Source: Actinoplanes aureus (lineage in GTDB: Bacteria > Actinomycetota > Actinomycetes > Mycobacteriales > Micromonosporaceae). From it: a DNA stretch of 64,000 nucleotides. Positions 1 to 64,000 of the stretch are shown in pieces. The stretch spans positions 1 to 64,000 of the forward strand of contig NZ_JADQTO010000020.1 of assembly GCF_015704865.1 (NCBI RefSeq). Direction: 5' to 3'. Below the pieces are notes generated by a model. It did no database searches and was not told the origin of the DNA. It saw only the letters and a program-made list of their open reading frames with translations. The position numbers and the translations under genes were made by a program. The number at the start of each line of letters is the position of its first letter. Position 1 is the stretch's first letter.

Positions 1-2
1 TG

Positions 3-9067
<9,065 letters not shown>

Positions 9068-9071
<4 letters not shown>

Positions 9072-10306
9072 CGGCCGGCCACTTCGAACTCGGGGACATC
9101 CCGCCGCTGGGCGTGGTGCCCCGCCAGATGTACGCCTCGGTGATCCGGCCGGAACGGTACGGCCCGCCGACCGACGCGTTCCGCACCGAGCTGGTCGACG
9201 TCCCGCCGCTCGGGCCCGGGCAGGTGATGGTGATGATGATGGCCGCGGGCGTCAACTACAACAACGTCTGGGCCGCCCTCGGCAAGCCCCTCGACGTGAT
9301 CGCCGCCCGCAGCCGGCACGACAGCACCGGGTTCCACATCGGCGGCTCCGAGGGGTCCGGGGTGGTGTGGGCGGTCGGCGAGGGCGCCCGCCAGGTGAAA
9401 CCGGGTGACCACGTGGTGCTCTCCGGCTGCCGGTGGGAGGAGTCGGCCGCCGACATCCGGGCCGGCGCCGACCCGATGACCTCCTCCACCCAGCGGGTCT
9501 GGGGGTACGAGGAGAACTACGGCGCCTTCGCCCAGTTCACCGTCGTGGACGAGTACCAGTGCCACGCCAAGCCGCCGGAGCTCACCTGGGAGGCGGCGGC
9601 CGCCTACCTGCTGACCGGGGCCACCGCGTACCGCCAGCTCTGCGGCTGGCCGCCGCACGTCGTCCAGCCGGGCGACCCGGTGCTCATCTGGGGCGGAGCG
9701 GGCGGGCTCGGCTCGATGGCGATCCAGATCGTCCGGGAGCGTGGCGGCATCCCGGTCGCCGTCGTCTCCAGCGACGACCGCAGGGAACACTGCCTGCGGC
9801 TGGGCGCGGCCGGGGTGATCGACCGGCGGGAGTTCGACCACTGGGGCCGGCTGCCGGACATCGGCGACGACGCCGCCATGGGCACCTGGCTGAAACAGGC
9901 CCGCGGGGTCGGTCAACGCTTCTGGGAGGTCCTCGGCGAACGGCGCGCCCCGCGCATCGTGCTGGAGCATCCCGGCCGGGACACCATCCCGACCTCCATG
10001 TACCTGTGCGACACCGCCGGCATGGTGGTCATCTGCGGCGGCACCAGCGGTTACAACGCCGACGTCGACCTGCGGTTCCTCTGGATGCGGCAGAAGCGGT
10101 TGCAGGGCTCGCACTTCGCCAACGTGGCCGAGTGCCGGGCGATCACCGCGCTGGTCGCGGCCGGCCGCATCGACCCCTGCCTGTCCTGGCTCGGATCCTT
10201 CGACGAGATCGGCTACGCGCACCAGCTGATGCTCGACAACGCGCAGCCGCCGGGCAACCTCGCGGCCTTGATCAACGCGCCCCGCGCCGGCATGACCACC
10301 CTCTAA
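9068..10306 (+). CDS. Crotonyl-CoA carboxylase/reductase homologue (alkylmalonyl-CoA supply)
   Basis: This 412-residue MDR-superfamily protein belongs to the CCR family, which reductively carboxylates enoyl-CoA with NADPH and CO2 to give alkylmalonyl-CoA extenders. Family marks are the GVNYNNVWAALG segment, a GGAGGLGS nucleotide-binding loop, FWEVLGE/EHPGRDT and GSHFAN near the C terminus. The CO2-site Asn (YNN), Glu (WGYEENYG) and His (GSHFAN) known from Kitasatospora CCR appear conserved, while the Phe before the Glu is Tyr. It is about 30 residues shorter than the CCR at 55.2 kb and diverged from it (GAFAQF in place of GGLAEL). The ATGA overlap with the PKS stop means the two are co-translated, so it probably makes the extender for the GAGH-type AT of that PKS. 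A plain enoyl-thioester reductase role remains possible. Confidence 0.87.
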
Positions 10307-10311
10307 ACCAG

Positions 10312-10362
10312 GCCCAACCTGAGTGCTGTCTCGCGGGTCTTGAGACAGCACTCAGGTTGGGC
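10312..10362. terminator. Perfect hairpin, bidirectional terminator between convergent genes
   Basis: Positions 10312-10332 and 10342-10362 are perfect reverse complements (21 bp) around a 9-nt loop. The hairpin lies between the CCR stop at 10306 and the convergent phosphopantetheinyl transferase stop at 10362, whose last base it includes. There is no clear U-run, which is common for GC-rich actinomycete terminators. It would close both transcripts. Confidence 0.85.
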
Positions 10363-11021
10363 TAGTCCGGGATCGTCACCGCGGTTAGGACGAGCCCTGC
10401 GGTCACGAGGTAGCGGCCGTGCAGTTCGGTGAGTTCCGGGCCCCCGTCACGGCGGGTGCCGGGAACGTGGATCCGCGCGGTGAACGCGCGCGTACCCGGG
10501 TCGATGGTCAGGCTCGCGTCCTCGAACCCGAGCCACCGGCGGGTGAGCGGGAACCACGCCTTGTAGACCGACTCCTTGGCGCTGAACAGCAACCGGTCCC
10601 AGTGGGTCGCGGGGTGCTGCCCGGCCAGGCCGGTGAGCTGCTCCGCGTCGCCGTTCGCGGTGACCGCGTCCAGCACTCCGTCCGGCAGGGGCAGATGGGG
10701 TTCGGCGTCGATGCCGACCGCGGCGATGTCGGTGGCCGGCGCCACGGCCGCGCCGCGGTAGCCGGCGCAGTGCGTGATGCTGCCGACGACTCCCGGCGGC
10801 CACTGCGGCTCGCGGCGCTCGCCGGGGCGGATCGGCGCCGGGGGACGGCCGAGTTGCCGCAGCGCCTCGCGGGCGCACCGCCGGGCGGTGATGAACTCGC
10901 GGCGGCGGCTCTCGACGGCGTTGGCGATCAGGTCCGCCTCGCCCGGATGGGCCTCCTCGTCCGGGTGGTCGGCGAACGCCTCGACGGCCACGACGCCCCG
11001 GGGCAGCAACTGCTCGATCAT
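10362..11021 (-). CDS. Sfp/EntD-type 4'-phosphopantetheinyl transferase
   Basis: This 219-residue protein transfers phosphopantetheine from CoA to the conserved Ser of carrier domains, and so would activate the PKS and NRPS carriers of this window. The family motifs are VGIDAEPH (Mg/CoA-binding Asp and Glu) and LLFSAKESVYKAW (FSxKESxxKxW), preceded by RRCAREAL and ITHCAGY typical of the EntD/actinomycete branch. Length matches the family (about 220-230). I chose ATG at 11021 because it makes a 4-nt ATGA overlap with the metallophosphoesterase stop; the frame stays open upstream but that stretch has no family similarity and lies over the phosphoesterase. It is convergent with the PKS-CCR operon across a hairpin. 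Confidence 0.93.
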   Translation of the reverse strand: MIEQLLPRGVVAVEAFADHPDEEAHPGEADLIANAVESRRREFITARRCAREALRQLGRPPAPIRPGERREPQWPPGVVGSITHCAGYRGAAVAPATDIAAVGIDAEPHLPLPDGVLDAVTANGDAEQLTGLAGQHPATHWDRLLFSAKESVYKAWFPLTRRWLGFEDASLTIDPGTRAFTARIHVPGTRRDGGPELTELHGRYLVTAGLVLTAVTIPD

Positions 11022-11857
11022 CGTTTCTCGCCGAGGATGCGGTGCAGCAGCCGGGGTGGCTGGGCACGCCGGCGCCACTCGCGGGGATAGCCGAGCGACA
11101 CCTCCTGGAAATGCACCCCGTCGTAGCGGGTGGTGCGCGGGATGTGCAGGTGGCCGTAGACCGCCGCTACGGCCCGGAAGCGCACGTGCCAGTCGGCGGT
11201 GCGCTCGGTGCCGCACCACTGCGCGAACTCGGGGTGCCACAGCACGTCGGTCGGTTGCCGCACCAGCGGCCAGTGGCTGAGCAGGAGGGTGGGCCGGGCC
11301 GGGTCGATCGCGGCGAGCCGGCGCTCGGTGAGGGCGACCCGGTCCCAGCACCACGACTCGCGATCCGGGTACGGGTCGGGATGCAGCAGCACCTCGTCGG
11401 TGCAGACCACACCCGCGTCGTACGCCTTGCGCAGCGACTCCTCCTTGGTGTGCGTCCCCGGGGCACGGAACGAGTAGTCGTAGAGCAGGAACAGCGGGAC
11501 CACCACGACCGGACCGCCGGCACCGGTCCAGACCGGGTAGGGGTCCTCTGGTGTGACTACCCCGTTGTCCCGGCACATCCGCACCAGCGCCCGGTACCGC
11601 GGCTCGCCGCGCAGCTGGACCGGGTCGTGCGGATGGGACCAGAGTTCGTGGTTCCCGGGTGCCCAGACGACCGTGCCGAACCGGCTGCGCAGCAGGCGCA
11701 GCGTCCGCTCGACGTCCTCGAAGAGGTCGGCGACGTCCCCGGCGACGAGCAGCCAGTCGTCGTCGGACTCGGGTTCCAGGCGGTCCAGGAGAGCCCGGTT
11801 GTCCGCGTACGAGACATGCAGGTCACTGATGGCGAAGAGCGATCCCCGTCCAGGCAC
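11018..11857 (-). CDS. Calcineurin-like metallophosphoesterase
   Basis: This is a 279-residue predicted binuclear-metal phosphoesterase. All five signature blocks are visible: DLH near residue 12, GDVAD, GNHE, SHWP and GHLH near the C terminus, so the active site looks intact. The start is GTG at 11857, preceded by a GGGAA-type ribosome site. It overlaps the downstream phosphopantetheinyl transferase by ATGA. The same pairing of a metallophosphoesterase with a carrier-protein PPTase recurs in actinomycetes. The substrate is not known; removal of phosphopantetheine or hydrolysis of a CoA-derived metabolite is only a guess from the pairing. Confidence 0.85.
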   Translation of the reverse strand: MPGRGSLFAISDLHVSYADNRALLDRLEPESDDDWLLVAGDVADLFEDVERTLRLLRSRFGTVVWAPGNHELWSHPHDPVQLRGEPRYRALVRMCRDNGVVTPEDPYPVWTGAGGPVVVVPLFLLYDYSFRAPGTHTKEESLRKAYDAGVVCTDEVLLHPDPYPDRESWCWDRVALTERRLAAIDPARPTLLLSHWPLVRQPTDVLWHPEFAQWCGTERTADWHVRFRAVAAVYGHLHIPRTTRYDGVHFQEVSLGYPREWRRRAQPPRLLHRILGEKR

Positions 11858-11983
11858 CGGCGGTTCCCTTTCCCGTTTGCCACAGCGCGCTGCTGAGCGC
11901 CACGTTCATCGGTCGGTGGAGCAGGCCGGGCTCGGAACGAGCGTGAGGGGACGCTCGCCCCGGGCCCGGCCGCACAGCTGTGG

Positions 11984-12622
11984 TCACCCGCAGCCGTGGA
12001 CCCAGTTCCAGCCGATGAAGGAGTGCCGCAGCGTCACGCTCTGCTCGCAGCGGGCGGTGCCGTCCCCGTTCAGCACGACCTTGGAGTCGTGGACGTTGTA
12101 GTACCAGTTCCCGGTGGCGTCGAAGATGCCCTGGTAGGAGAACTCGGCGTGGTGGTTGTACTCGGCGGCGGGGCACGCGCCGGCGCAGCCACCACTGCCG
12201 GTCGCCGACACCAATGACCAGCCGGCGTTCCACGGTTCGCGGTTGTTGTGCGTGGACCGCGTCGAGGACGACGAGGTCACCTGGCCGCCGGCCGTGGTCG
12301 CGGTGCTGTCGGTGTAGAGCGCCGTCATGACGATGCCGCAGCAGTCGTACATCTGGGAGTAGGTGTGGAACGGCGCCGCGGCCGCCGTCCGCGCCGCCGG
12401 GGACGCGGCGACGACCTTGGCGGGACCGGTGATGACCTGGCAGTCCGGGCCGATGGTGACCGACTGGCGGACGGCTTTGCCGGCCGGCGGGGCGGGCGAG
12501 CTGCCGGTCAGGCGCAGTGTGCCGCACGACTGGTCGGGCGTGGGGGCCGACGCGGCCGCCGGCCCGGGCGCGAGGAAGACCGCGGCGGCTGCGAGCGCCA
12601 GCGCCACAAAAGTACGTCGCAT
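11984..12622 (-). CDS. Small secreted Cys-containing protein, unknown function
   Basis: This 212-residue protein has a clear Sec signal peptide: MRR, a hydrophobic Ala/Leu/Val stretch to about residue 20, then a PGPAAASA cleavage region. The mature part is rich in Ser, Thr, Gly and aromatic residues and contains eight Cys (in QSC, PDC, DCC, GGC, GAC, RCE and HGCG contexts), enough for four disulfides. I recognise no enzyme motif. A GGGAG ribosome site sits before the ATG. It lies 98 nt downstream of the GST-like gene and 126 nt upstream of the phosphoesterase, so it may be transcribed separately. It is probably not part of either biosynthetic pathway. Confidence 0.7.
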   Translation of the reverse strand: MRRTFVALALAAAAVFLAPGPAAASAPTPDQSCGTLRLTGSSPAPPAGKAVRQSVTIGPDCQVITGPAKVVAASPAARTAAAAPFHTYSQMYDCCGIVMTALYTDSTATTAGGQVTSSSSTRSTHNNREPWNAGWSLVSATGSGGCAGACPAAEYNHHAEFSYQGIFDATGNWYYNVHDSKVVLNGDGTARCEQSVTLRHSFIGWNWVHGCG

Positions 12623-12720
12623 GCGTTACTCCCTGGTTGACTGCCGGCTACGTTAGGCATTCGCGCCCGGATGGGACAGGGCAGCCACAAAGACCTCGAT
12701 ATCGCCTATGCCGTCGCCGT

Positions 12721-13683
12721 TCAGTCGTTCACCAGGGAGTCCAGCAGGGGGCCGGCCGGGACGATGCCGGTCGGGTTCAGCCACGGGTGCGTACGGAAAT
12801 AGTGGTTCTTGATCTGCCCGAAGTCGGTGGTCTCCCGGAACGCGGGCATCCGGTACAGGTCCCGGAAGTACACGCGCAACCGTGGGTAGTCCGCGATCCG
12901 GCGCAGGTTCGCCTTGAAGTGGGTGAAGTAGACCGCGTCGAAGCGGGCCAGCGTGACGTAGAACCGGATGTCGGGCTCGGTGAGCCGGTCCCCGAACAGG
13001 TACCGGCGGTCGGCCAGCCGTTCCTCGAGCTGGTCGAGCGCCTCGAACAACCGGCTGACCTCCCGCTCGTACTCCGCCTGGTTCCGGGCGAAGCCGCACC
13101 GGTACGGGCCGTCGTGCACCCGGGTGAAGAGGAACTCGTGGAACTCGTCGATCTCGGCGCGCGACTCCTCCGGATAGAGGTCGATCTCGTTGGTGGCGAA
13201 CTTGTCGAACGCGGTGGCCAGGTCGGTGCTCAGGGTCCGGTAGTCGTTGCAGACGATCCGGCCGGTGACGCGGTCCCAGAGGGCGGGCACCGAGACGTGG
13301 CTGTCGTAGTCGGGATCGGTCGCCTGGTACGCCTCGGAGAGGAAGGCGAAGCCGTTCACCTCGTCCAGCCCGTGTCCCTGGCCTTCGCGGAACGCCCACC
13401 CGCGACCGTCGCGCAGCGGGTCGGCGACCGAGATGGTGACCGCGTCCCGCAGGCCCTTCAGGTGCAGCACGATCGTGGAGCGCTGGGAGAACGGGCACGG
13501 CGCGGCCACGTACAGGTGATAGCGCCCGGGCTCGGCCGGGTAGCCGCTGGAACCGTCGGCGGTGATCCGCCCGCGGAACGCCGGATCGGTGCGTTGCAGC
13601 ACCTCACCGGCCCGGTTCTTGGGCAGGTAGGGTCCGAACTCGTCGAAGTCAGCCGGCGATGCGGCACGTGGGCTGACAGTCAT
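12721..13683 (-). CDS. Glutathionyl-hydroquinone reductase-like (Xi-class GST / ECM4-YqjG family) protein
   Basis: This 320-residue thioredoxin-fold/GST protein resembles the Xi class, which reductively cleaves glutathionyl-hydroquinones. It has a CPFSQR catalytic-Cys motif near residue 57 (the family usually has CPWAHR), the NDYRT segment, and the C-terminal GST region LFGDRLTEPDIRFYVTLARFD. Length fits the family (about 320). ATG at 13683 is chosen because it is preceded by GGAGG and overlaps the ABC-ATPase stop (ATGA, 13680-13683). As actinomycetes use mycothiol rather than glutathione, the true thiol is uncertain. As last gene of the cyclitol/terpenoid operon, it may protect against or process a quinone-type intermediate; that role is inference. 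Confidence 0.85.
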   Translation of the reverse strand: MTVSPRAASPADFDEFGPYLPKNRAGEVLQRTDPAFRGRITADGSSGYPAEPGRYHLYVAAPCPFSQRSTIVLHLKGLRDAVTISVADPLRDGRGWAFREGQGHGLDEVNGFAFLSEAYQATDPDYDSHVSVPALWDRVTGRIVCNDYRTLSTDLATAFDKFATNEIDLYPEESRAEIDEFHEFLFTRVHDGPYRCGFARNQAEYEREVSRLFEALDQLEERLADRRYLFGDRLTEPDIRFYVTLARFDAVYFTHFKANLRRIADYPRLRVYFRDLYRMPAFRETTDFGQIKNHYFRTHPWLNPTGIVPAGPLLDSLVND

Positions 13684-15374
13684 GGGTGGATACCTCCTGG
13701 GGGAACGGTAGCTGCGGGGGAGACGGCGGGTGGCGGCGGATTCCGGCGCCCGGGGGCGGCGGCGACCAGCGCCACGGTGTAGGGATGTGACGGCTTCTCC
13801 AGTGTCTCGGCGGCCGGGCCCTCCTCGACGGTACGGCCGTGCCGTAGCACCAGTACCCGGTCCGCCACCTGTCGGACCGCGCCGAGGTCGTGCGAGATGA
13901 ACAGGCAGCCGAGTCCCAGTTCGGCCTGTACGTCGACGATCAGCTGGAGAATCTGGGCCTGCACGGCGGCGTCGAGCGCCGAGGCCGGCTCGTCGCAGAT
14001 CAACAGATCCGGCCGGACCACGAAGGCCCGGGCCAGGACGACCCGCTGGCACTCGCCGCCGGACAGCTCCCGTGGTCGCCGGCGCAGCAGCGTGACGGGC
14101 AGGTGCACGAGGTCGGCGGCCTCGCGGACCCGCGCCGCGCGCTCCGACCGGCCGGTCAACCGTAGCGCGCGTACCGGTTCGGCGATCGCGTCACCGGCTC
14201 TCATCTGTGGATCCAGGGCCGCGTACGGATCCTGGAACACCAGTTGCGCGCGGCGCCGGAAGGCGCGCATGCCGGCACCGCGGAGCCCGGCCAGGTCCGC
14301 GCCGTCGAACAGCACCCGGCCGGCGGTGGGCGTGGTGAGCCGCAGCGCGAGCGCGGCCAGTGTGGACTTGCCGGCGCCGGACTCACCCACCACACCCAGG
14401 GTCTCGCCACGGTGGACGACCGCGCTGACGCCGTCGAGGGCCGGCACCGGCTCGTCGGCCCGGTGGGCCGGCGGGTAGATCCGGCTCACCCGGTCCAGCC
14501 GCAGCAGCTCAGCGGGCCGGCCACGCTTCTCCTGGCGCCCCTGCGCGCGGGCCGGCGGCAAGGCCGCCGACCCCGGTCGCAGCCGCGCGGTACGCAGGTG
14601 GGGCGCCGCCGCCATCAGGGACCGGGTGACCGGATGCTCGCCGGCGGAGGCCAGCCGCCGGATCGGGCCGGCTTCCACGGTCCGGCCGGCGGCCATCACG
14701 ACACCCCACTCGGCGCGCTCGATCGCCAGACCGACGTCGTGGGTCACCAGAATCAGGGTCCGCCCGGTGCCGGTGGTGACGGCGGCGAGGTCATCCAGAA
14801 CGCCGGCCTGCGCGACCACGTCGACGGCGCTTGTCGGCTCGTCCGCCAGGATGAGTTCGGGTTCGGCGGCCAGGGCCGCGGCGGCGAGGGCACGCTGGCG
14901 CATACCCCCGGAGAGCTCGTGCGGGTAGCGTGCCGCCACGCTTTCCGGGTCGGGCAGCCCGGCGGACCGCAGCAGGCCGATGGCCCGGCGACCGGCCTCC
15001 GCCCGCCCGGCCAGACCGTGGATCAGCAGCGCCTCGGCGACCTGCACGCCGATGGGCAGGACCGGGTTGAGCGCGACCGCCGGGTCCTGCGGGATGGTGC
15101 CGATCCGCCGGCCGCGCAGCCGGCGCCGGGTTGCCTCGTCCATCCGGTGCAGGGCGAGACCGTCGAACCAGATCTCGCCGCCGGTCCGCGCTTCCGGGGG
15201 CAGCAGGCCGGTGATGGCGGCCACCAGGGTGCTCTTGCCGGACCCGGACGGACCCAGGACGGCCACGGTGGTGCCGGCCGGCGCGTCGAGATCCACGCTG
15301 GTCAGGATCTCCGCGCCGGCGGCGGGGTACGACACGGTGAGGCCGCGGATCCGCAGCAGGGGCTCCGCCGTCAT
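13680..15374 (-). CDS. ABC transporter ATPase, fused DppD-DppF type (peptide/nickel family)
   Basis: This 564-residue protein carries two complete nucleotide-binding domains in one chain. The N half has Walker A GPSGSGKST, signature LSGGMRQR and Walker B ILADEP; the C half has GESGAGKST, LSGGECQR and LICDEP. The HPYT segment near the C terminus is typical of oligopeptide/dipeptide ATPases. It energises the two permeases encoded just upstream (ATGA overlap at 15371-15374) together with the lipoprotein at 17.2-18.8 kb, making a complete Dpp/Opp-like importer in one operon. Fused DppD-DppF ATPases are common in actinomycetes. The substrate is unknown. The poly-Pro/Ala tail is low complexity. Confidence 0.93.
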   Translation of the reverse strand: MTAEPLLRIRGLTVSYPAAGAEILTSVDLDAPAGTTVAVLGPSGSGKSTLVAAITGLLPPEARTGGEIWFDGLALHRMDEATRRRLRGRRIGTIPQDPAVALNPVLPIGVQVAEALLIHGLAGRAEAGRRAIGLLRSAGLPDPESVAARYPHELSGGMRQRALAAAALAAEPELILADEPTSAVDVVAQAGVLDDLAAVTTGTGRTLILVTHDVGLAIERAEWGVVMAAGRTVEAGPIRRLASAGEHPVTRSLMAAAPHLRTARLRPGSAALPPARAQGRQEKRGRPAELLRLDRVSRIYPPAHRADEPVPALDGVSAVVHRGETLGVVGESGAGKSTLAALALRLTTPTAGRVLFDGADLAGLRGAGMRAFRRRAQLVFQDPYAALDPQMRAGDAIAEPVRALRLTGRSERAARVREAADLVHLPVTLLRRRPRELSGGECQRVVLARAFVVRPDLLICDEPASALDAAVQAQILQLIVDVQAELGLGCLFISHDLGAVRQVADRVLVLRHGRTVEEGPAAETLEKPSHPYTVALVAAAPGRRNPPPPAVSPAATVPPGGIHP

Positions 15375-16219
15375 TGCACCGCCAGCCGATCCTGGGCCGC
15401 GCGGCCGAGCGCCGTGGTGGCGAGCACGGTGATGGCCACGGCCACGCCCGGGAAGGTGCTTAGCCACCAGGCTTCCGCCAGGTTGGCCCGGCCGGCCGCG
15501 GCGAGCATGCCCCAGTCGGCCGCCGGCGGGCGGGGACCGAAGCCCAGGAAGCTGAGCGAGGACGACTCCAGCATGGCGACACCGAAGCCGAGCACGGCCA
15601 GCGACAGTGCCGGCCCGCCGATGTTGGGCAACACGTGGCGCAGGAGCAGCCCGGCGGGCCGCACCCCGCTCACCGTCGCCGCCATGACGTACGGGCGGGT
15701 ACGCACGCGCAGGACGTCGCCCCGGACGAGGCGGGCGAACGTGGCGATGTTGGAGACGCCCACCGCGATCGCCAGCCGGGTGGGTGAGCTGCCGAGCACC
15801 GCGATCGCGCCGAGGGCGAGCAGCAACGCCGGGAAGGCGAGCATGATGTCGACGAAGCGCATCAGCACCGCGTCGACGGCGCCGTCGAACAGGCCGGCCA
15901 CCAGCCCGACGAGCGTGCCGGCCACCAGGGCGAGGAGGGTGGCGGCGGCGCCGACCAGCACGGACAGGCGGCTGCCGTGGATGATCCGGCTCAGCAGGTC
16001 CCGGCCGAGCTCGTCGGTGCCGAGCAGATGACCGTGCCCGGGAGGCAGCAGTGCCGCGTCGGGCGCCACCGCGTCCGGCGGATGCGGGGCCAGCAGGTCC
16101 GGCATCACCACGCAGGCCAGCACCGTCAGCAGGACCAGGCCGGAACCGATCAGTGTGGCCGGCGGCATTCGCCGCCGGGGGGCGTCGGGGCGGCGCTGCA
16201 ACGCCGCCAGCAGCGTCAT
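15371..16219 (-). CDS. ABC transporter permease, DppC type
   Basis: This 282-residue inner-membrane protein has an N-terminal membrane segment, a periplasmic part with the DppC hallmark LLGTDELGRDLLSR, and several further hydrophobic helices. An EAA-like loop lies around ARLVRGDVLRVR...YVMAATVSG, followed by RHVLPN and SSLSFLGFG, both typical of the family. I chose ATG at 16219 because it forms an ATGA overlap with the DppB-type permease stop; GTG at 16225 is possible and adds two residues. It would form a heterodimeric channel with the upstream DppB-type protein. It is part of the complete importer inside the terpenoid/cyclitol operon. Confidence 0.92.
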   Translation of the reverse strand: MTLLAALQRRPDAPRRRMPPATLIGSGLVLLTVLACVVMPDLLAPHPPDAVAPDAALLPPGHGHLLGTDELGRDLLSRIIHGSRLSVLVGAAATLLALVAGTLVGLVAGLFDGAVDAVLMRFVDIMLAFPALLLALGAIAVLGSSPTRLAIAVGVSNIATFARLVRGDVLRVRTRPYVMAATVSGVRPAGLLLRHVLPNIGGPALSLAVLGFGVAMLESSSLSFLGFGPRPPAADWGMLAAAGRANLAEAWWLSTFPGVAVAITVLATTALGRAAQDRLAVQ

Positions 16220-17193
16220 CGCCACACCGCCGTCGAGACGACCCGGGGATCGAGGTACGTGTAGAGCACGTCGACCAGCAGACTGATCAGGATCATCGTG
16301 ACACCGAGGAACGCGGCGATGCCCTGGAGCACCGGGTAGTCGTGGTGCTGGAGCGCGTTGACGATCAATCGGCCCAGCCCCGGCCGCCCGAAGATGGTCT
16401 CCGCGACGACGGCGCCGCCGAGCAGACTGCCCACCGTGGTTCCGGTCAGGGTGACCACCGGTACCGCGGTGTTGCGCAGCATGTGCCGTAACAGCACGCG
16501 GGTCCGGGTGGCGCCTTTGGCGCGCGCCATGAGCACGTACGACTCGCGCTCCGCGGTGCGCAGACCGGAACCGAGCACGTGGGCGATGACGCCGGCCAGC
16601 GGCAGCGCCAGCGTCACGGCCGGCAGGATGGTGGCGCGCGGTCCGGTACTGCCCAGGGCCGGAACCAGGCCGAGGTGGAACGAGAAGATCTGCAGCAGCA
16701 GCGTCGCCACCCAGTAGGCCGGCAGCGACATCGCCAGCACGGGCAGTCGCGACAGCACCGCCCGCAGCACGCGCGACCCGGTCAGCTGGCCGAGCACGGC
16801 GCCGCCGGCACCCAGGAGCAGGCCGAGGAGCAGTGCGGTGCCGGCCAGGGCCAGGCTCGGCCCGGCCGCCTCGGCGATCAGCGCGGTGACCGGCTCACCG
16901 GTCTGCAGGGACTGGCCGAGATCGCCCCGGAACAGCGCCGCCAGGAACGCCAGGTACTGATCCGGCAGCGGACGGTCCAGACGCAGCTCCTGGCGCAGGG
17001 CCGCCTCCCGCTCCGGATCGACGAAGGCGCCGCCGGTGCCCAGCATGATCTGCACCGGATCGCCGGGGATCAGGTGCACGATGCCGAACGCCACGGTCAC
17101 CACCCCGAGCAGTACCGGCACCGCGGCGTACAGCCGGCGCCGCAACATCCGCCACCGGATCCCGGACCGGTCACCCGGCCGGGGCCGCCTCAT
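16216..17193 (-). CDS. ABC transporter permease, DppB type
   Basis: This 325-residue protein is an integral membrane component of a peptide-type importer. It begins with a basic stretch and a first helix (AAVPVLLGVVTVAFGIVHLIPGDP), in which HLIPGDP is the DppB/OppB mark, followed by DLGQSLQTG and five more hydrophobic segments. The EAA loop YVLMARAKGATRTRVLLRHMLRN is well conserved. The ATG follows the TAG stop of the substrate-binding lipoprotein with no gap, and its own stop overlaps the next permease, so the importer genes are translated together. The transported solute cannot be inferred; a nutrient, a signal or a shunt product are all possible. Confidence 0.92.
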   Translation of the reverse strand: MRRPRPGDRSGIRWRMLRRRLYAAVPVLLGVVTVAFGIVHLIPGDPVQIMLGTGGAFVDPEREAALRQELRLDRPLPDQYLAFLAALFRGDLGQSLQTGEPVTALIAEAAGPSLALAGTALLLGLLLGAGGAVLGQLTGSRVLRAVLSRLPVLAMSLPAYWVATLLLQIFSFHLGLVPALGSTGPRATILPAVTLALPLAGVIAHVLGSGLRTAERESYVLMARAKGATRTRVLLRHMLRNTAVPVVTLTGTTVGSLLGGAVVAETIFGRPGLGRLIVNALQHHDYPVLQGIAAFLGVTMILISLLVDVLYTYLDPRVVSTAVWR

Positions 17194-18801
17194 CTACCGA
17201 TCCACCCAGGTGTCGTAGAACTGCGGCAACCCTTGCGCGTCGAATGCGATCCCGCGCACCGCCTTGTTCACCGCCAGCAGGTACGTCGGGTTGTAGACCG
17301 GAATGGCCAGGGCCTGCTCGGCGATCCGTTGCTGTGCCCGGTGGTAGCTGTCCTCCCGGACGGCGGGTTCGGTGGTCGCCGCGCCGGCCGCCAGAGCGTC
17401 GGCGAGGGTGCCGTCCGGGATGATCGGCGGACGGCCTCCGGCCGAGGACTGCAGCACGGTACGCAGCACGTCCGCGTCGGCGCGCAGGAAGCTGATGTCG
17501 CTCATCTCCCAGTCCCCGCGGCTCTGACTCGCGATCACGTCGCCGACCGGCGCCGGGTCGAGCAGCACCTCCACGCCGACCGCCCGCAGCTGCTGCTGCA
17601 CGAGCTGGGCGAGCAGGTCCCGCTGTTCCCGGGCCGGTGACACGTAGCTCCACCGCAGCGACAGCCGTTTCCCGGCCCGGGAGCGGATGCCGTCGGCACC
17701 GACCGGCCAGCCGGCCGCGTCGAGCATGCGGGCCGCCTCGGTGGCCGTGGGTTGCGTCGACGTCGCCAGGTACCCCGGTGTGGTCGGCGTCAGCACGCTG
17801 CCGGCCCGGGTGTATCGGTCCTGGTAGAGGGTTTTCACGATCTGCGCCGTGTCGATCGCCCGGCTCACCGCCCGGCGCAGCGCGACGTCGTCCCACGGCT
17901 CCTTGACGCTGTTGACGAACAGGCTGTAAGCGATGCCGGCCTGCTCACGCCGGTGTACCGGGAATCCCTCCCGCTCGAGCGCGACGGCGTCCCGCGGTGC
18001 CACGGCGCCGGCCGCGTCGATCTGGCCGCTGCGCAGGCTGCCGCTGCGTACTCCGTTGTCCGAGGCGATCGTGACAACCACCTTCTCCAGGAAGGCGTCG
18101 CCCTGGTGCGCGGCGAACCGGGGAGCCCACCGGTAGCCGGCGCGGCGCGCGAGCGCGATTCGTTGCTGCGGGACGTACTCGGCCACGGTGAACGGTCCAC
18201 TACCGACAATCGTGCGGCAGGTGGCCTGCGGTCCCGCCGCGAACGACGCCGGCGCCTGCAGGCCCAGGAACGCGGTGGACGCCGCCTGGAGGAATCCCGC
18301 GTTGGGCCGGCTGAACCGCACGACCACGGTCCGGTCGCCGGACACCGTGGTGCCGGTGTAACCGGCCAGCATCCCGGCCGCCAGCAGGGACTTGGTGGCC
18401 GGGTCGGCGATCCGGTCGAAGTTCGCCTTGACCGCGGCCGGGGCGACCGGTGACCCGTCGCTGAAGGTGACGCCGGTGCGCAGCGTGAACGTGTATGCGG
18501 TGGCGCGCGGGTCCACCGTCCACGACTCGGCCAGCCACGGGACCAGGGCGCCGTTCCCGGGATCCTGAGCCACCAGCGAGTCGACGACGCCGCGGCCGGT
18601 GAGCAGGGCGGCGGCGGCCGGCGACTGATGCGGGTCGAGGCAGCCCGGATCGCTGTCGGTGGCGAGCGTGAGCGTGCCGCCGGGACGTGGCGTGGCGGAG
18701 CCGCCACTCGGCTCCGACGGTGCCGAACACCCGGCGAGGATCAGTGCGGCGACGGCCGGTATGGCGAGCGCGCGTACCGGACGACGGATGCCGAGTCTCA
18801 C
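17194..18801 (-). CDS. Solute-binding lipoprotein, family 5 (DppA/OppA-like)
   Basis: This 535-residue exported lipoprotein is the substrate receptor of the ABC importer. It has a signal peptide with lipobox LILAGC (lipidated Cys near residue 23) and family-5 marks: LTLATDSDPGCLDP, LAESWTVD, YTFTLRTGVTFSDGSPV and VALRRAVSRAIDT. I chose GTG at 18801: it has GGGAGG at the right distance, gives a standard lipoprotein signal and overlaps the monooxygenase stop by GTGA (18798-18801). Its place directly after the FAD monooxygenase and before the permeases ties import to the pathway. Family-5 proteins bind peptides, nickel and other small molecules, so the ligand stays open. Confidence 0.92.
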   Translation of the reverse strand: MRLGIRRPVRALAIPAVAALILAGCSAPSEPSGGSATPRPGGTLTLATDSDPGCLDPHQSPAAAALLTGRGVVDSLVAQDPGNGALVPWLAESWTVDPRATAYTFTLRTGVTFSDGSPVAPAAVKANFDRIADPATKSLLAAGMLAGYTGTTVSGDRTVVVRFSRPNAGFLQAASTAFLGLQAPASFAAGPQATCRTIVGSGPFTVAEYVPQQRIALARRAGYRWAPRFAAHQGDAFLEKVVVTIASDNGVRSGSLRSGQIDAAGAVAPRDAVALEREGFPVHRREQAGIAYSLFVNSVKEPWDDVALRRAVSRAIDTAQIVKTLYQDRYTRAGSVLTPTTPGYLATSTQPTATEAARMLDAAGWPVGADGIRSRAGKRLSLRWSYVSPAREQRDLLAQLVQQQLRAVGVEVLLDPAPVGDVIASQSRGDWEMSDISFLRADADVLRTVLQSSAGGRPPIIPDGTLADALAAGAATTEPAVREDSYHRAQQRIAEQALAIPVYNPTYLLAVNKAVRGIAFDAQGLPQFYDTWVDR

Positions 18802-20207
18802 GATGTCTTCCTCCCGGTGGCGGGGTCGCGGGGGAGACGCTGGGGCATCGCCTCCGGGGGAAAGGGTGGGGGTGGGGGCGGCGAATCGGTGGTGGTCAGC
18901 ACCTTGCCGACGATGCGGGGCGCCAGCAGCCGGCCGGCCGGTGCGTCCAGGGTGAAGGACTGGAGCAGCGCCTTCGTGACCGCGGGCCGGTGCACCGCGG
19001 CCCGGCCCAGCCGGTTCGTGTACCACCGCTGCAGACGCTCAACCGGCCCGGGTCGCGTGTCGGTGAGGTAGCGGGCGTCCTGACCCGAGGCGATGGCCCA
19101 GGCGTCGTCGGCGCACCCCGCCACCGCGCGTTGGAGGCGGCGGGTCAGGTCCGGCGCGGATCCGTGGCGGGCCATCATCTCCCGCACCACGTTCGCGGAG
19201 CGGGCGGCCACTGACATGCCGTGCCCGTACGCCGGGTTGTAGGAGCGTGCCGCGTCGCCGAGCACCACGAAACCCTCCGGGCCACGGCGCAGCCCTTCGA
19301 AGTGGCGCCACCGGTTGGCCAGCTTGCGGAATCCGCGTATCGGGCCGATCGGGGTGGCCTGTGCCAGCGCCTCCGCCAGGACGGGGTGCCGCAGGCTCGC
19401 CACGAAGGCGTCGAAGCCGGGCTCGTCGGTCGGCGGGTTCTGGCCCCGTACGCCGGAGAGGCTGAGCAGCCAGCGGTCGTCCTCGACGGGCAGCAGCACA
19501 CCACCGCGGCCGGAGCCGTCCGGGTCGGCCTGTAGATAGATCGCTCCGAGCCGGCGCCACGCGTCCGGCAGCCGCAGGGTGCGGGTGGCGTACCCGACGC
19601 CGGCGTCCACGACCGTGGTGGCCACCGGGGCCGTACCCAGTTCGGCGAGCCAGGCGATCGCGGCCGAGGTGGCACCGGTCGCGTCGAAGACCATTGTGGC
19701 CGGCTCGTCGCGGAAGGCGCCGGTGGTGCGGTCCCGCAGCCGGGCGCCGGTGACCCGGGTCGCGTCGCCCATCAGCCCCGCCACCTCCGTCCCGGTCAGC
19801 AGTTCGATCCGGCCGCCGGCGAGCAGCCGTTCCCGGACTACCGTATCGATGAGTGACCGGGTGCCGCTAAGCAGGAACTGAATCTCCGGGATGGCGGGCA
19901 GCCAGCCGTGCGGGCTCAGGGTGTGCACCTGAGCCGGCATGCTGAGACGGTGCGCCCCGCTGTCGCACAGGGCCTGTGTCGTGCCCGGCAGCAGTGCGTC
20001 GATCCAGCGGGCGCCGGAGCCGAGGAGCAGGTGCGCGTGGCCGGCCTGCGGCAGGCCGGCCCGGCGGTCGGTGCCCGCACCGGTCAGGTGGTCGCGTTCG
20101 ACAAGGGTCACCCGGTCGAAGAACGGTGTCAGGGCGGCAGCGGTCAGGCTGCCCGCCATGCCGGCGCCGAGTACCAGGGCGCGCCGGCCGGTCAGATCTT
20201 CCGCCAT
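18798..20207 (-). CDS. FAD-dependent monooxygenase, LasC/MonCI/XiaO-like epoxidase family
   Basis: This 469-residue flavoprotein has an N-terminal Rossmann motif VLGAGMAGSLTA (near residue 11), a RAGLPQAGHAH segment like that of polyether epoxidases of the LasC/MonCI type, and the second FAD motif VLGDAARSYNPAYGHGMS near residue 305. Related bacterial enzymes epoxidise olefins of polyketides or of prenyl chains (XiaO in xiamycin). Next to a prenyltransferase and a Pyr4-like cyclase, it would plausibly epoxidise the terminal double bond of a prenylated head group to set up cyclisation. That role is inferred from family and context; a hydroxylase or a dehydrogenase of the geranylgeranyl-reductase type cannot be excluded. 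The C-terminal tail is proline-rich. It overlaps the cyclase gene by 16 nt. Confidence 0.82.
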   Translation of the reverse strand: MAEDLTGRRALVLGAGMAGSLTAAALTPFFDRVTLVERDHLTGAGTDRRAGLPQAGHAHLLLGSGARWIDALLPGTTQALCDSGAHRLSMPAQVHTLSPHGWLPAIPEIQFLLSGTRSLIDTVVRERLLAGGRIELLTGTEVAGLMGDATRVTGARLRDRTTGAFRDEPATMVFDATGATSAAIAWLAELGTAPVATTVVDAGVGYATRTLRLPDAWRRLGAIYLQADPDGSGRGGVLLPVEDDRWLLSLSGVRGQNPPTDEPGFDAFVASLRHPVLAEALAQATPIGPIRGFRKLANRWRHFEGLRRGPEGFVVLGDAARSYNPAYGHGMSVAARSANVVREMMARHGSAPDLTRRLQRAVAGCADDAWAIASGQDARYLTDTRPGPVERLQRWYTNRLGRAAVHRPAVTKALLQSFTLDAPAGRLLAPRIVGKVLTTTDSPPPPPPFPPEAMPQRLPRDPATGRKTS

Positions 20208-20887
20208 GGTGATGCGCCCTCCGCTCGGAAGCGCCGGTAGAGCAGGACGATGTAGACGATGTCGAGGACCACCTCCGCGGCGATCATCTGGTGCACCAGC
20301 CAGCGGTTCGGATAGAAGATGATCAAGCCGATGGCGCCGGACACGTCCACGACCGTCTTGAGGATGGCGATGTACATGGTCTGGCCCGCCGTGGATCCAC
20401 GGGTCAGGAGCATCTTGATGAACATCGCCTCCATGAAGACGACGACGAACACCGTGGTGTAGACACCCAGCCGGTCGTCGAACTCACGCGTGGCGAGCGG
20501 CATGAAGGTGAGGGCGAACAGGCTCCAGCCGGCGATCAGCCAGCCGTACCCCCGGCCGGACACCGTGGGGAAGTCCCGGCGGCCGTACTTCACGGCCAGG
20601 AAGAGGATCACCAGGTTGAGCGGGATCCAGAAGTACAGCGTGATCCGCATCTGCGGGTAGATCGGGTAGATGAAGGCGTAGGTGATCTCCCACGCGACGT
20701 TGGCGCAGACCGCGAGCACCGGGATGGCCGGCACCTTCTCCTTGATCTCGAGGCGCAGCATCATGATGTAGACGGCGAAGGTGCAGATGCCCACGATCGC
20801 GAACGCGACGGTCGGTACCAGCGCGTCGGCGTGCTGGCGGGGATCCATCACCGGGGGCAGCTCGGCCGCCAGGGTCATCGGAGTCAC
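20192..20887 (-). CDS. Integral membrane terpene cyclase-like protein (Pyr4/PaxB family)
   Basis: This protein of about 231 residues has around seven hydrophobic helices and no soluble domain, as in the fungal Pyr4/PaxB/AusL meroterpenoid cyclases. The family mark is an acidic residue in a WE motif after the second helix, seen here as NVAWEITYAFIYP (Glu 64 counted from ATG 20878; Pyr4 uses Glu63). A second acidic residue in the last helix corresponds to LDIVYIVLLYRR (Pyr4 Asp218). GTG at 20887 overlaps the UbiA stop (GTGA) and is preferred; ATG at 20878 is the alternative. Such cyclases protonate the epoxide of a prenylated substrate and close rings. Neighbouring UbiA and epoxidase-like genes match that use. 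I place the family from motifs and topology only. Confidence 0.75.
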   Translation of the reverse strand: MTPMTLAAELPPVMDPRQHADALVPTVAFAIVGICTFAVYIMMLRLEIKEKVPAIPVLAVCANVAWEITYAFIYPIYPQMRITLYFWIPLNLVILFLAVKYGRRDFPTVSGRGYGWLIAGWSLFALTFMPLATREFDDRLGVYTTVFVVVFMEAMFIKMLLTRGSTAGQTMYIAILKTVVDVSGAIGLIIFYPNRWLVHQMIAAEVVLDIVYIVLLYRRFRAEGASPWRKI

Positions 20888-21933
20888 GTGCGGGACACCT
20901 CGGGCATCGGCCGGGCGCGGTCCGCGAAGTGCTCGCCGAGCCGCTGCCATAGGAACAGGACGGTGTAGAACAGCAGCGGCACGAGTCCGCCGAGGACGGC
21001 CGCGGTGAACCCGTACCGGGCCGCTGCCGCGGCCAGCAGGGCGGCCGGCACCAGATAGCCGGTGGCGGCGGCGTGCACCGTCGCGCTGCGCGCGATGCGG
21101 TTCGCCTGCACCGGGTCGTCGGCTGACGGCGGGTCGTGCAGCAGCTTGCGGCACAGCATGGCGGCCATCGGCGCGGTCCCGAGCAGTGCGATGCCCGCGA
21201 TGAGAGGTACGGTCCCGGTCACCGTCACCACGACGAGACACAGGTAGGCGGCCAGTTGCAGTCCGGTGAACAGCCAGGCCGCGCGCCGCGGACCGAGCGT
21301 GTTCGGCAGGGTCAGTTTGCCCACCGAGCGGTCCGAGTCCCCGTCACAGAAGTTCATCACCATCATCCGGGCGGTCATCACCAGGAACAGGAAGCCGGTG
21401 ACGGCGAGCAGCAGCGGCGGCAGGGTGCCGATCTGCAGCAGGCACGCGAGCGCGGGGCACAGAACGGTCAGCACGGCCGCGGTCGTCACCTCGCCGGCCG
21501 CGCGATAGTTGAGCCGGATCGGCGGTGCCGTGTAGAACCAGGCCAGCGCGACGATGACCACACAGACGAGCCGGGTGGTCAGCGTCGGCATGAACGCGAT
21601 CTGCGCGATCGAGACGAACAGCAGCACGAAGGACGCGGCCAGGCTGACCCCGGCCGGCAGCAACCCCTGCGCGAGCACCTGACTGCCACCGGTCCAGGCG
21701 GTCGGGCCGGTGTGCGCGCTGTCCGCCTCCAGGTCGAAGTACTCGTTGCAGTACTGGGTCATCAGGTGCGTGGTGGACACGAACGCCTGCGCCACCAGCC
21801 AGGGCCCGATCAGGAAGGGATGTCCCAGGTAGACCACCACGGCGATACCGCAGGTCACGGTCAGGACGCTCTCCAGCAGGAACTTCGGCCGGCCGAGGCG
21901 TACCAGCAGGACGAAGTCGCGGGCCAGGCTCAT
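20884..21933 (-). CDS. UbiA-family polyprenyl transferase
   Basis: This 349-residue membrane protein joins a prenyl diphosphate to an acceptor ring. Both Asp-rich motifs are present: NEYFDLEAD near residue 63 (NxxxDxxxD) and NFCDGDSD near residue 200, and about eight to nine hydrophobic helices separate them, as in UbiA/MenA enzymes. The length is slightly above the typical 290-310. The start ATG at 21933 overlaps the VOC-protein stop (ATGA) and the stop overlaps the cyclase start (GTGA). The polyprenyl donor probably comes from the synthase at 27.8 kb. The acceptor is predicted to derive from the C7 cyclitol branch of the same operon, which is inference. Confidence 0.92.
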   Translation of the reverse strand: MSLARDFVLLVRLGRPKFLLESVLTVTCGIAVVVYLGHPFLIGPWLVAQAFVSTTHLMTQYCNEYFDLEADSAHTGPTAWTGGSQVLAQGLLPAGVSLAASFVLLFVSIAQIAFMPTLTTRLVCVVIVALAWFYTAPPIRLNYRAAGEVTTAAVLTVLCPALACLLQIGTLPPLLLAVTGFLFLVMTARMMVMNFCDGDSDRSVGKLTLPNTLGPRRAAWLFTGLQLAAYLCLVVVTVTGTVPLIAGIALLGTAPMAAMLCRKLLHDPPSADDPVQANRIARSATVHAAATGYLVPAALLAAAAARYGFTAAVLGGLVPLLFYTVLFLWQRLGEHFADRARPMPEVSRT

Positions 21934-22493
21934 CGATTCGTCCAGGGCTGGTCCGGTTGGTAGAGCCGGGCGTCCGTGTCCTGCTCGAAGGGCGCCCCGG
22001 CCGGCAGGTTGATCAGCTCCAGGTGCATGCCCCAGGGCGTGGTGAAGTAGACCCAGCGGTCACCGGCGATCGGGCCGTCCTCGATGGTCTCCGGCTTGCC
22101 GAGGATCCGTACCCCGGGCTGCTCCTGCAGGTAGGCCACCGCCCGGTCCACGTCGTCCACATGGATGGCGAGGTGGTGACCGCCCCAGTCGCTGTTGCGC
22201 GGCAACGTCTGCCGCTGGTCCGGGGAGTCGTACTCGAACAGCTCGAGATTGGTGACCGGCCCCAGCCGCAGCATCGCGATGCGGGCCACCGCCTCCGGGT
22301 GCACGCCCAGCTTGCGTGTCATCCAGTCACCGCCGTCCGGGTCGTCCACCCGGTCCAGCTGATAGACCAGCTCAGCGCCGATCACGTCGACGAAGAAGCG
22401 GACCGCCTGAGCGAGGTCGGGCACGGTGTAGGCGACGTGGTGCACGGCGCGTGCGCCGGGGATGCCGATCGGGTCGCGTGTATCAGAGGACAT
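21930..22493 (-). CDS. VOC (glyoxalase/dioxygenase fold) family protein; candidate cyclitol epimerase
   Basis: This 187-residue protein carries the vicinal-oxygen-chelate fold with its metal-ligand pattern: His in HHVAYTV, Glu in LELFEY, His in GGHHLAIHV and Glu in MHLELIN. In valienamine/cetoniacytone pathways a VOC enzyme (ValD/CetB) epimerises 2-epi-5-epi-valiolone to 5-epi-valiolone. Because a sugar-phosphate cyclase of that class is encoded in the same operon, an epimerase role is the leading idea. Ring-cleaving or hydroxylating VOC dioxygenases are alternatives. The gene overlaps the SDR stop by 11 nt and the UbiA start by 4 nt. Confidence 0.85.
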   Translation of the reverse strand: MSSDTRDPIGIPGARAVHHVAYTVPDLAQAVRFFVDVIGAELVYQLDRVDDPDGGDWMTRKLGVHPEAVARIAMLRLGPVTNLELFEYDSPDQRQTLPRNSDWGGHHLAIHVDDVDRAVAYLQEQPGVRILGKPETIEDGPIAGDRWVYFTTPWGMHLELINLPAGAPFEQDTDARLYQPDQPWTNR

Positions 22494-23265
22494 TCGCGTA
22501 CTCCTGGTTGGGAATGGCGCTCATCAGGGTCAGTCCGCCGTCGATCGTCAGGGCGGCTCCGGTGATGTAGCCGGCGTCGGGGTGGAGCAGGTGGGCCACG
22601 AGAGCGGCCACTTCCCGGGCCCGTCCGGGCCGCCCCGCCGGGATCGCCGGCCGGTCGATCCCGGCCGCGTCGACGTCGTCGGGTACGCCGTTCATCGGCG
22701 TCGCGGTCTCGCCGGGGCTGACCGCGTTCACGCTGATGCCATGCCCGGCCAGCTCCAGCGCCATCACCCGGGTCAGCTGCAGGAGCCCGCCCTTCGCGGC
22801 GCAATACGCCGAGCCGCCCCGGATCGGCACGGCGTCGTGCACGGACGTGACGTTGACGATGCGGCCACCGCGGCCCTGCGCCACCATCGCCCGCGCGGCG
22901 GCCTGGGCGCAGGCGAACGGTCCGGTGAGGTCGACCGTCAGCAGCTCGGTCCAGCCGTCGAGCGTCTCGTCGAGGAAGTTCGACCGGCGGTTCACCGCGG
23001 CGTTGTTGACGAAGGCGTCCAGGCCGCCGAGCTGCTCGGCGGCCTGGCTCACGGCGGCTGCGGCCGCGGCTGGCTCGCGTTGGTCCAGCGGGAACGGGAT
23101 CGCCCGGCGCCCGGCCGCCTGGACCAGCGCGGCGACCTCCTCGGCGGAGGCTTTGTTGATCCGGTAGCCCACGCCGACGTCGAAGCCCTGTTCGGCCAGG
23201 TACACGGCGGTGGCCTTGCCGATGCCGGAGCTGGCCCCGGTCACGATCGCGACCCGGCTGGTCAT
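22483..23265 (-). CDS. Short-chain dehydrogenase/reductase (SDR)
   Basis: This 260-residue classical SDR has the cofactor motif TGASSGIG near residue 9, NNAAVN near residue 90, a catalytic Ser in VTSVHD and the YxxxK pair in YCAAKG near residue 155; a PGETATPM segment follows. It is complete for its family (about 250). Basic residues after the second strand are few, so NAD(H) or NADP(H) preference is not clear. Within the operon it would oxidise or reduce a ring hydroxyl/ketone of the cyclitol intermediate, perhaps toward a quinol. It is coupled by ATGA to the upstream cupin gene. Confidence 0.9.
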   Translation of the reverse strand: MTSRVAIVTGASSGIGKATAVYLAEQGFDVGVGYRINKASAEEVAALVQAAGRRAIPFPLDQREPAAAAAAVSQAAEQLGGLDAFVNNAAVNRRSNFLDETLDGWTELLTVDLTGPFACAQAAARAMVAQGRGGRIVNVTSVHDAVPIRGGSAYCAAKGGLLQLTRVMALELAGHGISVNAVSPGETATPMNGVPDDVDAAGIDRPAIPAGRPGRAREVAALVAHLLHPDAGYITGAALTIDGGLTLMSAIPNQEYANVL

Positions 23266-23921
23266 GCGCGCACCTCGTATCCCGCGTCGTCGAGGCTCGC
23301 CGCCCCGAGGTAGCCGTAGATGGTCCGGGTGGTCACGCCCGGGTCGGTTCGGTATCCGTGCCATTCCCCGGCCGGGATCAGGACCGCGTCGCCCGGGCCG
23401 AGCCGGACCGGGCCGCTCTCGGTGAGGTGTTCGCCGCCGCCCTCGACGACCATGAAGAACTCCTCCGCTGAGGCGTGCCGGTGCAGTTCGTGCCGCCCGT
23501 CGGGAGCGAACGTCGAGGTGGCCACGACGAGTGCGGTGCTGCCCGAGGTCGCCGCGCAGACGAGCCACCGCACCCGCATGTCGGCGAAGCCGCCGCCGGT
23601 GTCGAGCACCTCCGACGAGGCCTGGTCGAGACGGCCGGGAACCGCGTCCGGTGCCGGCTGTGCCGCGGCCCGGGCCTGGACGACGAGCGCCCGCGCGCCG
23701 TCCGCACCGGCCACGAGGCCGGCGCGAACACCCGGCGGTACGAACCGGGTGGCGCCGGTACCGAGTCCGGACAGGTCGCCCGCCAGGACGACGACGGCCG
23801 ATTCCGTTCCCTCGCCGGCCTCCGTGACCGCCTCGCCGGGCGCCAGTGAGAGAAGGTCCACCCGGCCGTGGCGACCGGTCAGCCGCTCGATGCGGTGGTC
23901 CACTCGGGCCGGCCGGTTCAT
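23262..23921 (-). CDS. Bicupin protein with one intact metal site
   Basis: This 219-residue protein holds two cupin folds. The C-terminal fold (about 125-215) has the full metal set: ELHRHASAEEFF (His, His, Glu) and GEWHGY (His). The N-terminal fold (about 15-95) lacks these ligands and is probably structural. Cupins of this kind act as isomerases, epimerases, dehydratases or Fe/Mn dioxygenases, so the exact reaction is open. It is coupled to the upstream alcohol dehydrogenase and the downstream SDR by 4-nt overlaps, which suggests that all three work on the same ring intermediate. Confidence 0.82.
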   Translation of the reverse strand: MNRPARVDHRIERLTGRHGRVDLLSLAPGEAVTEAGEGTESAVVVLAGDLSGLGTGATRFVPPGVRAGLVAGADGARALVVQARAAAQPAPDAVPGRLDQASSEVLDTGGGFADMRVRWLVCAATSGSTALVVATSTFAPDGRHELHRHASAEEFFMVVEGGGEHLTESGPVRLGPGDAVLIPAGEWHGYRTDPGVTTRTIYGYLGAASLDDAGYEVRA

Positions 23922-24997
23922 TCCGCTCCGCCCGGTTGCCCGGTGAGGTCCAGGACGACCTTCGGCCGGGCGCCCCGGTCTCCGGCGAGCACCTCGAAGG
24001 CCTCGGCGCACCGGTCCACCGGTACCGCCGCGGCGAGCAGCCCCGCACCGTCGAGAACGCCGTCGGCGAACAGCTGGACGACGTCCGGGTAGTGGTCGAT
24101 GCCGTGCTGGATGCCGAGTACCGACAGGCCGCGCAGGGCCACGTCGGCCGGGGTCACGGCCACCGGCTCGTAGGCCACCCCGACGACGGCCACCCGGCCG
24201 CCGGGCTCGGTGAGCTCCAGGGCGTGCGGGAACGCCTTCGGGGCGCCGGATGCCTCGATCACCAGGGAGAACCCGGGGACGGCGGCATCGGCGGGCACGG
24301 CCTGTGCACCGTATCGTTCCGCGGCGGCCAGCCCGGCCGGTTCCACTCCGACGGCGGTGACCGCCGCGGTCACGCGCCGGGCCAGCTGCACCGCGAGCAG
24401 CCCGATCGTGCCGGTGCCGAGCACCGCCACCCGGTCGGCCGGCCCGGCCGAGGTCCGGGCCAGGGCCTCGGCGACGGTGACCGCGGGCTCGATGAGCGTC
24501 GCCCACGGCTGGGCCATGTGAGCCGGGATCCGGTGCAGGGCGTGCTGGGGGACCCGGATGTACTGGGCCGCGGCGCCCAGCTGCTCGTAGAGGCCGACCT
24601 CGCGCATCCGCCGGCACTGTTGCCGGCGGCCGCGGGCACAGCTGACGCATCCGCCGCAGGGGATCATCGTCTGCCCGGCGACCGGGTCACCCGGCGAGAG
24701 GTCGCGCACGTCGGCGCCGGTGGCGACCACCTCGCCCCACCACTCGTGGCCGAAGACGTGCGGGAAGTGGGCCTGGCCGGACCGCAGATAGCCGGAGGTG
24801 CCCTCGAAGAGCTCCAGGTCCGTGCCGCAGAGCCCGACGTAGTGCGGGCGCACGAGGACTTCACCGGGCACCGGCGGTGGCACGGGAAGCGTGATCTCCG
24901 CCAGGCGGCGCACTCCCACCAGCGCGGTCGCCGTCATCGACCCGGCCGGCCAGCCGTCCGCGACCGGCCGGGACTTCGGTTGCCGTGTGTCAGTCAT
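23918..24997 (-). CDS. Zinc-dependent alcohol dehydrogenase (MDR superfamily)
   Basis: This 359-residue protein matches the sorbitol/threonine dehydrogenase type. Visible are the catalytic-zinc Cys in GLCGTD, the GHEWWG pair (His, Glu), the structural-zinc loop CGGCVSC...QQC with four Cys, and the Rossmann loop GTGTIG near residue 195. All key ligands are present. Relatives in aminocyclitol pathways (ValN- and AcbL-like) oxidise or reduce cyclitol hydroxyls, which fits a sugar-phosphate cyclase in the operon. It is coupled by ATGA on both sides, to cupin genes. The substrate is inferred from context only. Confidence 0.9.
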   Translation of the reverse strand: MTDTRQPKSRPVADGWPAGSMTATALVGVRRLAEITLPVPPPVPGEVLVRPHYVGLCGTDLELFEGTSGYLRSGQAHFPHVFGHEWWGEVVATGADVRDLSPGDPVAGQTMIPCGGCVSCARGRRQQCRRMREVGLYEQLGAAAQYIRVPQHALHRIPAHMAQPWATLIEPAVTVAEALARTSAGPADRVAVLGTGTIGLLAVQLARRVTAAVTAVGVEPAGLAAAERYGAQAVPADAAVPGFSLVIEASGAPKAFPHALELTEPGGRVAVVGVAYEPVAVTPADVALRGLSVLGIQHGIDHYPDVVQLFADGVLDGAGLLAAAVPVDRCAEAFEVLAGDRGARPKVVLDLTGQPGGAE

Positions 24998-25365
24998 ATG
25001 ACCGGCCTCCTTGCCGGCAGCCGCCCGGCGGTCTCACGGCTCACTACCGCGACCCGGAGCAGCTTCAGCGGTCCGGCGAGGACGGTCAGGGTCGGCCGGT
25101 CCCCGGCGGGCACCAGGACGACGTCGCCGGAGGTCAGTTCGCCGGCGTCTCCGCCCAGCGCGGCGCGTCCCTCGCAGATCACCCAGGCGGTCTCGTGCCC
25201 GTCCGCTTCGACGAGTTCGAGGTGGTCGCCGGTGGCCAGCCGAAGATGGTCGATCGCCTGGCACTCGCTGTGCAGCATCCCGCGCCGGGTCAGGCAGCGT
25301 ACGAGCCGCCGGTGCCCCGGATCCGCGGTCAGTCCGGACGGGGCGTCACCGGTGGTGACGATCAT
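24994..25365 (-). CDS. Small cupin-fold protein without an obvious metal site
   Basis: This 123-residue protein has a single predicted cupin barrel: HLELVEADGHETAWVICEG for the first part and LTSGDVVLVPAG for the second. The usual HxH...E and C-terminal His of a metal cupin are missing, so it is probably non-catalytic, or uses a non-metal mechanism as some epimerase-type cupins do. Its ATG (25365) overlaps the larger cupin upstream and its stop overlaps the alcohol dehydrogenase start (ATGA both times). A partner role for the neighbouring cupin is possible. Confidence 0.7.
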   Translation of the reverse strand: MIVTTGDAPSGLTADPGHRRLVRCLTRRGMLHSECQAIDHLRLATGDHLELVEADGHETAWVICEGRAALGGDAGELTSGDVVLVPAGDRPTLTVLAGPLKLLRVAVVSRETAGRLPARRPVI

Positions 25366-26084
25366 GCCGGGTTCCCTTCGGTCACCAGTAGTTCCAGCAC
25401 GTAAAGTTCGAGACCGTCCGGTCCCGCGGTGAGGGTCGCGCCGGCACCCAGCGGCAGGGTCAGCGACACCTCGGGCGCGAGTTCGGCGGAGGCCGAGCCG
25501 GAGGTCGCGGTGCCGGAGCCGTCGATGACGAAGTAGGTGAGCTCGCGACCGTCGGCGGCCACGGTGTCGGCCTGCCCCGGTGCGAGTCGCTGCCGGGCGA
25601 TCCGGCGCAGTGGGCCGGTCAGCACGGACCGGGGATCGATCTCGCCCGGTTCGCCCAGATGGAACACCTTGGCTGCGGTCATCGCCTCGTTCCTCTCCGA
25701 TCGCCCGGCCGGCCCGCGCCCGAACACGGCGGCCGTGGCGGGACCCAGCAGTTCCACCACCAGCCAGCTCAGCGGCTCCGGGCCGGTGTTGAGCAGCCCG
25801 TGCCGCGTGCCGAGCCCGGTGAGCACCACGTCGCCGGGTCCGACCGGGGTGTGGTGGCCATTCAGGATGATCTCGCCGTGCCCGGACAGCAGGATGTACA
25901 CCTCTTCGGTCCGGGTGTGCAGGTGTTCGCCGCTGAGCCCGCCCGGTGGCAGGCGGGCCCACTCGACCGCCTCCCAGGCTCCGGTCAGCTCGGGGCCGCG
26001 GACGAAGCACTTCCACCAGGACACGCCCGCGGCGCCGTGGACACCGTGGACCTCGGCCGGCGCCGCCGTATCAGCGATGATCAT
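25362..26084 (-). CDS. Bicupin protein next to the sugar-phosphate cyclase
   Basis: This 240-residue protein has two cupin folds. The N-terminal one (about 35-120) is metal-competent: GEHLHTRTEEVYILLSG supplies His, His and Glu, and GTRHGLLN supplies the last His. The C-terminal fold (about 135-235) lacks these residues. Its ATG at 26084 overlaps the cyclase stop (ATGA), so it is probably the next protein made after the cyclase. A dehydratase, isomerase or oxygenase acting on the valiolone-like ring would be plausible; no specific family member is recognised. Confidence 0.82.
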   Translation of the reverse strand: MIIADTAAPAEVHGVHGAAGVSWWKCFVRGPELTGAWEAVEWARLPPGGLSGEHLHTRTEEVYILLSGHGEIILNGHHTPVGPGDVVLTGLGTRHGLLNTGPEPLSWLVVELLGPATAAVFGRGPAGRSERNEAMTAAKVFHLGEPGEIDPRSVLTGPLRRIARQRLAPGQADTVAADGRELTYFVIDGSGTATSGSASAELAPEVSLTLPLGAGATLTAGPDGLELYVLELLVTEGNPA

Positions 26085-27232
26085 GTCGGTACCGCCTCTC
26101 GACGCCGGTGCCGCAGCGCGCTGCGCAGTTCCTCGTCGGACACGTCGTTGAGGAAGGTCGCCGCGCCGATGCCGACCGGTACGGGCAGCCGCTGACGGCC
26201 GTCCCGATGCCGGACCGTGTCCGTCATCGCCCGCCGGAGCAGATCCCCGTCGAGCAGGTGATGGTCGGTCGGCAGGGCGAGCCGGTGCAGCAACTCCAGA
26301 ATCCGGCGCCCGGCCTTGTCGTCCAGCACCCCACGACTGGCCGCCACCGTGGTGAACAGGGCGATGTCGATGGCGACCGTCTCGCCGTGCAGCAGTTCGC
26401 CGTCGGCGCGCATCTCGAGCGCCGGTCCCACCGAGTGACCGAAGTCGACGAGGCGGTCCAGTTCGCGTTCCCACAGGTTCGGTTCGAGTTCGGCGAGCAT
26501 GCCCTGCACCGAGCGGTGCAGCACCTGCCGCGCCACCCGCTCGCCGGTGGGGGAGGAACCCTGGAACCTCTCCTCGATCAATAGCTCGCCGTGCTCTTCC
26601 AACAGCTCGAAGAGCCGCTCGTCGCGTACCACGGCCAGCTTGACGATCTCGGCCATGCCGTTGCGCAGGTGCCGCTCGTCGAGCGAGGCGAGGAACCGGC
26701 GGTCCAGCAGTACGCCGGCCGGCTGCTGGAAGCTGCCCAGGCGGTTCTTGTGAGCGCCGTGGTTGATGCCGGTCTTGGCGCCGATCGCCGCGTCCACCTG
26801 GCCGAGCAGGGTGGTCGGGACCCGGACGTGCGGCACGCCCCGCCGGTACATCGACGTGGCGACGCCGACCAGATCGAGCAGCACTCCGCCGCCGAACGAG
26901 ATGACCGGCTCGCGGCGCCGGTCTAGGCCAAACCGGTCGAACTCCGCGATCACGGTGAGCACGGTCTCCATCACCTTGTGCTGTTCACCAGGTGGGAGCA
27001 CTACATATTGACATTCCAGGCCGTGCCACTCGAAATATTCTCGGATTCTCGTTCCGTAAAGCGCGTTCACGGATTCATCGAGCACCGCGATTCGTCGTCT
27101 GGAACGCGTTTCCGTGCGGTTTCCGCACGTCGCGAGTTCCGGACTGGCCCGGTCGAGAATGTCGTCGCTGAACGTAACTTCGTAGTCGGCGAGTGCTTGT
27201 GCGCTGACGCGGTAGGTCTCAAGTCCTATCAT
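26081..27232 (-). CDS. Sedoheptulose 7-phosphate cyclase-type enzyme (2-epi-5-epi-valiolone synthase class)
   Basis: This 383-residue member of the dehydroquinate-synthase superfamily is of the sugar-phosphate-cyclase branch, which turns sedoheptulose 7-phosphate into C7 cyclitols using NAD and a metal. Marks are LPPGEQHK, the NAD loop FGGGVLLDLVG, MYRRGVPHVRVPTTLLGQVDAAIGAKTGIN, NRLGSF, NGMAEIVKLAVV, and the metal ligands in FGHSVGPALEM and LLHGETVAID. This pattern fits EEVS/EVS-type enzymes better than true AroB, but the exact product among 2-epi-5-epi-valiolone, 2-epi-valiolone and others needs an alignment. ATG at 27232 is used; TTG at 27241 is the alternative. It heads the long operon that runs to 12.7 kb, so the C7 ring is the likely first committed unit. 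Confidence 0.9.
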   Translation of the reverse strand: MIGLETYRVSAQALADYEVTFSDDILDRASPELATCGNRTETRSRRRIAVLDESVNALYGTRIREYFEWHGLECQYVVLPPGEQHKVMETVLTVIAEFDRFGLDRRREPVISFGGGVLLDLVGVATSMYRRGVPHVRVPTTLLGQVDAAIGAKTGINHGAHKNRLGSFQQPAGVLLDRRFLASLDERHLRNGMAEIVKLAVVRDERLFELLEEHGELLIEERFQGSSPTGERVARQVLHRSVQGMLAELEPNLWERELDRLVDFGHSVGPALEMRADGELLHGETVAIDIALFTTVAASRGVLDDKAGRRILELLHRLALPTDHHLLDGDLLRRAMTDTVRHRDGRQRLPVPVGIGAATFLNDVSDEELRSALRHRRREAVPT

Positions 27233-27603
27233 CTGTTCCAAGCTTCGCTGTCGCGGCGGCCGCCGGTGGGCGGGCGCGTCTGACGAGGGATCATCGGCCC
27301 TGTTCGGCTTGTCCGGGCGGGAGTGAAGCGAGGGATGTCCGCTTTGCCCGGTGGGTCGAACGCCTGTCGTTACGGGTAGGCGTCGGAGCGTGATGGCTGC
27401 TCAGCGTGGACAGAGTGCGCTGGTGCGCTCCGGAAGACTCCGAAAAGTGACATGCCGAAGTGGCTGTCTATTCAACCAGGTCATTTCTCGTTACCCCGTG
27501 GTAGATCGGGCCCGCGTCGGGCGACCAAGTCATTCGAGTCAATCTCGTCGCTCGGCAGGCTAATTGTTCCGGGGCGGCCTTGGCAACAGCGCACACGCCA
27601 TTG

Positions 27604-27631
27604 CGGGCCGCCCGGCATGGCGGGCGGCCCG
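27604..27631. terminator. GC-rich hairpin, candidate terminator after the polyprenyl synthase transcript
   Basis: Two 11-base arms (27604-27614 and 27621-27631) pair perfectly around a 6-nt loop. The hairpin lies about 155 nt past the polyprenyl synthase stop in the direction of transcription and well before the cyclase start. There is no U-tract. It probably separates the two minus-strand transcripts. Confidence 0.6.
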
Positions 27632-27743
27632 GCGTGCTGCGGGCTGAAGTCGCTTTAGGAAGCGCTCAACTGGTGGTATTCGATTTTTGAAACGGTGGCG
27701 GTGGAGCGGCAAGTGTCACTTAACGGACTCTCGATGCCCTTAC

Positions 27744-27759
27744 TGTGATCTGGATCACA
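27744..27759. promoter_or_regulatory. Perfect CRP-like palindrome
   Basis: The 16-bp sequence TGTGATCTGGATCACA is a perfect match to TGTGA-N6-TCACA, the binding consensus of CRP/FNR-type regulators including actinomycete Crp. It lies 27 nt after the polyprenyl synthase stop and about 510 nt upstream of the cyclase gene. It also overlaps a second inverted repeat (27747-27754 with 27771-27778). Binding is a prediction. Confidence 0.5.
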
Positions 27760-27785
27760 TCGAAGAGCGCTCCAGATCGGGTTCG

Positions 27786-28829
27786 TCAGTACGTACGCCG
27801 CACGACAAAGTCACACAACGTCAGGAGGGCGTCACGTGCCGCGCAGTCCGGTACGCTCGCCAGGCTGCTCTCCGCCGCGGCCGCGTGCCGCCGGAGATCG
27901 TCGTACGTCCGCTCCAGCGCCGGCGACGAGCGCAGCAGCGTCAGGGCCTCGTGGCGCAGATCCGGATCGGTCACGGCGCCCGCGTCGAGGATCTCGCCGA
28001 GCCGCTCGGCGTACTTGTCCCCGGCGGACAGAGCGCGCAAGATCGGCAGTGTCCGCACCCCGGTCTGGAGATCGATGCCACGGGTCTTCCCGAAGTCCGC
28101 CGTGTCCGCGACGATGTCCAGCAGGTCGTCGGAGATCTGGAAGGCCACGCCGAGCGCTTCGCCGTAGCCGGCCAGGCCCTCGGCGGCCTTCTCGCTGGTG
28201 TCGCCACACACGGCGCCGGCCCAGGCGGCGAAGGCGAACAGTGCCGCGGACTTGTCCGAAGCCACCCGCAGGTACTGCTCCACGGCGCTCTCGCCGGGAC
28301 GAGGCGTGGAACCCTCGGTGGCCTGTCCCCGCACCAGCCGGGTCAGCGTCCAGCCCTGCCGGCGTACGAAATCGGTGCTGATCTCGAGCCCCGTGGTGGC
28401 GGCGATACCCAGGAGGTGGTTGCCGATCAGCACGGCCAGCCGGTTTCCCCACAGCTTGTTCGCGCTCGGCACGCCGTGACGGAGCGTGGCGCAATCCATC
28501 ACGTCGTCGTGGTGCAGGGTGGCCACGTGCACCAGTTCCACGGCGATGGCGGCGCAGACGACCCGCTTGTGGTCCGGACGGCCGGTCTGTGCGGCAAGGG
28601 CGACCAGAAGGGGTCGCATGCGCTTCCCGCCGGCTCTGATCAGGTGGCCGGCCGCCTGGTTCAGCCAAGGATCGGAGGTGGCACTGATGCGCCGGCGCAT
28701 CTCGGTCTCGACCTCGGCCATGACGGTGCGCAGCGTCGAGGTCAGGGACGGGTCGAAGGACTCGACGCAGGCACGCACGTCGAACTTCCCGATCTTCGCC
28801 GCGGTGAGGGGCGCGGTCGAGGGGCTCAT
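27786..28829 (-). CDS. Polyprenyl diphosphate synthase (GGPP or longer chain)
   Basis: This 347-residue all-trans isoprenyl diphosphate synthase condenses isopentenyl diphosphate onto an allylic primer. It shows GGKRMRP, the first Asp-rich motif HHDDVMD near residue 110, GNHLLG, and the second motif FQISDDLLD near residue 240. The residue five places before the first DDxxD is Ala and the fourth is Thr, small side chains that resemble medium/long-chain synthases (VHTATL-type), so the product may be C20 or longer. The ATG overlaps the HTH-protein stop (ATGA). It should supply the prenyl donor for the UbiA enzyme at 20.9 kb. Confidence 0.9.
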   Translation of the reverse strand: MSPSTAPLTAAKIGKFDVRACVESFDPSLTSTLRTVMAEVETEMRRRISATSDPWLNQAAGHLIRAGGKRMRPLLVALAAQTGRPDHKRVVCAAIAVELVHVATLHHDDVMDCATLRHGVPSANKLWGNRLAVLIGNHLLGIAATTGLEISTDFVRRQGWTLTRLVRGQATEGSTPRPGESAVEQYLRVASDKSAALFAFAAWAGAVCGDTSEKAAEGLAGYGEALGVAFQISDDLLDIVADTADFGKTRGIDLQTGVRTLPILRALSAGDKYAERLGEILDAGAVTDPDLRHEALTLLRSSPALERTYDDLRRHAAAAESSLASVPDCAARDALLTLCDFVVRRTY

Positions 28830-29122
28830 CCGGCGGCCCGCAGGTGTTCGACGGGCGCGCTGCGGTCCGGCCGGCCGGTCAACTCCTTGATCCCGTCCAG
28901 GAGAGCCAGGACGGCTCGCGCTGAGGGAAGCACCATGGCGCCCTCCGGGGTCAGCAGGGCGCCGTCCGGGTGCCGGAAGAACAGTCGCGTGCCGAGCTGC
29001 TGTTCCAGGCACTTGATCTGGTAGCTGATCGCGGGTTGTGAATAGCCGAGCGAAGTGGCGGCGTGGTCCATGCGGCCGGCCTCGACTATCGCTACGAACG
29101 CTCGTAATTCCCGCTCGTGCAT
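28826..29122 (-). CDS. LysR-type DNA-binding domain protein lacking the effector domain
   Basis: This 98-residue protein is a LysR-family winged helix-turn-helix alone: MHERELRAFVAIVEAG, then AATSLGYSQPAISYQIKCLEQQLGTRLFFR. It stops where a full LysR regulator (about 300 residues) would continue into its ligand-binding domain; the last 15 residues are unlike the family. ATG at 29122 is preceded by a GGGGGG ribosome site at a fitting distance and is preferred over an upstream in-frame start at 29161. It is co-translated with the polyprenyl synthase (ATGA). It may be a ligand-blind autoregulator or a degenerate remnant that keeps translation coupling. Confidence 0.8.
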   Translation of the reverse strand: MHERELRAFVAIVEAGRMDHAATSLGYSQPAISYQIKCLEQQLGTRLFFRHPDGALLTPEGAMVLPSARAVLALLDGIKELTGRPDRSAPVEHLRAAG

Positions 29123-29243
29123 CGAGTGAGTCCCCCCGTCGTGTCGGTGTACGTGCGCCAACCCGGCTGTGCCTGTGTCGGTTGATCGGCAACTGCCGTG
29201 CGGTCAACGTCCCGGTCGAGCTTCGGCCATGGCACTGATCAGA

Positions 29244-29265
29244 CCGCTATCGCGCCGCTATCGCG
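29244..29265. repeat. 11-bp tandem direct repeat, candidate SARP operator
   Basis: The 11-mer CCGCTATCGCG occurs twice back to back without a mismatch. SARP activators typically bind direct repeats with an 11-bp period near a -35 region. The adjacent gene encodes a SARP-type regulator, and the repeat lies about 120 bp upstream of the minus-strand HTH/polyprenyl synthase operon. The assignment rests on spacing and context only. Confidence 0.5.
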
Positions 29266-29521
29266 TGCTGGTCCGGCAGGACAGCTCCCGGTTCAGCGCC
29301 GCCCGAGCTGGGCTGGCGGCCGCTGCGCCCGGGGACTGTACCGTGACCGCCGCGTCCCGGCAGTCCGAACGACGGCGCGGTGTGCCTGTGCCGGCGAACC
29401 GACTGCCGCCGACCTGCCTGAGCTGCGGTGCCCCGCTTCAGCGGGACACGCGGGGAAACGTCACAACACGTAGATGAAACTGCCGGATGGCCGGATGTCC
29501 ACTGCGTATTAAAAATTCGAA

Positions 29522-29527
29522 TATGAT
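29522..29527 (+). promoter_or_regulatory. Possible -10 box of the SARP gene
   Basis: TATGAT lies in an AT-rich island about 115 bp upstream of the chosen SARP start codon. No clear TTGACA-like -35 sits at 17 bp, so the promoter may be activator-dependent or use another sigma factor. Low certainty. Confidence 0.3.
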
Positions 29528-29642
29528 CCGGTGAGCTATCCATCGCCGTAGTGGACGCAGGAGCCGGCCGCCGGTGGGTAGGATCATGGAATCGATCGTC
29601 CACATTCGAGACGCGCCGATAAACGGGGATTGTTCGAGTTTC

Positions 29643-32600
29643 ATGGACTTGACTTTTGGAGTTCTTGGTCCACTGGAGATACGTGCCGGCGGCGAATTGA
29701 TCACCGTCAAGGCACCGAAGCAGCGTGCGCTCGTCGCCTCGCTGGTTCTCCGCGCGGGCCGGAACTCGTCGCTGGCCGAGCTCTACGCCGCACTCTGGGG
29801 GGACGAGCAACCCGCCGATCCGAAGGCGGCCGTGCACAACTACGTGCGTCGCTTGCGCCGACTGCTGGGCGAGGACGCGATCGAGACCACGTCCAGCGGC
29901 TATCGGTTGGCGATCGACCCCCAGCAGGTGGACCTGCACCGGTTCCGCGCGCTGGTCGCCGAGGCGCGGCTGCACCGCCGTGCCGAGGACCCGGCGGCGG
30001 AGTCGGAAACGCTGCGGCAGGCGCTGGCTCTGTGGCGGGGTGCCCCGCTGGCCGACGTTCACTCCGACTACCTGCAGCGCTACGAGCTCAGCGGTCTCAC
30101 CGAGGAGCGGCTCGCCGCCGTTGAGCGGCGGATCGACGCCGACCTGCGGAACGGAGCACACACCCAGGTGATCAGTGAGCTCCGAAAGCTCACCGGCGAG
30201 TATCCGCTGCACGAGGGCTTCTGGTCCCAGCTGATCGTGGCCCTCTATCGCGACGGCCGTAACGCGGACGCGCTGGCGACCTATCACCACGCCCGGGGAG
30301 TGCTCGCCGAGGAGACCGGTATCGATCCCGGTGACGAGTTGCAGCAGCTGTACCAGCGGGTATTGGATCGCGACCCGACGCTGGCGGTGCCGACATCAAC
30401 GGAGTCGGTGCCGCCGCCCCCGCCGGTCGCTGCCCCGAGCCGGGTGGTGGCGCCGTCCCAGTTGCCCTCCGACGTGGCCGACTTCGTCGGGCGGCGGCAC
30501 CTGGTGTCCGGGATGACCGAGCTGCTCGTCCCCGACCGTGAGGCCGCCTCTCCGCCGATCGTGGTGCTGTCGGGGATGCCGGCGGTCGGCAAGACCGCAC
30601 TGGCGGTGCACGTCGCGCACGAGGTGCGCGAGCACTTCCCGGACGGGCAGCTCTTCGCTGACCTGCGCGGCTTCGGGATTGGCCCGGCCATGAAGCCGGG
30701 CGAGCTGCTGCCCCGCTTCCTGCGTGGCCTCGGCGCGGCCACCGACACCATCCCGCTCGACCTCGACGAGCAGGTCATGCTCTACCGCTCCCTGCTCGTC
30801 GACAAGCGGGTGCTGATCGTGCTGGACAACGCCCGCAACCCGGAGCAGGTACGCCCGCTGCTCCCGGCGACCAGCCGCTGCGCGGTCCTGATCACCAGCC
30901 GGTCGCAGCTGCAGGGGCTGATCGCCATGCAGGGCGGCCGGCCGTTCACCCTGGAACCGCTCAGCGAGCACGCGGCCGAGGAACTGGTCGGCCGGCTGAT
31001 CGGTGCGGACCGGGTGGCGGCCGAGCCGGGTGCGGTCCGCCGCCTGGCCCAGCTCTGCGGAAATCTGCCGCTCGCTCTCCGGATCGCCGGTGCGATGCTG
31101 GCCAGCCGCGCCTACGAGCCCATCGCCGATTACGTGTCTGAGCTCGAGGGCGACGACCGGCTCTCGGTCTTCTCGCTGGATGACGATCAGCAGAGCGCGG
31201 TGCGGGCCACGTTCGAGCACTCGTACCGCGCTCTCTCCACTGAGCAGCAGCGATGGTTTCGGCTGCTCTCGCTGATCCCGGGGCCGACCTTCACGGCACC
31301 CGTGGCCGCCGCGCTGCTGGACGCTCCGGGCCAGGCCGCCGCGATGCTCGCCAGCCTGGTCGCGGCCAACCTGGTCGAGGCCGGTGACGCGCGATACCGG
31401 GTGCACGACCTGTTGCGGGCCTATGCCGCTCAGCTCTGCGAGTCGGAGGAGCCGGAGACGGAGCAGGAGTCCGCGGCCCGTCGTGTTCTCGACTACTACG
31501 CGCACGCGACCACTGCCGCCTCCCACGTCATCGAGCCGCACCGTCCGTCCCCGACGTTGCCGCCGAGCACCACCGTTGTTCCGCCACCGCAGTTCGTCGA
31601 CCGTGCACAGGCGATCACCTGGCTCGACGACGAGCGGGACAACCTGCACGCCGCGGTCGCGTACGCGGCCAACTCGGGGCCGCTCGCGTCGGCCTGGCAG
31701 CTCGGCGACGCGATGACCTCGCCGCTGGCGCTGACCGAGCGGTACACCGAGTGGATCGCCGTTACCCGGCTCGGCCTCAAGGCGGCGATCCGCGCGGCTG
31801 ATGAACAGGGTGAGGCCATCATGCGGCTCAGCCTGGGGCACGCGTACATCACCGCGGGGCGGCAACAGCTCGGCATCGACCATTTGAGACGTGCCGCGAC
31901 GCTCTATCAGCAGATGGGTGACCGGCAGTATCAGGTGGTGTGCGAGAACGCGCTCGGCATGGCCGCGCTGTGGCTGGGGCAGCTCGACGTCGCGGTGCGC
32001 AGCTTCGAACGGATCCGGGAGCTGAACACCTCGCCCAGTTCTCCCTTCTACGAGGTGGGAGCGGCGCACGGGCTGGGCATCGCGTACCGATACCAGGGTG
32101 ATCTCGCCCGGAGCGCACAAATGCTCACGGCCGCGGCCGAGACCGACACCCAGGTCGGTCCCGAGTACTCCTCGGCCGGGATCCACCTGGAACTCGCCTG
32201 CACACATCGCGAGCAGGGCCGGTCCAGCGAGGCTCTGAAAGAGTTGGTGAGCACGATCGCGCAGTTCCGCCGCATCGGCTCCCGGCTCGGTGAGTGCCGA
32301 ACCGCGGTGGTCATCGCCGGCACACATCTCGACCTCGGCAACGCCGAGCTCGCCCAGCGGTTCGCCGAGGAGGCGCTCGAGCTGGCCCGCATGATCAACC
32401 ATCGTCGTACTGAGGCGGAGGCGCTCAACGCCCTCGGGGCCAGCCTGCTGGCGCGGGGCGACGCCTCGGACGCGCGCCGTTGTTTCACGCAGGCCCGGTC
32501 GCTGGCTGCGGAGATGGGCTATCTCAACGGTGAGATCGAGGCGTTGCAGCAGTTGGCCGCGGCCGAACGCGAACTCGGCGTCCTGTCGGCGGCCCGCAAG

Positions 32601-32846
32601 TGCGTGACCGAAGCCCTCACCCGGATCGAGCGGAGTGGCTTCGGCCTGCATCGCGGAACCGTCCTGCTGCGGCGAGCCGCGATCGAGCTGGACGAGGGTA
32701 CTGCCGAGGCCGCCGAGCGCACCTGCGTAGAGGCGATCACGGTCTTCGACCGAGTCGGTCAGGCGCTCGGACGCACCGCGGCGGAGGCACTGCGGAACCG
32801 GATCCACGACGGCGACTGGGTGCGCCGCGCCGGGCACGGGCTCTGA
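29643..32846 (+). CDS. SARP/AfsR-type transcriptional activator with NB-ARC and TPR domains
   Basis: This 1067-residue protein is a large AfsR-like regulator. Residues 1-95 form an OmpR-type winged helix (MDLTFGVLGPLEIRAGG, then VHNYVRRLRRLLG); 100-245 is the bacterial transcriptional activation domain (VDLHRFRALV...GLTEERLAAVERRIDADL); about 285-560 is an NB-ARC ATPase with P-loop GMPAVGKTAL near residue 310 and GNLPLALRIAGAML; about 690-1050 is a TPR array. The start was set at ATG 29643, where SARP similarity begins; in-frame GTG 29574 or ATG 29586 would add 23 or 19 residues. It is divergent from the terpenoid genes and is their most likely pathway activator. It is convergent with, and 2 nt from, the next gene. 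Confidence 0.93.
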   Translation: MDLTFGVLGPLEIRAGGELITVKAPKQRALVASLVLRAGRNSSLAELYAALWGDEQPADPKAAVHNYVRRLRRLLGEDAIETTSSGYRLAIDPQQVDLHRFRALVAEARLHRRAEDPAAESETLRQALALWRGAPLADVHSDYLQRYELSGLTEERLAAVERRIDADLRNGAHTQVISELRKLTGEYPLHEGFWSQLIVALYRDGRNADALATYHHARGVLAEETGIDPGDELQQLYQRVLDRDPTLAVPTSTESVPPPPPVAAPSRVVAPSQLPSDVADFVGRRHLVSGMTELLVPDREAASPPIVVLSGMPAVGKTALAVHVAHEVREHFPDGQLFADLRGFGIGPAMKPGELLPRFLRGLGAATDTIPLDLDEQVMLYRSLLVDKRVLIVLDNARNPEQVRPLLPATSRCAVLITSRSQLQGLIAMQGGRPFTLEPLSEHAAEELVGRLIGADRVAAEPGAVRRLAQLCGNLPLALRIAGAMLASRAYEPIADYVSELEGDDRLSVFSLDDDQQSAVRATFEHSYRALSTEQQRWFRLLSLIPGPTFTAPVAAALLDAPGQAAAMLASLVAANLVEAGDARYRVHDLLRAYAAQLCESEEPETEQESAARRVLDYYAHATTAASHVIEPHRPSPTLPPSTTVVPPPQFVDRAQAITWLDDERDNLHAAVAYAANSGPLASAWQLGDAMTSPLALTERYTEWIAVTRLGLKAAIRAADEQGEAIMRLSLGHAYITAGRQQLGIDHLRRAATLYQQMGDRQYQVVCENALGMAALWLGQLDVAVRSFERIRELNTSPSSPFYEVGAAHGLGIAYRYQGDLARSAQMLTAAAETDTQVGPEYSSAGIHLELACTHREQGRSSEALKELVSTIAQFRRIGSRLGECRTAVVIAGTHLDLGNAELAQRFAEEALELARMINHRRTEAEALNALGASLLARGDASDARRCFTQARSLAAEMGYLNGEIEALQQLAAAERELGVLSAARKCVTEALTRIERSGFGLHRGTVLLRRAAIELDEGTAEAAERTCVEAITVFDRVGQALGRTAAEALRNRIHDGDWVRRAGHGL

Positions 32847-32848
32847 TC

Positions 32849-33352
32849 CTATTGTGGCCGGGAGCGAGCCAGGGCGACGCGCCGGCGGTAGTCGGCGGCC
32901 ACGGTTATGACCAGCGGACCCCAGGCGACCAGCGGGACGTAGTAGCGCAGCACGTCCCAGCCTGGGGTTTCGCGTGCCGGCTCGTCGCGGCCGATCCCGA
33001 CCCAGCCGCTCTCCACGAAGTGGAACGCCTGGTTCAAGAAGTAGTACACGCAGATGGCGACAAACAACGAGCCGCCGGTCAACGCGACCGCCACCACCGG
33101 GCGAGGCGGGATCGGGCGGCCACCGAGCCGGGGCACCCAGTGCGGAACTCGCTGGCCCCAACGATGCACCAACCCGAGCGTTGCCAGTCCCAGCGCCATC
33201 GACAGGGCGGACAGGAGAGCCGGATACCAGCCGGGGGCGGACAGTCGCCAGAGAGCCGACGGTAGGACGCAGAGCGGGACGGCGTACGCGGCACCGACGG
33301 CCCACCGTGAAGGCGGGTCCGCCAGGGCACGCCCGGCAACGAAGGTACTCAT
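32849..33352 (-). CDS. Membrane protein, unknown function (paralogue of next gene)
   Basis: This 167-residue protein has about four hydrophobic helices. A basic loop motif, HRWGQRVPHWVPRLGGRPIP, is also present in the larger upstream protein, so the two are related. No enzymatic residues are recognisable. The ATG overlaps the upstream stop by ATGA, showing co-translation. The gene ends 2 nt from the SARP stop on the other strand. Membrane proteins with this WGQ...WVP..GR motif occur in pairs in actinomycetes; I know of no defined role. Transport or immunity is a possibility only. Confidence 0.75.
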   Translation of the reverse strand: MSTFVAGRALADPPSRWAVGAAYAVPLCVLPSALWRLSAPGWYPALLSALSMALGLATLGLVHRWGQRVPHWVPRLGGRPIPPRPVVAVALTGGSLFVAICVYYFLNQAFHFVESGWVGIGRDEPARETPGWDVLRYYVPLVAWGPLVITVAADYRRRVALARSRPQ

Positions 33353-34356
33353 GACTGTTCCACTTCCGGATCCGCCGGTGACCGGGTTGCCAGGGCATAG
33401 CCGGCGGTCGTGACGCCCAGGGCCACTCCCCAGCCGAGGAACACCAGCAGCGTCGCGGTCACCGCCCATCCCTCCCGTAGCTCCGGCCAGCTCGACTCCC
33501 CCGTGAGCAACCGCCCGCCCAGCACCGCGGTGCTGAGCGCGCCGTACATGACCAGGGCCATCGCCACCACACCGGCCGGGACCACGGCCAGCAGCCGGGG
33601 AACCCCCCGGCCGGCCAGGCCCGGCACCCACCGCGGGAACTGCTGTCCCCAGCGCTGCACCAGCCCGAGACAGAGCAGGCCGGCGAGCGGCGGGACGAAG
33701 GTGATCGCCACGCCGGTCGCTACCGCGAGATCCTGGTGAATCTCGTCGAGCTGCTGCTGGGAGATGCCGAACGGCACATCGAGCAGCCAAAGCCCGTGCG
33801 GCACGGCCCAGCCGACCACCGGCAGCGCGACGGCCACGTACGCCCAGCGGCGGGTCCATCGAGGCACCGGCCGGTAGCCGGGAGCCGCGGATCCGGTCCG
33901 TGGACCGGTCGCGTTCGCGAGTCCGGCGAACAGGACGCCACCGACCACCAGCGCGAGCCGGGCGCCGAGGTCACGCCAGTCCGACGGGCGTCCGGCGAGC
34001 GCCGCCGGGACTTCGAAGAGCAGATGCAGCGGGAACGCGGCGATCACCAGCAGCGCGGCGGCGGTCCAAGCACCGGCGGCCGCTGAGCGGCCGGGAACGC
34101 GCAGCGCGTATATGACCAGGACCGTCAGGATGGCGCCGACGCCCACCGCGCCCCATCCCGGCCAGAACGGCAACGCCTCGACGCGGTCCGCGCCGCATCC
34201 CCCGGCCGGATCGGTCAGGTCGGTCCGGTCGCAGGCGGTGTACCCCCATCGGCCACCGGCGATCCAGTAGATCCGGAGAGTAACCTCGGCGACGAGAAAC
34301 GCCAGGCAAGCCAGCGCCCACCGTCCAGACCGCCCTCGCGTGACGACGATTGGCAT
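33349..34356 (-). CDS. Polytopic membrane protein, unknown function
   Basis: This protein of about 335 residues has eight or nine hydrophobic segments. It carries the loop QRWGQQFPRWVPGLAGRGVP, nearly the same as in the smaller downstream partner. The start is set at ATG 34356 (MPIVVTRG) just before the first membrane segment; the frame stays open to 34461 with a basic N-terminal extension that would be less typical. Both proteins may form one membrane complex. They sit between the SARP gene and a long inverted repeat, with nothing tying them to a pathway. Confidence 0.7.
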   Translation of the reverse strand: MPIVVTRGRSGRWALACLAFLVAEVTLRIYWIAGGRWGYTACDRTDLTDPAGGCGADRVEALPFWPGWGAVGVGAILTVLVIYALRVPGRSAAAGAWTAAALLVIAAFPLHLLFEVPAALAGRPSDWRDLGARLALVVGGVLFAGLANATGPRTGSAAPGYRPVPRWTRRWAYVAVALPVVGWAVPHGLWLLDVPFGISQQQLDEIHQDLAVATGVAITFVPPLAGLLCLGLVQRWGQQFPRWVPGLAGRGVPRLLAVVPAGVVAMALVMYGALSTAVLGGRLLTGESSWPELREGWAVTATLLVFLGWGVALGVTTAGYALATRSPADPEVEQS

Positions 34357-34472
34357 GCGCGGATTCTGCGACGAGTCTCCTGTGGATCGTCTGAGCCGCT
34401 CACAGCCGGCCCACAGCAAACGCGCAACCTTGACCACCGCGACCGCCTTCGCGACCTTCATGGCGAGGTCTG

Positions 34473-34832
34473 CTTGCCGGTCCCGCTCCTTCGGGGTACG
34501 CGTGACCGGCGTCCCGCCGAAGCCGCCGCGTGCCCGCTCTCCCGGCGCGAGCCGGGCTTTCCGTTCCGGCCCCAGCGCGGCCGCCGGGAAACACCAGTCC
34601 GTCGCGCTGCGGGCGTGGTTGCTCGCCAGGCGACCGGGCTGCCTGGCCGGACCGCAGCACCTGCCCCAGGCGGCGGGACCGCGATTGCCGCCGTGACCGT
34701 CAGGTGATGCTGTTTCCCGGGCGGTCGCGCTGGGGCGGTGAGGGAAGCTGGGCTTGCGCCGGTAGAGCGGGGACGGGCCGGCTTCGGCGGGACGACCGGT
34801 TACGCGTACCCCGAAGAAGCGGAACCGGCAAG
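34473..34832. repeat. Long imperfect inverted repeat (about 122-bp arms)
   Basis: Positions 34473-34594 and 34711-34832 are reverse complements of each other with scattered mismatches and one or two 1-nt gaps (by eye roughly four of five positions pair). Shared blocks include CTTCGGGGTACGCGT and GTCCCGCCGAAGCC. The spacer of about 116 bp is unrelated. No gene is visible in it. The right arm ends 30 bp before the IS630 element. It could be two inverted copies of a dispersed element or a fold-back structure. Confidence 0.75.
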
Positions 34833-34861
34833 AGGGCGTTGACCCACCGCCGCTGCCTAAC

Positions 34862-36063
34862 TAGTGCCTCGTCTTTGAACGTTGGCCGTGTAATCCGTCG
34901 GTTCTGAAGCTGCTTCGGGCAGGCTGTCCCTCTCGCTGTTGGGTGTGGGAGGTGATGCCGGGTGGGACGACGCCCGGAAGTGTTCGTGCGGGCGCTGTCG
35001 ATGGCTGAGGGCCAGCGGCTGCAGAAGATCACGCGGACCGCGAAGAACCCGGTCAAGCTGCGCCGGGCGATCGTGGTGCTGATGTCCGGTCAGGGCCAGT
35101 CGGCGCCGGACATCGCATACCTGCTGAAGGCCACCGAGGACTACGTCCGCGACGTGATCCACGCGTTCAACGAGCGGGGGTTCGACGCGCTGGACCCAAA
35201 ATGGAGAGGGGGCACACCGAACAAGATCAGTGAGCAGACCCGCGACTGGATCTGCGTGATCGCCCGGTGTGACCCCCGATTCCTCGGCCGGCCGTTCTCC
35301 ACCTGGTCGCTATCCAAGCTGCGTGACTACCTGATCAACGCCGGCCTGGTCACCACGATCAGCGTCGAGACCGTCCGGCGCATCCTGCACGAACGCGGCC
35401 TCACCTGGCAGACGTCGAAGACCTGGAAGGCCAGCAACGACCCCGACTTCACGTCGAAGATGCGAGCGGTCCTCGACCTCTACGACCATCCGCCCGCTGG
35501 CGGCAGGGTCGTCTGCGTCGATGAGTTCGGACCGCTGAACCTGCAGCCACGACCGGGCAAAGCCTGGAAATCGCAGGGCAAGCCGGTCCGGCTGCGGGCG
35601 ACCTATCACCGTGATCACGGTGTTCGGCACATGATCGCCAGCCTCGACCTGGCCACCGGGAAGATCCACTACCGGATCCGGGACCGGAAACGCTCCACCG
35701 AGTTTCTCGACTTCCTCAAGAGTCTGCGACGCCGCTGGCCAGGACAGACGCTACATCTGATCTTGGACAACTTCTCCCCGCACAAGCACCCGAGTGTCCG
35801 GGCCTGGTGCCAGAACAACCAGGTCGAGCTGGTCTTCCTGCCGACCTACAGTTCCTGGCTGAACTGGATCGAAGCCGAGTTCGCTGCCCTGCGCTACTTC
35901 GCCCTCAACGGCACCGACCACCGCTCACATGCCGAGCAGGACGCCGCGATCGGTGACTACATCCGATGGCACAACCAGCGAGCCCGCCCGAAAACCGGAT
36001 ACGCGACCGAGTCCAAGATCCGCCACCCGGATTACCCGTTCAAGGCCGCATGACGAGGCACTA
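34862..36063 (+). mobile_element. IS630-family insertion sequence, apparently intact
   Basis: The element of about 1.2 kb is bounded by perfect 12-bp inverted repeats, TAGTGCCTCGTC at 34862-34873 and its complement at 36052-36063. The outer TA of each is the target duplication typical of IS630. It contains one full transposase gene. The right end overlaps the transposase stop codon and also supplies the TAG stop of the neighbouring P450 gene. Confidence 0.88.
34962..36053 (+). CDS. IS630-family transposase
   Basis: This 363-residue DDE transposase has an N-terminal helix-turn-helix (LMSGQGQSAPDIAYLLKATEDYVRDVIHAF) and the catalytic triad in a DDE order: Asp in VCVDEFG near 187, Asp in LILDNFSPHK near 268, and Glu in SSWLNWIEAEF near 305. 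The frame is full-length with no break, so it may be active. GTG at 34962 follows a GGAGG site. The stop lies inside the right inverted repeat. Confidence 0.93.
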   Translation: MGRRPEVFVRALSMAEGQRLQKITRTAKNPVKLRRAIVVLMSGQGQSAPDIAYLLKATEDYVRDVIHAFNERGFDALDPKWRGGTPNKISEQTRDWICVIARCDPRFLGRPFSTWSLSKLRDYLINAGLVTTISVETVRRILHERGLTWQTSKTWKASNDPDFTSKMRAVLDLYDHPPAGGRVVCVDEFGPLNLQPRPGKAWKSQGKPVRLRATYHRDHGVRHMIASLDLATGKIHYRIRDRKRSTEFLDFLKSLRRRWPGQTLHLILDNFSPHKHPSVRAWCQNNQVELVFLPTYSSWLNWIEAEFAALRYFALNGTDHRSHAEQDAAIGDYIRWHNQRARPKTGYATESKIRHPDYPFKAA

Positions 36064-37269
36064 GATTGCCGGCGCTAACGAGGCGGGTAGTGATGACATG
36101 CCGGTCAGCGCGTTCGAATAGATGGGCTTCGCCGGGCCGCAGGACTCGATGTGTGAGACGCCGCCGCGCAGCACCTCGAGCATGGCGCCGAGCTCGGCTC
36201 GCGCCAGGAAGGCGCCCAGGCAGAAGTGCGGTCCGTAGCCCAGCGCCATGTGGCGGTTGGGGGTTCGTCCGATGAGGAACCGTTCGGCGTCCGGGAAGAC
36301 GGATTCGTCGCGGTTGGCGGCGGTGTTCCAGAGCGTCACGATCGAGTCCGCCGCGATCTGTTCGCCGCCGATCGATACGTCGGCCAGTGTGCGCCGCCCG
36401 AACGCCATGGCCGGCGAGGTGAAGCGCAGGATCTCCTCGACCGCCGACGCCACGCTCGCGCTGCCGTCCTTGAGCGCGCGCCATTGATCGGGGAAGTCGT
36501 GGAAGGCCTTGATCGAGCCGATCATCGACAGCCGGCTGGTTTCGTCACCGCCGAGCATGAGGCTGTAGCTGTTGAGCGCCACCTCCTGGTCGGAGAGCGG
36601 TTGGCCGTCGACCAGCGTGTTGGCCAGCGCGCTGACCACGTCGTCGCGGGGTTCGTCGCGGCGGTCCTGCGCGAGCGCGGCGAAGTAGTACAGGATGCTG
36701 ATCCGGGCGTTGTGCGAGACGTCGGTGAAGTCGCCGCCGTCGGTCGAGCTGAGCGCCTTCTTGTTGAGGTCGAGCAGGAGCGAGTGGTCGGAGGGCGGTA
36801 CGCCGAGCAGGTCGCAGATGGTGGCGATCGGCACCCGGTCGGCGAACTGGGCCGCGAAGTCCACCGTGCCCGCGCCGATCAGCTCGTCCAGCAGCGACTT
36901 CGTCCGGGCGGCGAGCCGGTCCATGACCGGCTGCAGCGCGCGTGGCGAGAACGACTCGAGGATGAGCTTGCGGATCGCCGTGTGCCGGGGCCCGTCGGTG
37001 ACCACCAGCATCTGGCCCGCGCCGGTGTCCGCGCCGGCGAGCAGCGTCTGCAGGACGTTGCCGCGCTCCGAGGTGAAGTTCTGGTCGTCGCGGTAGACCC
37101 GTTTGACGTCGGCGTAGCGGGTCAGCACCCAGAAGCCTGGGTCGCCGGCATGCCGGTACACCGGCCGCTCGGCGCGGAACCGCCGCCACATCGCGTACTG
37201 GTCGTGCTCGATGAACGTGCTCGGATCGGTGAGGTCGACGGCCTCGAGGTCGTCCGGTACGGGTCGCAT
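36061..37269 (-). CDS. Cytochrome P450
   Basis: This 402-residue bacterial P450 shows the I-helix GGDETS, the ExxR motif in EEILRF, and the haem loop LGYGPHFCLGAFLAR with the Cys thiolate near residue 350. The length is normal and nothing appears lost. It probably hydroxylates a carrier-bound amino acid or the finished product of the NRPS operon, of which it is the last gene. ATG at 37269 follows GGTGGGG at a good distance and lies just after the DapF-like stop; GTG 37281 is the alternative. Its TAG stop coincides with the TA target site of the IS630 element. Confidence 0.92.
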   Translation of the reverse strand: MRPVPDDLEAVDLTDPSTFIEHDQYAMWRRFRAERPVYRHAGDPGFWVLTRYADVKRVYRDDQNFTSERGNVLQTLLAGADTGAGQMLVVTDGPRHTAIRKLILESFSPRALQPVMDRLAARTKSLLDELIGAGTVDFAAQFADRVPIATICDLLGVPPSDHSLLLDLNKKALSSTDGGDFTDVSHNARISILYYFAALAQDRRDEPRDDVVSALANTLVDGQPLSDQEVALNSYSLMLGGDETSRLSMIGSIKAFHDFPDQWRALKDGSASVASAVEEILRFTSPAMAFGRRTLADVSIGGEQIAADSIVTLWNTAANRDESVFPDAERFLIGRTPNRHMALGYGPHFCLGAFLARAELGAMLEVLRGGVSHIESCGPAKPIYSNALTGMSSLPASLAPAI

Positions 37270-37270
37270 G

Positions 37271-38056
37271 TCATTCCCCACCGAGGTCGGCGAGCAGGTC
37301 GGACGCGAAGAAGCCGCCGGCGATCGCGCTGGCGCGGCTGGTGAGCAGGACCTCGTCGGTGATCTCCACCTGTACGGTGCCGCCGGGCATGCGTACCCGC
37401 ACCACCGGCTCGGTCAGCCCGCGCGCGTGCGCGGCGACCGCTGCCGCACTGCCGCCGGCCCCGGATGCGAGCGTGTATCCGGCACCTCGTTCCCAGATCT
37501 CGACGTCGAGCGTCGACCGGTCGGGAACCGCCACACATTCGATGTTGTACCGCTGATCGAAGGCGGAGTGGCCGACGAGCAGCGGCCCGAGCCGCCGGGC
37601 CGAGGACGGCGACGTGAGAACCACGCAGTGCGGTGTGCCGATGTCGACCCGGGTCGCGTCGAGCACCGTCTCGTCGACTTCCAGCTGTTCCGGGTCGCCG
37701 GCCAGGTACCGGCCGAGCGAGACCTGGACGGATCCGCCGGCGCGTATCGAGACGTCAGTCGGACCCGCCGGGGTGCGCACGGTGAACCGGTCGGTCTTGA
37801 CGGCGCCGGTGTCCCGCAGGTGCCGCGCCAGGATGATCAGCCCGTTGCCGCTGCGGCCGCATTCGCTGCCGTCGGCGTTGAAGATCCGTACGGCGGGGAC
37901 GCCGTCGGTCCAGAACGGCAGCAGCACGCCGTCGGACCCGACGCCCCGGTGCCGGTCGCAGACCAGCCGCGCGGCCTCGGCGGTGTGCGGGAAGTCCGCG
38001 CGATCCACCACCAGGTAGTCGTTGCCGAGCACGTGATAACTGGCGAAGTCAGCCAC
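37271..38056 (-). CDS. Diaminopimelate-epimerase-fold protein with both catalytic Cys replaced by Ser
   Basis: This 261-residue protein has the DapF fold. The N half has HRGVGSDGVL and NADGSECGRSGNG; the C half has ERGAGYTLASGAGGSA. In true DapF the two acid/base Cys sit in CGNG and ACGTG, and both are Ser here (SGNG and ASGAG), while a Cys appears three positions before the first site. A normal two-base racemisation seems unlikely; the protein could be an isomerase or an epimerase with changed chemistry. Starting at GTG 38056, it overlaps the A-PCP gene by 8 nt, so it probably acts on a building block of that NRPS. Confidence 0.85.
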   Translation of the reverse strand: MADFASYHVLGNDYLVVDRADFPHTAEAARLVCDRHRGVGSDGVLLPFWTDGVPAVRIFNADGSECGRSGNGLIILARHLRDTGAVKTDRFTVRTPAGPTDVSIRAGGSVQVSLGRYLAGDPEQLEVDETVLDATRVDIGTPHCVVLTSPSSARRLGPLLVGHSAFDQRYNIECVAVPDRSTLDVEIWERGAGYTLASGAGGSAAAVAAHARGLTEPVVRVRMPGGTVQVEITDEVLLTSRASAIAGGFFASDLLADLGGE

Positions 38057-39770
38057 GGCCGGCCTCCTTGTCGACCACGGCGCTCAACTCGGCGAGCGTG
38101 CTGTTCTCGAAGAACTGGCGCATGCTGACCTCGGCGTCGAGCTCGGTGCTCAGTCGTGCGATGACCTGGAACATGGTGAGCGACTGCCCGCCGAGCGCGA
38201 AGAAGTCGTCACCGCGGCCGGCACCGGGCACCTTGAGCACCTCGGTCCAGATCCTGGCGACGCGCTGCTCGGTCGCCGACAGCGGACCGTCGTCCGTGGC
38301 CACGACGTCCGGTGGCTGCGGCAGGGCGGCGCGGTCCACCTTGCCGTTCTCGCCCAGCGGGAAGGCGTCCAGCCGCACGAACCGCCCCGGCACGGCGGCC
38401 GACGCCAGCCTCTCGGCGAGGTAGCTCCGCAGTTCGGCGGGTGCGGGTGCGGCGTCGGTGTGCGGGACGAAGTAGCCGACCAGGGCGGCGTCGCGCACCA
38501 CGACGACCGCGGAGGCCACCTCGGGGTGGGTGGCGAGCACCGCCGAGACCTCCGCGGGCTGCACCCGTACGCCGTGGATCTTCACCTGGTCGTCGAGCCG
38601 GCCGACGATCGACAGGGTGCCGTCCGGCGCGAGTCGGCCCAGGTCACCGGTGCGGTACACGAGGTCGCTGGGATCGTCGCGGAACGGGTTCGGCTCGAAC
38701 GCCGGCTCCCCGTGCAGGTATCCGGCGGTCAGGTGCGGGCTGCGGATCACCACCTCGCCGGCTTCACCGGGTCCGCACAGCGCGCCGTGCCGGTCCAGGA
38801 CGAGCAGCTGGACGTCGTCGATCGCGTGGCCCACCGGCTGGATGCCGTCGCCGGGGTCGGCCGGTACCTCGTACCAGGACTGGAGCACGGTCGCCTCGGT
38901 CACGCCGTACAGGTTCACGATGCGGCCGGTGAAGGTGGGGAAGACCGAGCGGAACCGGCGTACCAGCGCGGCCTGGAGCGGTTCGCCGGACAGGCAGACG
39001 AGGCGCAGCGCCGACAGGTCGGGCCGCGACGAGCCGGCGGCCACGGTGTCCAGCCAGGCGCCGAGCACGCTGGGTACGGTCTGCACCACCGTGATCCGCT
39101 CGCCGGCGAGCCAGTCGAGGACGACGTCCGGATGCTCGAACGGCTTGTCGACCGGCGGCAGGCACAGTGCCGCACCACCGGTCAGCGCCGGCAGCAGGTC
39201 CTTCAGCATGGCGTCGAAGCAGAGGGCGGCGACCTGCGCGACCCGGTCGTGCGGTCCGAAGCCGAGCGTCCGCCGCTCCCAGGAGACGAAGTGCGCCAGC
39301 GACCCGTGCCGTCCCAGGATGCCCTTCGGCCGTCCGGTCGTTCCGGAGGTGAAGAAGATGTAGGCCGGATCCTCCGGTCGCGGCGGCGCCGGCGCGGCGT
39401 CGGCCGAGGACGGCGGCGGGGTGACGAGGATCTTCGCACCGGCCTCGTCGAGCAGCGACTGCCGCCGCAGCCGGCCCTGGCCCGGGTCGAGCGGCAGCGC
39501 CACGGCTCCCGCGGCCATGACGGCCAGCACCGTCGCCACGGTCTCGGCGTCCCGCCGGCCGTCGATGCCGACCACGTCGCCGCGGCGGACGCCTTCGGAG
39601 ATGAGTCCCGCGGCGTACGCGTCGACACGCGAGCCGAGCTCGGCGAAGTCCCACCGGGTGGATCCCCGCGCGATCGCCGGGGCGTGCGGCGTCGCGCTGA
39701 TCCGGTCGGCCAGCAGGTCGAGAACCGTCCGGTCGGCTGCCGGCGGTGCGGGTTCGGTCGGGTCGACCAT
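38049..39770 (-). CDS. NRPS adenylation-carrier didomain protein (A-PCP)
   Basis: This 573-residue protein activates one amino or aryl acid as AMP ester and loads it on its own carrier. A-domain motifs are FFTSGTTGRPKG (near 140), NLYGVTEAT, YRTGDLGRL and GENGKVDR; the PCP has FFALGGQSL with the phosphopantetheine Ser near 528. In the pocket region the sequence is CFDAMLKDLL, so the usual Asp235 is present and position 239 is Lys, which is unusual. I do not predict the substrate. There is no condensation domain, so it must work in trans with the freestanding C protein or the C-A-PCP protein. Confidence 0.92.
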   Translation of the reverse strand: MVDPTEPAPPAADRTVLDLLADRISATPHAPAIARGSTRWDFAELGSRVDAYAAGLISEGVRRGDVVGIDGRRDAETVATVLAVMAAGAVALPLDPGQGRLRRQSLLDEAGAKILVTPPPSSADAAPAPPRPEDPAYIFFTSGTTGRPKGILGRHGSLAHFVSWERRTLGFGPHDRVAQVAALCFDAMLKDLLPALTGGAALCLPPVDKPFEHPDVVLDWLAGERITVVQTVPSVLGAWLDTVAAGSSRPDLSALRLVCLSGEPLQAALVRRFRSVFPTFTGRIVNLYGVTEATVLQSWYEVPADPGDGIQPVGHAIDDVQLLVLDRHGALCGPGEAGEVVIRSPHLTAGYLHGEPAFEPNPFRDDPSDLVYRTGDLGRLAPDGTLSIVGRLDDQVKIHGVRVQPAEVSAVLATHPEVASAVVVVRDAALVGYFVPHTDAAPAPAELRSYLAERLASAAVPGRFVRLDAFPLGENGKVDRAALPQPPDVVATDDGPLSATEQRVARIWTEVLKVPGAGRGDDFFALGGQSLTMFQVIARLSTELDAEVSMRQFFENSTLAELSAVVDKEAGRG

Positions 39771-39773
39771 GTG

Positions 39774-40976
39774 CTACCTCCCGAGGTGAGGGTGGTCGGC
39801 CGGCGGTGCGGGCCGCAGCGCCGGTTCGCGGACCGCCGCTGCCGTGAGGAAGACGGCGACCATGCTGGCGGCGAGGACCCGCCAGTCGAGGAACAGGCCG
39901 AGCAGGGCTCCGACCGCGATGGAGGCGGTCTGGGCCATGCTCAGCAGCGACTGGCCGGCGAGGGCGATACGGTTCGCGGTGGCCGGGGTGCTGTATTGCT
40001 GGAGCGCGCTGGTGTAGCCGACGCGGACCCACGGGAGGCCGGCGCCGACCAGGACGAAGGCGATGAGCGCCGGGTAGAGCCCGGGCAGCAGCAGTACGGT
40101 GTAGCCGGCCCCGGCCAGCACCAGTCCGATGCGGACCAGCAGGGTCGGACGGGTGATGCGCCGGATCGCGCCGATGCGGGTGGAGAGGATCCCGGCCAGG
40201 GACTGGATGGTCACGAACACCGCGATGAAGCTGGCGGCGCGGTGCAGCGAGTTCTGGATCACCAGGAAGCCGAGTGTCTGCGCGAAACCCTGAGCTCCGT
40301 TGCCGGCAACCGTGAGCAGGCTGATCCGCCGCAGGGCCGGATCGGACCAGAGCAGGTCGTAGCCACCCCACCGGCCGGTGTGCGCCGGCTCCGGTGGGAC
40401 GTCGACGTCCGGGCAGAGCATCACCAGCGCGGCACCGGCGACCAGCGTGCCGGCCACCACGAGGACGATCAGCGCGGTGCCGCCGGTCTCGAGCAGCCAC
40501 ACGCCGGCCACCGGCGACACCAGGCGCAGCAGCTGCTGCAACGACTGGAACTCGGCGTTGACCGGGACCCGCAGCGGCTCGGCCACCTGCTCACGCAGAT
40601 AGCCGATGAGGACCCCGGCGAAGATCGACCCGGCGAACGCGTACAGCGTGGCCAGGGGGTAGACCAGCCAGATCGGGCCGCGGTCCACCAGCAGCAGGAG
40701 CAGCACGATGGCGGCGGCGGTCACGTTGGACAGCGCCATCATCCGGCGCGGCTGGTGCCGGGAGACGAAGCGGCCGGCCGCCGGCGCCAGCACGACTCCG
40801 ACGAGGAACGCGAAGATCGTCATGGAGGCCGCGGAACTGTTGCCCGTACGGTTCTCCACCCAGACGGCGAGCGTGAGGACCAGCGCCGTGTCGCCGAAGA
40901 CGGTGAACGTCTGCGCCGCGAGCAATCTCGGTACGCCGGGGACGCGCAGGACGGTCCGCAGGCCCTTGCCGTTCAC
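39774..40976 (-). CDS. MFS transporter, likely product exporter
   Basis: This 400-residue protein has about twelve hydrophobic helices and the MFS loop GRFVSRHQPRRMM after the second helix. It resembles drug exporters often found in NRPS clusters. GTG at 40976 overlaps the condensation-protein stop (GTGA), so it is translated with the assembly line, fitting export of, or self-resistance to, the peptide. The substrate is inferred only from position. Confidence 0.85.
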   Translation of the reverse strand: MNGKGLRTVLRVPGVPRLLAAQTFTVFGDTALVLTLAVWVENRTGNSSAASMTIFAFLVGVVLAPAAGRFVSRHQPRRMMALSNVTAAAIVLLLLLVDRGPIWLVYPLATLYAFAGSIFAGVLIGYLREQVAEPLRVPVNAEFQSLQQLLRLVSPVAGVWLLETGGTALIVLVVAGTLVAGAALVMLCPDVDVPPEPAHTGRWGGYDLLWSDPALRRISLLTVAGNGAQGFAQTLGFLVIQNSLHRAASFIAVFVTIQSLAGILSTRIGAIRRITRPTLLVRIGLVLAGAGYTVLLLPGLYPALIAFVLVGAGLPWVRVGYTSALQQYSTPATANRIALAGQSLLSMAQTASIAVGALLGLFLDWRVLAASMVAVFLTAAAVREPALRPAPPADHPHLGR

Positions 40977-42190
40977 GAGTCGTCCAGCACACTGTTCAGG
41001 ACGTTGACGTAGTAGCCGAGGAAGTCGCGGGCCCGCTGCCGGTCCCAGGCCGGCACCGGGTAGCCGAGGTGAACGCGCAGCCGGTCGCCGTGGTCGATAA
41101 CCGACATCTCGAGCTCGTGGTGGATCGGCCCGGCCGCCAGGTCGAACGGGGTGACCTGCGCGTCGCCGAGTTGTCGTACCAGGCGCGCGTGGAAGTCGGT
41201 GACCTGGAACAGCACCGATACCGGGCCGGTGGCTCGCAGCATGTCGGCGAAGGGCACGTCCAGGTTGTCGTAGGCGTCCAGCATGCGCTCGCGGACCTGC
41301 ACGGCGAGCTCGGCGAAGGTCATCTCGTCGTCGAGGCGTACGCGTACCGGGGCGGTGTTGATGAACAGGCCCATCACCAGCTCCAGCTCCGGCGTCTGCC
41401 GCCGGGACACCGGACAGCCGACGACCAGGTCCCGCGTTCCGCAGTACGTGCCGAGCAGGTACGCGTACGCGCTGAGCATCGTGACGAACAGGGTGACCCG
41501 CTGCCGCCGTGCCTGCTTGACGAGCCGTTCGCGCAGTTCGCAGCCGATGTCGAGGCTCTCGCGCTCGCCCTGGTGCCCGGTGCGGCGCGGCAGGTTGAGC
41601 GGTGGCGGCGGCGGGGTGAGCTGGTCCCGCCAGAAGGCCAGCTGCTTCTCCCGCCGTTTGTCCGTGAGCCGGCGTTGCTGCCGGGCCGCGAAGTCGGCGT
41701 ACTGCGTGGTCAGTTCCGGCAGCGTGGCGCCCTCGTACGCGGTGGCGATGTCGTGGCTCAGCAGCGTGACGGACCATCCGTCGGCGATCAGGTGGTGCAG
41801 GGTGAGCAGCAGGATCTGCTCGCGCGGGTGGTACCGGATCAGCGCCGCGCGCCACAGCGGTCCGGCGGCCAGGTCGAACGTCTCCCCGGCGAGACGGGTG
41901 GCCAGCTGGACGGCCGCGGTGTGGTCGTCCGCGGTGAACATTCGCAGCTCGACGGTCGCCGCGTCCGCCACGCACTGGACCGGCGGTGGACCCGGCTGGA
42001 TGGTCGTGCGCAGCGGCTCGTGGCGGCCCGCGACGGTCTCCAGCGCACGGCGCAGCCGGTTCTCGTCGACGTCGCCGTGGACCACCATGGGCCGGGCGAT
42101 GGTGTACACCGGCTCGTCCGGGTTGAGCTGGGTGTGCAGCCACATGCCTTCCTGCCATGGCGAGAGTGGCGTGCTGCGGGTTCCGGCCAT
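40973..42190 (-). CDS. Freestanding NRPS condensation domain
   Basis: This 405-residue protein is a lone C domain. It carries LSPWQEGMWLH (C1), HHLIADGWSV (the HHxxxDG active site near 133), and MGLFINTAPVRV (C5). Both His and the Asp are present, so it should form amide bonds. It starts 1 nt after the A-NMT-PCP stop and probably accepts the N-methylated aminoacyl group as donor or acceptor. A separate C protein means at least one bond in this pathway is made in trans. Confidence 0.92.
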   Translation of the reverse strand: MAGTRSTPLSPWQEGMWLHTQLNPDEPVYTIARPMVVHGDVDENRLRRALETVAGRHEPLRTTIQPGPPPVQCVADAATVELRMFTADDHTAAVQLATRLAGETFDLAAGPLWRAALIRYHPREQILLLTLHHLIADGWSVTLLSHDIATAYEGATLPELTTQYADFAARQQRRLTDKRREKQLAFWRDQLTPPPPPLNLPRRTGHQGERESLDIGCELRERLVKQARRQRVTLFVTMLSAYAYLLGTYCGTRDLVVGCPVSRRQTPELELVMGLFINTAPVRVRLDDEMTFAELAVQVRERMLDAYDNLDVPFADMLRATGPVSVLFQVTDFHARLVRQLGDAQVTPFDLAAGPIHHELEMSVIDHGDRLRVHLGYPVPAWDRQRARDFLGYYVNVLNSVLDDS

Positions 42191-42191
42191 C

Positions 42192-44963
42192 TCAGCGCTT
42201 CTCCCGGCTCGTCCGCACGGCGTCGGCCAGAGCCGCGACCGTCTGGTGCGTGAAGACGTCCTGACCGGTCAGTTCGGTGATGCCGGCCGTGCGGACGAGC
42301 GCGACCAGCTTGAGCGCGTGCAGCGAGTCGCCGCCGAGCTCGAAGAAGTTGTCGTTCACCCCGACCTGGTCCAGGCGCAGCACGGCGGCGACCCGGTCGG
42401 CGAGCAGCTGCTCCACGTCGGTCCGCGGTGCCACGTAGGCGGCGCGCCGGACGTCCTGGCCCCACCGCGGTGCCGGCAGCGCGAATCGGTCGACCTTGCC
42501 GCTGCTGTTCAGCGGCAGGGCGTCGAGCACCGTGAAGGCGGCCGGCATCATGTACGACGGCAGGCGCCGGCGCACCGCCTCGCGTGCCGCGTCGACGGCC
42601 GACCGGCCGGCGAGGGGCCGGTTCGTCGTGCCGCCGCGCGCGGTCGACCGCACGTGTCGCCACATGGCGGTCGCGGCCCGCTCGGGTGAGGCCGCGTAGC
42701 AGACTTCGAAGGTCGTGCCCGCCTGCGCGGTCCAGCTCACCTCGGTGTGCCGGTCGATGGCCAGGGCTTCGTCGAGTGCGGGGGCCCGGCCGTCGCCGTC
42801 CGGCAGGACACGCGCGTTCGGGATCCCGGTGACGATCAACTCGTCGTGCGGCTGCCGGAGGGTGTCGTCGAACGCGGACCAGTCGACCGTGGCCGGCGGG
42901 TGGCCGGTGTCGTCCGCGTCCGCACCGAGTTCCAGCCAGACGTCGTAGCGGTAGCGGTTCATGACCGTGTCGGCGGTGCCGGTCTTGGGCAGGATCCGGG
43001 CCCGGCGCAGCCGCGGGTGGCGGACCGCGAAGTCGACGAACCAGCCGGGGTCGACCTGAAGCTCGCCCGGCGGGCCGGCCGGTGACGCGGTCCGGTGCGG
43101 CACGTCGCCGACGAAGACGCGGCCCGTGGACGAGGCGGCCTCGACCGCGCCGGTGAGCACCCGCTCCAGGTATGCCACGTCCGGGAAGTGCTGCACGACC
43201 GAGTTCAAGATCACCAGGTCGTGGTCGCGGCCCGCGGGGTCCGTGGCCTCCTGTGTGCGCACGTCGACGTGGGCCAGGCCGGGGTCGCCGGCCAGATGGC
43301 CGCGGAGGCGTTCGACGACCGAGCCGGCGAAGTCGGTGCCGATGTACCGGTCGCTGTCCGGCGCGAGGCGCCACAGCAGCAGTCCGGTGCCGCAGCCGAT
43401 GTCCAGCACCCGGCCGTACGGGCCCGGGCCGAGGCGGGTCAGCGTGCCGCGTACCCACTCGCGCATGGTGGCGGCCGGGTACGGCCAGCCGGCGATGTCG
43501 AACGCGACGTCGGCGGCGGTGTCGTCCACCTCGTCGTACACGCGCCGCCAGGCGTCCAGGTAGGCCCGCTGCTCTGCGGGGTCCGTGACGTCCTCCGGCA
43601 CCAGATAGGCGGCGAGCTGCTGCCGGCCGTCCGGGTCCGTGCCTGCCACCACGCACGCCTGGCGTACCGCGGCCGACGAGATGAGCACCGCCTCGATCTC
43701 GCCGGGTTCCACCCGCTGACCGCGCACCTGGACCTGGTGGTCGACCCGGCCGGCGAACTCGAGCAGCCCGTCCGGGGTCCACCGGGCCAGGTCGCCGGTG
43801 CGATACATCCGTTGGCCGGGCCGGAACGGGTCCGGCAGGAACTTGGCGGCGGTGAGCTCCGGCTGTCCCGTGTAGCCGGCCGCGACGCCGGGACCGGCCA
43901 GGCACAGCTCGCCGACCACACCGGCCGGTACCGGTTGCAGCCGCGCGTCCAGCACGTAGCCGCGCATGTTCGGGATCGGCCGTCCGAGCGGGACCTCCGC
44001 CGGCACGTCGTCGCCGGCGCGCCGCGGGTAGAGGAAACTCCAGCCGGTGCTCTCGGTGGCGCCGTACGCGTTCCACAGCACCCCGTCGTACTGCCGCAAC
44101 AGCGATCGCCAGTGGACGCCCGACGCGCGTTCGCCGCCGGTGATCAGGTGCCGCACGCCGGTGAGGTCCAGCTCACCGGGGGAGATGCTGTTGAGCAGTG
44201 CCGGCGGCAGCCAGAACCGGGTCACCGCGTGCCGCCGGATCTCCCGCGACAGCGACCCGGCGTCCGGGAACCAGCCCGGCTCCGGAAGCACCAGGCGCGC
44301 TCCGGCGAGGAGGGTGGCCCAGACCTCGTAGGTGAAGACGTCGAACGAGATCGAGCAGGTCGACAGCACGGTGTCCGCCGGGGTCAACGGGTCGACACCG
44401 GAGCGCAGCACGAAGGAGAGCAGGTTGTCGTGCCGGGTCCGGATGCCGCGCGGCGTCCCGGTCGAGCCGGAGGTGTAGACCACGTACGCGAGCTGCCCCG
44501 GATGCCTGTCGACCGGTGGCGGCGCCGGGTGCGGGTCGGCGTCGTAGCCGTAGAGCCCGGCGAGCACGGTACGCGCGCCGGCGTCCCGGATCTGGTACTC
44601 GGCCCGGTCGTCGGGATGCTCGGGGTCGAGCGGGAGGTAGGCGGCACCGGCCTTCCACACCGCCAGCAGCGCGGTGACGAGTTCCGGAGACCGGGGCATG
44701 CGGACCGCCACCACGTCGTCCGGCCCGATGCCGCCGGCCCGCAGGTGGCGCGCCAGCCGGTCGGCGCGTTGGTCGAGTTCGGCGTACGTCAGCGTGCGCT
44801 CGCCGTGGACGATCGCCACGGCCTGCGGGGTCGTGCCGGCCTGCCGCTCGAAGAGATCGGCCAGGGTGAGATCCGTAGGGTAGGGCTCGTCGGTCTCGTT
44901 CCAGTCGCGGGTGACCCGGCGGATCTCATCCGGCGACAGCAGGTTGATCTGTGCGAGGCGCAT
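42192..44963 (-). CDS. NRPS A-NMT-PCP protein
   Basis: This 923-residue protein begins with the linker typical after a C domain (LLSPDEIRRVTRDWNETD), then an adenylation domain with VVYTSGSTGTPRG (near 164), NAYGATEST and YRTGDLARW. A SAM-dependent N-methyltransferase is inserted between motifs A8 and A9 (about 455-750; AWRRVYDE, then VLDIGCGTGLLLWRLAP and YIGTDFAG), followed by SGKVDRF and a PCP (FFELGGDSLHALK, Ser near 881). The pocket starts FDVFTYEVW (Asp235, Val236, Tyr239). It should load and N-methylate one amino acid. A GGAGA ribosome site precedes the ATG. Confidence 0.92.
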   Translation of the reverse strand: MRLAQINLLSPDEIRRVTRDWNETDEPYPTDLTLADLFERQAGTTPQAVAIVHGERTLTYAELDQRADRLARHLRAGGIGPDDVVAVRMPRSPELVTALLAVWKAGAAYLPLDPEHPDDRAEYQIRDAGARTVLAGLYGYDADPHPAPPPVDRHPGQLAYVVYTSGSTGTPRGIRTRHDNLLSFVLRSGVDPLTPADTVLSTCSISFDVFTYEVWATLLAGARLVLPEPGWFPDAGSLSREIRRHAVTRFWLPPALLNSISPGELDLTGVRHLITGGERASGVHWRSLLRQYDGVLWNAYGATESTGWSFLYPRRAGDDVPAEVPLGRPIPNMRGYVLDARLQPVPAGVVGELCLAGPGVAAGYTGQPELTAAKFLPDPFRPGQRMYRTGDLARWTPDGLLEFAGRVDHQVQVRGQRVEPGEIEAVLISSAAVRQACVVAGTDPDGRQQLAAYLVPEDVTDPAEQRAYLDAWRRVYDEVDDTAADVAFDIAGWPYPAATMREWVRGTLTRLGPGPYGRVLDIGCGTGLLLWRLAPDSDRYIGTDFAGSVVERLRGHLAGDPGLAHVDVRTQEATDPAGRDHDLVILNSVVQHFPDVAYLERVLTGAVEAASSTGRVFVGDVPHRTASPAGPPGELQVDPGWFVDFAVRHPRLRRARILPKTGTADTVMNRYRYDVWLELGADADDTGHPPATVDWSAFDDTLRQPHDELIVTGIPNARVLPDGDGRAPALDEALAIDRHTEVSWTAQAGTTFEVCYAASPERAATAMWRHVRSTARGGTTNRPLAGRSAVDAAREAVRRRLPSYMMPAAFTVLDALPLNSSGKVDRFALPAPRWGQDVRRAAYVAPRTDVEQLLADRVAAVLRLDQVGVNDNFFELGGDSLHALKLVALVRTAGITELTGQDVFTHQTVAALADAVRTSREKR

Positions 44964-44978
44964 CGGCGTTTCTCCTTG

Positions 44979-46211
44979 TTACCCGGCCAGCACCCGGGCC
45001 ATCGTGGCCAGGCCCTCGTCCAGTTCGGTGCGGTCGATCACCAGGGGCGGCGCGACGATCAGGTTCGCGCCCTTGGCGATGACGTACACGCCGGCGTCGA
45101 GCAGCCGCTGGTGCCAATGCTTGAGTCGCGTTACCTCGGCCTCGGTGAGTTCCAGCGCGCCCAGCATCCCGATCGACCGCACCCGTACGACGGCGTCGCT
45201 GCTGCCGGCGACCGTGTGCAGCCCGCGGCCGAGCACCTCGCCGAGCTTGGCGGCGCGCTCCACGGCGTTGGTCCGCTCGTACTCGTCCAGCGCGGCCGAC
45301 GCGGCCACGGCCGTGAGCGGGTGGGCGCTGAAGGTGTGCCCGCAGCCGAGCGGCGTGTCGCCGAACCGCTCGGCGATCTCCGCGCTCACCGCGACCGCGG
45401 CGATCGGCGCCACCCCCGCGCTGAGCGCCTTGCCCATGGTGACCAGGTCGGGACGCAGGTCCCAGTGCTCGAAGGCGAACCGGCGCCCGGTACGGCCGAA
45501 CCCGGTCAGCACCTCGTCGCAGATCAGCAGGATGCCGTGCTCCCGGCACACCTCGGCGATGCCGGCCAGGTAGCCGTCGGCGGGTACGAGCACGCCACTG
45601 CCGCCGGGCACCGCCTCGATCACCGCCGCGGCGATCCCGCGCGGGCCGAGCGCCTCGACCGCCCACCGGAACGCCGCCACGTCGTCGCGGACCACGCCGG
45701 AGCCGGCCCGGAACGGCACGCTGTAGGTGGGCTCCTGCTCCCACAACCGCCGCCGGTCGTCGTCGCTCGACATCGCGGCGGGACCGTGGCTGCCGTGGTA
45801 CGAGCGTCCGCGATACAGGATGTGCCGGCGGCCGGTCACCGCGCGTGCGATGCGGATCGCGTCGTTGTTGGCCTCGGTGCCGCTGTTGGCGAAGAAGAAC
45901 TTGGTGAGGTGGTCGGGCGTGAACGCGGCCAGCCGTGCCCCGAGCTCGGCGCGCTGGCGGGTCGCGGCGAGCGGCGTCACATAGCTCAGCTCGCGGCTCG
46001 CCTCGTACACCCGGCGGTGGATCGGTTCCAGCGAGTGGCCCAGGTTGGTGACCACCAGCTGGCTGGCGAAGTCGAGCACGCGCCGGCCGTCCGCGGTACG
46101 GAACGCGGACCCCTCGGCGCTGACGATCTCCAGCGGCGTGTAGCCGTCCTGAGCGACCCATTCGAACAGCGTCGTGGCTTTGCAGGCGGCCGCCACGGTG
46201 CCCGGGTTCAT
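44979..46211 (-). CDS. Class III (omega-type) PLP aminotransferase
   Basis: This 410-residue enzyme shows FANSGTEANNDAIR, the PLP Asp in LLICDEVLTGFGRTG and the Schiff-base Lys in MGKALSAG, followed by GHTFSAHPL, so it looks active. Class III enzymes move distal amino groups, for instance to make omega- or beta-amino acids and diamino acids such as 2,4-diaminobutyrate. With a KamA-like aminomutase and oxidases in the operon it may build a non-standard diamino acid. It is coupled by ATGA to the LLM flavoprotein gene. Confidence 0.9.
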   Translation of the reverse strand: MNPGTVAAACKATTLFEWVAQDGYTPLEIVSAEGSAFRTADGRRVLDFASQLVVTNLGHSLEPIHRRVYEASRELSYVTPLAATRQRAELGARLAAFTPDHLTKFFFANSGTEANNDAIRIARAVTGRRHILYRGRSYHGSHGPAAMSSDDDRRRLWEQEPTYSVPFRAGSGVVRDDVAAFRWAVEALGPRGIAAAVIEAVPGGSGVLVPADGYLAGIAEVCREHGILLICDEVLTGFGRTGRRFAFEHWDLRPDLVTMGKALSAGVAPIAAVAVSAEIAERFGDTPLGCGHTFSAHPLTAVAASAALDEYERTNAVERAAKLGEVLGRGLHTVAGSSDAVVRVRSIGMLGALELTEAEVTRLKHWHQRLLDAGVYVIAKGANLIVAPPLVIDRTELDEGLATMARVLAG

Positions 46212-47182
46212 CGCACGCCCTCCAGCGACGGGGAGAGCAGCGGTACCAGACCCAGCACGTCGGCCAGGCGTGCGAAGCCGTCCAGCCGGTGCCCGCGTCC
46301 CTTGCGGGGCCGCACCGCCACGTTGATCTGGTCGGCGCCGGCGTCCACGTACGCGCCGATGAGGTCGCGCATCTGCTGGACCGAGCCGTGCAGCACCGCG
46401 GCCCGGCTCTGCTCGGCGTTGCGGCCGAACTGCTCGAGCAGGTCGTCCTCGTTCCAGGCGAGCCCGATGTTGACCGAGCAGGTGATCTCCGATACCGACC
46501 GGCCGCGCTCGTCGCAGTGGCCGGCCAGGACGGCCTTCTTGTGCCGGAAGACCTCGGGAGGCACGAACGCGACGTTCCAGCCGTCCGCCTCGGCAGCGAC
46601 GCGCAGCGTCAGCTGTTCACCGCCGCCGCCGACCCACAGCGGCAGCCGGGACTGCACCGGCCGTGGTTCGCACCGGGCCTGGTCGAGGCGGAAGAACTCG
46701 CCGTTCACGGTGGCCGGACCGGCACCGTTGAGCAGCGCGTCCACGCAGCGCAGGGCCTCCTGCATCTGCCGGATCCGCCGGGGCCGCGACTCGTAGGGCA
46801 GCCCGAACGCCTCGTACTCGCGGCGGTGCCAGCCCGCTCCGAGGCCCAGGGTGATCCGGCCGCCGGAGATGATGTCCATGGTGGCCGCGGCCTTGGCGAG
46901 AATCGCCGGATGCCGGTACGACGGCACGTAGACCAGGCAGCCGCAGCGCACCCGCTGGGTGGTCGCGGCGAGCAGGGTGTGCATGGCGATCGACTCCAGG
47001 CAGTCGGCGTCGGAGGTGCCGTTCGCCGCGTACAGGTGGTCGAAGACCGAGATCCAGTCGAAGCCGAGACGCTCGACGAGCCGCCAGACCTCCTGCAGCG
47101 CCGCCGGCTCGGTGTGCTGGAGCCCGGGATGCACCCCGAAGGCGATCCCGGGGAACAGCATGCTTCGCGACATCTCATCCAT
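46208..47182 (-). CDS. LLM-class flavin-dependent oxidoreductase
   Basis: This 324-residue protein has the luciferase-like monooxygenase fold: WISVFDHLY, TTQRVRCGCLVYVPSYRHPAILAK, ISGGRITLGLGAGWHRREYEAFG and PLWVGGGGEQ. This is the pattern of F420- or FMN-dependent members. ATG at 47182 overlaps the C-A-PCP stop by 8 nt; ATG 47173 is the alternative. In NRPS clusters such enzymes hydroxylate or oxidise side chains on the carrier. Which cofactor and which substrate cannot be told from the sequence alone. Confidence 0.87.
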   Translation of the reverse strand: MDEMSRSMLFPGIAFGVHPGLQHTEPAALQEVWRLVERLGFDWISVFDHLYAANGTSDADCLESIAMHTLLAATTQRVRCGCLVYVPSYRHPAILAKAAATMDIISGGRITLGLGAGWHRREYEAFGLPYESRPRRIRQMQEALRCVDALLNGAGPATVNGEFFRLDQARCEPRPVQSRLPLWVGGGGEQLTLRVAAEADGWNVAFVPPEVFRHKKAVLAGHCDERGRSVSEITCSVNIGLAWNEDDLLEQFGRNAEQSRAAVLHGSVQQMRDLIGAYVDAGADQINVAVRPRKGRGHRLDGFARLADVLGLVPLLSPSLEGVR

Positions 47183-50100
47183 CGCTGGGTTCCGCCCTCT
47201 CCTGCCGGAGCATCTCGGCCATCTCGGCCACCGTGCGCGCTCCCGCCAGCCCGACCGGGATTCCGGTGAGGCGGTAGCGCCGACGCACCTCCATGAGGAC
47301 CCGCATGAGCAGCAGCGAGTGGCCACCGAGCTCGGTGAAGCTCTGGTTGCGGCCGACGTGCGTCACGTTCAGGGTGGTGGCCCACATCTGCGCCAGCTCG
47401 GTCTCCAGACCCGCGCGCGGCGGTTCCTGATCCGTGCCGGTCCGGTCCGGCCGCTGCGCGGGGGCCGGAAGCGCGGCCCGGTCGAGTTTGCCGCGGTCGG
47501 TGCGCGGGATCTCGTCGAGCACGGTGAGGCTGCTGGGGACCATGTAGTCGGGCAGCCGGGCGGTGAGCCGCTTGCGTACGTCGTCGAGCCAGTCCTCCGG
47601 CGCACCGGCGACCGGCACCAGGTAGGCGGCGAGGCGGCGGTCACCGGGGCTGTCCTCGCGTACCACGACGCAGGCCTGTCGTACGAGCGGCGACTCGACG
47701 AGCGCCGCGTCGACCTCGCCGAGCTCGATGCGGTAGCCGCGGACCTTGACCTGGTCGTCCACCCGGCCGACGAAGTCGAGCAGCCCGTCGGCCTGCCAGC
47801 GCACCAGGTCGCCGGTGCGGTAGACACGTTCGCCCGGCCGGAAGGGATCGGCCAGGAACTTCTGCTCGGTCAGCTCGGGCCGGTTCAGGTAGCCGCGGGC
47901 CACGCCGGGGCCGCCGAGGTACAGCTCCCCGGTCGCGCCGACCGGTACCGGGTCGAGCTGTTCGTCGAGGACGTACGCGCGGACGTTGGGCAGCGGCCGT
48001 CCGATCGGGACCGAGACGGTGTAGCCGGCGTCGCGCGGGATCGGGTGGGTGGTGGCCTTGACCGAGCACTCCGTCGGTCCGTAGATGTTCACCAGCCGCA
48101 GCCGGTCCGACTGGCGGTACGCCTGCGCCACATGCGGGGGCGAGACCGGTTCGCCGCCGACCGCGATGGCGACCTCGCCGAAGTCGGTGAACAGCTCGAT
48201 GTCGGCCATCTCGTTGAAGAAGGACGAGGCCATCCACATGGCGTTCACGCCGTGGTCGCGGACGGCGGCGCGCACGGCCGGCACCACCGGCCCGTCAGCG
48301 GCCAGCACGCAGGTGCCGCCGTGGGTGAGGGCGGCCCAGATCTCGTACGTCTGTGCATCGAAGGAGATCGGGGAGTAGTGCAACGTGCGCAGCTCCGGCC
48401 CCCAGGTGATGCCGTTGATCCGGTGCAGGTAGCGGGTCAGGTTGCGGTGCTCGAGCAGGACACCCTTCGGCCGGCCGGTCGAGCCCGAGGTGTAGAGGAC
48501 CTGTGCCACGTTCTCCGGCCGGGCCGCGACCCGGGGTGCGCTCTCCGGATGGTGGCCGTACTCCCATGCGGCCAGGTCCACGGTGTGTGTGGCCGCGACG
48601 GACGGAGCGGTGGGCGTCAGGGCCTGCTCGGTCAGCAGGACCCGGGCCTGTGCGTCCTCGATCTGGAACTGGGCCCGGTCGCGCGGATGGTCGGGCTCGA
48701 GCGGCAGGTAGGCGGCGCCCGCCTTCCACACCGCCAGCAGCGCCACGATGAGGCTCGGCGTGCGCCGCATGCGGATCGCCACGACGTCGTCGGGTCCGGC
48801 GTCCAGGTGGTGTGCGAGCTGGTTGGCGCGCCTGTCGAGCTCTCCGTAGGTCAGACGGTCGTCGCCGTGGACGACCGCGACCGCGTGCGGTGTGGCGGCG
48901 GCCTGCCGCGCGACCAGCTCGGCGATCGTGAATTCGGCGGGGTACGGCTCGTCGGTGGCGTTCCAGTCCGAGGTGACCCGGCGGCTCTCGGCCGGCGTGA
49001 GCCACATCCGGGGCTGGATCGGCCCCTGTTCGGTCACGAGCAGCCGCAGGAAGTGCGCGACCCGTTCGACGAGCAGCTCCGCCTCGGCACGGCCGGCCTG
49101 ATCCGCGGCCGTCGACAGGAACACCTCGATCCGGTCGCCCGGCATGACGTGCACCGCGTGGGTGTAGTTGGACTTGCTGCCCTCCGGCAGTGCGCCGGCC
49201 GCGCGCCAGGCGAGCGGCGGGTCGGCCAGGAACGGCGGGATCGGCGTCTGGAAGTTCTCGATGGCCACGCCGGTGTCGAACAGCGACCGTTCCCGGCCGA
49301 GCGACCGCTGGATCTCCCACAGTGGCGCCGTGGCGTGCTCACGGTCCTGCGACAGCTCCTGTTGCAGCGTCGCCAGCCACTCGGCCAGTGGCGTCTCGCC
49401 GGGCAGTGTCACCAGCACCGGCACCACCTGTGCCAGCAGGCCGGCGACCTGGTCGCGGCCGGTGAGCTCGGCCGGCCGGCCGGCGGTGATCCCGCCGATG
49501 ATCACGGCCGGTGTCTCGCGTTCGGCGGCGACCCGGGCCAGCGCCACCGCGGCCACCGACAGGGTTCCCAGGGTGAGGCGGGCCGAACGCAGCGCCGCCT
49601 GCACGGCACGCGAGTCGTCGTCCGGCAGCGTGGTCCGGACCTCGTGGTAGGCGCAGGCCTCCTGGCGTCGCGGCGTCGCGGCCGGGGCCTCCTCCCCGGT
49701 GACCACGGCACTGAGCCGTGCGTGCCAGTAGGCCACGTCCCGCTCCGCCACCCGGTCGCGCATCCGCCGCGACTCCTCGGCGACGCCGAGCCAGGACGGG
49801 GCGGGCCGCAACCGTACGACGTCGTCGGCGAGCCTCGACCCGACCACGGCTTCCAGTTCGCGCAGGATCAGCTCGACGCTCCAGCCGTCCAGCAGCGCGT
49901 GGTGGTACGTCCACACGAGCAGCACGCCGTCGGCCAGGGTGACGAGCGTGAAGCGGGACTTCGGCCCCGGCTCACGGACACCGCAGCTCTCGCGTACCTC
50001 CTGCAACGCCGTGCGCAGCCGCTCCGGCTCGGCGGCCGGGTCGACCGGCACCTCGAGGCGCTCGACCGGCGCGCCCTCGGGGAACGTCGTCTGCGACCAT

Positions 50101-50300
50101 CCGTCGCCGTCCGGGACGAACCGCAGCCGCAGCGCCTCGTGCCGCGCGGTCGTGCTGTCGAGTGCCGCCTCGAGATGCTCGACGGCCTCCGGCGCGACCA
50201 GCCACTTGTGCTGGTTGACGTACAGGTCGGGGACCGGTGAGGCCAGACATTCGAAGAGGATGCCCTGCTGTGCCGGGGTGAGCGGGACGGCCGTGGTCAT
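47175..50300 (-). CDS. NRPS module protein C-A-PCP
   Basis: This 1041-residue protein is one complete elongation module. The C domain (1-430) has LTPAQQGILFECL and HHALLDGWSV near 130; the A domain (about 460-960) has VLYTSGSTGRPKG near 603, NIYGPTECS, YRTGDLVRW and TDRGKLDR; the PCP has ELGGHSLLLM (Ser near 993). The pocket begins FDAQTYEIW (Asp235, Ala236, Tyr239), compatible with a small or hydrophobic amino acid, but I make no firm call. ATG at 50300 overlaps the ABM-protein stop. As the N-terminal C domain is complete, a donor from another carrier is needed. Confidence 0.93.
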   Translation of the reverse strand: MTTAVPLTPAQQGILFECLASPVPDLYVNQHKWLVAPEAVEHLEAALDSTTARHEALRLRFVPDGDGWSQTTFPEGAPVERLEVPVDPAAEPERLRTALQEVRESCGVREPGPKSRFTLVTLADGVLLVWTYHHALLDGWSVELILRELEAVVGSRLADDVVRLRPAPSWLGVAEESRRMRDRVAERDVAYWHARLSAVVTGEEAPAATPRRQEACAYHEVRTTLPDDDSRAVQAALRSARLTLGTLSVAAVALARVAAERETPAVIIGGITAGRPAELTGRDQVAGLLAQVVPVLVTLPGETPLAEWLATLQQELSQDREHATAPLWEIQRSLGRERSLFDTGVAIENFQTPIPPFLADPPLAWRAAGALPEGSKSNYTHAVHVMPGDRIEVFLSTAADQAGRAEAELLVERVAHFLRLLVTEQGPIQPRMWLTPAESRRVTSDWNATDEPYPAEFTIAELVARQAAATPHAVAVVHGDDRLTYGELDRRANQLAHHLDAGPDDVVAIRMRRTPSLIVALLAVWKAGAAYLPLEPDHPRDRAQFQIEDAQARVLLTEQALTPTAPSVAATHTVDLAAWEYGHHPESAPRVAARPENVAQVLYTSGSTGRPKGVLLEHRNLTRYLHRINGITWGPELRTLHYSPISFDAQTYEIWAALTHGGTCVLAADGPVVPAVRAAVRDHGVNAMWMASSFFNEMADIELFTDFGEVAIAVGGEPVSPPHVAQAYRQSDRLRLVNIYGPTECSVKATTHPIPRDAGYTVSVPIGRPLPNVRAYVLDEQLDPVPVGATGELYLGGPGVARGYLNRPELTEQKFLADPFRPGERVYRTGDLVRWQADGLLDFVGRVDDQVKVRGYRIELGEVDAALVESPLVRQACVVVREDSPGDRRLAAYLVPVAGAPEDWLDDVRKRLTARLPDYMVPSSLTVLDEIPRTDRGKLDRAALPAPAQRPDRTGTDQEPPRAGLETELAQMWATTLNVTHVGRNQSFTELGGHSLLLMRVLMEVRRRYRLTGIPVGLAGARTVAEMAEMLRQERAEPSDG

Positions 50301-50614
50301 GAGCCGATGTCCGATGCCTGCGGCTGGACGAGCGCCAGGACCTGGTACTGGTGGATCTCGGGCTGGTGGCCGAAGCGCCGCACCATCTGCGCGATGAGAT
50401 CGCTCTCCCGGAACGCGCGGGCCGCGGCCTCGTCGCGCCATATGTAGTGCGATCCGTAGCGGCCCGCCTCGGCGTCGTGCACGAACGCCTTGAGCACGAG
50501 GCCCGGAAAGTCGCGGTAGAACTCGGCACGGGCCTCGGCCAGGGCCCGCAGTTCCCCGGCATCGGTGCCGGCGACCCGGAAGTACAGCGTCATCGCGACG
50601 TACGACTCGGACAT
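50297..50614 (-). CDS. Small dimeric ferredoxin-like (ABM/YdhR-type) protein
   Basis: This 105-residue protein looks like a dimeric alpha/beta barrel monooxygenase-type protein: VAMTLYFRVAG, EFYRDFPGLVLKAFVHD and GSHYIWRDEAAARAF. Members include cofactor-free monooxygenases and non-catalytic partners. No catalytic residue can be assigned. A GGGGAG ribosome site precedes the ATG, and the stop overlaps the NRPS start (ATGA). Confidence 0.72.
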   Translation of the reverse strand: MSESYVAMTLYFRVAGTDAGELRALAEARAEFYRDFPGLVLKAFVHDAEAGRYGSHYIWRDEAAARAFRESDLIAQMVRRFGHQPEIHQYQVLALVQPQASDIGS

Positions 50615-50639
50615 GCTCTCCCCTTCGGCGTCTGGTGGC

Positions 50640-51320
50640 TCAGCCCTCGGCGATGGCGCGTTCCTCGAACTCGTCGCCGTACCACTTGTCGGACCAGGGC
50701 ACCCAGGTCGCGATGAGCGTGTCGCGGTGGCCCTCCTCGCCGGTCGGCTCGATCTCGGAGACGTAATGGAACATCTCCCGGTCGGCGAAGACGATGCCCT
50801 GGCCGGCCGCCAGCGTGGTGGTGTGGAACGGCTTGCCGTCGACCGACGGGCTCATCAGCGCCGTCTCGGCGCCGGTGATCTGGTGCCGGTCGAAGACGCC
50901 GATCAGCACGTAGTCGCGGCCGTCGGAGTGCGGTCCCTCCGGCACGATGACACCCTCGATGTCCTTCTTCACGACGATCCGGAACTGGTGGACGTTGATC
51001 TGCCAGTCCTGCGCGGGATCGAGCGGGATCTCCTCGGCGCCGGCGCGGATGAACGGCGTGAAGTCCGCCTCGATCGGCTGGTAGTGGCGGCGGATGCCGC
51101 CGGCGACCGGGTTGTACTTGGAGAACGTGACGTACGGCCGCAGGGGCAGCCGCTCGAACTCCCATCGGTCGCCGGAGCGGAACATCTTGAACTGGGCGAA
51201 TCGGCGGTACCGGTTCTCGCCCATGTACTCGTCGAACTTGAGGTCGGCGAAGCTGTCGGCGACCTCCTGCGGAATGGGCGGCAGGTCGAAGATCGAGAAG
51301 TGTTGCGCGTTGAGAGGCAT
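50640..51320 (-). CDS. 2-oxoglutarate/Fe(II) dioxygenase, IDO-like family (PF10014 type)
   Basis: This 226-residue protein resembles the family of L-isoleucine 4-hydroxylase, which hydroxylates free aliphatic amino acids. The HxD iron motif is visible in GPHSDGRDYV (near 130), the distal His in REMFHYVSE (near 188) and a 2OG-binding Arg in GHRDTLIATW. The length is in the family range. It probably hydroxylates an amino acid before activation by one of the A domains. It lies 36 nt after the haem-oxygenase-like gene in the same operon. Confidence 0.82.
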   Translation of the reverse strand: MPLNAQHFSIFDLPPIPQEVADSFADLKFDEYMGENRYRRFAQFKMFRSGDRWEFERLPLRPYVTFSKYNPVAGGIRRHYQPIEADFTPFIRAGAEEIPLDPAQDWQINVHQFRIVVKKDIEGVIVPEGPHSDGRDYVLIGVFDRHQITGAETALMSPSVDGKPFHTTTLAAGQGIVFADREMFHYVSEIEPTGEEGHRDTLIATWVPWSDKWYGDEFEERAIAEG

Positions 51321-51356
51321 GCGGTCGTCACCGTCCTTCAGGCGATCTGGTGTGCT

Positions 51357-52415
51357 TCAGTGGGCCGATCGTTTGCGGAGCTCGGCGAGCAGCGTGTCCA
51401 GGTAGCGGGCCGATGCGTTGAGGCGGATCAGCGCTCCGGCGGCGATGTCGCGTCCGGCCTGCGCGTTCGCCGAGACCAGCGGTGAGACCACGTTGTGGAA
51501 CCACCCGGCCGCGTGCACCGCGTCGATGCGGACGTGCAGGTCGTGATAGGCGAGGCCGTCCTCGGGCAGGCCGAGCCGGCGCCAGCCGGCGATGAACGGC
51601 TTGAACCGTTGCGGTACCAGGTATTCGGTCACGCCGAAGTAGCCGACCGCTCGGTAGTAGTGGCGGCGGTTGAGCGCGAGGCACGACGACAGGTTCGACG
51701 AGACGCGCGCTTCCAGCAGGAGGTTCTCGCGTACGTACTCGTCGTCGACGTTCAGGCACCGGAGCGTGTGCGCGAACAGCCGCGTGTGCACGTCCTCGGG
51801 ACGGCCGTTGCCCATCTCGTCCCAGTAATTGGTGGCGATCTCCATCTTCTCGGGTCCGCTCGTGCCGACCTGCATGAGCGCGAGAATGTCGTCGAAGCGC
51901 GGGTCGAGGCTGGTTTCCTGCGCGAGGTAGAACCGGAAGTCGTCGGCCGTGGCCTCATCCGGCAGGTAGCTCTCGTAGAGCTCGTGGTTGCGGGCCGGGT
52001 GCTGCGCGATGAGCCGTTTGAGCCAGGTCAGGTACTGGTTGCCGTTGGTCGGGTACCCGGTGATCTGCTCGTCGGGCACCTGGCGCATCTCGTCGGCGAG
52101 CATGGCCCGCTCGAAGGTGGCGGCGATGTCGCGCAGCAGCGGCTGACGTTCGGCGTCGGTCTGGTCCGGCTCGGGGACGGCGAAGTCCCGGTCGTAGATG
52201 ACGAGCAGGACGTCGTGAATCTGCTGCAGCGCGGCCGGGTCGCGCTCGGCGTACGCCCGCTGGATGAGGGCCTGGCAGGTCTGCAGGATGTCCTGGCGCA
52301 GGCCGAAGTCGGCGTTGATCTCGTCCCAGGCGCCGGCCGGCTGGTCGGCCAGCCATTCCAGATACGCGCGGTCCACCCAGAGTGGCCGGGCCGTGCGGGC
52401 ATCGATGATCGTCAT
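51357..52415 (-). CDS. Iron-containing redox enzyme, haem-oxygenase-like di-iron oxidase fold (HDO)
   Basis: This 352-residue protein is all-helical and has the HDO ligand pattern: Glu in AQETSLD, Glu/His in NYWDEMGNGRPEDVHTRLF, and Asp/His in YHDLHVRIDAVHAAGW. Relatives catalyse N-oxygenation of amino groups or C-C bond fragmentation of amino and fatty acids (SznF, BelK/HrmI, RohS, UndA). Following a KamA-like aminomutase gene by 19 nt, it may oxidise the amine of the rearranged amino acid. The exact reaction is open. Confidence 0.83.
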   Translation of the reverse strand: MTIIDARTARPLWVDRAYLEWLADQPAGAWDEINADFGLRQDILQTCQALIQRAYAERDPAALQQIHDVLLVIYDRDFAVPEPDQTDAERQPLLRDIAATFERAMLADEMRQVPDEQITGYPTNGNQYLTWLKRLIAQHPARNHELYESYLPDEATADDFRFYLAQETSLDPRFDDILALMQVGTSGPEKMEIATNYWDEMGNGRPEDVHTRLFAHTLRCLNVDDEYVRENLLLEARVSSNLSSCLALNRRHYYRAVGYFGVTEYLVPQRFKPFIAGWRRLGLPEDGLAYHDLHVRIDAVHAAGWFHNVVSPLVSANAQAGRDIAAGALIRLNASARYLDTLLAELRKRSAH

Positions 52416-52434
52416 GACTTCTCTCTCCTGGCGG

Positions 52435-53751
52435 CTACTCGGCGAAGAACGGGCGATCGGACGGGCCGTACGGCTTCAGCTCGTCCCACCACTGCACGTG
52501 CGGATCGAAGGCCGCGAAGAACGGCCGGCCCACCAGCTCCGGCCGGCGTGCTTGCAGGAACCGCAGGGCGAAGGCGGGCCGGCGGTCGAGCTCGACCGGC
52601 CCGTCCACGACCACCTTGCCCGGGGCCGCTGACATCACCGGCCCGCGGGCCGTGCGGCCGAGTCCGGACAGGCCGGCGATCGCGTCCCGGTAGATCTGCC
52701 AGCCGCGCACCAGCGGCACGCCGAAGTACCGGCTGGCTCCGGTGTCGCGCTCGACGAACAGGTAGTAGGGCACGATCCCGAGCCGTACCTGGGCGCTCCA
52801 CATCCGGCTCCAGGTGGAGGCGTCGTCGTTGACGTGCCGGACCAGCGGCGCCTGTGAGCGCAGGACCGCGCCGGTGTCGTACAGGCGGCGGATCGCCTGC
52901 CGCGCGGCATCGGTCTCCAGCTCCCGCGGGTGTGACACGTGCAGCATGAGGGCGACGTGCCGGCCGTCCCGCACCAGCCGGGCCAGCAGTTCGAGCAGGG
53001 TGTCCGCCTCGGGGCCGTCGAGAAAGCGGTACGGCCAGAACGACAACGCCTTGGTGCCGAGCCGGATGGTCGTGACGTGCGGGAGCACGCCGTCGAGGAA
53101 CGGACGCAGGTAGCGCTCCAGCAGTGCGGTGCGCATGACCAGCGGATCGCCGCCGGTGAGCAGCACGTCCGTGATCTCCGGGTGGTCCTGCAGGTACCGC
53201 GTCATGGCCGCCGCGCCGGAGGTCTCCTGGCGCAGCTCCGGCTGCTGCACGAACTGCGCCCAGCGGAAGCAGTATCCACAGTAGGAATGGCAGGTCTGGC
53301 CGTGCCGTGGAAATATCAGAAGTGTTTCCCGGTATTTATGCTGAAGACCCCAGGGATCGAAATCCGTGGTCTGCGGGATGTTTCTCGTCAATTGATCGGA
53401 CGGGTGCGGGTTGAGTCGTTCCCGGATTGTTCCGACGATACCCGCGACCTCATCCCGGGAACCGTTCTCCAGTGCCTGGCGGATGCTCTCGAAGTCATCA
53501 CGCGGCAGCATGTCGCGGTGCGGGAAGACCAATCTGAAGATCGGGTCGTCCGAGCCGCGTGACCAGTCGATCAGTTCCTCGGTGACGTACGAATTGACCT
53601 TGAACGGTAGCACCTGGGCCACCACCCGCACGTCCTCGGCCAGCCTCCGGTCACCCGTGCGGTCCAGCACCAGAGTGCTCAGGCCGGTGCCGCTGACGGT
53701 GCCGATGCGCCGTGCCGACCCGGTCACGGACCCGCCCGGAACTGGCCACAA
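52435..53751 (-). CDS. KamA-like radical SAM 2,3-aminomutase
   Basis: This protein of about 438 residues belongs to the lysine 2,3-aminomutase family. It has the [4Fe-4S]/SAM motif CHSYCGYCF (about 154-162), PLP/SAM segments LLTGGDPLVM and HVSHPREL, and a Lys in SAAPGKVVVD that corresponds to the PLP-binding Lys of KamA (PGGGGK region). Such enzymes make beta-amino acids from lysine, glutamate or arginine; I cannot name the substrate. It is the first gene of the minus-strand NRPS operon. The start is uncertain: GTG at 53751 gives the longest form, and a GTG eight codons in (53727) is also possible. Part of the N-terminal half is less GC-rich than neighbours. Confidence 0.87.
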   Translation of the reverse strand: MWPVPGGSVTGSARRIGTVSGTGLSTLVLDRTGDRRLAEDVRVVAQVLPFKVNSYVTEELIDWSRGSDDPIFRLVFPHRDMLPRDDFESIRQALENGSRDEVAGIVGTIRERLNPHPSDQLTRNIPQTTDFDPWGLQHKYRETLLIFPRHGQTCHSYCGYCFRWAQFVQQPELRQETSGAAAMTRYLQDHPEITDVLLTGGDPLVMRTALLERYLRPFLDGVLPHVTTIRLGTKALSFWPYRFLDGPEADTLLELLARLVRDGRHVALMLHVSHPRELETDAARQAIRRLYDTGAVLRSQAPLVRHVNDDASTWSRMWSAQVRLGIVPYYLFVERDTGASRYFGVPLVRGWQIYRDAIAGLSGLGRTARGPVMSAAPGKVVVDGPVELDRRPAFALRFLQARRPELVGRPFFAAFDPHVQWWDELKPYGPSDRPFFAE

Positions 53752-54001
53752 TGGTTGATCATTTCGACCCCCGTGTTGATGATCGACGATGTGTCCGGGA
53801 ACGAATCTACGTCAGCCCGGATCGAGATGTCCACAAAAGATATCGATGACTGCCTTCGAAAAATTCAATATGACCGTACGGCTGCGGCGTCGGCTCCGGA
53901 CGCTGTTAGTGTGGCGCTCGAATCCACCGCAGTGAACGGTTCCGGGCGTGATTACGGACTCGGTGGGCGCCGCACGAGGTAAAATGCGAGGGGAACGTGC
54001 G
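53752..54001. promoter_or_regulatory. Divergent promoter region of the NRPS and ATP-grasp/PKS operons
   Basis: This 250-bp gap lies between the KamA-like gene (minus) and the first ATP-grasp gene (plus). It includes an AT-richer block around 53830-53875 and must hold both promoters. A TAAAAT box at 53980-53985 has no good -35 partner and lies very close to the start codon. No operator repeat is obvious to me. Confidence 0.5.
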
Positions 54002-55207
54002 ATGAATGTGCTGGTCCTCAATCGGTACGCACTGGCGAACACGCCTTATCACGCCTGGCTCGGCGAGCCGGGGTCGATCACGGTGGTGACCGACGACGAG
54101 GTGACGGCCGACGCCGACCTGAGCCGGTACGCCGAAGTCGTGCCGATCGCCGGCTACGAGAACAACCCGATGGTCGAGCTGACCGCGTTGCGCCTGCACG
54201 AACGGCACCGGTTCGACGCGGTCGTCGCCATGTCGGAGGTCGACGTGCTGCGCGCCTCGCGGCTGCGGGAGGCCATGGGCGTCACCGGGCAGGACGTCCG
54301 CAGCGCCGAGGCGTTCCGCGACAAACTGCGGATGAAGGAGCTGCTGGCGGCTGCCGGGATCCCGGTGGCACCGTTCGCGGCCGCTCCCGACGCCACCGCG
54401 ATCCACCGCTTCCTGCGGGATCACCCGTACCCGATCGTCGTGAAGCCGCGGCGTGGGCACGGTTCGATGGGTGTCGAGGTGCTCCGCGACGACGCCGACC
54501 TCGAGCGCTTCCTCGGCGCCGAGCGGGCCCTGTGGACCGACGACGGCGCCCCGCTCCTGGCCGAGGGCTACGTGGAGCACGAGATCTACCACGTCGACGG
54601 TCTGGTGGTCGGCGGCGTCCCGCGCCTGATCTGGCCGTCCGCCATCAGCTCCTGCCTGAACCACCGGGACGGCCTGGAGATGCGCAGTGTGCAGCTGGCG
54701 GCCGACGACCCGCTGCACGGGCCGCTCATCGAGATCACCGAGCGGGCGCTGACCGCGCTGCCGACGCCGGACATCACCCTCTTCCACGCCGAGGTGTTCC
54801 ACACCCCGGACGGCCGCCTGGTGTTCAACGAGATCGCCAGCCGGATCGGCGGTGGCAAGATCCACGCGGCGGTCAAGCTCGCGTTCGGCGTCGACCTCGG
54901 GGCCGCCTACTTCGGCGCGATGACCGGTGGGCCCGTTCCCGAAATCGCCGCCGAGCCGGATCGGGTGGTCGGCTGGCTGCTGTTCCCGCCGGTCGAGGGC
55001 GCCTTGATCGCGGCGCCGGAGCACTGCTCGGTGCGGGGCGTCGTCGACTACCGCCTGCATGCGAAGCTCGGCACGGTCATGCCGCGAGCGAGCTACAGCA
55101 CACAGGCGATCGCTTCGGCGGTGCTGGCCGGTCCTGACCGGGCCGCGGTGGACGAGAGCATCGACCGGACCGTGGCCTGGTTCCATGACGAGATCAAGAT
55201 CGGGTGA
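54002..55207 (+). CDS. ATP-grasp ligase (carboxylate-amine ligase type)
   Basis: This 401-residue protein has an ATP-grasp fold. An N-terminal Rossmann-like part (MNVLVLNRYAL) is followed by DKLRMKELLAAAGIPVAPF, the ATP-binding strand PIVVKPRRGHGSMGVEV, the EGYVEHEIYHVDG segment and the metal-binding FNEIASRIGGGK. Such ligases form amides through acyl-phosphates, for example dipeptides or amino-acid caps. ATG at 54002 has GAGGGG at a good distance; an upstream start at 53948 adds a non-homologous tail. It is divergent from the NRPS operon and 3 nt from the CCR gene. Confidence 0.87.
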   Translation: MNVLVLNRYALANTPYHAWLGEPGSITVVTDDEVTADADLSRYAEVVPIAGYENNPMVELTALRLHERHRFDAVVAMSEVDVLRASRLREAMGVTGQDVRSAEAFRDKLRMKELLAAAGIPVAPFAAAPDATAIHRFLRDHPYPIVVKPRRGHGSMGVEVLRDDADLERFLGAERALWTDDGAPLLAEGYVEHEIYHVDGLVVGGVPRLIWPSAISSCLNHRDGLEMRSVQLAADDPLHGPLIEITERALTALPTPDITLFHAEVFHTPDGRLVFNEIASRIGGGKIHAAVKLAFGVDLGAAYFGAMTGGPVPEIAAEPDRVVGWLLFPPVEGALIAAPEHCSVRGVVDYRLHAKLGTVMPRASYSTQAIASAVLAGPDRAAVDESIDRTVAWFHDEIKIG

Positions 55208-55210
55208 CAC

Positions 55211-56545
55211 ATGGACTCCGCCTTCGCCGAAACCGTCGAGAACGCCGGCTCCGCCGAGATCGCGGCCCTGCCCGTGCCGGACCACTACCGCGCCGCGGTG
55301 CTGCGGCGCGCGGAACAGACCATGTTCGACGGTGTGCCGGCCGCCGAGCGGGATCCGGCCAAGTCGATCCACATCGAGGACGTGCCCACGCCCGAGCCGG
55401 GACCGGGCGAGGCGCTGATCGCCGTGATGGCCAGTTCGATCAACTACAACACCGTGTGGAGCGCGTTGTTCTCGCCGGTGTCCACATTCGCGTTCCTCGA
55501 CCGGTACGCCCGCACCGGGGGATCCGCGGCCCGGCACAGCCTGCCGTACCACGTGATCGGGTCGGACCTGGCCGGCGTGGTTCTGCGCACCGGTCCCGGC
55601 GTCCGCCGCTGGCGTCCCGGCGACCGGGTGGTGGCGCACTGCCTCTCGGTGGAGCTGGAGGATCCCGAGGGGCACGACGACGCCATGCTCGACCCGCAGC
55701 AGCGGATCTGGGGTTACGAGACCAACTACGGCGGGCTGGCCGAGCTCGCGCTGGTCAAGGCCAACCAGCTGATGCCCAAGGCCGGTCATCTGAGCTGGGC
55801 CGAGGCCGCTTCATCGGGGCTGGTCAACTCGACCGCATACCGGCAACTCGTGTCGCGCAACGGCGCCGACATGCGGCAGGGCGACAACATCCTCATCTGG
55901 GGTGCGGCCGGCGGGCTCGGGTCCTACGCCACCCAGTACGCACTCGCCGGCGGCGCCACCCCGATCTGCGTGGTCTCCAGCGAGCGCAAGGCCGCCATCT
56001 GCCGGGACATGGGTGCCGAGGCGATCATCGACCGGGGCGTGGAGAACTATCAGTTCTGGCGCGACGAGCGTACCCAGGACCCGCGCGAGTGGCGCCGGTT
56101 CGGCGAGCGGATCCGCGAGCTGATCGGCGGCGAGCACGTCGACATCGTCTTCGAGCACCCGGGCCGCGAGACGTTCGGCGCCTCGGTGTACGTGGCGCGG
56201 CGCGGCGGCGCGATCGTCACGTGCGCGTCGACGAGCGGCTACATGCACGAGTTCGACAACCGCTACCTGTGGATGCACCTCAAGCGGATCATCGGCTCCC
56301 ACTTCGCGAACTACCGCGAGGCCTGGCAGGCCAACCGCCTGATCGTCCGTGGCCGCATCCATCCCACGCTGTCCTGCGCCTACCCGTTGTCCGAAGTGGG
56401 CACCGCGGTGGACGACGTCTTCCACAACCGCCACCACGGCAAGGTGGGCGTCCTGTGCATGTCACCCTCCGAGGACCACGGCATCACCGATCAAGCGTTG
56501 CGATCGAAGCACGAACACGCCATCAACCGCTTCCGCCGCTTCTGA
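55211..56545 (+). CDS. ccr: Crotonyl-CoA carboxylase/reductase
   Basis: This 444-residue protein is a full-length CCR. It has SSINYNTVWSALFSP (CO2-site Asn near 79), WGYETNYGGLAELALVK (Glu near 170), LIWGAAGGLGSYATQ for NADPH, EHPGRETFGASV and IIGSHFANYREAWQAN (His near 364). These correspond to Asn81, Glu171 and His365 of Kitasatospora CCR; Phe170 there is Tyr here. It would make ethylmalonyl-CoA or a longer alkylmalonyl-CoA, most likely for the PKS that starts at 59.2 kb. It is 3 nt downstream of the ATP-grasp gene and followed by a hairpin. Confidence 0.95.
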   Translation: MDSAFAETVENAGSAEIAALPVPDHYRAAVLRRAEQTMFDGVPAAERDPAKSIHIEDVPTPEPGPGEALIAVMASSINYNTVWSALFSPVSTFAFLDRYARTGGSAARHSLPYHVIGSDLAGVVLRTGPGVRRWRPGDRVVAHCLSVELEDPEGHDDAMLDPQQRIWGYETNYGGLAELALVKANQLMPKAGHLSWAEAASSGLVNSTAYRQLVSRNGADMRQGDNILIWGAAGGLGSYATQYALAGGATPICVVSSERKAAICRDMGAEAIIDRGVENYQFWRDERTQDPREWRRFGERIRELIGGEHVDIVFEHPGRETFGASVYVARRGGAIVTCASTSGYMHEFDNRYLWMHLKRIIGSHFANYREAWQANRLIVRGRIHPTLSCAYPLSEVGTAVDDVFHNRHHGKVGVLCMSPSEDHGITDQALRSKHEHAINRFRRF

Positions 56546-56550
56546 CCGTG

Positions 56551-56574
56551 CCGGTGCCCCTGCGCCGGCACCGG
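56551..56574. terminator. Short hairpin after the CCR gene
   Basis: CCGGTGCC at 56551-56558 pairs perfectly with GGCACCGG at 56567-56574 around an 8-nt loop, 6 nt after the CCR stop. There is no U-tract. It may be a weak terminator or attenuator ahead of the second ATP-grasp gene. Confidence 0.45.
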
Positions 56575-56650
56575 ATTCCAATCTTCGAATCGAGCGCCGC
56601 GCGGACCGTTACATCAACGACTGGACTTGGTTCCGGCCGAGAGGAGCGAT

Positions 56651-57913
56651 GTGAACTCGTCGCGAACGGCAGACGATGCTCTGCCCATTGTCGCGGTTCT
56701 GTATGACGGCGGCGGCGCCGCCGGGCCGACGGAAATCGTCTCCGCCGCGAAGGGCCAATGCCGCGTCCTGTTCGTCTGCGACTACGCCGCGGCCGGACCG
56801 CGCCGCCAGCGCCGGCTGATCGAGGCGGCCGGACCGACGTTGGACGTCACCGGTGCCCGCCCCGACTCGGTCGCGGAACAGTTGTGCGACGCGGGAGCCG
56901 AAGGGTTGGTCACCTTCAGCGAAGCGCGCCTGACCGAGGCGGCCCGCATCGCCGAGCTGGCCGGTCTGACGTTCCACTCACGTGACGTGATGCGCCGGTG
57001 CACCGACAAGGAGGCACAGCGGGACGCCCTCGCCGCGGCCGGACTCGATCACGTCCGCTACCAGACGGTCGACGAGGCTGACGAATTGAGCATCGCGCTG
57101 GACAAGGTCGGCCTGCCCGCCGTCATCAAGCCGGTGACCGGCGTGGGCAGCCGCAACACCACTCAGGTGAACACGCTCGCCGAGGGGCACCGGGCGCTCC
57201 TGGCGATCCGGGAGTCGGGCTGGGCAGGACCCGTGATCGTCGAGGAGCTTCTGGTCGGTGACCGGTCGTCGGCGGGGCCCGACTGGGGTGACTACGTGTC
57301 GGTCGAGTCGCTGGTGTGCGACGACGAGATCAGGCCGGTCTGTGTAACCGGAAAGTTCCCGCTCGCCAAGCCGTTCCGGGAGTCCGGAGTGGTAATACCG
57401 TCGACGCTGGCTCCCGCCGACGCGGCGAGAGCCGTCGACCTGGCCGTCGCCGCCGTCCGTGCTCTGGGCGTCCGGCACGGGGTCACCCACACCGAGCTGA
57501 AGCTCACCGCGGAGGGCCCGCGCGTCATCGAAGTCAACGCCCGGGTCGGCGGCTACGTACCCGAGTTGCTGTACCGCTCCACCGGCTTCGATCTGATCCG
57601 GGCGGCTCTGCTCCTCGCCCTCGGCGAACTTCCCGAGGTGCCGCCGCTGGTGTTCCGTACCGTCGAGTTCGAATACTTCCTGCAACCGCCCGTCGAGGCG
57701 GCGGAGCTGGTGGACCTGGCCGGAATTCGCCAGGCTCGCGCCATCGAGGGTGTGCACCGGGTCGACCGCCAGCTGGATCCCGGCGACCGCATCGACTGGC
57801 GCGACGGAACCAGGAGTCATGTGCTGATCGCGCACGGCTCCGTCGCCAGCCACGCCGACGCCACGCGGGTGTGCCAGGCGATCCGGGAGACCATCCGCCC
57901 GAGGTACGCCTGA
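56651..57913 (+). CDS. ATP-grasp ligase, second copy
   Basis: This protein of about 420 residues is another ATP-grasp enzyme, only distantly like the first. It has DKEAQRDALAAAGL, the ATP strand PAVIKPVTGVGSRNT, VIVEELLVGD, and the metal site VIEVNARVGGYVPELL. It resembles amino-acid ligases of the carnosine-synthase/BacD type. GTG at 56651 directly follows GAGGAG at 4 nt, so it is preferred over an in-frame TTG at 56627. Two unlike ligases around one CCR suggest two separate amide or ester bonds made outside the NRPS/PKS line. Confidence 0.87.
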   Translation: MNSSRTADDALPIVAVLYDGGGAAGPTEIVSAAKGQCRVLFVCDYAAAGPRRQRRLIEAAGPTLDVTGARPDSVAEQLCDAGAEGLVTFSEARLTEAARIAELAGLTFHSRDVMRRCTDKEAQRDALAAAGLDHVRYQTVDEADELSIALDKVGLPAVIKPVTGVGSRNTTQVNTLAEGHRALLAIRESGWAGPVIVEELLVGDRSSAGPDWGDYVSVESLVCDDEIRPVCVTGKFPLAKPFRESGVVIPSTLAPADAARAVDLAVAAVRALGVRHGVTHTELKLTAEGPRVIEVNARVGGYVPELLYRSTGFDLIRAALLLALGELPEVPPLVFRTVEFEYFLQPPVEAAELVDLAGIRQARAIEGVHRVDRQLDPGDRIDWRDGTRSHVLIAHGSVASHADATRVCQAIRETIRPRYA

Positions 57914-57927
57914 TCGGGGGGAGCGAT

Positions 57928-59178
57928 GTGTCCCGCGACATGCGTCTTTTCGGTGTCCTGAGTGCCGCCTATGGGATTTCCACTCTCGGAAATTTCCTCA
58001 ACCTCATCGCCGTCAACCTGTACGTCCTGGAGTTGACCGGCAGCGCTCTCCACGTCGGTTCCCTGATGGCCGCCCGGCTCGGTGCCGCTTTCCTCGCCGG
58101 GCCGCTGGCCGGATGGCTGGCCACCCGTTTCTCCCGCCGGGTCCTCATGGTCTGCTGCGACGTGGCCCAGGCGTCGGTCATGGTGCTGCTGGTGCTGGCG
58201 CCCGTCACCGCGCATCTGCAGATCGTGTGGGCGTCCGCCGTCGTTCTCGGCGCCGGGAACACCGTTTTCGTGGTTGCTCTGCGCACCAGCGTTCCGGACC
58301 TGGGCGGATCCGCGGCTCGGCAACGCGGCAACGGATACCTGGTCACGGCCAAAGCCTTCGGCACCGTTCTGGGCTTCGCCGCGGCCGGCCCGCTGATCGG
58401 GACGTCCGGGCATCAGGCCGCCTTCGCCGTCAATGCGGGCAGCTTCGTCGTCTCCGCGACCGTTCTGGCCTGGCTACCCCTGTCCTTCGACTCTCGCGGC
58501 AAGGCGGCGAACTCGCCGAGCCGGGGAGCGGGCACACGATGGGGGCTGCCCGCGTTGTTGATGACCGCGCCGGCCATGACGGCGGTCGTCGGTCTGCGAG
58601 GGATCGAGGGGTGGGGTTCGGCGTCCCACAACGTCGTCCTTCCGGTCTTCGCCGAGTCGGCGGAACCGGCCAACCCGGCAGCGCTGTTGAGCCAGTTCTG
58701 GACGGCCTGGGCAGTGGGCAGCCTCTCGATGTACTGGGTGGTCACCTGGTGGCGGCGAGGCCGGCGTGAACTCGACAACCGGGTCTACGCCGGTGCGCTC
58801 GGACTGGCGTCGGCCGCCTTCGTCGCGGCCTTCCTCGACGTACCGCGGCCCGTGATGGTGCTGTTCGCCGTGCTCGCGGGTTTCGCTGACGGGCTGGCCG
58901 AACTCGCCTACGTCACCAGCCTGCAAACCGCTCCGGACAGCCAGCGGGCGGCGGTGTTCGGGGCGTCGGCGGCGGTGGAGACGCTCGGTCTCTCCAGCGG
59001 CATGCTCTGCAGCGCGGTCCTGCTCGATCGGTCGGCTCCGTTGCCGGTCGTCGCGCTCTTCCACGGAGTGGTGATCCTTGCGGCGGTCGCCTACCCCGTC
59101 CTTGTTCGCCCCCGCCAGTGCCAGCCGCAGCTATCCCCATCCGTGACGGCGAGACCGCAGGAGCGCAACGGTGAATGA
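57928..59178 (+). CDS. MFS transporter
   Basis: This 416-residue protein has about twelve hydrophobic helices. The MFS loop AGWLATRFSRRVLMVCCD follows the second helix. It resembles drug exporters of the enterobactin-exporter/macrolide-efflux type. GTG at 57928 is preceded by GGGGGAG and shares the context GAGCGATGTG with the start of the ATP-grasp gene just upstream. The 3' end overlaps the PKS start by 8 nt. It probably exports the product of the PKS/NRPS system; the MFS protein at 39.8 kb may be its partner or a duplicate. Confidence 0.88.
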   Translation: MSRDMRLFGVLSAAYGISTLGNFLNLIAVNLYVLELTGSALHVGSLMAARLGAAFLAGPLAGWLATRFSRRVLMVCCDVAQASVMVLLVLAPVTAHLQIVWASAVVLGAGNTVFVVALRTSVPDLGGSAARQRGNGYLVTAKAFGTVLGFAAAGPLIGTSGHQAAFAVNAGSFVVSATVLAWLPLSFDSRGKAANSPSRGAGTRWGLPALLMTAPAMTAVVGLRGIEGWGSASHNVVLPVFAESAEPANPAALLSQFWTAWAVGSLSMYWVVTWWRRGRRELDNRVYAGALGLASAAFVAAFLDVPRPVMVLFAVLAGFADGLAELAYVTSLQTAPDSQRAAVFGASAAVETLGLSSGMLCSAVLLDRSAPLPVVALFHGVVILAAVAYPVLVRPRQCQPQLSPSVTARPQERNGE

Positions 59179-62100
59179 GCACATGGCGCAGTACACCGGC
59201 ACGCCGGTTGTGTCGGACATCGACTTTCCGCGCGACATCACGGAAGGCTTGCTCGCCGCGGCCGACCGGCACCCTGACGCCGGCTTGGTGGCTCGTACCT
59301 TCGTCGCCTATCCCGATCTGCTCGTCGAGGCCCGTCGTGTCCTGGCGCTGTTACGAACGCGTGGCCTCCGACCAGGTGGCTACGCGATCGTGTGCGGTCA
59401 CGAGGACGCCGTTGCCTATCTGTCGGCGTACTGGGGTTGCGTGCTGGGCGGGATCCGCCCGCTGCTGGCCTTCCCCGGCTACGACTCGTCCACCACCCCG
59501 GCGGGTCGCGGCCTGCTCCAGCGCGCTGCTGAGGTGCTGGGGGACGACTCCGTGCTCCTGTGCGGGCCGCGCACCAGTGCGGCCCTCGACAGCTCGCTGC
59601 GCTGCGTCGACATCTCCGATGCCGCCGCTGAGCCGCCGGCCGACGATCTGCACCGGCCGGAGCCGGCAGAGGTGGCGATGCTGATGATGTCCTCGGGAAG
59701 CACCGGAGTCCCGAAGCTCATCCAGCTGACGCACCGGGGGCTGTCCGAGTTCGCCGCCGGATCGAGCACGATGCTGCCGCTCGAACCGGGCGACGTCATC
59801 CTGAACTGGCTGCCGCTGGACCACAGTGGAGCGTTTCTCCTGTATCACCTGCTGGCGGTCTTTCACGGCGCGACAAACGTGCAGGTGCCCACCGATACGG
59901 TCCTCGCTGACCCGCTGGTCTGGCTCGATCTGATCGAGAAGCACCGCGCCAACCACACCTGGGCACCCAATTTCGCGTACCGGCTGGTCAGTCAAGCGCT
60001 CGCCGAGCATCCGGATCGGCGATGGGATCTGTCGTCGGTGCGCAGCCTGGTCAGCGGGGGAGAACAGATCACCGTTCCGGTGGTCGAGGAGTTCCTGAGT
60101 CGTACGTCCGCGTTCGGGCTCCGCCCGGAGGCCTTCCTTCCCGTCTGGGGCATGACCGAGACGACCACCGCGATCACCTTCGCCCGGCCCGGACTGGGCC
60201 CCAACGTGTGCCGGGTGCGAACGTCCAGCCTCAGCGGTGACCTGGAATGGGCCGACGGGCCGGCCGACGAGCTCGACACGACGACGTTCGTGGCCGTCGG
60301 CGCGCCGGCCCCGGGCAGTGTCGTCCGGGTGATCGGCGACGACGGCAACACCCTGCCCGAAGGGCGGATAGGTGTCCTGCAGGTCGCGTCGGCCCGCGTG
60401 ACACCCGGCTACCTGCGCGATCCGGAAGCGGACGCACGCGCCCTCGCCGTCGGCGAGGACGGTACGACCTGGCTGAACACCGGTGACCTCGCCTTCGGGA
60501 GGGACGGGCAGGTCTTCATCGTCGGCCGGCAGGACGACCGCATCATCCTGAGAGGGCAGAACCACTACGCCTACGAGATCGAGAGCGCCGTCGAACGGGC
60601 TGCGGGTGTACGCCCCGGGACCGTGGCCGCCTGCGGAGTGCCGGACGAGGCGAGCGGTACCGAGGAACTGGCGGTCTTCGTCGCCGTCGAGGGCACCGAC
60701 GACCCCGCCGTCCCGGTGCGGGCCGCGCGGGACGTGCTGTTTCGCCGCCTCGGCCTGACCGCGCGCGTCCTTGCGGTGCCAACCGACGCCGTCCCACGCA
60801 CCGCGAGCGGCAAGGTGCAGCGCGGCCGCCTGCGCGAGCGCCTCCTCAGCGGTGAACTGCCGATCGTCGCGGACAGTTCGAACGCCACGACCGCACCCAC
60901 CGGCGAGGTCGTGCGGAGAGTCTTCCGGTCGGTGCTCGGAAGGGACATCGACCAGTGGGCGCGGTTCTACGAGATCGGCGTCGACTCGGTCGGCCTGGTA
61001 CGCCTGCACGAGGCGTTGCGACGTGCCCTCGGCGTCAGCTTTCCCAAGTCGGCGATGTTCGAGCACCCGTCGATGGCGGCGCTCACCCGGTACCTGGACA
61101 CTGTCGACAGTGGACCCGGCAGCGCCGCCACACCGGCCACCGGATCGGCGCCCGAGCACCGCGTCGCGATCATCGGCATGGCGGTGCGCTTCCCGGGCGC
61201 CACGACCCTGGACGAGTACTGGGCGAACCTCATTGCCGGGGTGGCGAGCGTACGCAGGTTCACCGCGCGCGAACTGGCCGAGGCGGGGCTGCCGGAGGAT
61301 GTCTACTCCCGCCCGGATTTCGTACCGGTCGCCGGTGCGCTCACCGGGATCGACGAGTTCGACGCCGGCTTCTTCGGCATCAGCCCCGCCGAGGCCGCGC
61401 GTACCGACCCGGCACACCGGCTCTTCCTGCAATGTTGCTATCACGCCCTCGAACACTCCGGCTACGCGGACGGTTCCGGCTCCGGACGGGTCGGAGTCTT
61501 CGCCGGCTCGGGGATGAACCTGTTCCCGCACCGGAACTATCTGCTCGGCAATCTGCTGCCGGGCGCCGACAGCGACCCGATCCGGGGCATGCAGGCCGCT
61601 ATCGGCACGCATGCCGACTTCCTCGCCACCCGGGTCGCCTACCACCTCGGACTGACCGGTCCGGCGGTCGGCGTTCAGACGGCCTGCTCGACCTCGCTGG
61701 TCGCCATTCACCTGGCGGTGCAGGCGCTGGTGGCCGGCGATGCGGACATGGCCCTGGCCGGGGCCGCCGCCGTGCACGTTCCCCAGGTGACCGGCTACCG
61801 TCACTTCCCCGGCTCGATCCTGTCACCCACCGGTCAGTGCCGGGCTTTCGACGCCGCCGCCGACGGCACCGTCGGCGGCAGCGGGATCGCCGCGGTGGTG
61901 CTCAAACGCCTGGACCGGGCGATCGCCGACGGCGACACCGTCCACGCGGTCATCCTGGGCTCGGCGGTGAACAACGACGGAGCCGGCAAGGTCGGCTTCA
62001 CCGCACCCGGTGTCGCAGGCCAGGTGGACGTGATCGGGCAGGCGATCGACCGGGCCGGTGTGCCGGCCGAGACCATCACGTACCTCGAGGCGCACGGCAC

Positions 62101-64000
62101 CGGTACCCCGCTCGGCGACCCGGTGGAACTGCGTGCGGCGGCGCAGGCGCTGGCCGGGCGCACCGACCGGGTGGGCTTCTGCACGGTGGGCTCGGTCAAG
62201 CCGAACCTCGGCCATCTGGACAGCTGCGCCGGCATGGCCGGGCTGATCAAGACCGTGCTGATGCTCCAGCATCGGACCATGGTGCCCCTGGTCAACTTCG
62301 AGCGACCGAACCCGGAGCTGGACCTGGAGGGCGGACCGCTGGTGCTGGGCACGACCGTGCGGGAGTGGAACACCGGCGGGAACCCGCGCCGGGCCGGTGT
62401 CACCGCACTCGGCGTGGGCGGTACCAACGCCCACCTCATCGTGGAGGAGGCACCGGCTGTGCCGGCTCACCGCGGCAATGACCCGGGGGAGCGGGTGGCG
62501 GTTCTGCCACTGTCAGCGGCGCATCCGGAAGCGCTGACGGAACTCGCCGGCAAGCTGCACGATCACCTGCGGGCGTACCCCCGGCTCGATGTCGCCGACC
62601 TGGTCACCACCGCCGCGCTCGGCCGTTCCCACCTGAGGTACCGGACGGCGGTCGTCGGGGCGACGGCCACCGAGCTGGCGGAGGCGCTGCGGGACGCCAC
62701 ACCGGTCGAGGTGGCTTCCGGTGAGCGGCCGCCGGCGATCACCTTCGCCTACGGCGGTCAGGGATCCGCCTTCGCGGGTATGGCCGCCGAGTTGTACGAG
62801 GCGGTCCCGGCCTTCCGCGACGTTCTGGATGAGTGCGAGGAGGTATACCGGCAGGAGACCGGGGACAGCCTGCTGGCCTACCTGCGAGACGGCCGGGCCC
62901 CGACCCCAAGCCAGGACACGGACCTGGCCCAACCGGCCCTCTTCGCTTTCCAGATGGCACACACCGCGATGTGGCGTTCTCTCGGCGTCGAGCCGGCCTT
63001 CGTGGTCGGGCACAGCGCCGGGGAGTACGCGGCACTCTGCGCGGCGGGCGCGATGAACGTCGCCGACGGTCTGCGCCTGATGATCGCGCGGGGACGGCTG
63101 CTGCGCCGGACCGCCCCCGGAGCGATGATCGCTGTCTTCGCCGGCGAGGCCGCCGTCGACGATCTCCGCACCCGGACCGGGGTGGAACTGGCCGCCGTCA
63201 ACGGCCGGACCGAGTACGTCGTCGCAGGTTCCGAGCGGGCGGTCGACGAAGCGATCGGCTGGCTCGACGAGCAGGCGATCACCTGGCACCGCCTCGCCGT
63301 CGACCGGGCGTTTCATACCGCGCTGCTCGACCCGGTCCTGAGCGAGTGGACCGGGTGCGCGGCGGCCGTACCGATGAAGCCCCTCGACATCCCCCTCGCC
63401 AGCACGCTGACCGGCACACTGCTCCACCCGGGAACCGTGGTGGGTGCCGCACACCTGCGCCAGCAGACCCGAGAGCCGGTACGGTTCGCCGACGCGCTGG
63501 CCGCGCTGAACGGCGTGGGCTGTGAGACGTTCCTGGAGATCAGCCCGGAGGCGGTTCTGACCGGGATCGCTCGCCGCTCCGGAACCGGCAGACGATGGAT
63601 CGCCGTGGCGGAGCAGGGCACCGGACCACTGCGCGCCCGCTCGACGGCCCTCGCCGAGCTCTATTCGCTCGGCGCCAACCTGGACTGGTCGCGGATCGCT
63701 CCCGGCGGTCGCCGCATCCCGCTACCCGGCTATCCGTTCCGGCGAGATCGGCACTGGACCGAGGCCCGCCCGCAGCAGGCTGGCCCGGAGCCCGCCGGTG
63801 TCGCACCGGTGAGTGACCCGGGACCGGTACTGGCCAGGATTCGCGAGCTCACCGCCCGGGAGATCGGCGTCGAGCCGGCCGCGATCAGCCCCGACGCGAC
63901 ATTTCTCGACCATGGCGCCGACTCACTGACGATGCTGCGAGTGGTTCAGCAGGTGCGCCGGCAGTTCGGGGTCGACATCGCCGTACGCCGCTTGTTCACT
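59171..64000 (+). CDS. PKS with AMP-ligase loading domain, AL-ACP-KS-AT-ACP (partial at 3' end)
   Basis: The frame is open for 1610 codons to the window end. Residues 1-560 are an acyl-AMP-ligase-like loading domain (LMMSSGSTGVPK near 172, WLPLDHSGAF, LPVWGMTETT, NTGDLAF). An ACP follows (EIGVDSV, Ser 606), then KS (664-1090; QTACSTS Cys 839, EAHGTGT His 975, KPNLGH), AT (about 1190-1480; GHSAGE Ser 1282, RAFH in place of HAFH) and a second ACP (HGADSL, Ser 1585). GTG at 59171 has AGGAG 7 nt upstream and overlaps the MFS stop by 8 nt. No KR lies between AT and the second ACP. It should load a free carboxylic acid and extend it by one unit, probably from malonyl-CoA, before handing on. What follows is outside the window. 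Confidence 0.92.
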   Translation, partial: MNEHMAQYTGTPVVSDIDFPRDITEGLLAAADRHPDAGLVARTFVAYPDLLVEARRVLALLRTRGLRPGGYAIVCGHEDAVAYLSAYWGCVLGGIRPLLAFPGYDSSTTPAGRGLLQRAAEVLGDDSVLLCGPRTSAALDSSLRCVDISDAAAEPPADDLHRPEPAEVAMLMMSSGSTGVPKLIQLTHRGLSEFAAGSSTMLPLEPGDVILNWLPLDHSGAFLLYHLLAVFHGATNVQVPTDTVLADPLVWLDLIEKHRANHTWAPNFAYRLVSQALAEHPDRRWDLSSVRSLVSGGEQITVPVVEEFLSRTSAFGLRPEAFLPVWGMTETTTAITFARPGLGPNVCRVRTSSLSGDLEWADGPADELDTTTFVAVGAPAPGSVVRVIGDDGNTLPEGRIGVLQVASARVTPGYLRDPEADARALAVGEDGTTWLNTGDLAFGRDGQVFIVGRQDDRIILRGQNHYAYEIESAVERAAGVRPGTVAACGVPDEASGTEELAVFVAVEGTDDPAVPVRAARDVLFRRLGLTARVLAVPTDAVPRTASGKVQRGRLRERLLSGELPIVADSSNATTAPTGEVVRRVFRSVLGRDIDQWARFYEIGVDSVGLVRLHEALRRALGVSFPKSAMFEHPSMAALTRYLDTVDSGPGSAATPATGSAPEHRVAIIGMAVRFPGATTLDEYWANLIAGVASVRRFTARELAEAGLPEDVYSRPDFVPVAGALTGIDEFDAGFFGISPAEAARTDPAHRLFLQCCYHALEHSGYADGSGSGRVGVFAGSGMNLFPHRNYLLGNLLPGADSDPIRGMQAAIGTHADFLATRVAYHLGLTGPAVGVQTACSTSLVAIHLAVQALVAGDADMALAGAAAVHVPQVTGYRHFPGSILSPTGQCRAFDAAADGTVGGSGIAAVVLKRLDRAIADGDTVHAVILGSAVNNDGAGKVGFTAPGVAGQVDVIGQAIDRAGVPAETITYLEAHGTGTPLGDPVELRAAAQALAGRTDRVGFCTVGSVKPNLGHLDSCAGMAGLIKTVLMLQHRTMVPLVNFERPNPELDLEGGPLVLGTTVREWNTGGNPRRAGVTALGVGGTNAHLIVEEAPAVPAHRGNDPGERVAVLPLSAAHPEALTELAGKLHDHLRAYPRLDVADLVTTAALGRSHLRYRTAVVGATATELAEALRDATPVEVASGERPPAITFAYGGQGSAFAGMAAELYEAVPAFRDVLDECEEVYRQETGDSLLAYLRDGRAPTPSQDTDLAQPALFAFQMAHTAMWRSLGVEPAFVVGHSAGEYAALCAAGAMNVADGLRLMIARGRLLRRTAPGAMIAVFAGEAAVDDLRTRTGVELAAVNGRTEYVVAGSERAVDEAIGWLDEQAITWHRLAVDRAFHTALLDPVLSEWTGCAAAVPMKPLDIPLASTLTGTLLHPGTVVGAAHLRQQTREPVRFADALAALNGVGCETFLEISPEAVLTGIARRSGTGRRWIAVAEQGTGPLRARSTALAELYSLGANLDWSRIAPGGRRIPLPGYPFRRDRHWTEARPQQAGPEPAGVAPVSDPGPVLARIRELTAREIGVEPAAISPDATFLDHGADSLTMLRVVQQVRRQFGVDIAVRRLFT

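Follow-up and report, generated by a model that had tools for sequence, protein, structure and literature searches.

A Pyr4-like membrane terpene cyclase with altered active-site residues in a predicted C7-cyclitol meroterpenoid cluster of Actinoplanes aureus

A 64,000-nucleotide stretch of Actinoplanes aureus DNA (contig NZ_JADQTO010000020.1, positions 1 to 64,000; hereafter the window) encodes a Pyr4-like, class-II-type transmembrane terpene cyclase that probably catalyses a late step of a C7-cyclitol meroterpenoid pathway akin to that of BE-40644, with an epoxide formed by an FAD-dependent monooxygenase (FMO) as the trigger of cyclization. Family membership of the cyclase is in itself ordinary; the cluster around it is unusual, being a sister to the BE-40644 type in which the cyclase has been remodelled. 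The changes in its active site point to the type of linear terpene tail that the enzyme may take as substrate.

The cyclase gene opens with a GTG start at 20887, its stop ends at 20192 and it encodes 231 residues on the minus strand, as the original prediction of a protein of roughly 230 residues had it. Its GC content by codon position (0.58/0.40/0.94) follows the expected coding pattern in a window of 71.7% GC; the opposite-strand open reading frame at 20291-20968 gives 0.90/0.44/0.62. Comparison with the orthologue of Paractinoplanes ovalisporus (dN 0.052, dS 0.315, dN/dS approximately 0.17) indicates purifying selection on the gene. The original prediction had also assigned the protein to the Pyr4/PaxB-like membrane cyclases, an assignment that the Pfam profile search bore out: one family only was matched, Pyr4-TMTC (PF25129; E 3.2e-18, 66.7 bits against a cut-off of 27), which puts the predicted family membership far beyond chance. 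The hydropathy profile has six clear peaks (>1.4), helix 4 being weak, and the AlphaFold2 model contains seven helices at a poor mean pLDDT of 47.8, from an alignment of three sequences only. Only helices 2 and 3 show conservation that follows one face of the helix to a significant degree. A search of solved structures with the protein alone gave no hit, even with E values up to 10 admitted, and a cyclase profile gave a single irrelevant one (E 0.68).

Annotation of the window, covering positions 12721-32846, revealed a series of genes transcribed from one strand in the order IDS, EEVS-type cyclase, cupin B, small cupin-like protein, zinc alcohol dehydrogenase (ZnADH), cupin A, short-chain dehydrogenase (SDR), VOC, UbiA, Pyr4-like cyclase, FMO, SBP, two permeases, ABC ATPase and GST (Table 1). 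With the starts chosen, each gene from EEVS-type to FMO shares 4 to 16 bases with its neighbour; the cyclase gene overlaps the upstream UbiA gene by 4 bases and the downstream FMO gene by 16, and it thus lies between UbiA and epoxidase-like genes, as had been predicted.

Table 1. Features annotated in and around the cyclase operon (positions in the window).
Feature	Position	Strand	Basis
Downstream genes: SBP_bac_5, two permeases, ABC ATPase, GST	12721..18801	-	Pfam
FAD-dependent monooxygenase (FMO), predicted prenyl epoxidase	18798..20207	-	Pfam DAO and FAD_binding_3 barely over cut-off; epoxidase role inferred
Pyr4-like transmembrane terpene cyclase, 231 aa	20192..20887	-	Pfam PF25129 and conserved residues
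UbiA-family membrane prenyltransferase, MenA-like	20884..21933	-	Pfam UbiA, E 4.3e-18
VOC/glyoxalase-fold protein, predicted cyclitol epimerase	21930..22493	-	Pfam Glyoxalase, E 6.1e-12
Short-chain dehydrogenase (SDR)	22483..23265	-	Pfam adh_short_C2, E 5.6e-57
Cupin protein A	23262..23921	-	Pfam Cupin_2, E 6.2e-13
Zinc alcohol dehydrogenase, cyclitol dehydrogenase-like	23918..24997	-	Pfam ADH_N, E 6.2e-26
Small cupin-like protein	24994..25365	-	Sub-threshold cupin matches only
Cupin protein B	25362..26084	-	Pfam Cupin_2, E 9.1e-19
EEVS-type sugar-phosphate cyclase	26081..27241	-	Best solved relative 4p53 'Cyclase'
trans-Polyprenyl diphosphate synthase (IDS) of the cluster	27786..28829	-	Pfam polyprenyl_synt, E 2.9e-52
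SARP-type regulator (BTAD, NB-ARC, TPR)	29574..32846	+	Pfam

The FMO gives a weak Pfam match (32.2 bits), and homologues of it lie close to the cyclase gene at loci G779, G246, G1303 and G1042a; such an enzyme might just as ordinarily hydroxylate an aromatic headgroup. The best NCBIfam matches of the UbiA protein are 1,4-dihydroxy-2-naphthoate polyprenyltransferases and that of ZnADH is scyllo-inosose 3-dehydrogenase, all below cut-off. We take the VOC protein to be CetB-like, CetB presumably being an epimerase; an EEVS gene with a VOC homologue nearby is also found at loci L076, L081, L082 and L083. The small cupin-like gene occupies the same place at L046, L047 and L040. At L046 and L047 the IDS gene is retained, the downstream SBP_bac_5/permease/ABC/GST genes stay with the cluster in synteny, and SARP-regulator-like stretches are seen at the edges of the loci, past the IDS gene.

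The EEVS-type protein is closest among solved structures to 4p53 (E 8e-111, 373.9 bits), which we take to be ValA, followed by 5tpr (246.1 bits), deposited as a 3-dehydroquinate synthase; the 14 further distinct chains among the matches listed score at most 154.2 bits, the value of 3okf, and are mostly named 3-dehydroquinate synthase. Judged by Pfam alone, the protein would pass for a dehydroquinate synthase. The idea that EEVS genes generally have UbiA and membrane cyclase genes as neighbours was rejected: neither gene occurs in any of 20 EEVS regions that were taken from other genomes and enlarged, the 20 having been picked for higher identity or an adjoining cupin gene out of 48 places with an EEVS match of E up to 1e-60, the window, G434 and G415 not counted. 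The IDS is by sequence of the long-chain class. Its product may nevertheless be C15, since the best-matching NCBIfam family (nonaprenyl/FPP/GGPP synthase, 247.5 bits, below the cut-off of 600) covers by its name products that range from FPP to nonaprenyl. The class assignment follows from an alanine five residues ahead of the first Asp-rich motif, a feature that the IDS shares with its two closest copies in the genome (47% and 43% identity). With a mixed family matched below cut-off and a resemblance to these two copies, we rejected the notion that the IDS sequence fixes the chain length.

Relatives of the cyclase were sought by peptide patterns derived from it in one genome per species, across 84,980 species. 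Two are close, in P. ovalisporus LDG1-06 (91% identity) and Micromonospora tarensis STR1S-6 (83%), and together with the window cyclase they are referred to below as the window clade. All 17 queried window proteins are present in order in P. ovalisporus at 78-91% identity. M. tarensis has 16 of the 17; the FMO is absent from its cluster, and the best FMO-like protein in its genome is 30% identical. The M. tarensis UbiA match is split over two frames, and residue 209 of the cyclase is Gly in this species; this pathway may be decaying. A third relative, G415, belongs to the same genus as the window and shares its gene order (EEVS 54% identity, cupins, ZnADH 58%, SDR 67%, VOC 69%, UbiA 57%, cyclase 37%), so that the order EEVS-cupin B-small cupin-ZnADH-cupin A-SDR-VOC-UbiA-cyclase is identical in all four genomes. 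The 20-kb region around the G415 cyclase gene holds no FMO resembling that of the window. The four cyclases form one clade, supported at 97/94 in a 28-row tree, where the window clade sits on a long branch (1.02), at 98/94 in a 24-row tree and at 96/94 in a 22-row tree; in a quick 59-row tree G415 joins the window clade with support of 94, a join flagged there as a possible long-branch artefact that held in the two smallest trees.

The nearest published relative of the cluster is that of BE-40644 from Actinoplanes. In Actinoplanes sp. A40644 this compound is described as being made from sedoheptulose 7-phosphate via an EEVS, with farnesylation presumably by a UbiA-superfamily enzyme and cyclization of the farnesyl chain as the last step (PMC5133447); its prenyltransferase was called similar to MenA (PMC3227686), and the compound was placed, like the drimentines and xiamycins, among the products of integral membrane cyclases (PMC12453296). 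The window operon likewise has an EEVS-type cyclase, a UbiA protein and a membrane cyclase, the likeness being one of gene content. In G415 the same set stands beside a full mevalonate operon, the block being preceded by genes for a polyprenyl synthase, mevalonate kinase, diphosphomevalonate decarboxylase, phosphomevalonate kinase, type 2 IPP isomerase, HMG-CoA reductase, HMG-CoA synthase and a KAS III-like protein. A mevalonate operon is presumably also present in the BE-40644 cluster of A40644. The window cluster differs in having an FMO and a polyprenyl synthase of its own and no mevalonate operon, the only HMG-CoA reductase match of this genome lying on contig C24 and not on C23. From these gene sets, G415 looks like a BE-40644-like cluster and the window cluster like a relative of it that ends differently. 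The parallel with fungal meroterpenoid clusters that had been drawn originally is loose: the UbiA/epoxidase-like neighbourhood is borne out, but the headgroup gene of the window is an EEVS-type sugar-phosphate cyclase, which sets the cluster beside the known actinomycete BE-40644 pathway.

Active-site residues were compared across 59 cyclase loci; the proteins of G008 and G218 scored under the Pfam cut-off and were excluded, and two of the 59 proteins are identical. All 59 match the confirming profile, itself built from 28 of them. The acidic WE residue and the late Asp singled out in the original prediction, E67 in the NVAWEITYAFIYP motif and D209 in LDIVYI, proved widely conserved: E67, like N63, W66, Y40 and Y212, is found at all 59 loci and D209 at 57, the exceptions being M. 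tarensis (Gly) and G1038 (Asn). Correspondence with DmtA1 was fixed through the G1060 and G1176 proteins, which show the published spacings (W29-E60 31, E60-D94 34, E60-D214 154, D214-Y217 3) and all nine residues discussed for DmtA1 (PMC6173783); next to the G1060 cyclase gene are CDPS and SQS_PSY genes, the arrangement known from dmtABC. Six of the nine are kept in the window cyclase, namely Y33 (Y40), N56 (N63), W59 (W66), E60 (E67), D214 (D209) and Y217 (Y212), and three are replaced, namely W29 (T36), D94 (N91) and E133 (P130). Glu at the E133 position is confined to the two Dmt-type loci, G1060 and G1176 (2/59). T36 is found in the window clade alone (3/59), as are V149 (Asn in 51/59), E/D153 (Ser in 55/59) and V180 (Gly in 55/59), whereas N91 is common to the window clade and three other loci, G246, G779 and G1303. 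Five near-invariant family positions thus differ together in the window clade while the catalytic Glu set is retained; a few other members also have the three milder differences seen at positions 44, 114 and 170. The absence of W29 and D94 equivalents in the window clade had escaped the original prediction.

DmtA1 was proposed to protonate an alkene, for which it needs D94: D94A gave no complementation and D94N very limited product, and W29A likewise inactivates the enzyme (PMC6173783). D94 is missing from XiaE/XiaH, for which an epoxide was proposed (PMC6173783). Among the 59 loci, Asn stands at the D94 position in six (the window clade, G246, G779 and G1303), and an FMO resembling that of the window accompanies five of these and one of the 53 Asp loci, G1042a. 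The search took in only FMOs of this type, in regions of 6.5 kb (G300), 7.8 kb (G363), 8.4 kb (G520) and 11.5 kb (G1038) up to about 20 kb, and some may have escaped it. N91 arose at least twice, as two changes forced by well-supported branches of the 59-row tree, in which this column was included. With kinship ignored, a two-sided Fisher test of Asp/Asn against FMO gives p 7e-6 over the 59 loci. However, the association is weakened because all six FMO-bearing loci fall within one 14-row part of the tree, where the Fisher p is 0.026, kinship again ignored. The loci G246, G779 and G1303 might be of the XiaE/XiaH type, which we offer as a lead only. Two counter-cases exist, M. tarensis with N91 and no FMO in its cluster and G1042a with D91 and an FMO; both speak against an epoxide cyclase, as do Thr at the position of a Trp that DmtA1 needs, the new acid E153 and the weak Pfam match of the FMO.

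We infer each reaction of the pathway, the epoxide trigger and the identity of the headgroup from the genes themselves. The EEVS-type cyclase, encoded in the same operon as the Pyr4-like enzyme, would convert sedoheptulose 7-phosphate to 2-epi-5-epi-valiolone, and the headgroup would be a sugar-derived ring. The products of the VOC, dehydrogenase and cupin genes would epimerize, oxidize and dehydrate the valiolone to a hydroxymethyl-cyclohexenone or hydroquinone; the IDS would provide the prenyl diphosphate, UbiA would join the prenyl chain to the headgroup and the FMO would epoxidize the terminal alkene. Finally, E67 of the cyclase, aided by Y40, N63, D209 and Y212, would protonate the epoxide, and the chain would close into fused rings. 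Moderate evidence points to the use by the window cyclase of an epoxide made by the adjoining FMO, since the two genes overlap, N91 goes with the FMO and D94 of DmtA1 serves alkene protonation. A bolder version is tentative and has distinctly less than an even chance of being right: the window clade would be a distinct epoxide-triggered bacterial branch of Pyr4-like enzymes, marked by replacement of the D94-type Asp with Asn and of the needed Trp with Thr and by a new helix-5 acid (S153E/D), serving an FMO-primed C7-cyclitol meroterpenoid with a chain from the cluster's own long-chain-class synthase, and Asp or Asn at this position would predict alkene or epoxide initiation family-wide.

A somewhat unlikely alternative keeps the pathway and enzyme class and has a plain alkene protonated, as proposed for drimentines, with E153 replacing D91 and the FMO hydroxylating the headgroup or acting after cyclization. 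E153 could indeed stand in for D91, leaving the alkene route open, and an acid at this position occurs in the window clade alone. Such a route would suit M. tarensis, which has the cyclase without an FMO in its cluster, although this pathway looks damaged; it would also suit the closest other cluster, G415, with D91 kept and no window-like FMO, and the description of BE-40644 as a non-rearranged drimane meroterpenoid (PMC12453296). Against it, beyond the window clade N91 occurs only at three loci that all bear the FMO, and the D94N variant of DmtA1 made very little product. It is improbable that the protein has left terpene cyclization altogether, for another reaction (e.g., isomerization or oxa-ring closure) or for non-catalytic substrate binding: the five changed near-invariant positions, one of them the W29 needed by DmtA1, and the long branch would fit such a loss, but E67, Y40, N63, W66 and Y212 are all retained, selection is purifying, and in P. 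ovalisporus too the gene is flanked by UbiA and FMO. Hardly credible is an unrelated seven-helix membrane family with WE and LD motifs arising by chance, for although identity to family members outside the clade is 21-36% and no NCBIfam match was found with the protein, the Pfam match met no competing family and ten columns are invariant across 27 family sequences.

The preferred reading, a Pyr4-like cyclase with an epoxide trigger, can be set against several known systems. The ebo operon, with the UbiA-family EboC and the sugar-phosphate cyclase EboD, was likewise proposed to make an isoprenoid-cyclitol (PMC5133447); judged by that description, it differs in that no Pyr4-like cyclase is among the six gene products named there. 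DmtA1 of drimentine biosynthesis belongs to the same family and differs in the three residues given above and in substrate class. XiaE/XiaH of xiamycin biosynthesis resemble the window enzyme, by published description, in the missing D94 equivalent and, as regards our proposal, in the epoxidized substrate suggested for them (PMC5481743), and differ from it in their indole headgroup. ZigF is of the same family, with UbiA and polyprenyl synthase genes in its cluster, but has a quinolone headgroup and a P450 epoxidase (PMC13307353). The fungal Pyr4, PaxB and MacJ are related by Pfam, Pyr4 sharing the catalytic Glu and Asp (PMC6173783), and act on polyketide or indole headgroups (PMC11109268). The original remark that bacterial members are far less studied is too strong: XiaE/XiaH and DmtA1 (PMC6173783) and TylF, GroF and ZigF (PMC13307353) are published, and 1107 candidate bacterial Pyr4-like cyclases were surveyed (PMC13307353). 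The excerpted text of that survey names no EEVS-linked group, and a search of the open-access literature for bacterial products of EEVS plus UbiA found none besides BE-40644.

On the choice between alkene and epoxide in these small membrane cyclases, one clade offers a natural contrast, between the BE-40644-like G415, with D91 and no FMO, and the window, with N91 and an FMO, and a comparison of one residue and one gene would make the Asp/Asn rule testable. The cluster is, moreover, a candidate source of a new cyclitol-terpenoid.

The Actinoplanes aureus genome encodes a second Pyr4-like cyclase (77.8 bits), accompanied by UbiA and two polyprenyl synthases; an AMP-ligase-like ORF, called by eye, also lies nearby, and the HMG-CoA reductase of the genome is found about 11 kb away. 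Judged by its gene content, this locus is a predicted second meroterpenoid cluster of the organism. In another genome (G412), genes for UbiA, an AMP-binding enzyme and a GATase fused to a chorismate-binding enzyme adjoin a cyclase gene, and this locus may be a meroterpenoid cluster of the aminobenzoate type.

Beside the window cluster, an SBP_bac_5/permease/ABC/GST block is kept with the cluster in A. aureus, Paractinoplanes ovalisporus and Micromonospora tarensis, and may serve export, uptake or resistance. The M. tarensis cluster lacks the FMO (predicted prenyl epoxidase), its UbiA match is spread over two reading frames and its cyclase carries Gly in place of the late Asp D209, reflecting either decay or sequencing error. 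In G779, a partial tryptophan 2,3-dioxygenase match lies in frame 5′ of the FMO ORF, as either a fusion or a frame coincidence.

Positions of the loci and features discussed
Feature	Region	Positions
SBP_bac_5/permease/ABC/GST block	window	12721-18801
Second A. aureus cyclase locus	L045 (G000:C24)	83500-103400
G412 cyclase locus	L041 (G412:C24)	424500-444400
M. tarensis UbiA match (two frames)	L047	8950-9989
G779 dioxygenase match/FMO ORF	L042	17597-19633

Distant cyclase homologues (27-31%) are carried by Nostoc and Streptomyces clavuligerus plasmids (NZ_CP040275.1, NZ_CP040295.1, NZ_CP045850.1), the S. clavuligerus one having no entry in the gene table, which is incomplete. UbiA and cyclase are both absent from three EEVS regions (L100, L101, L103) where EEVS, cupins and VOC occur together, and this cyclitol submodule seems to be used there without a terpene.
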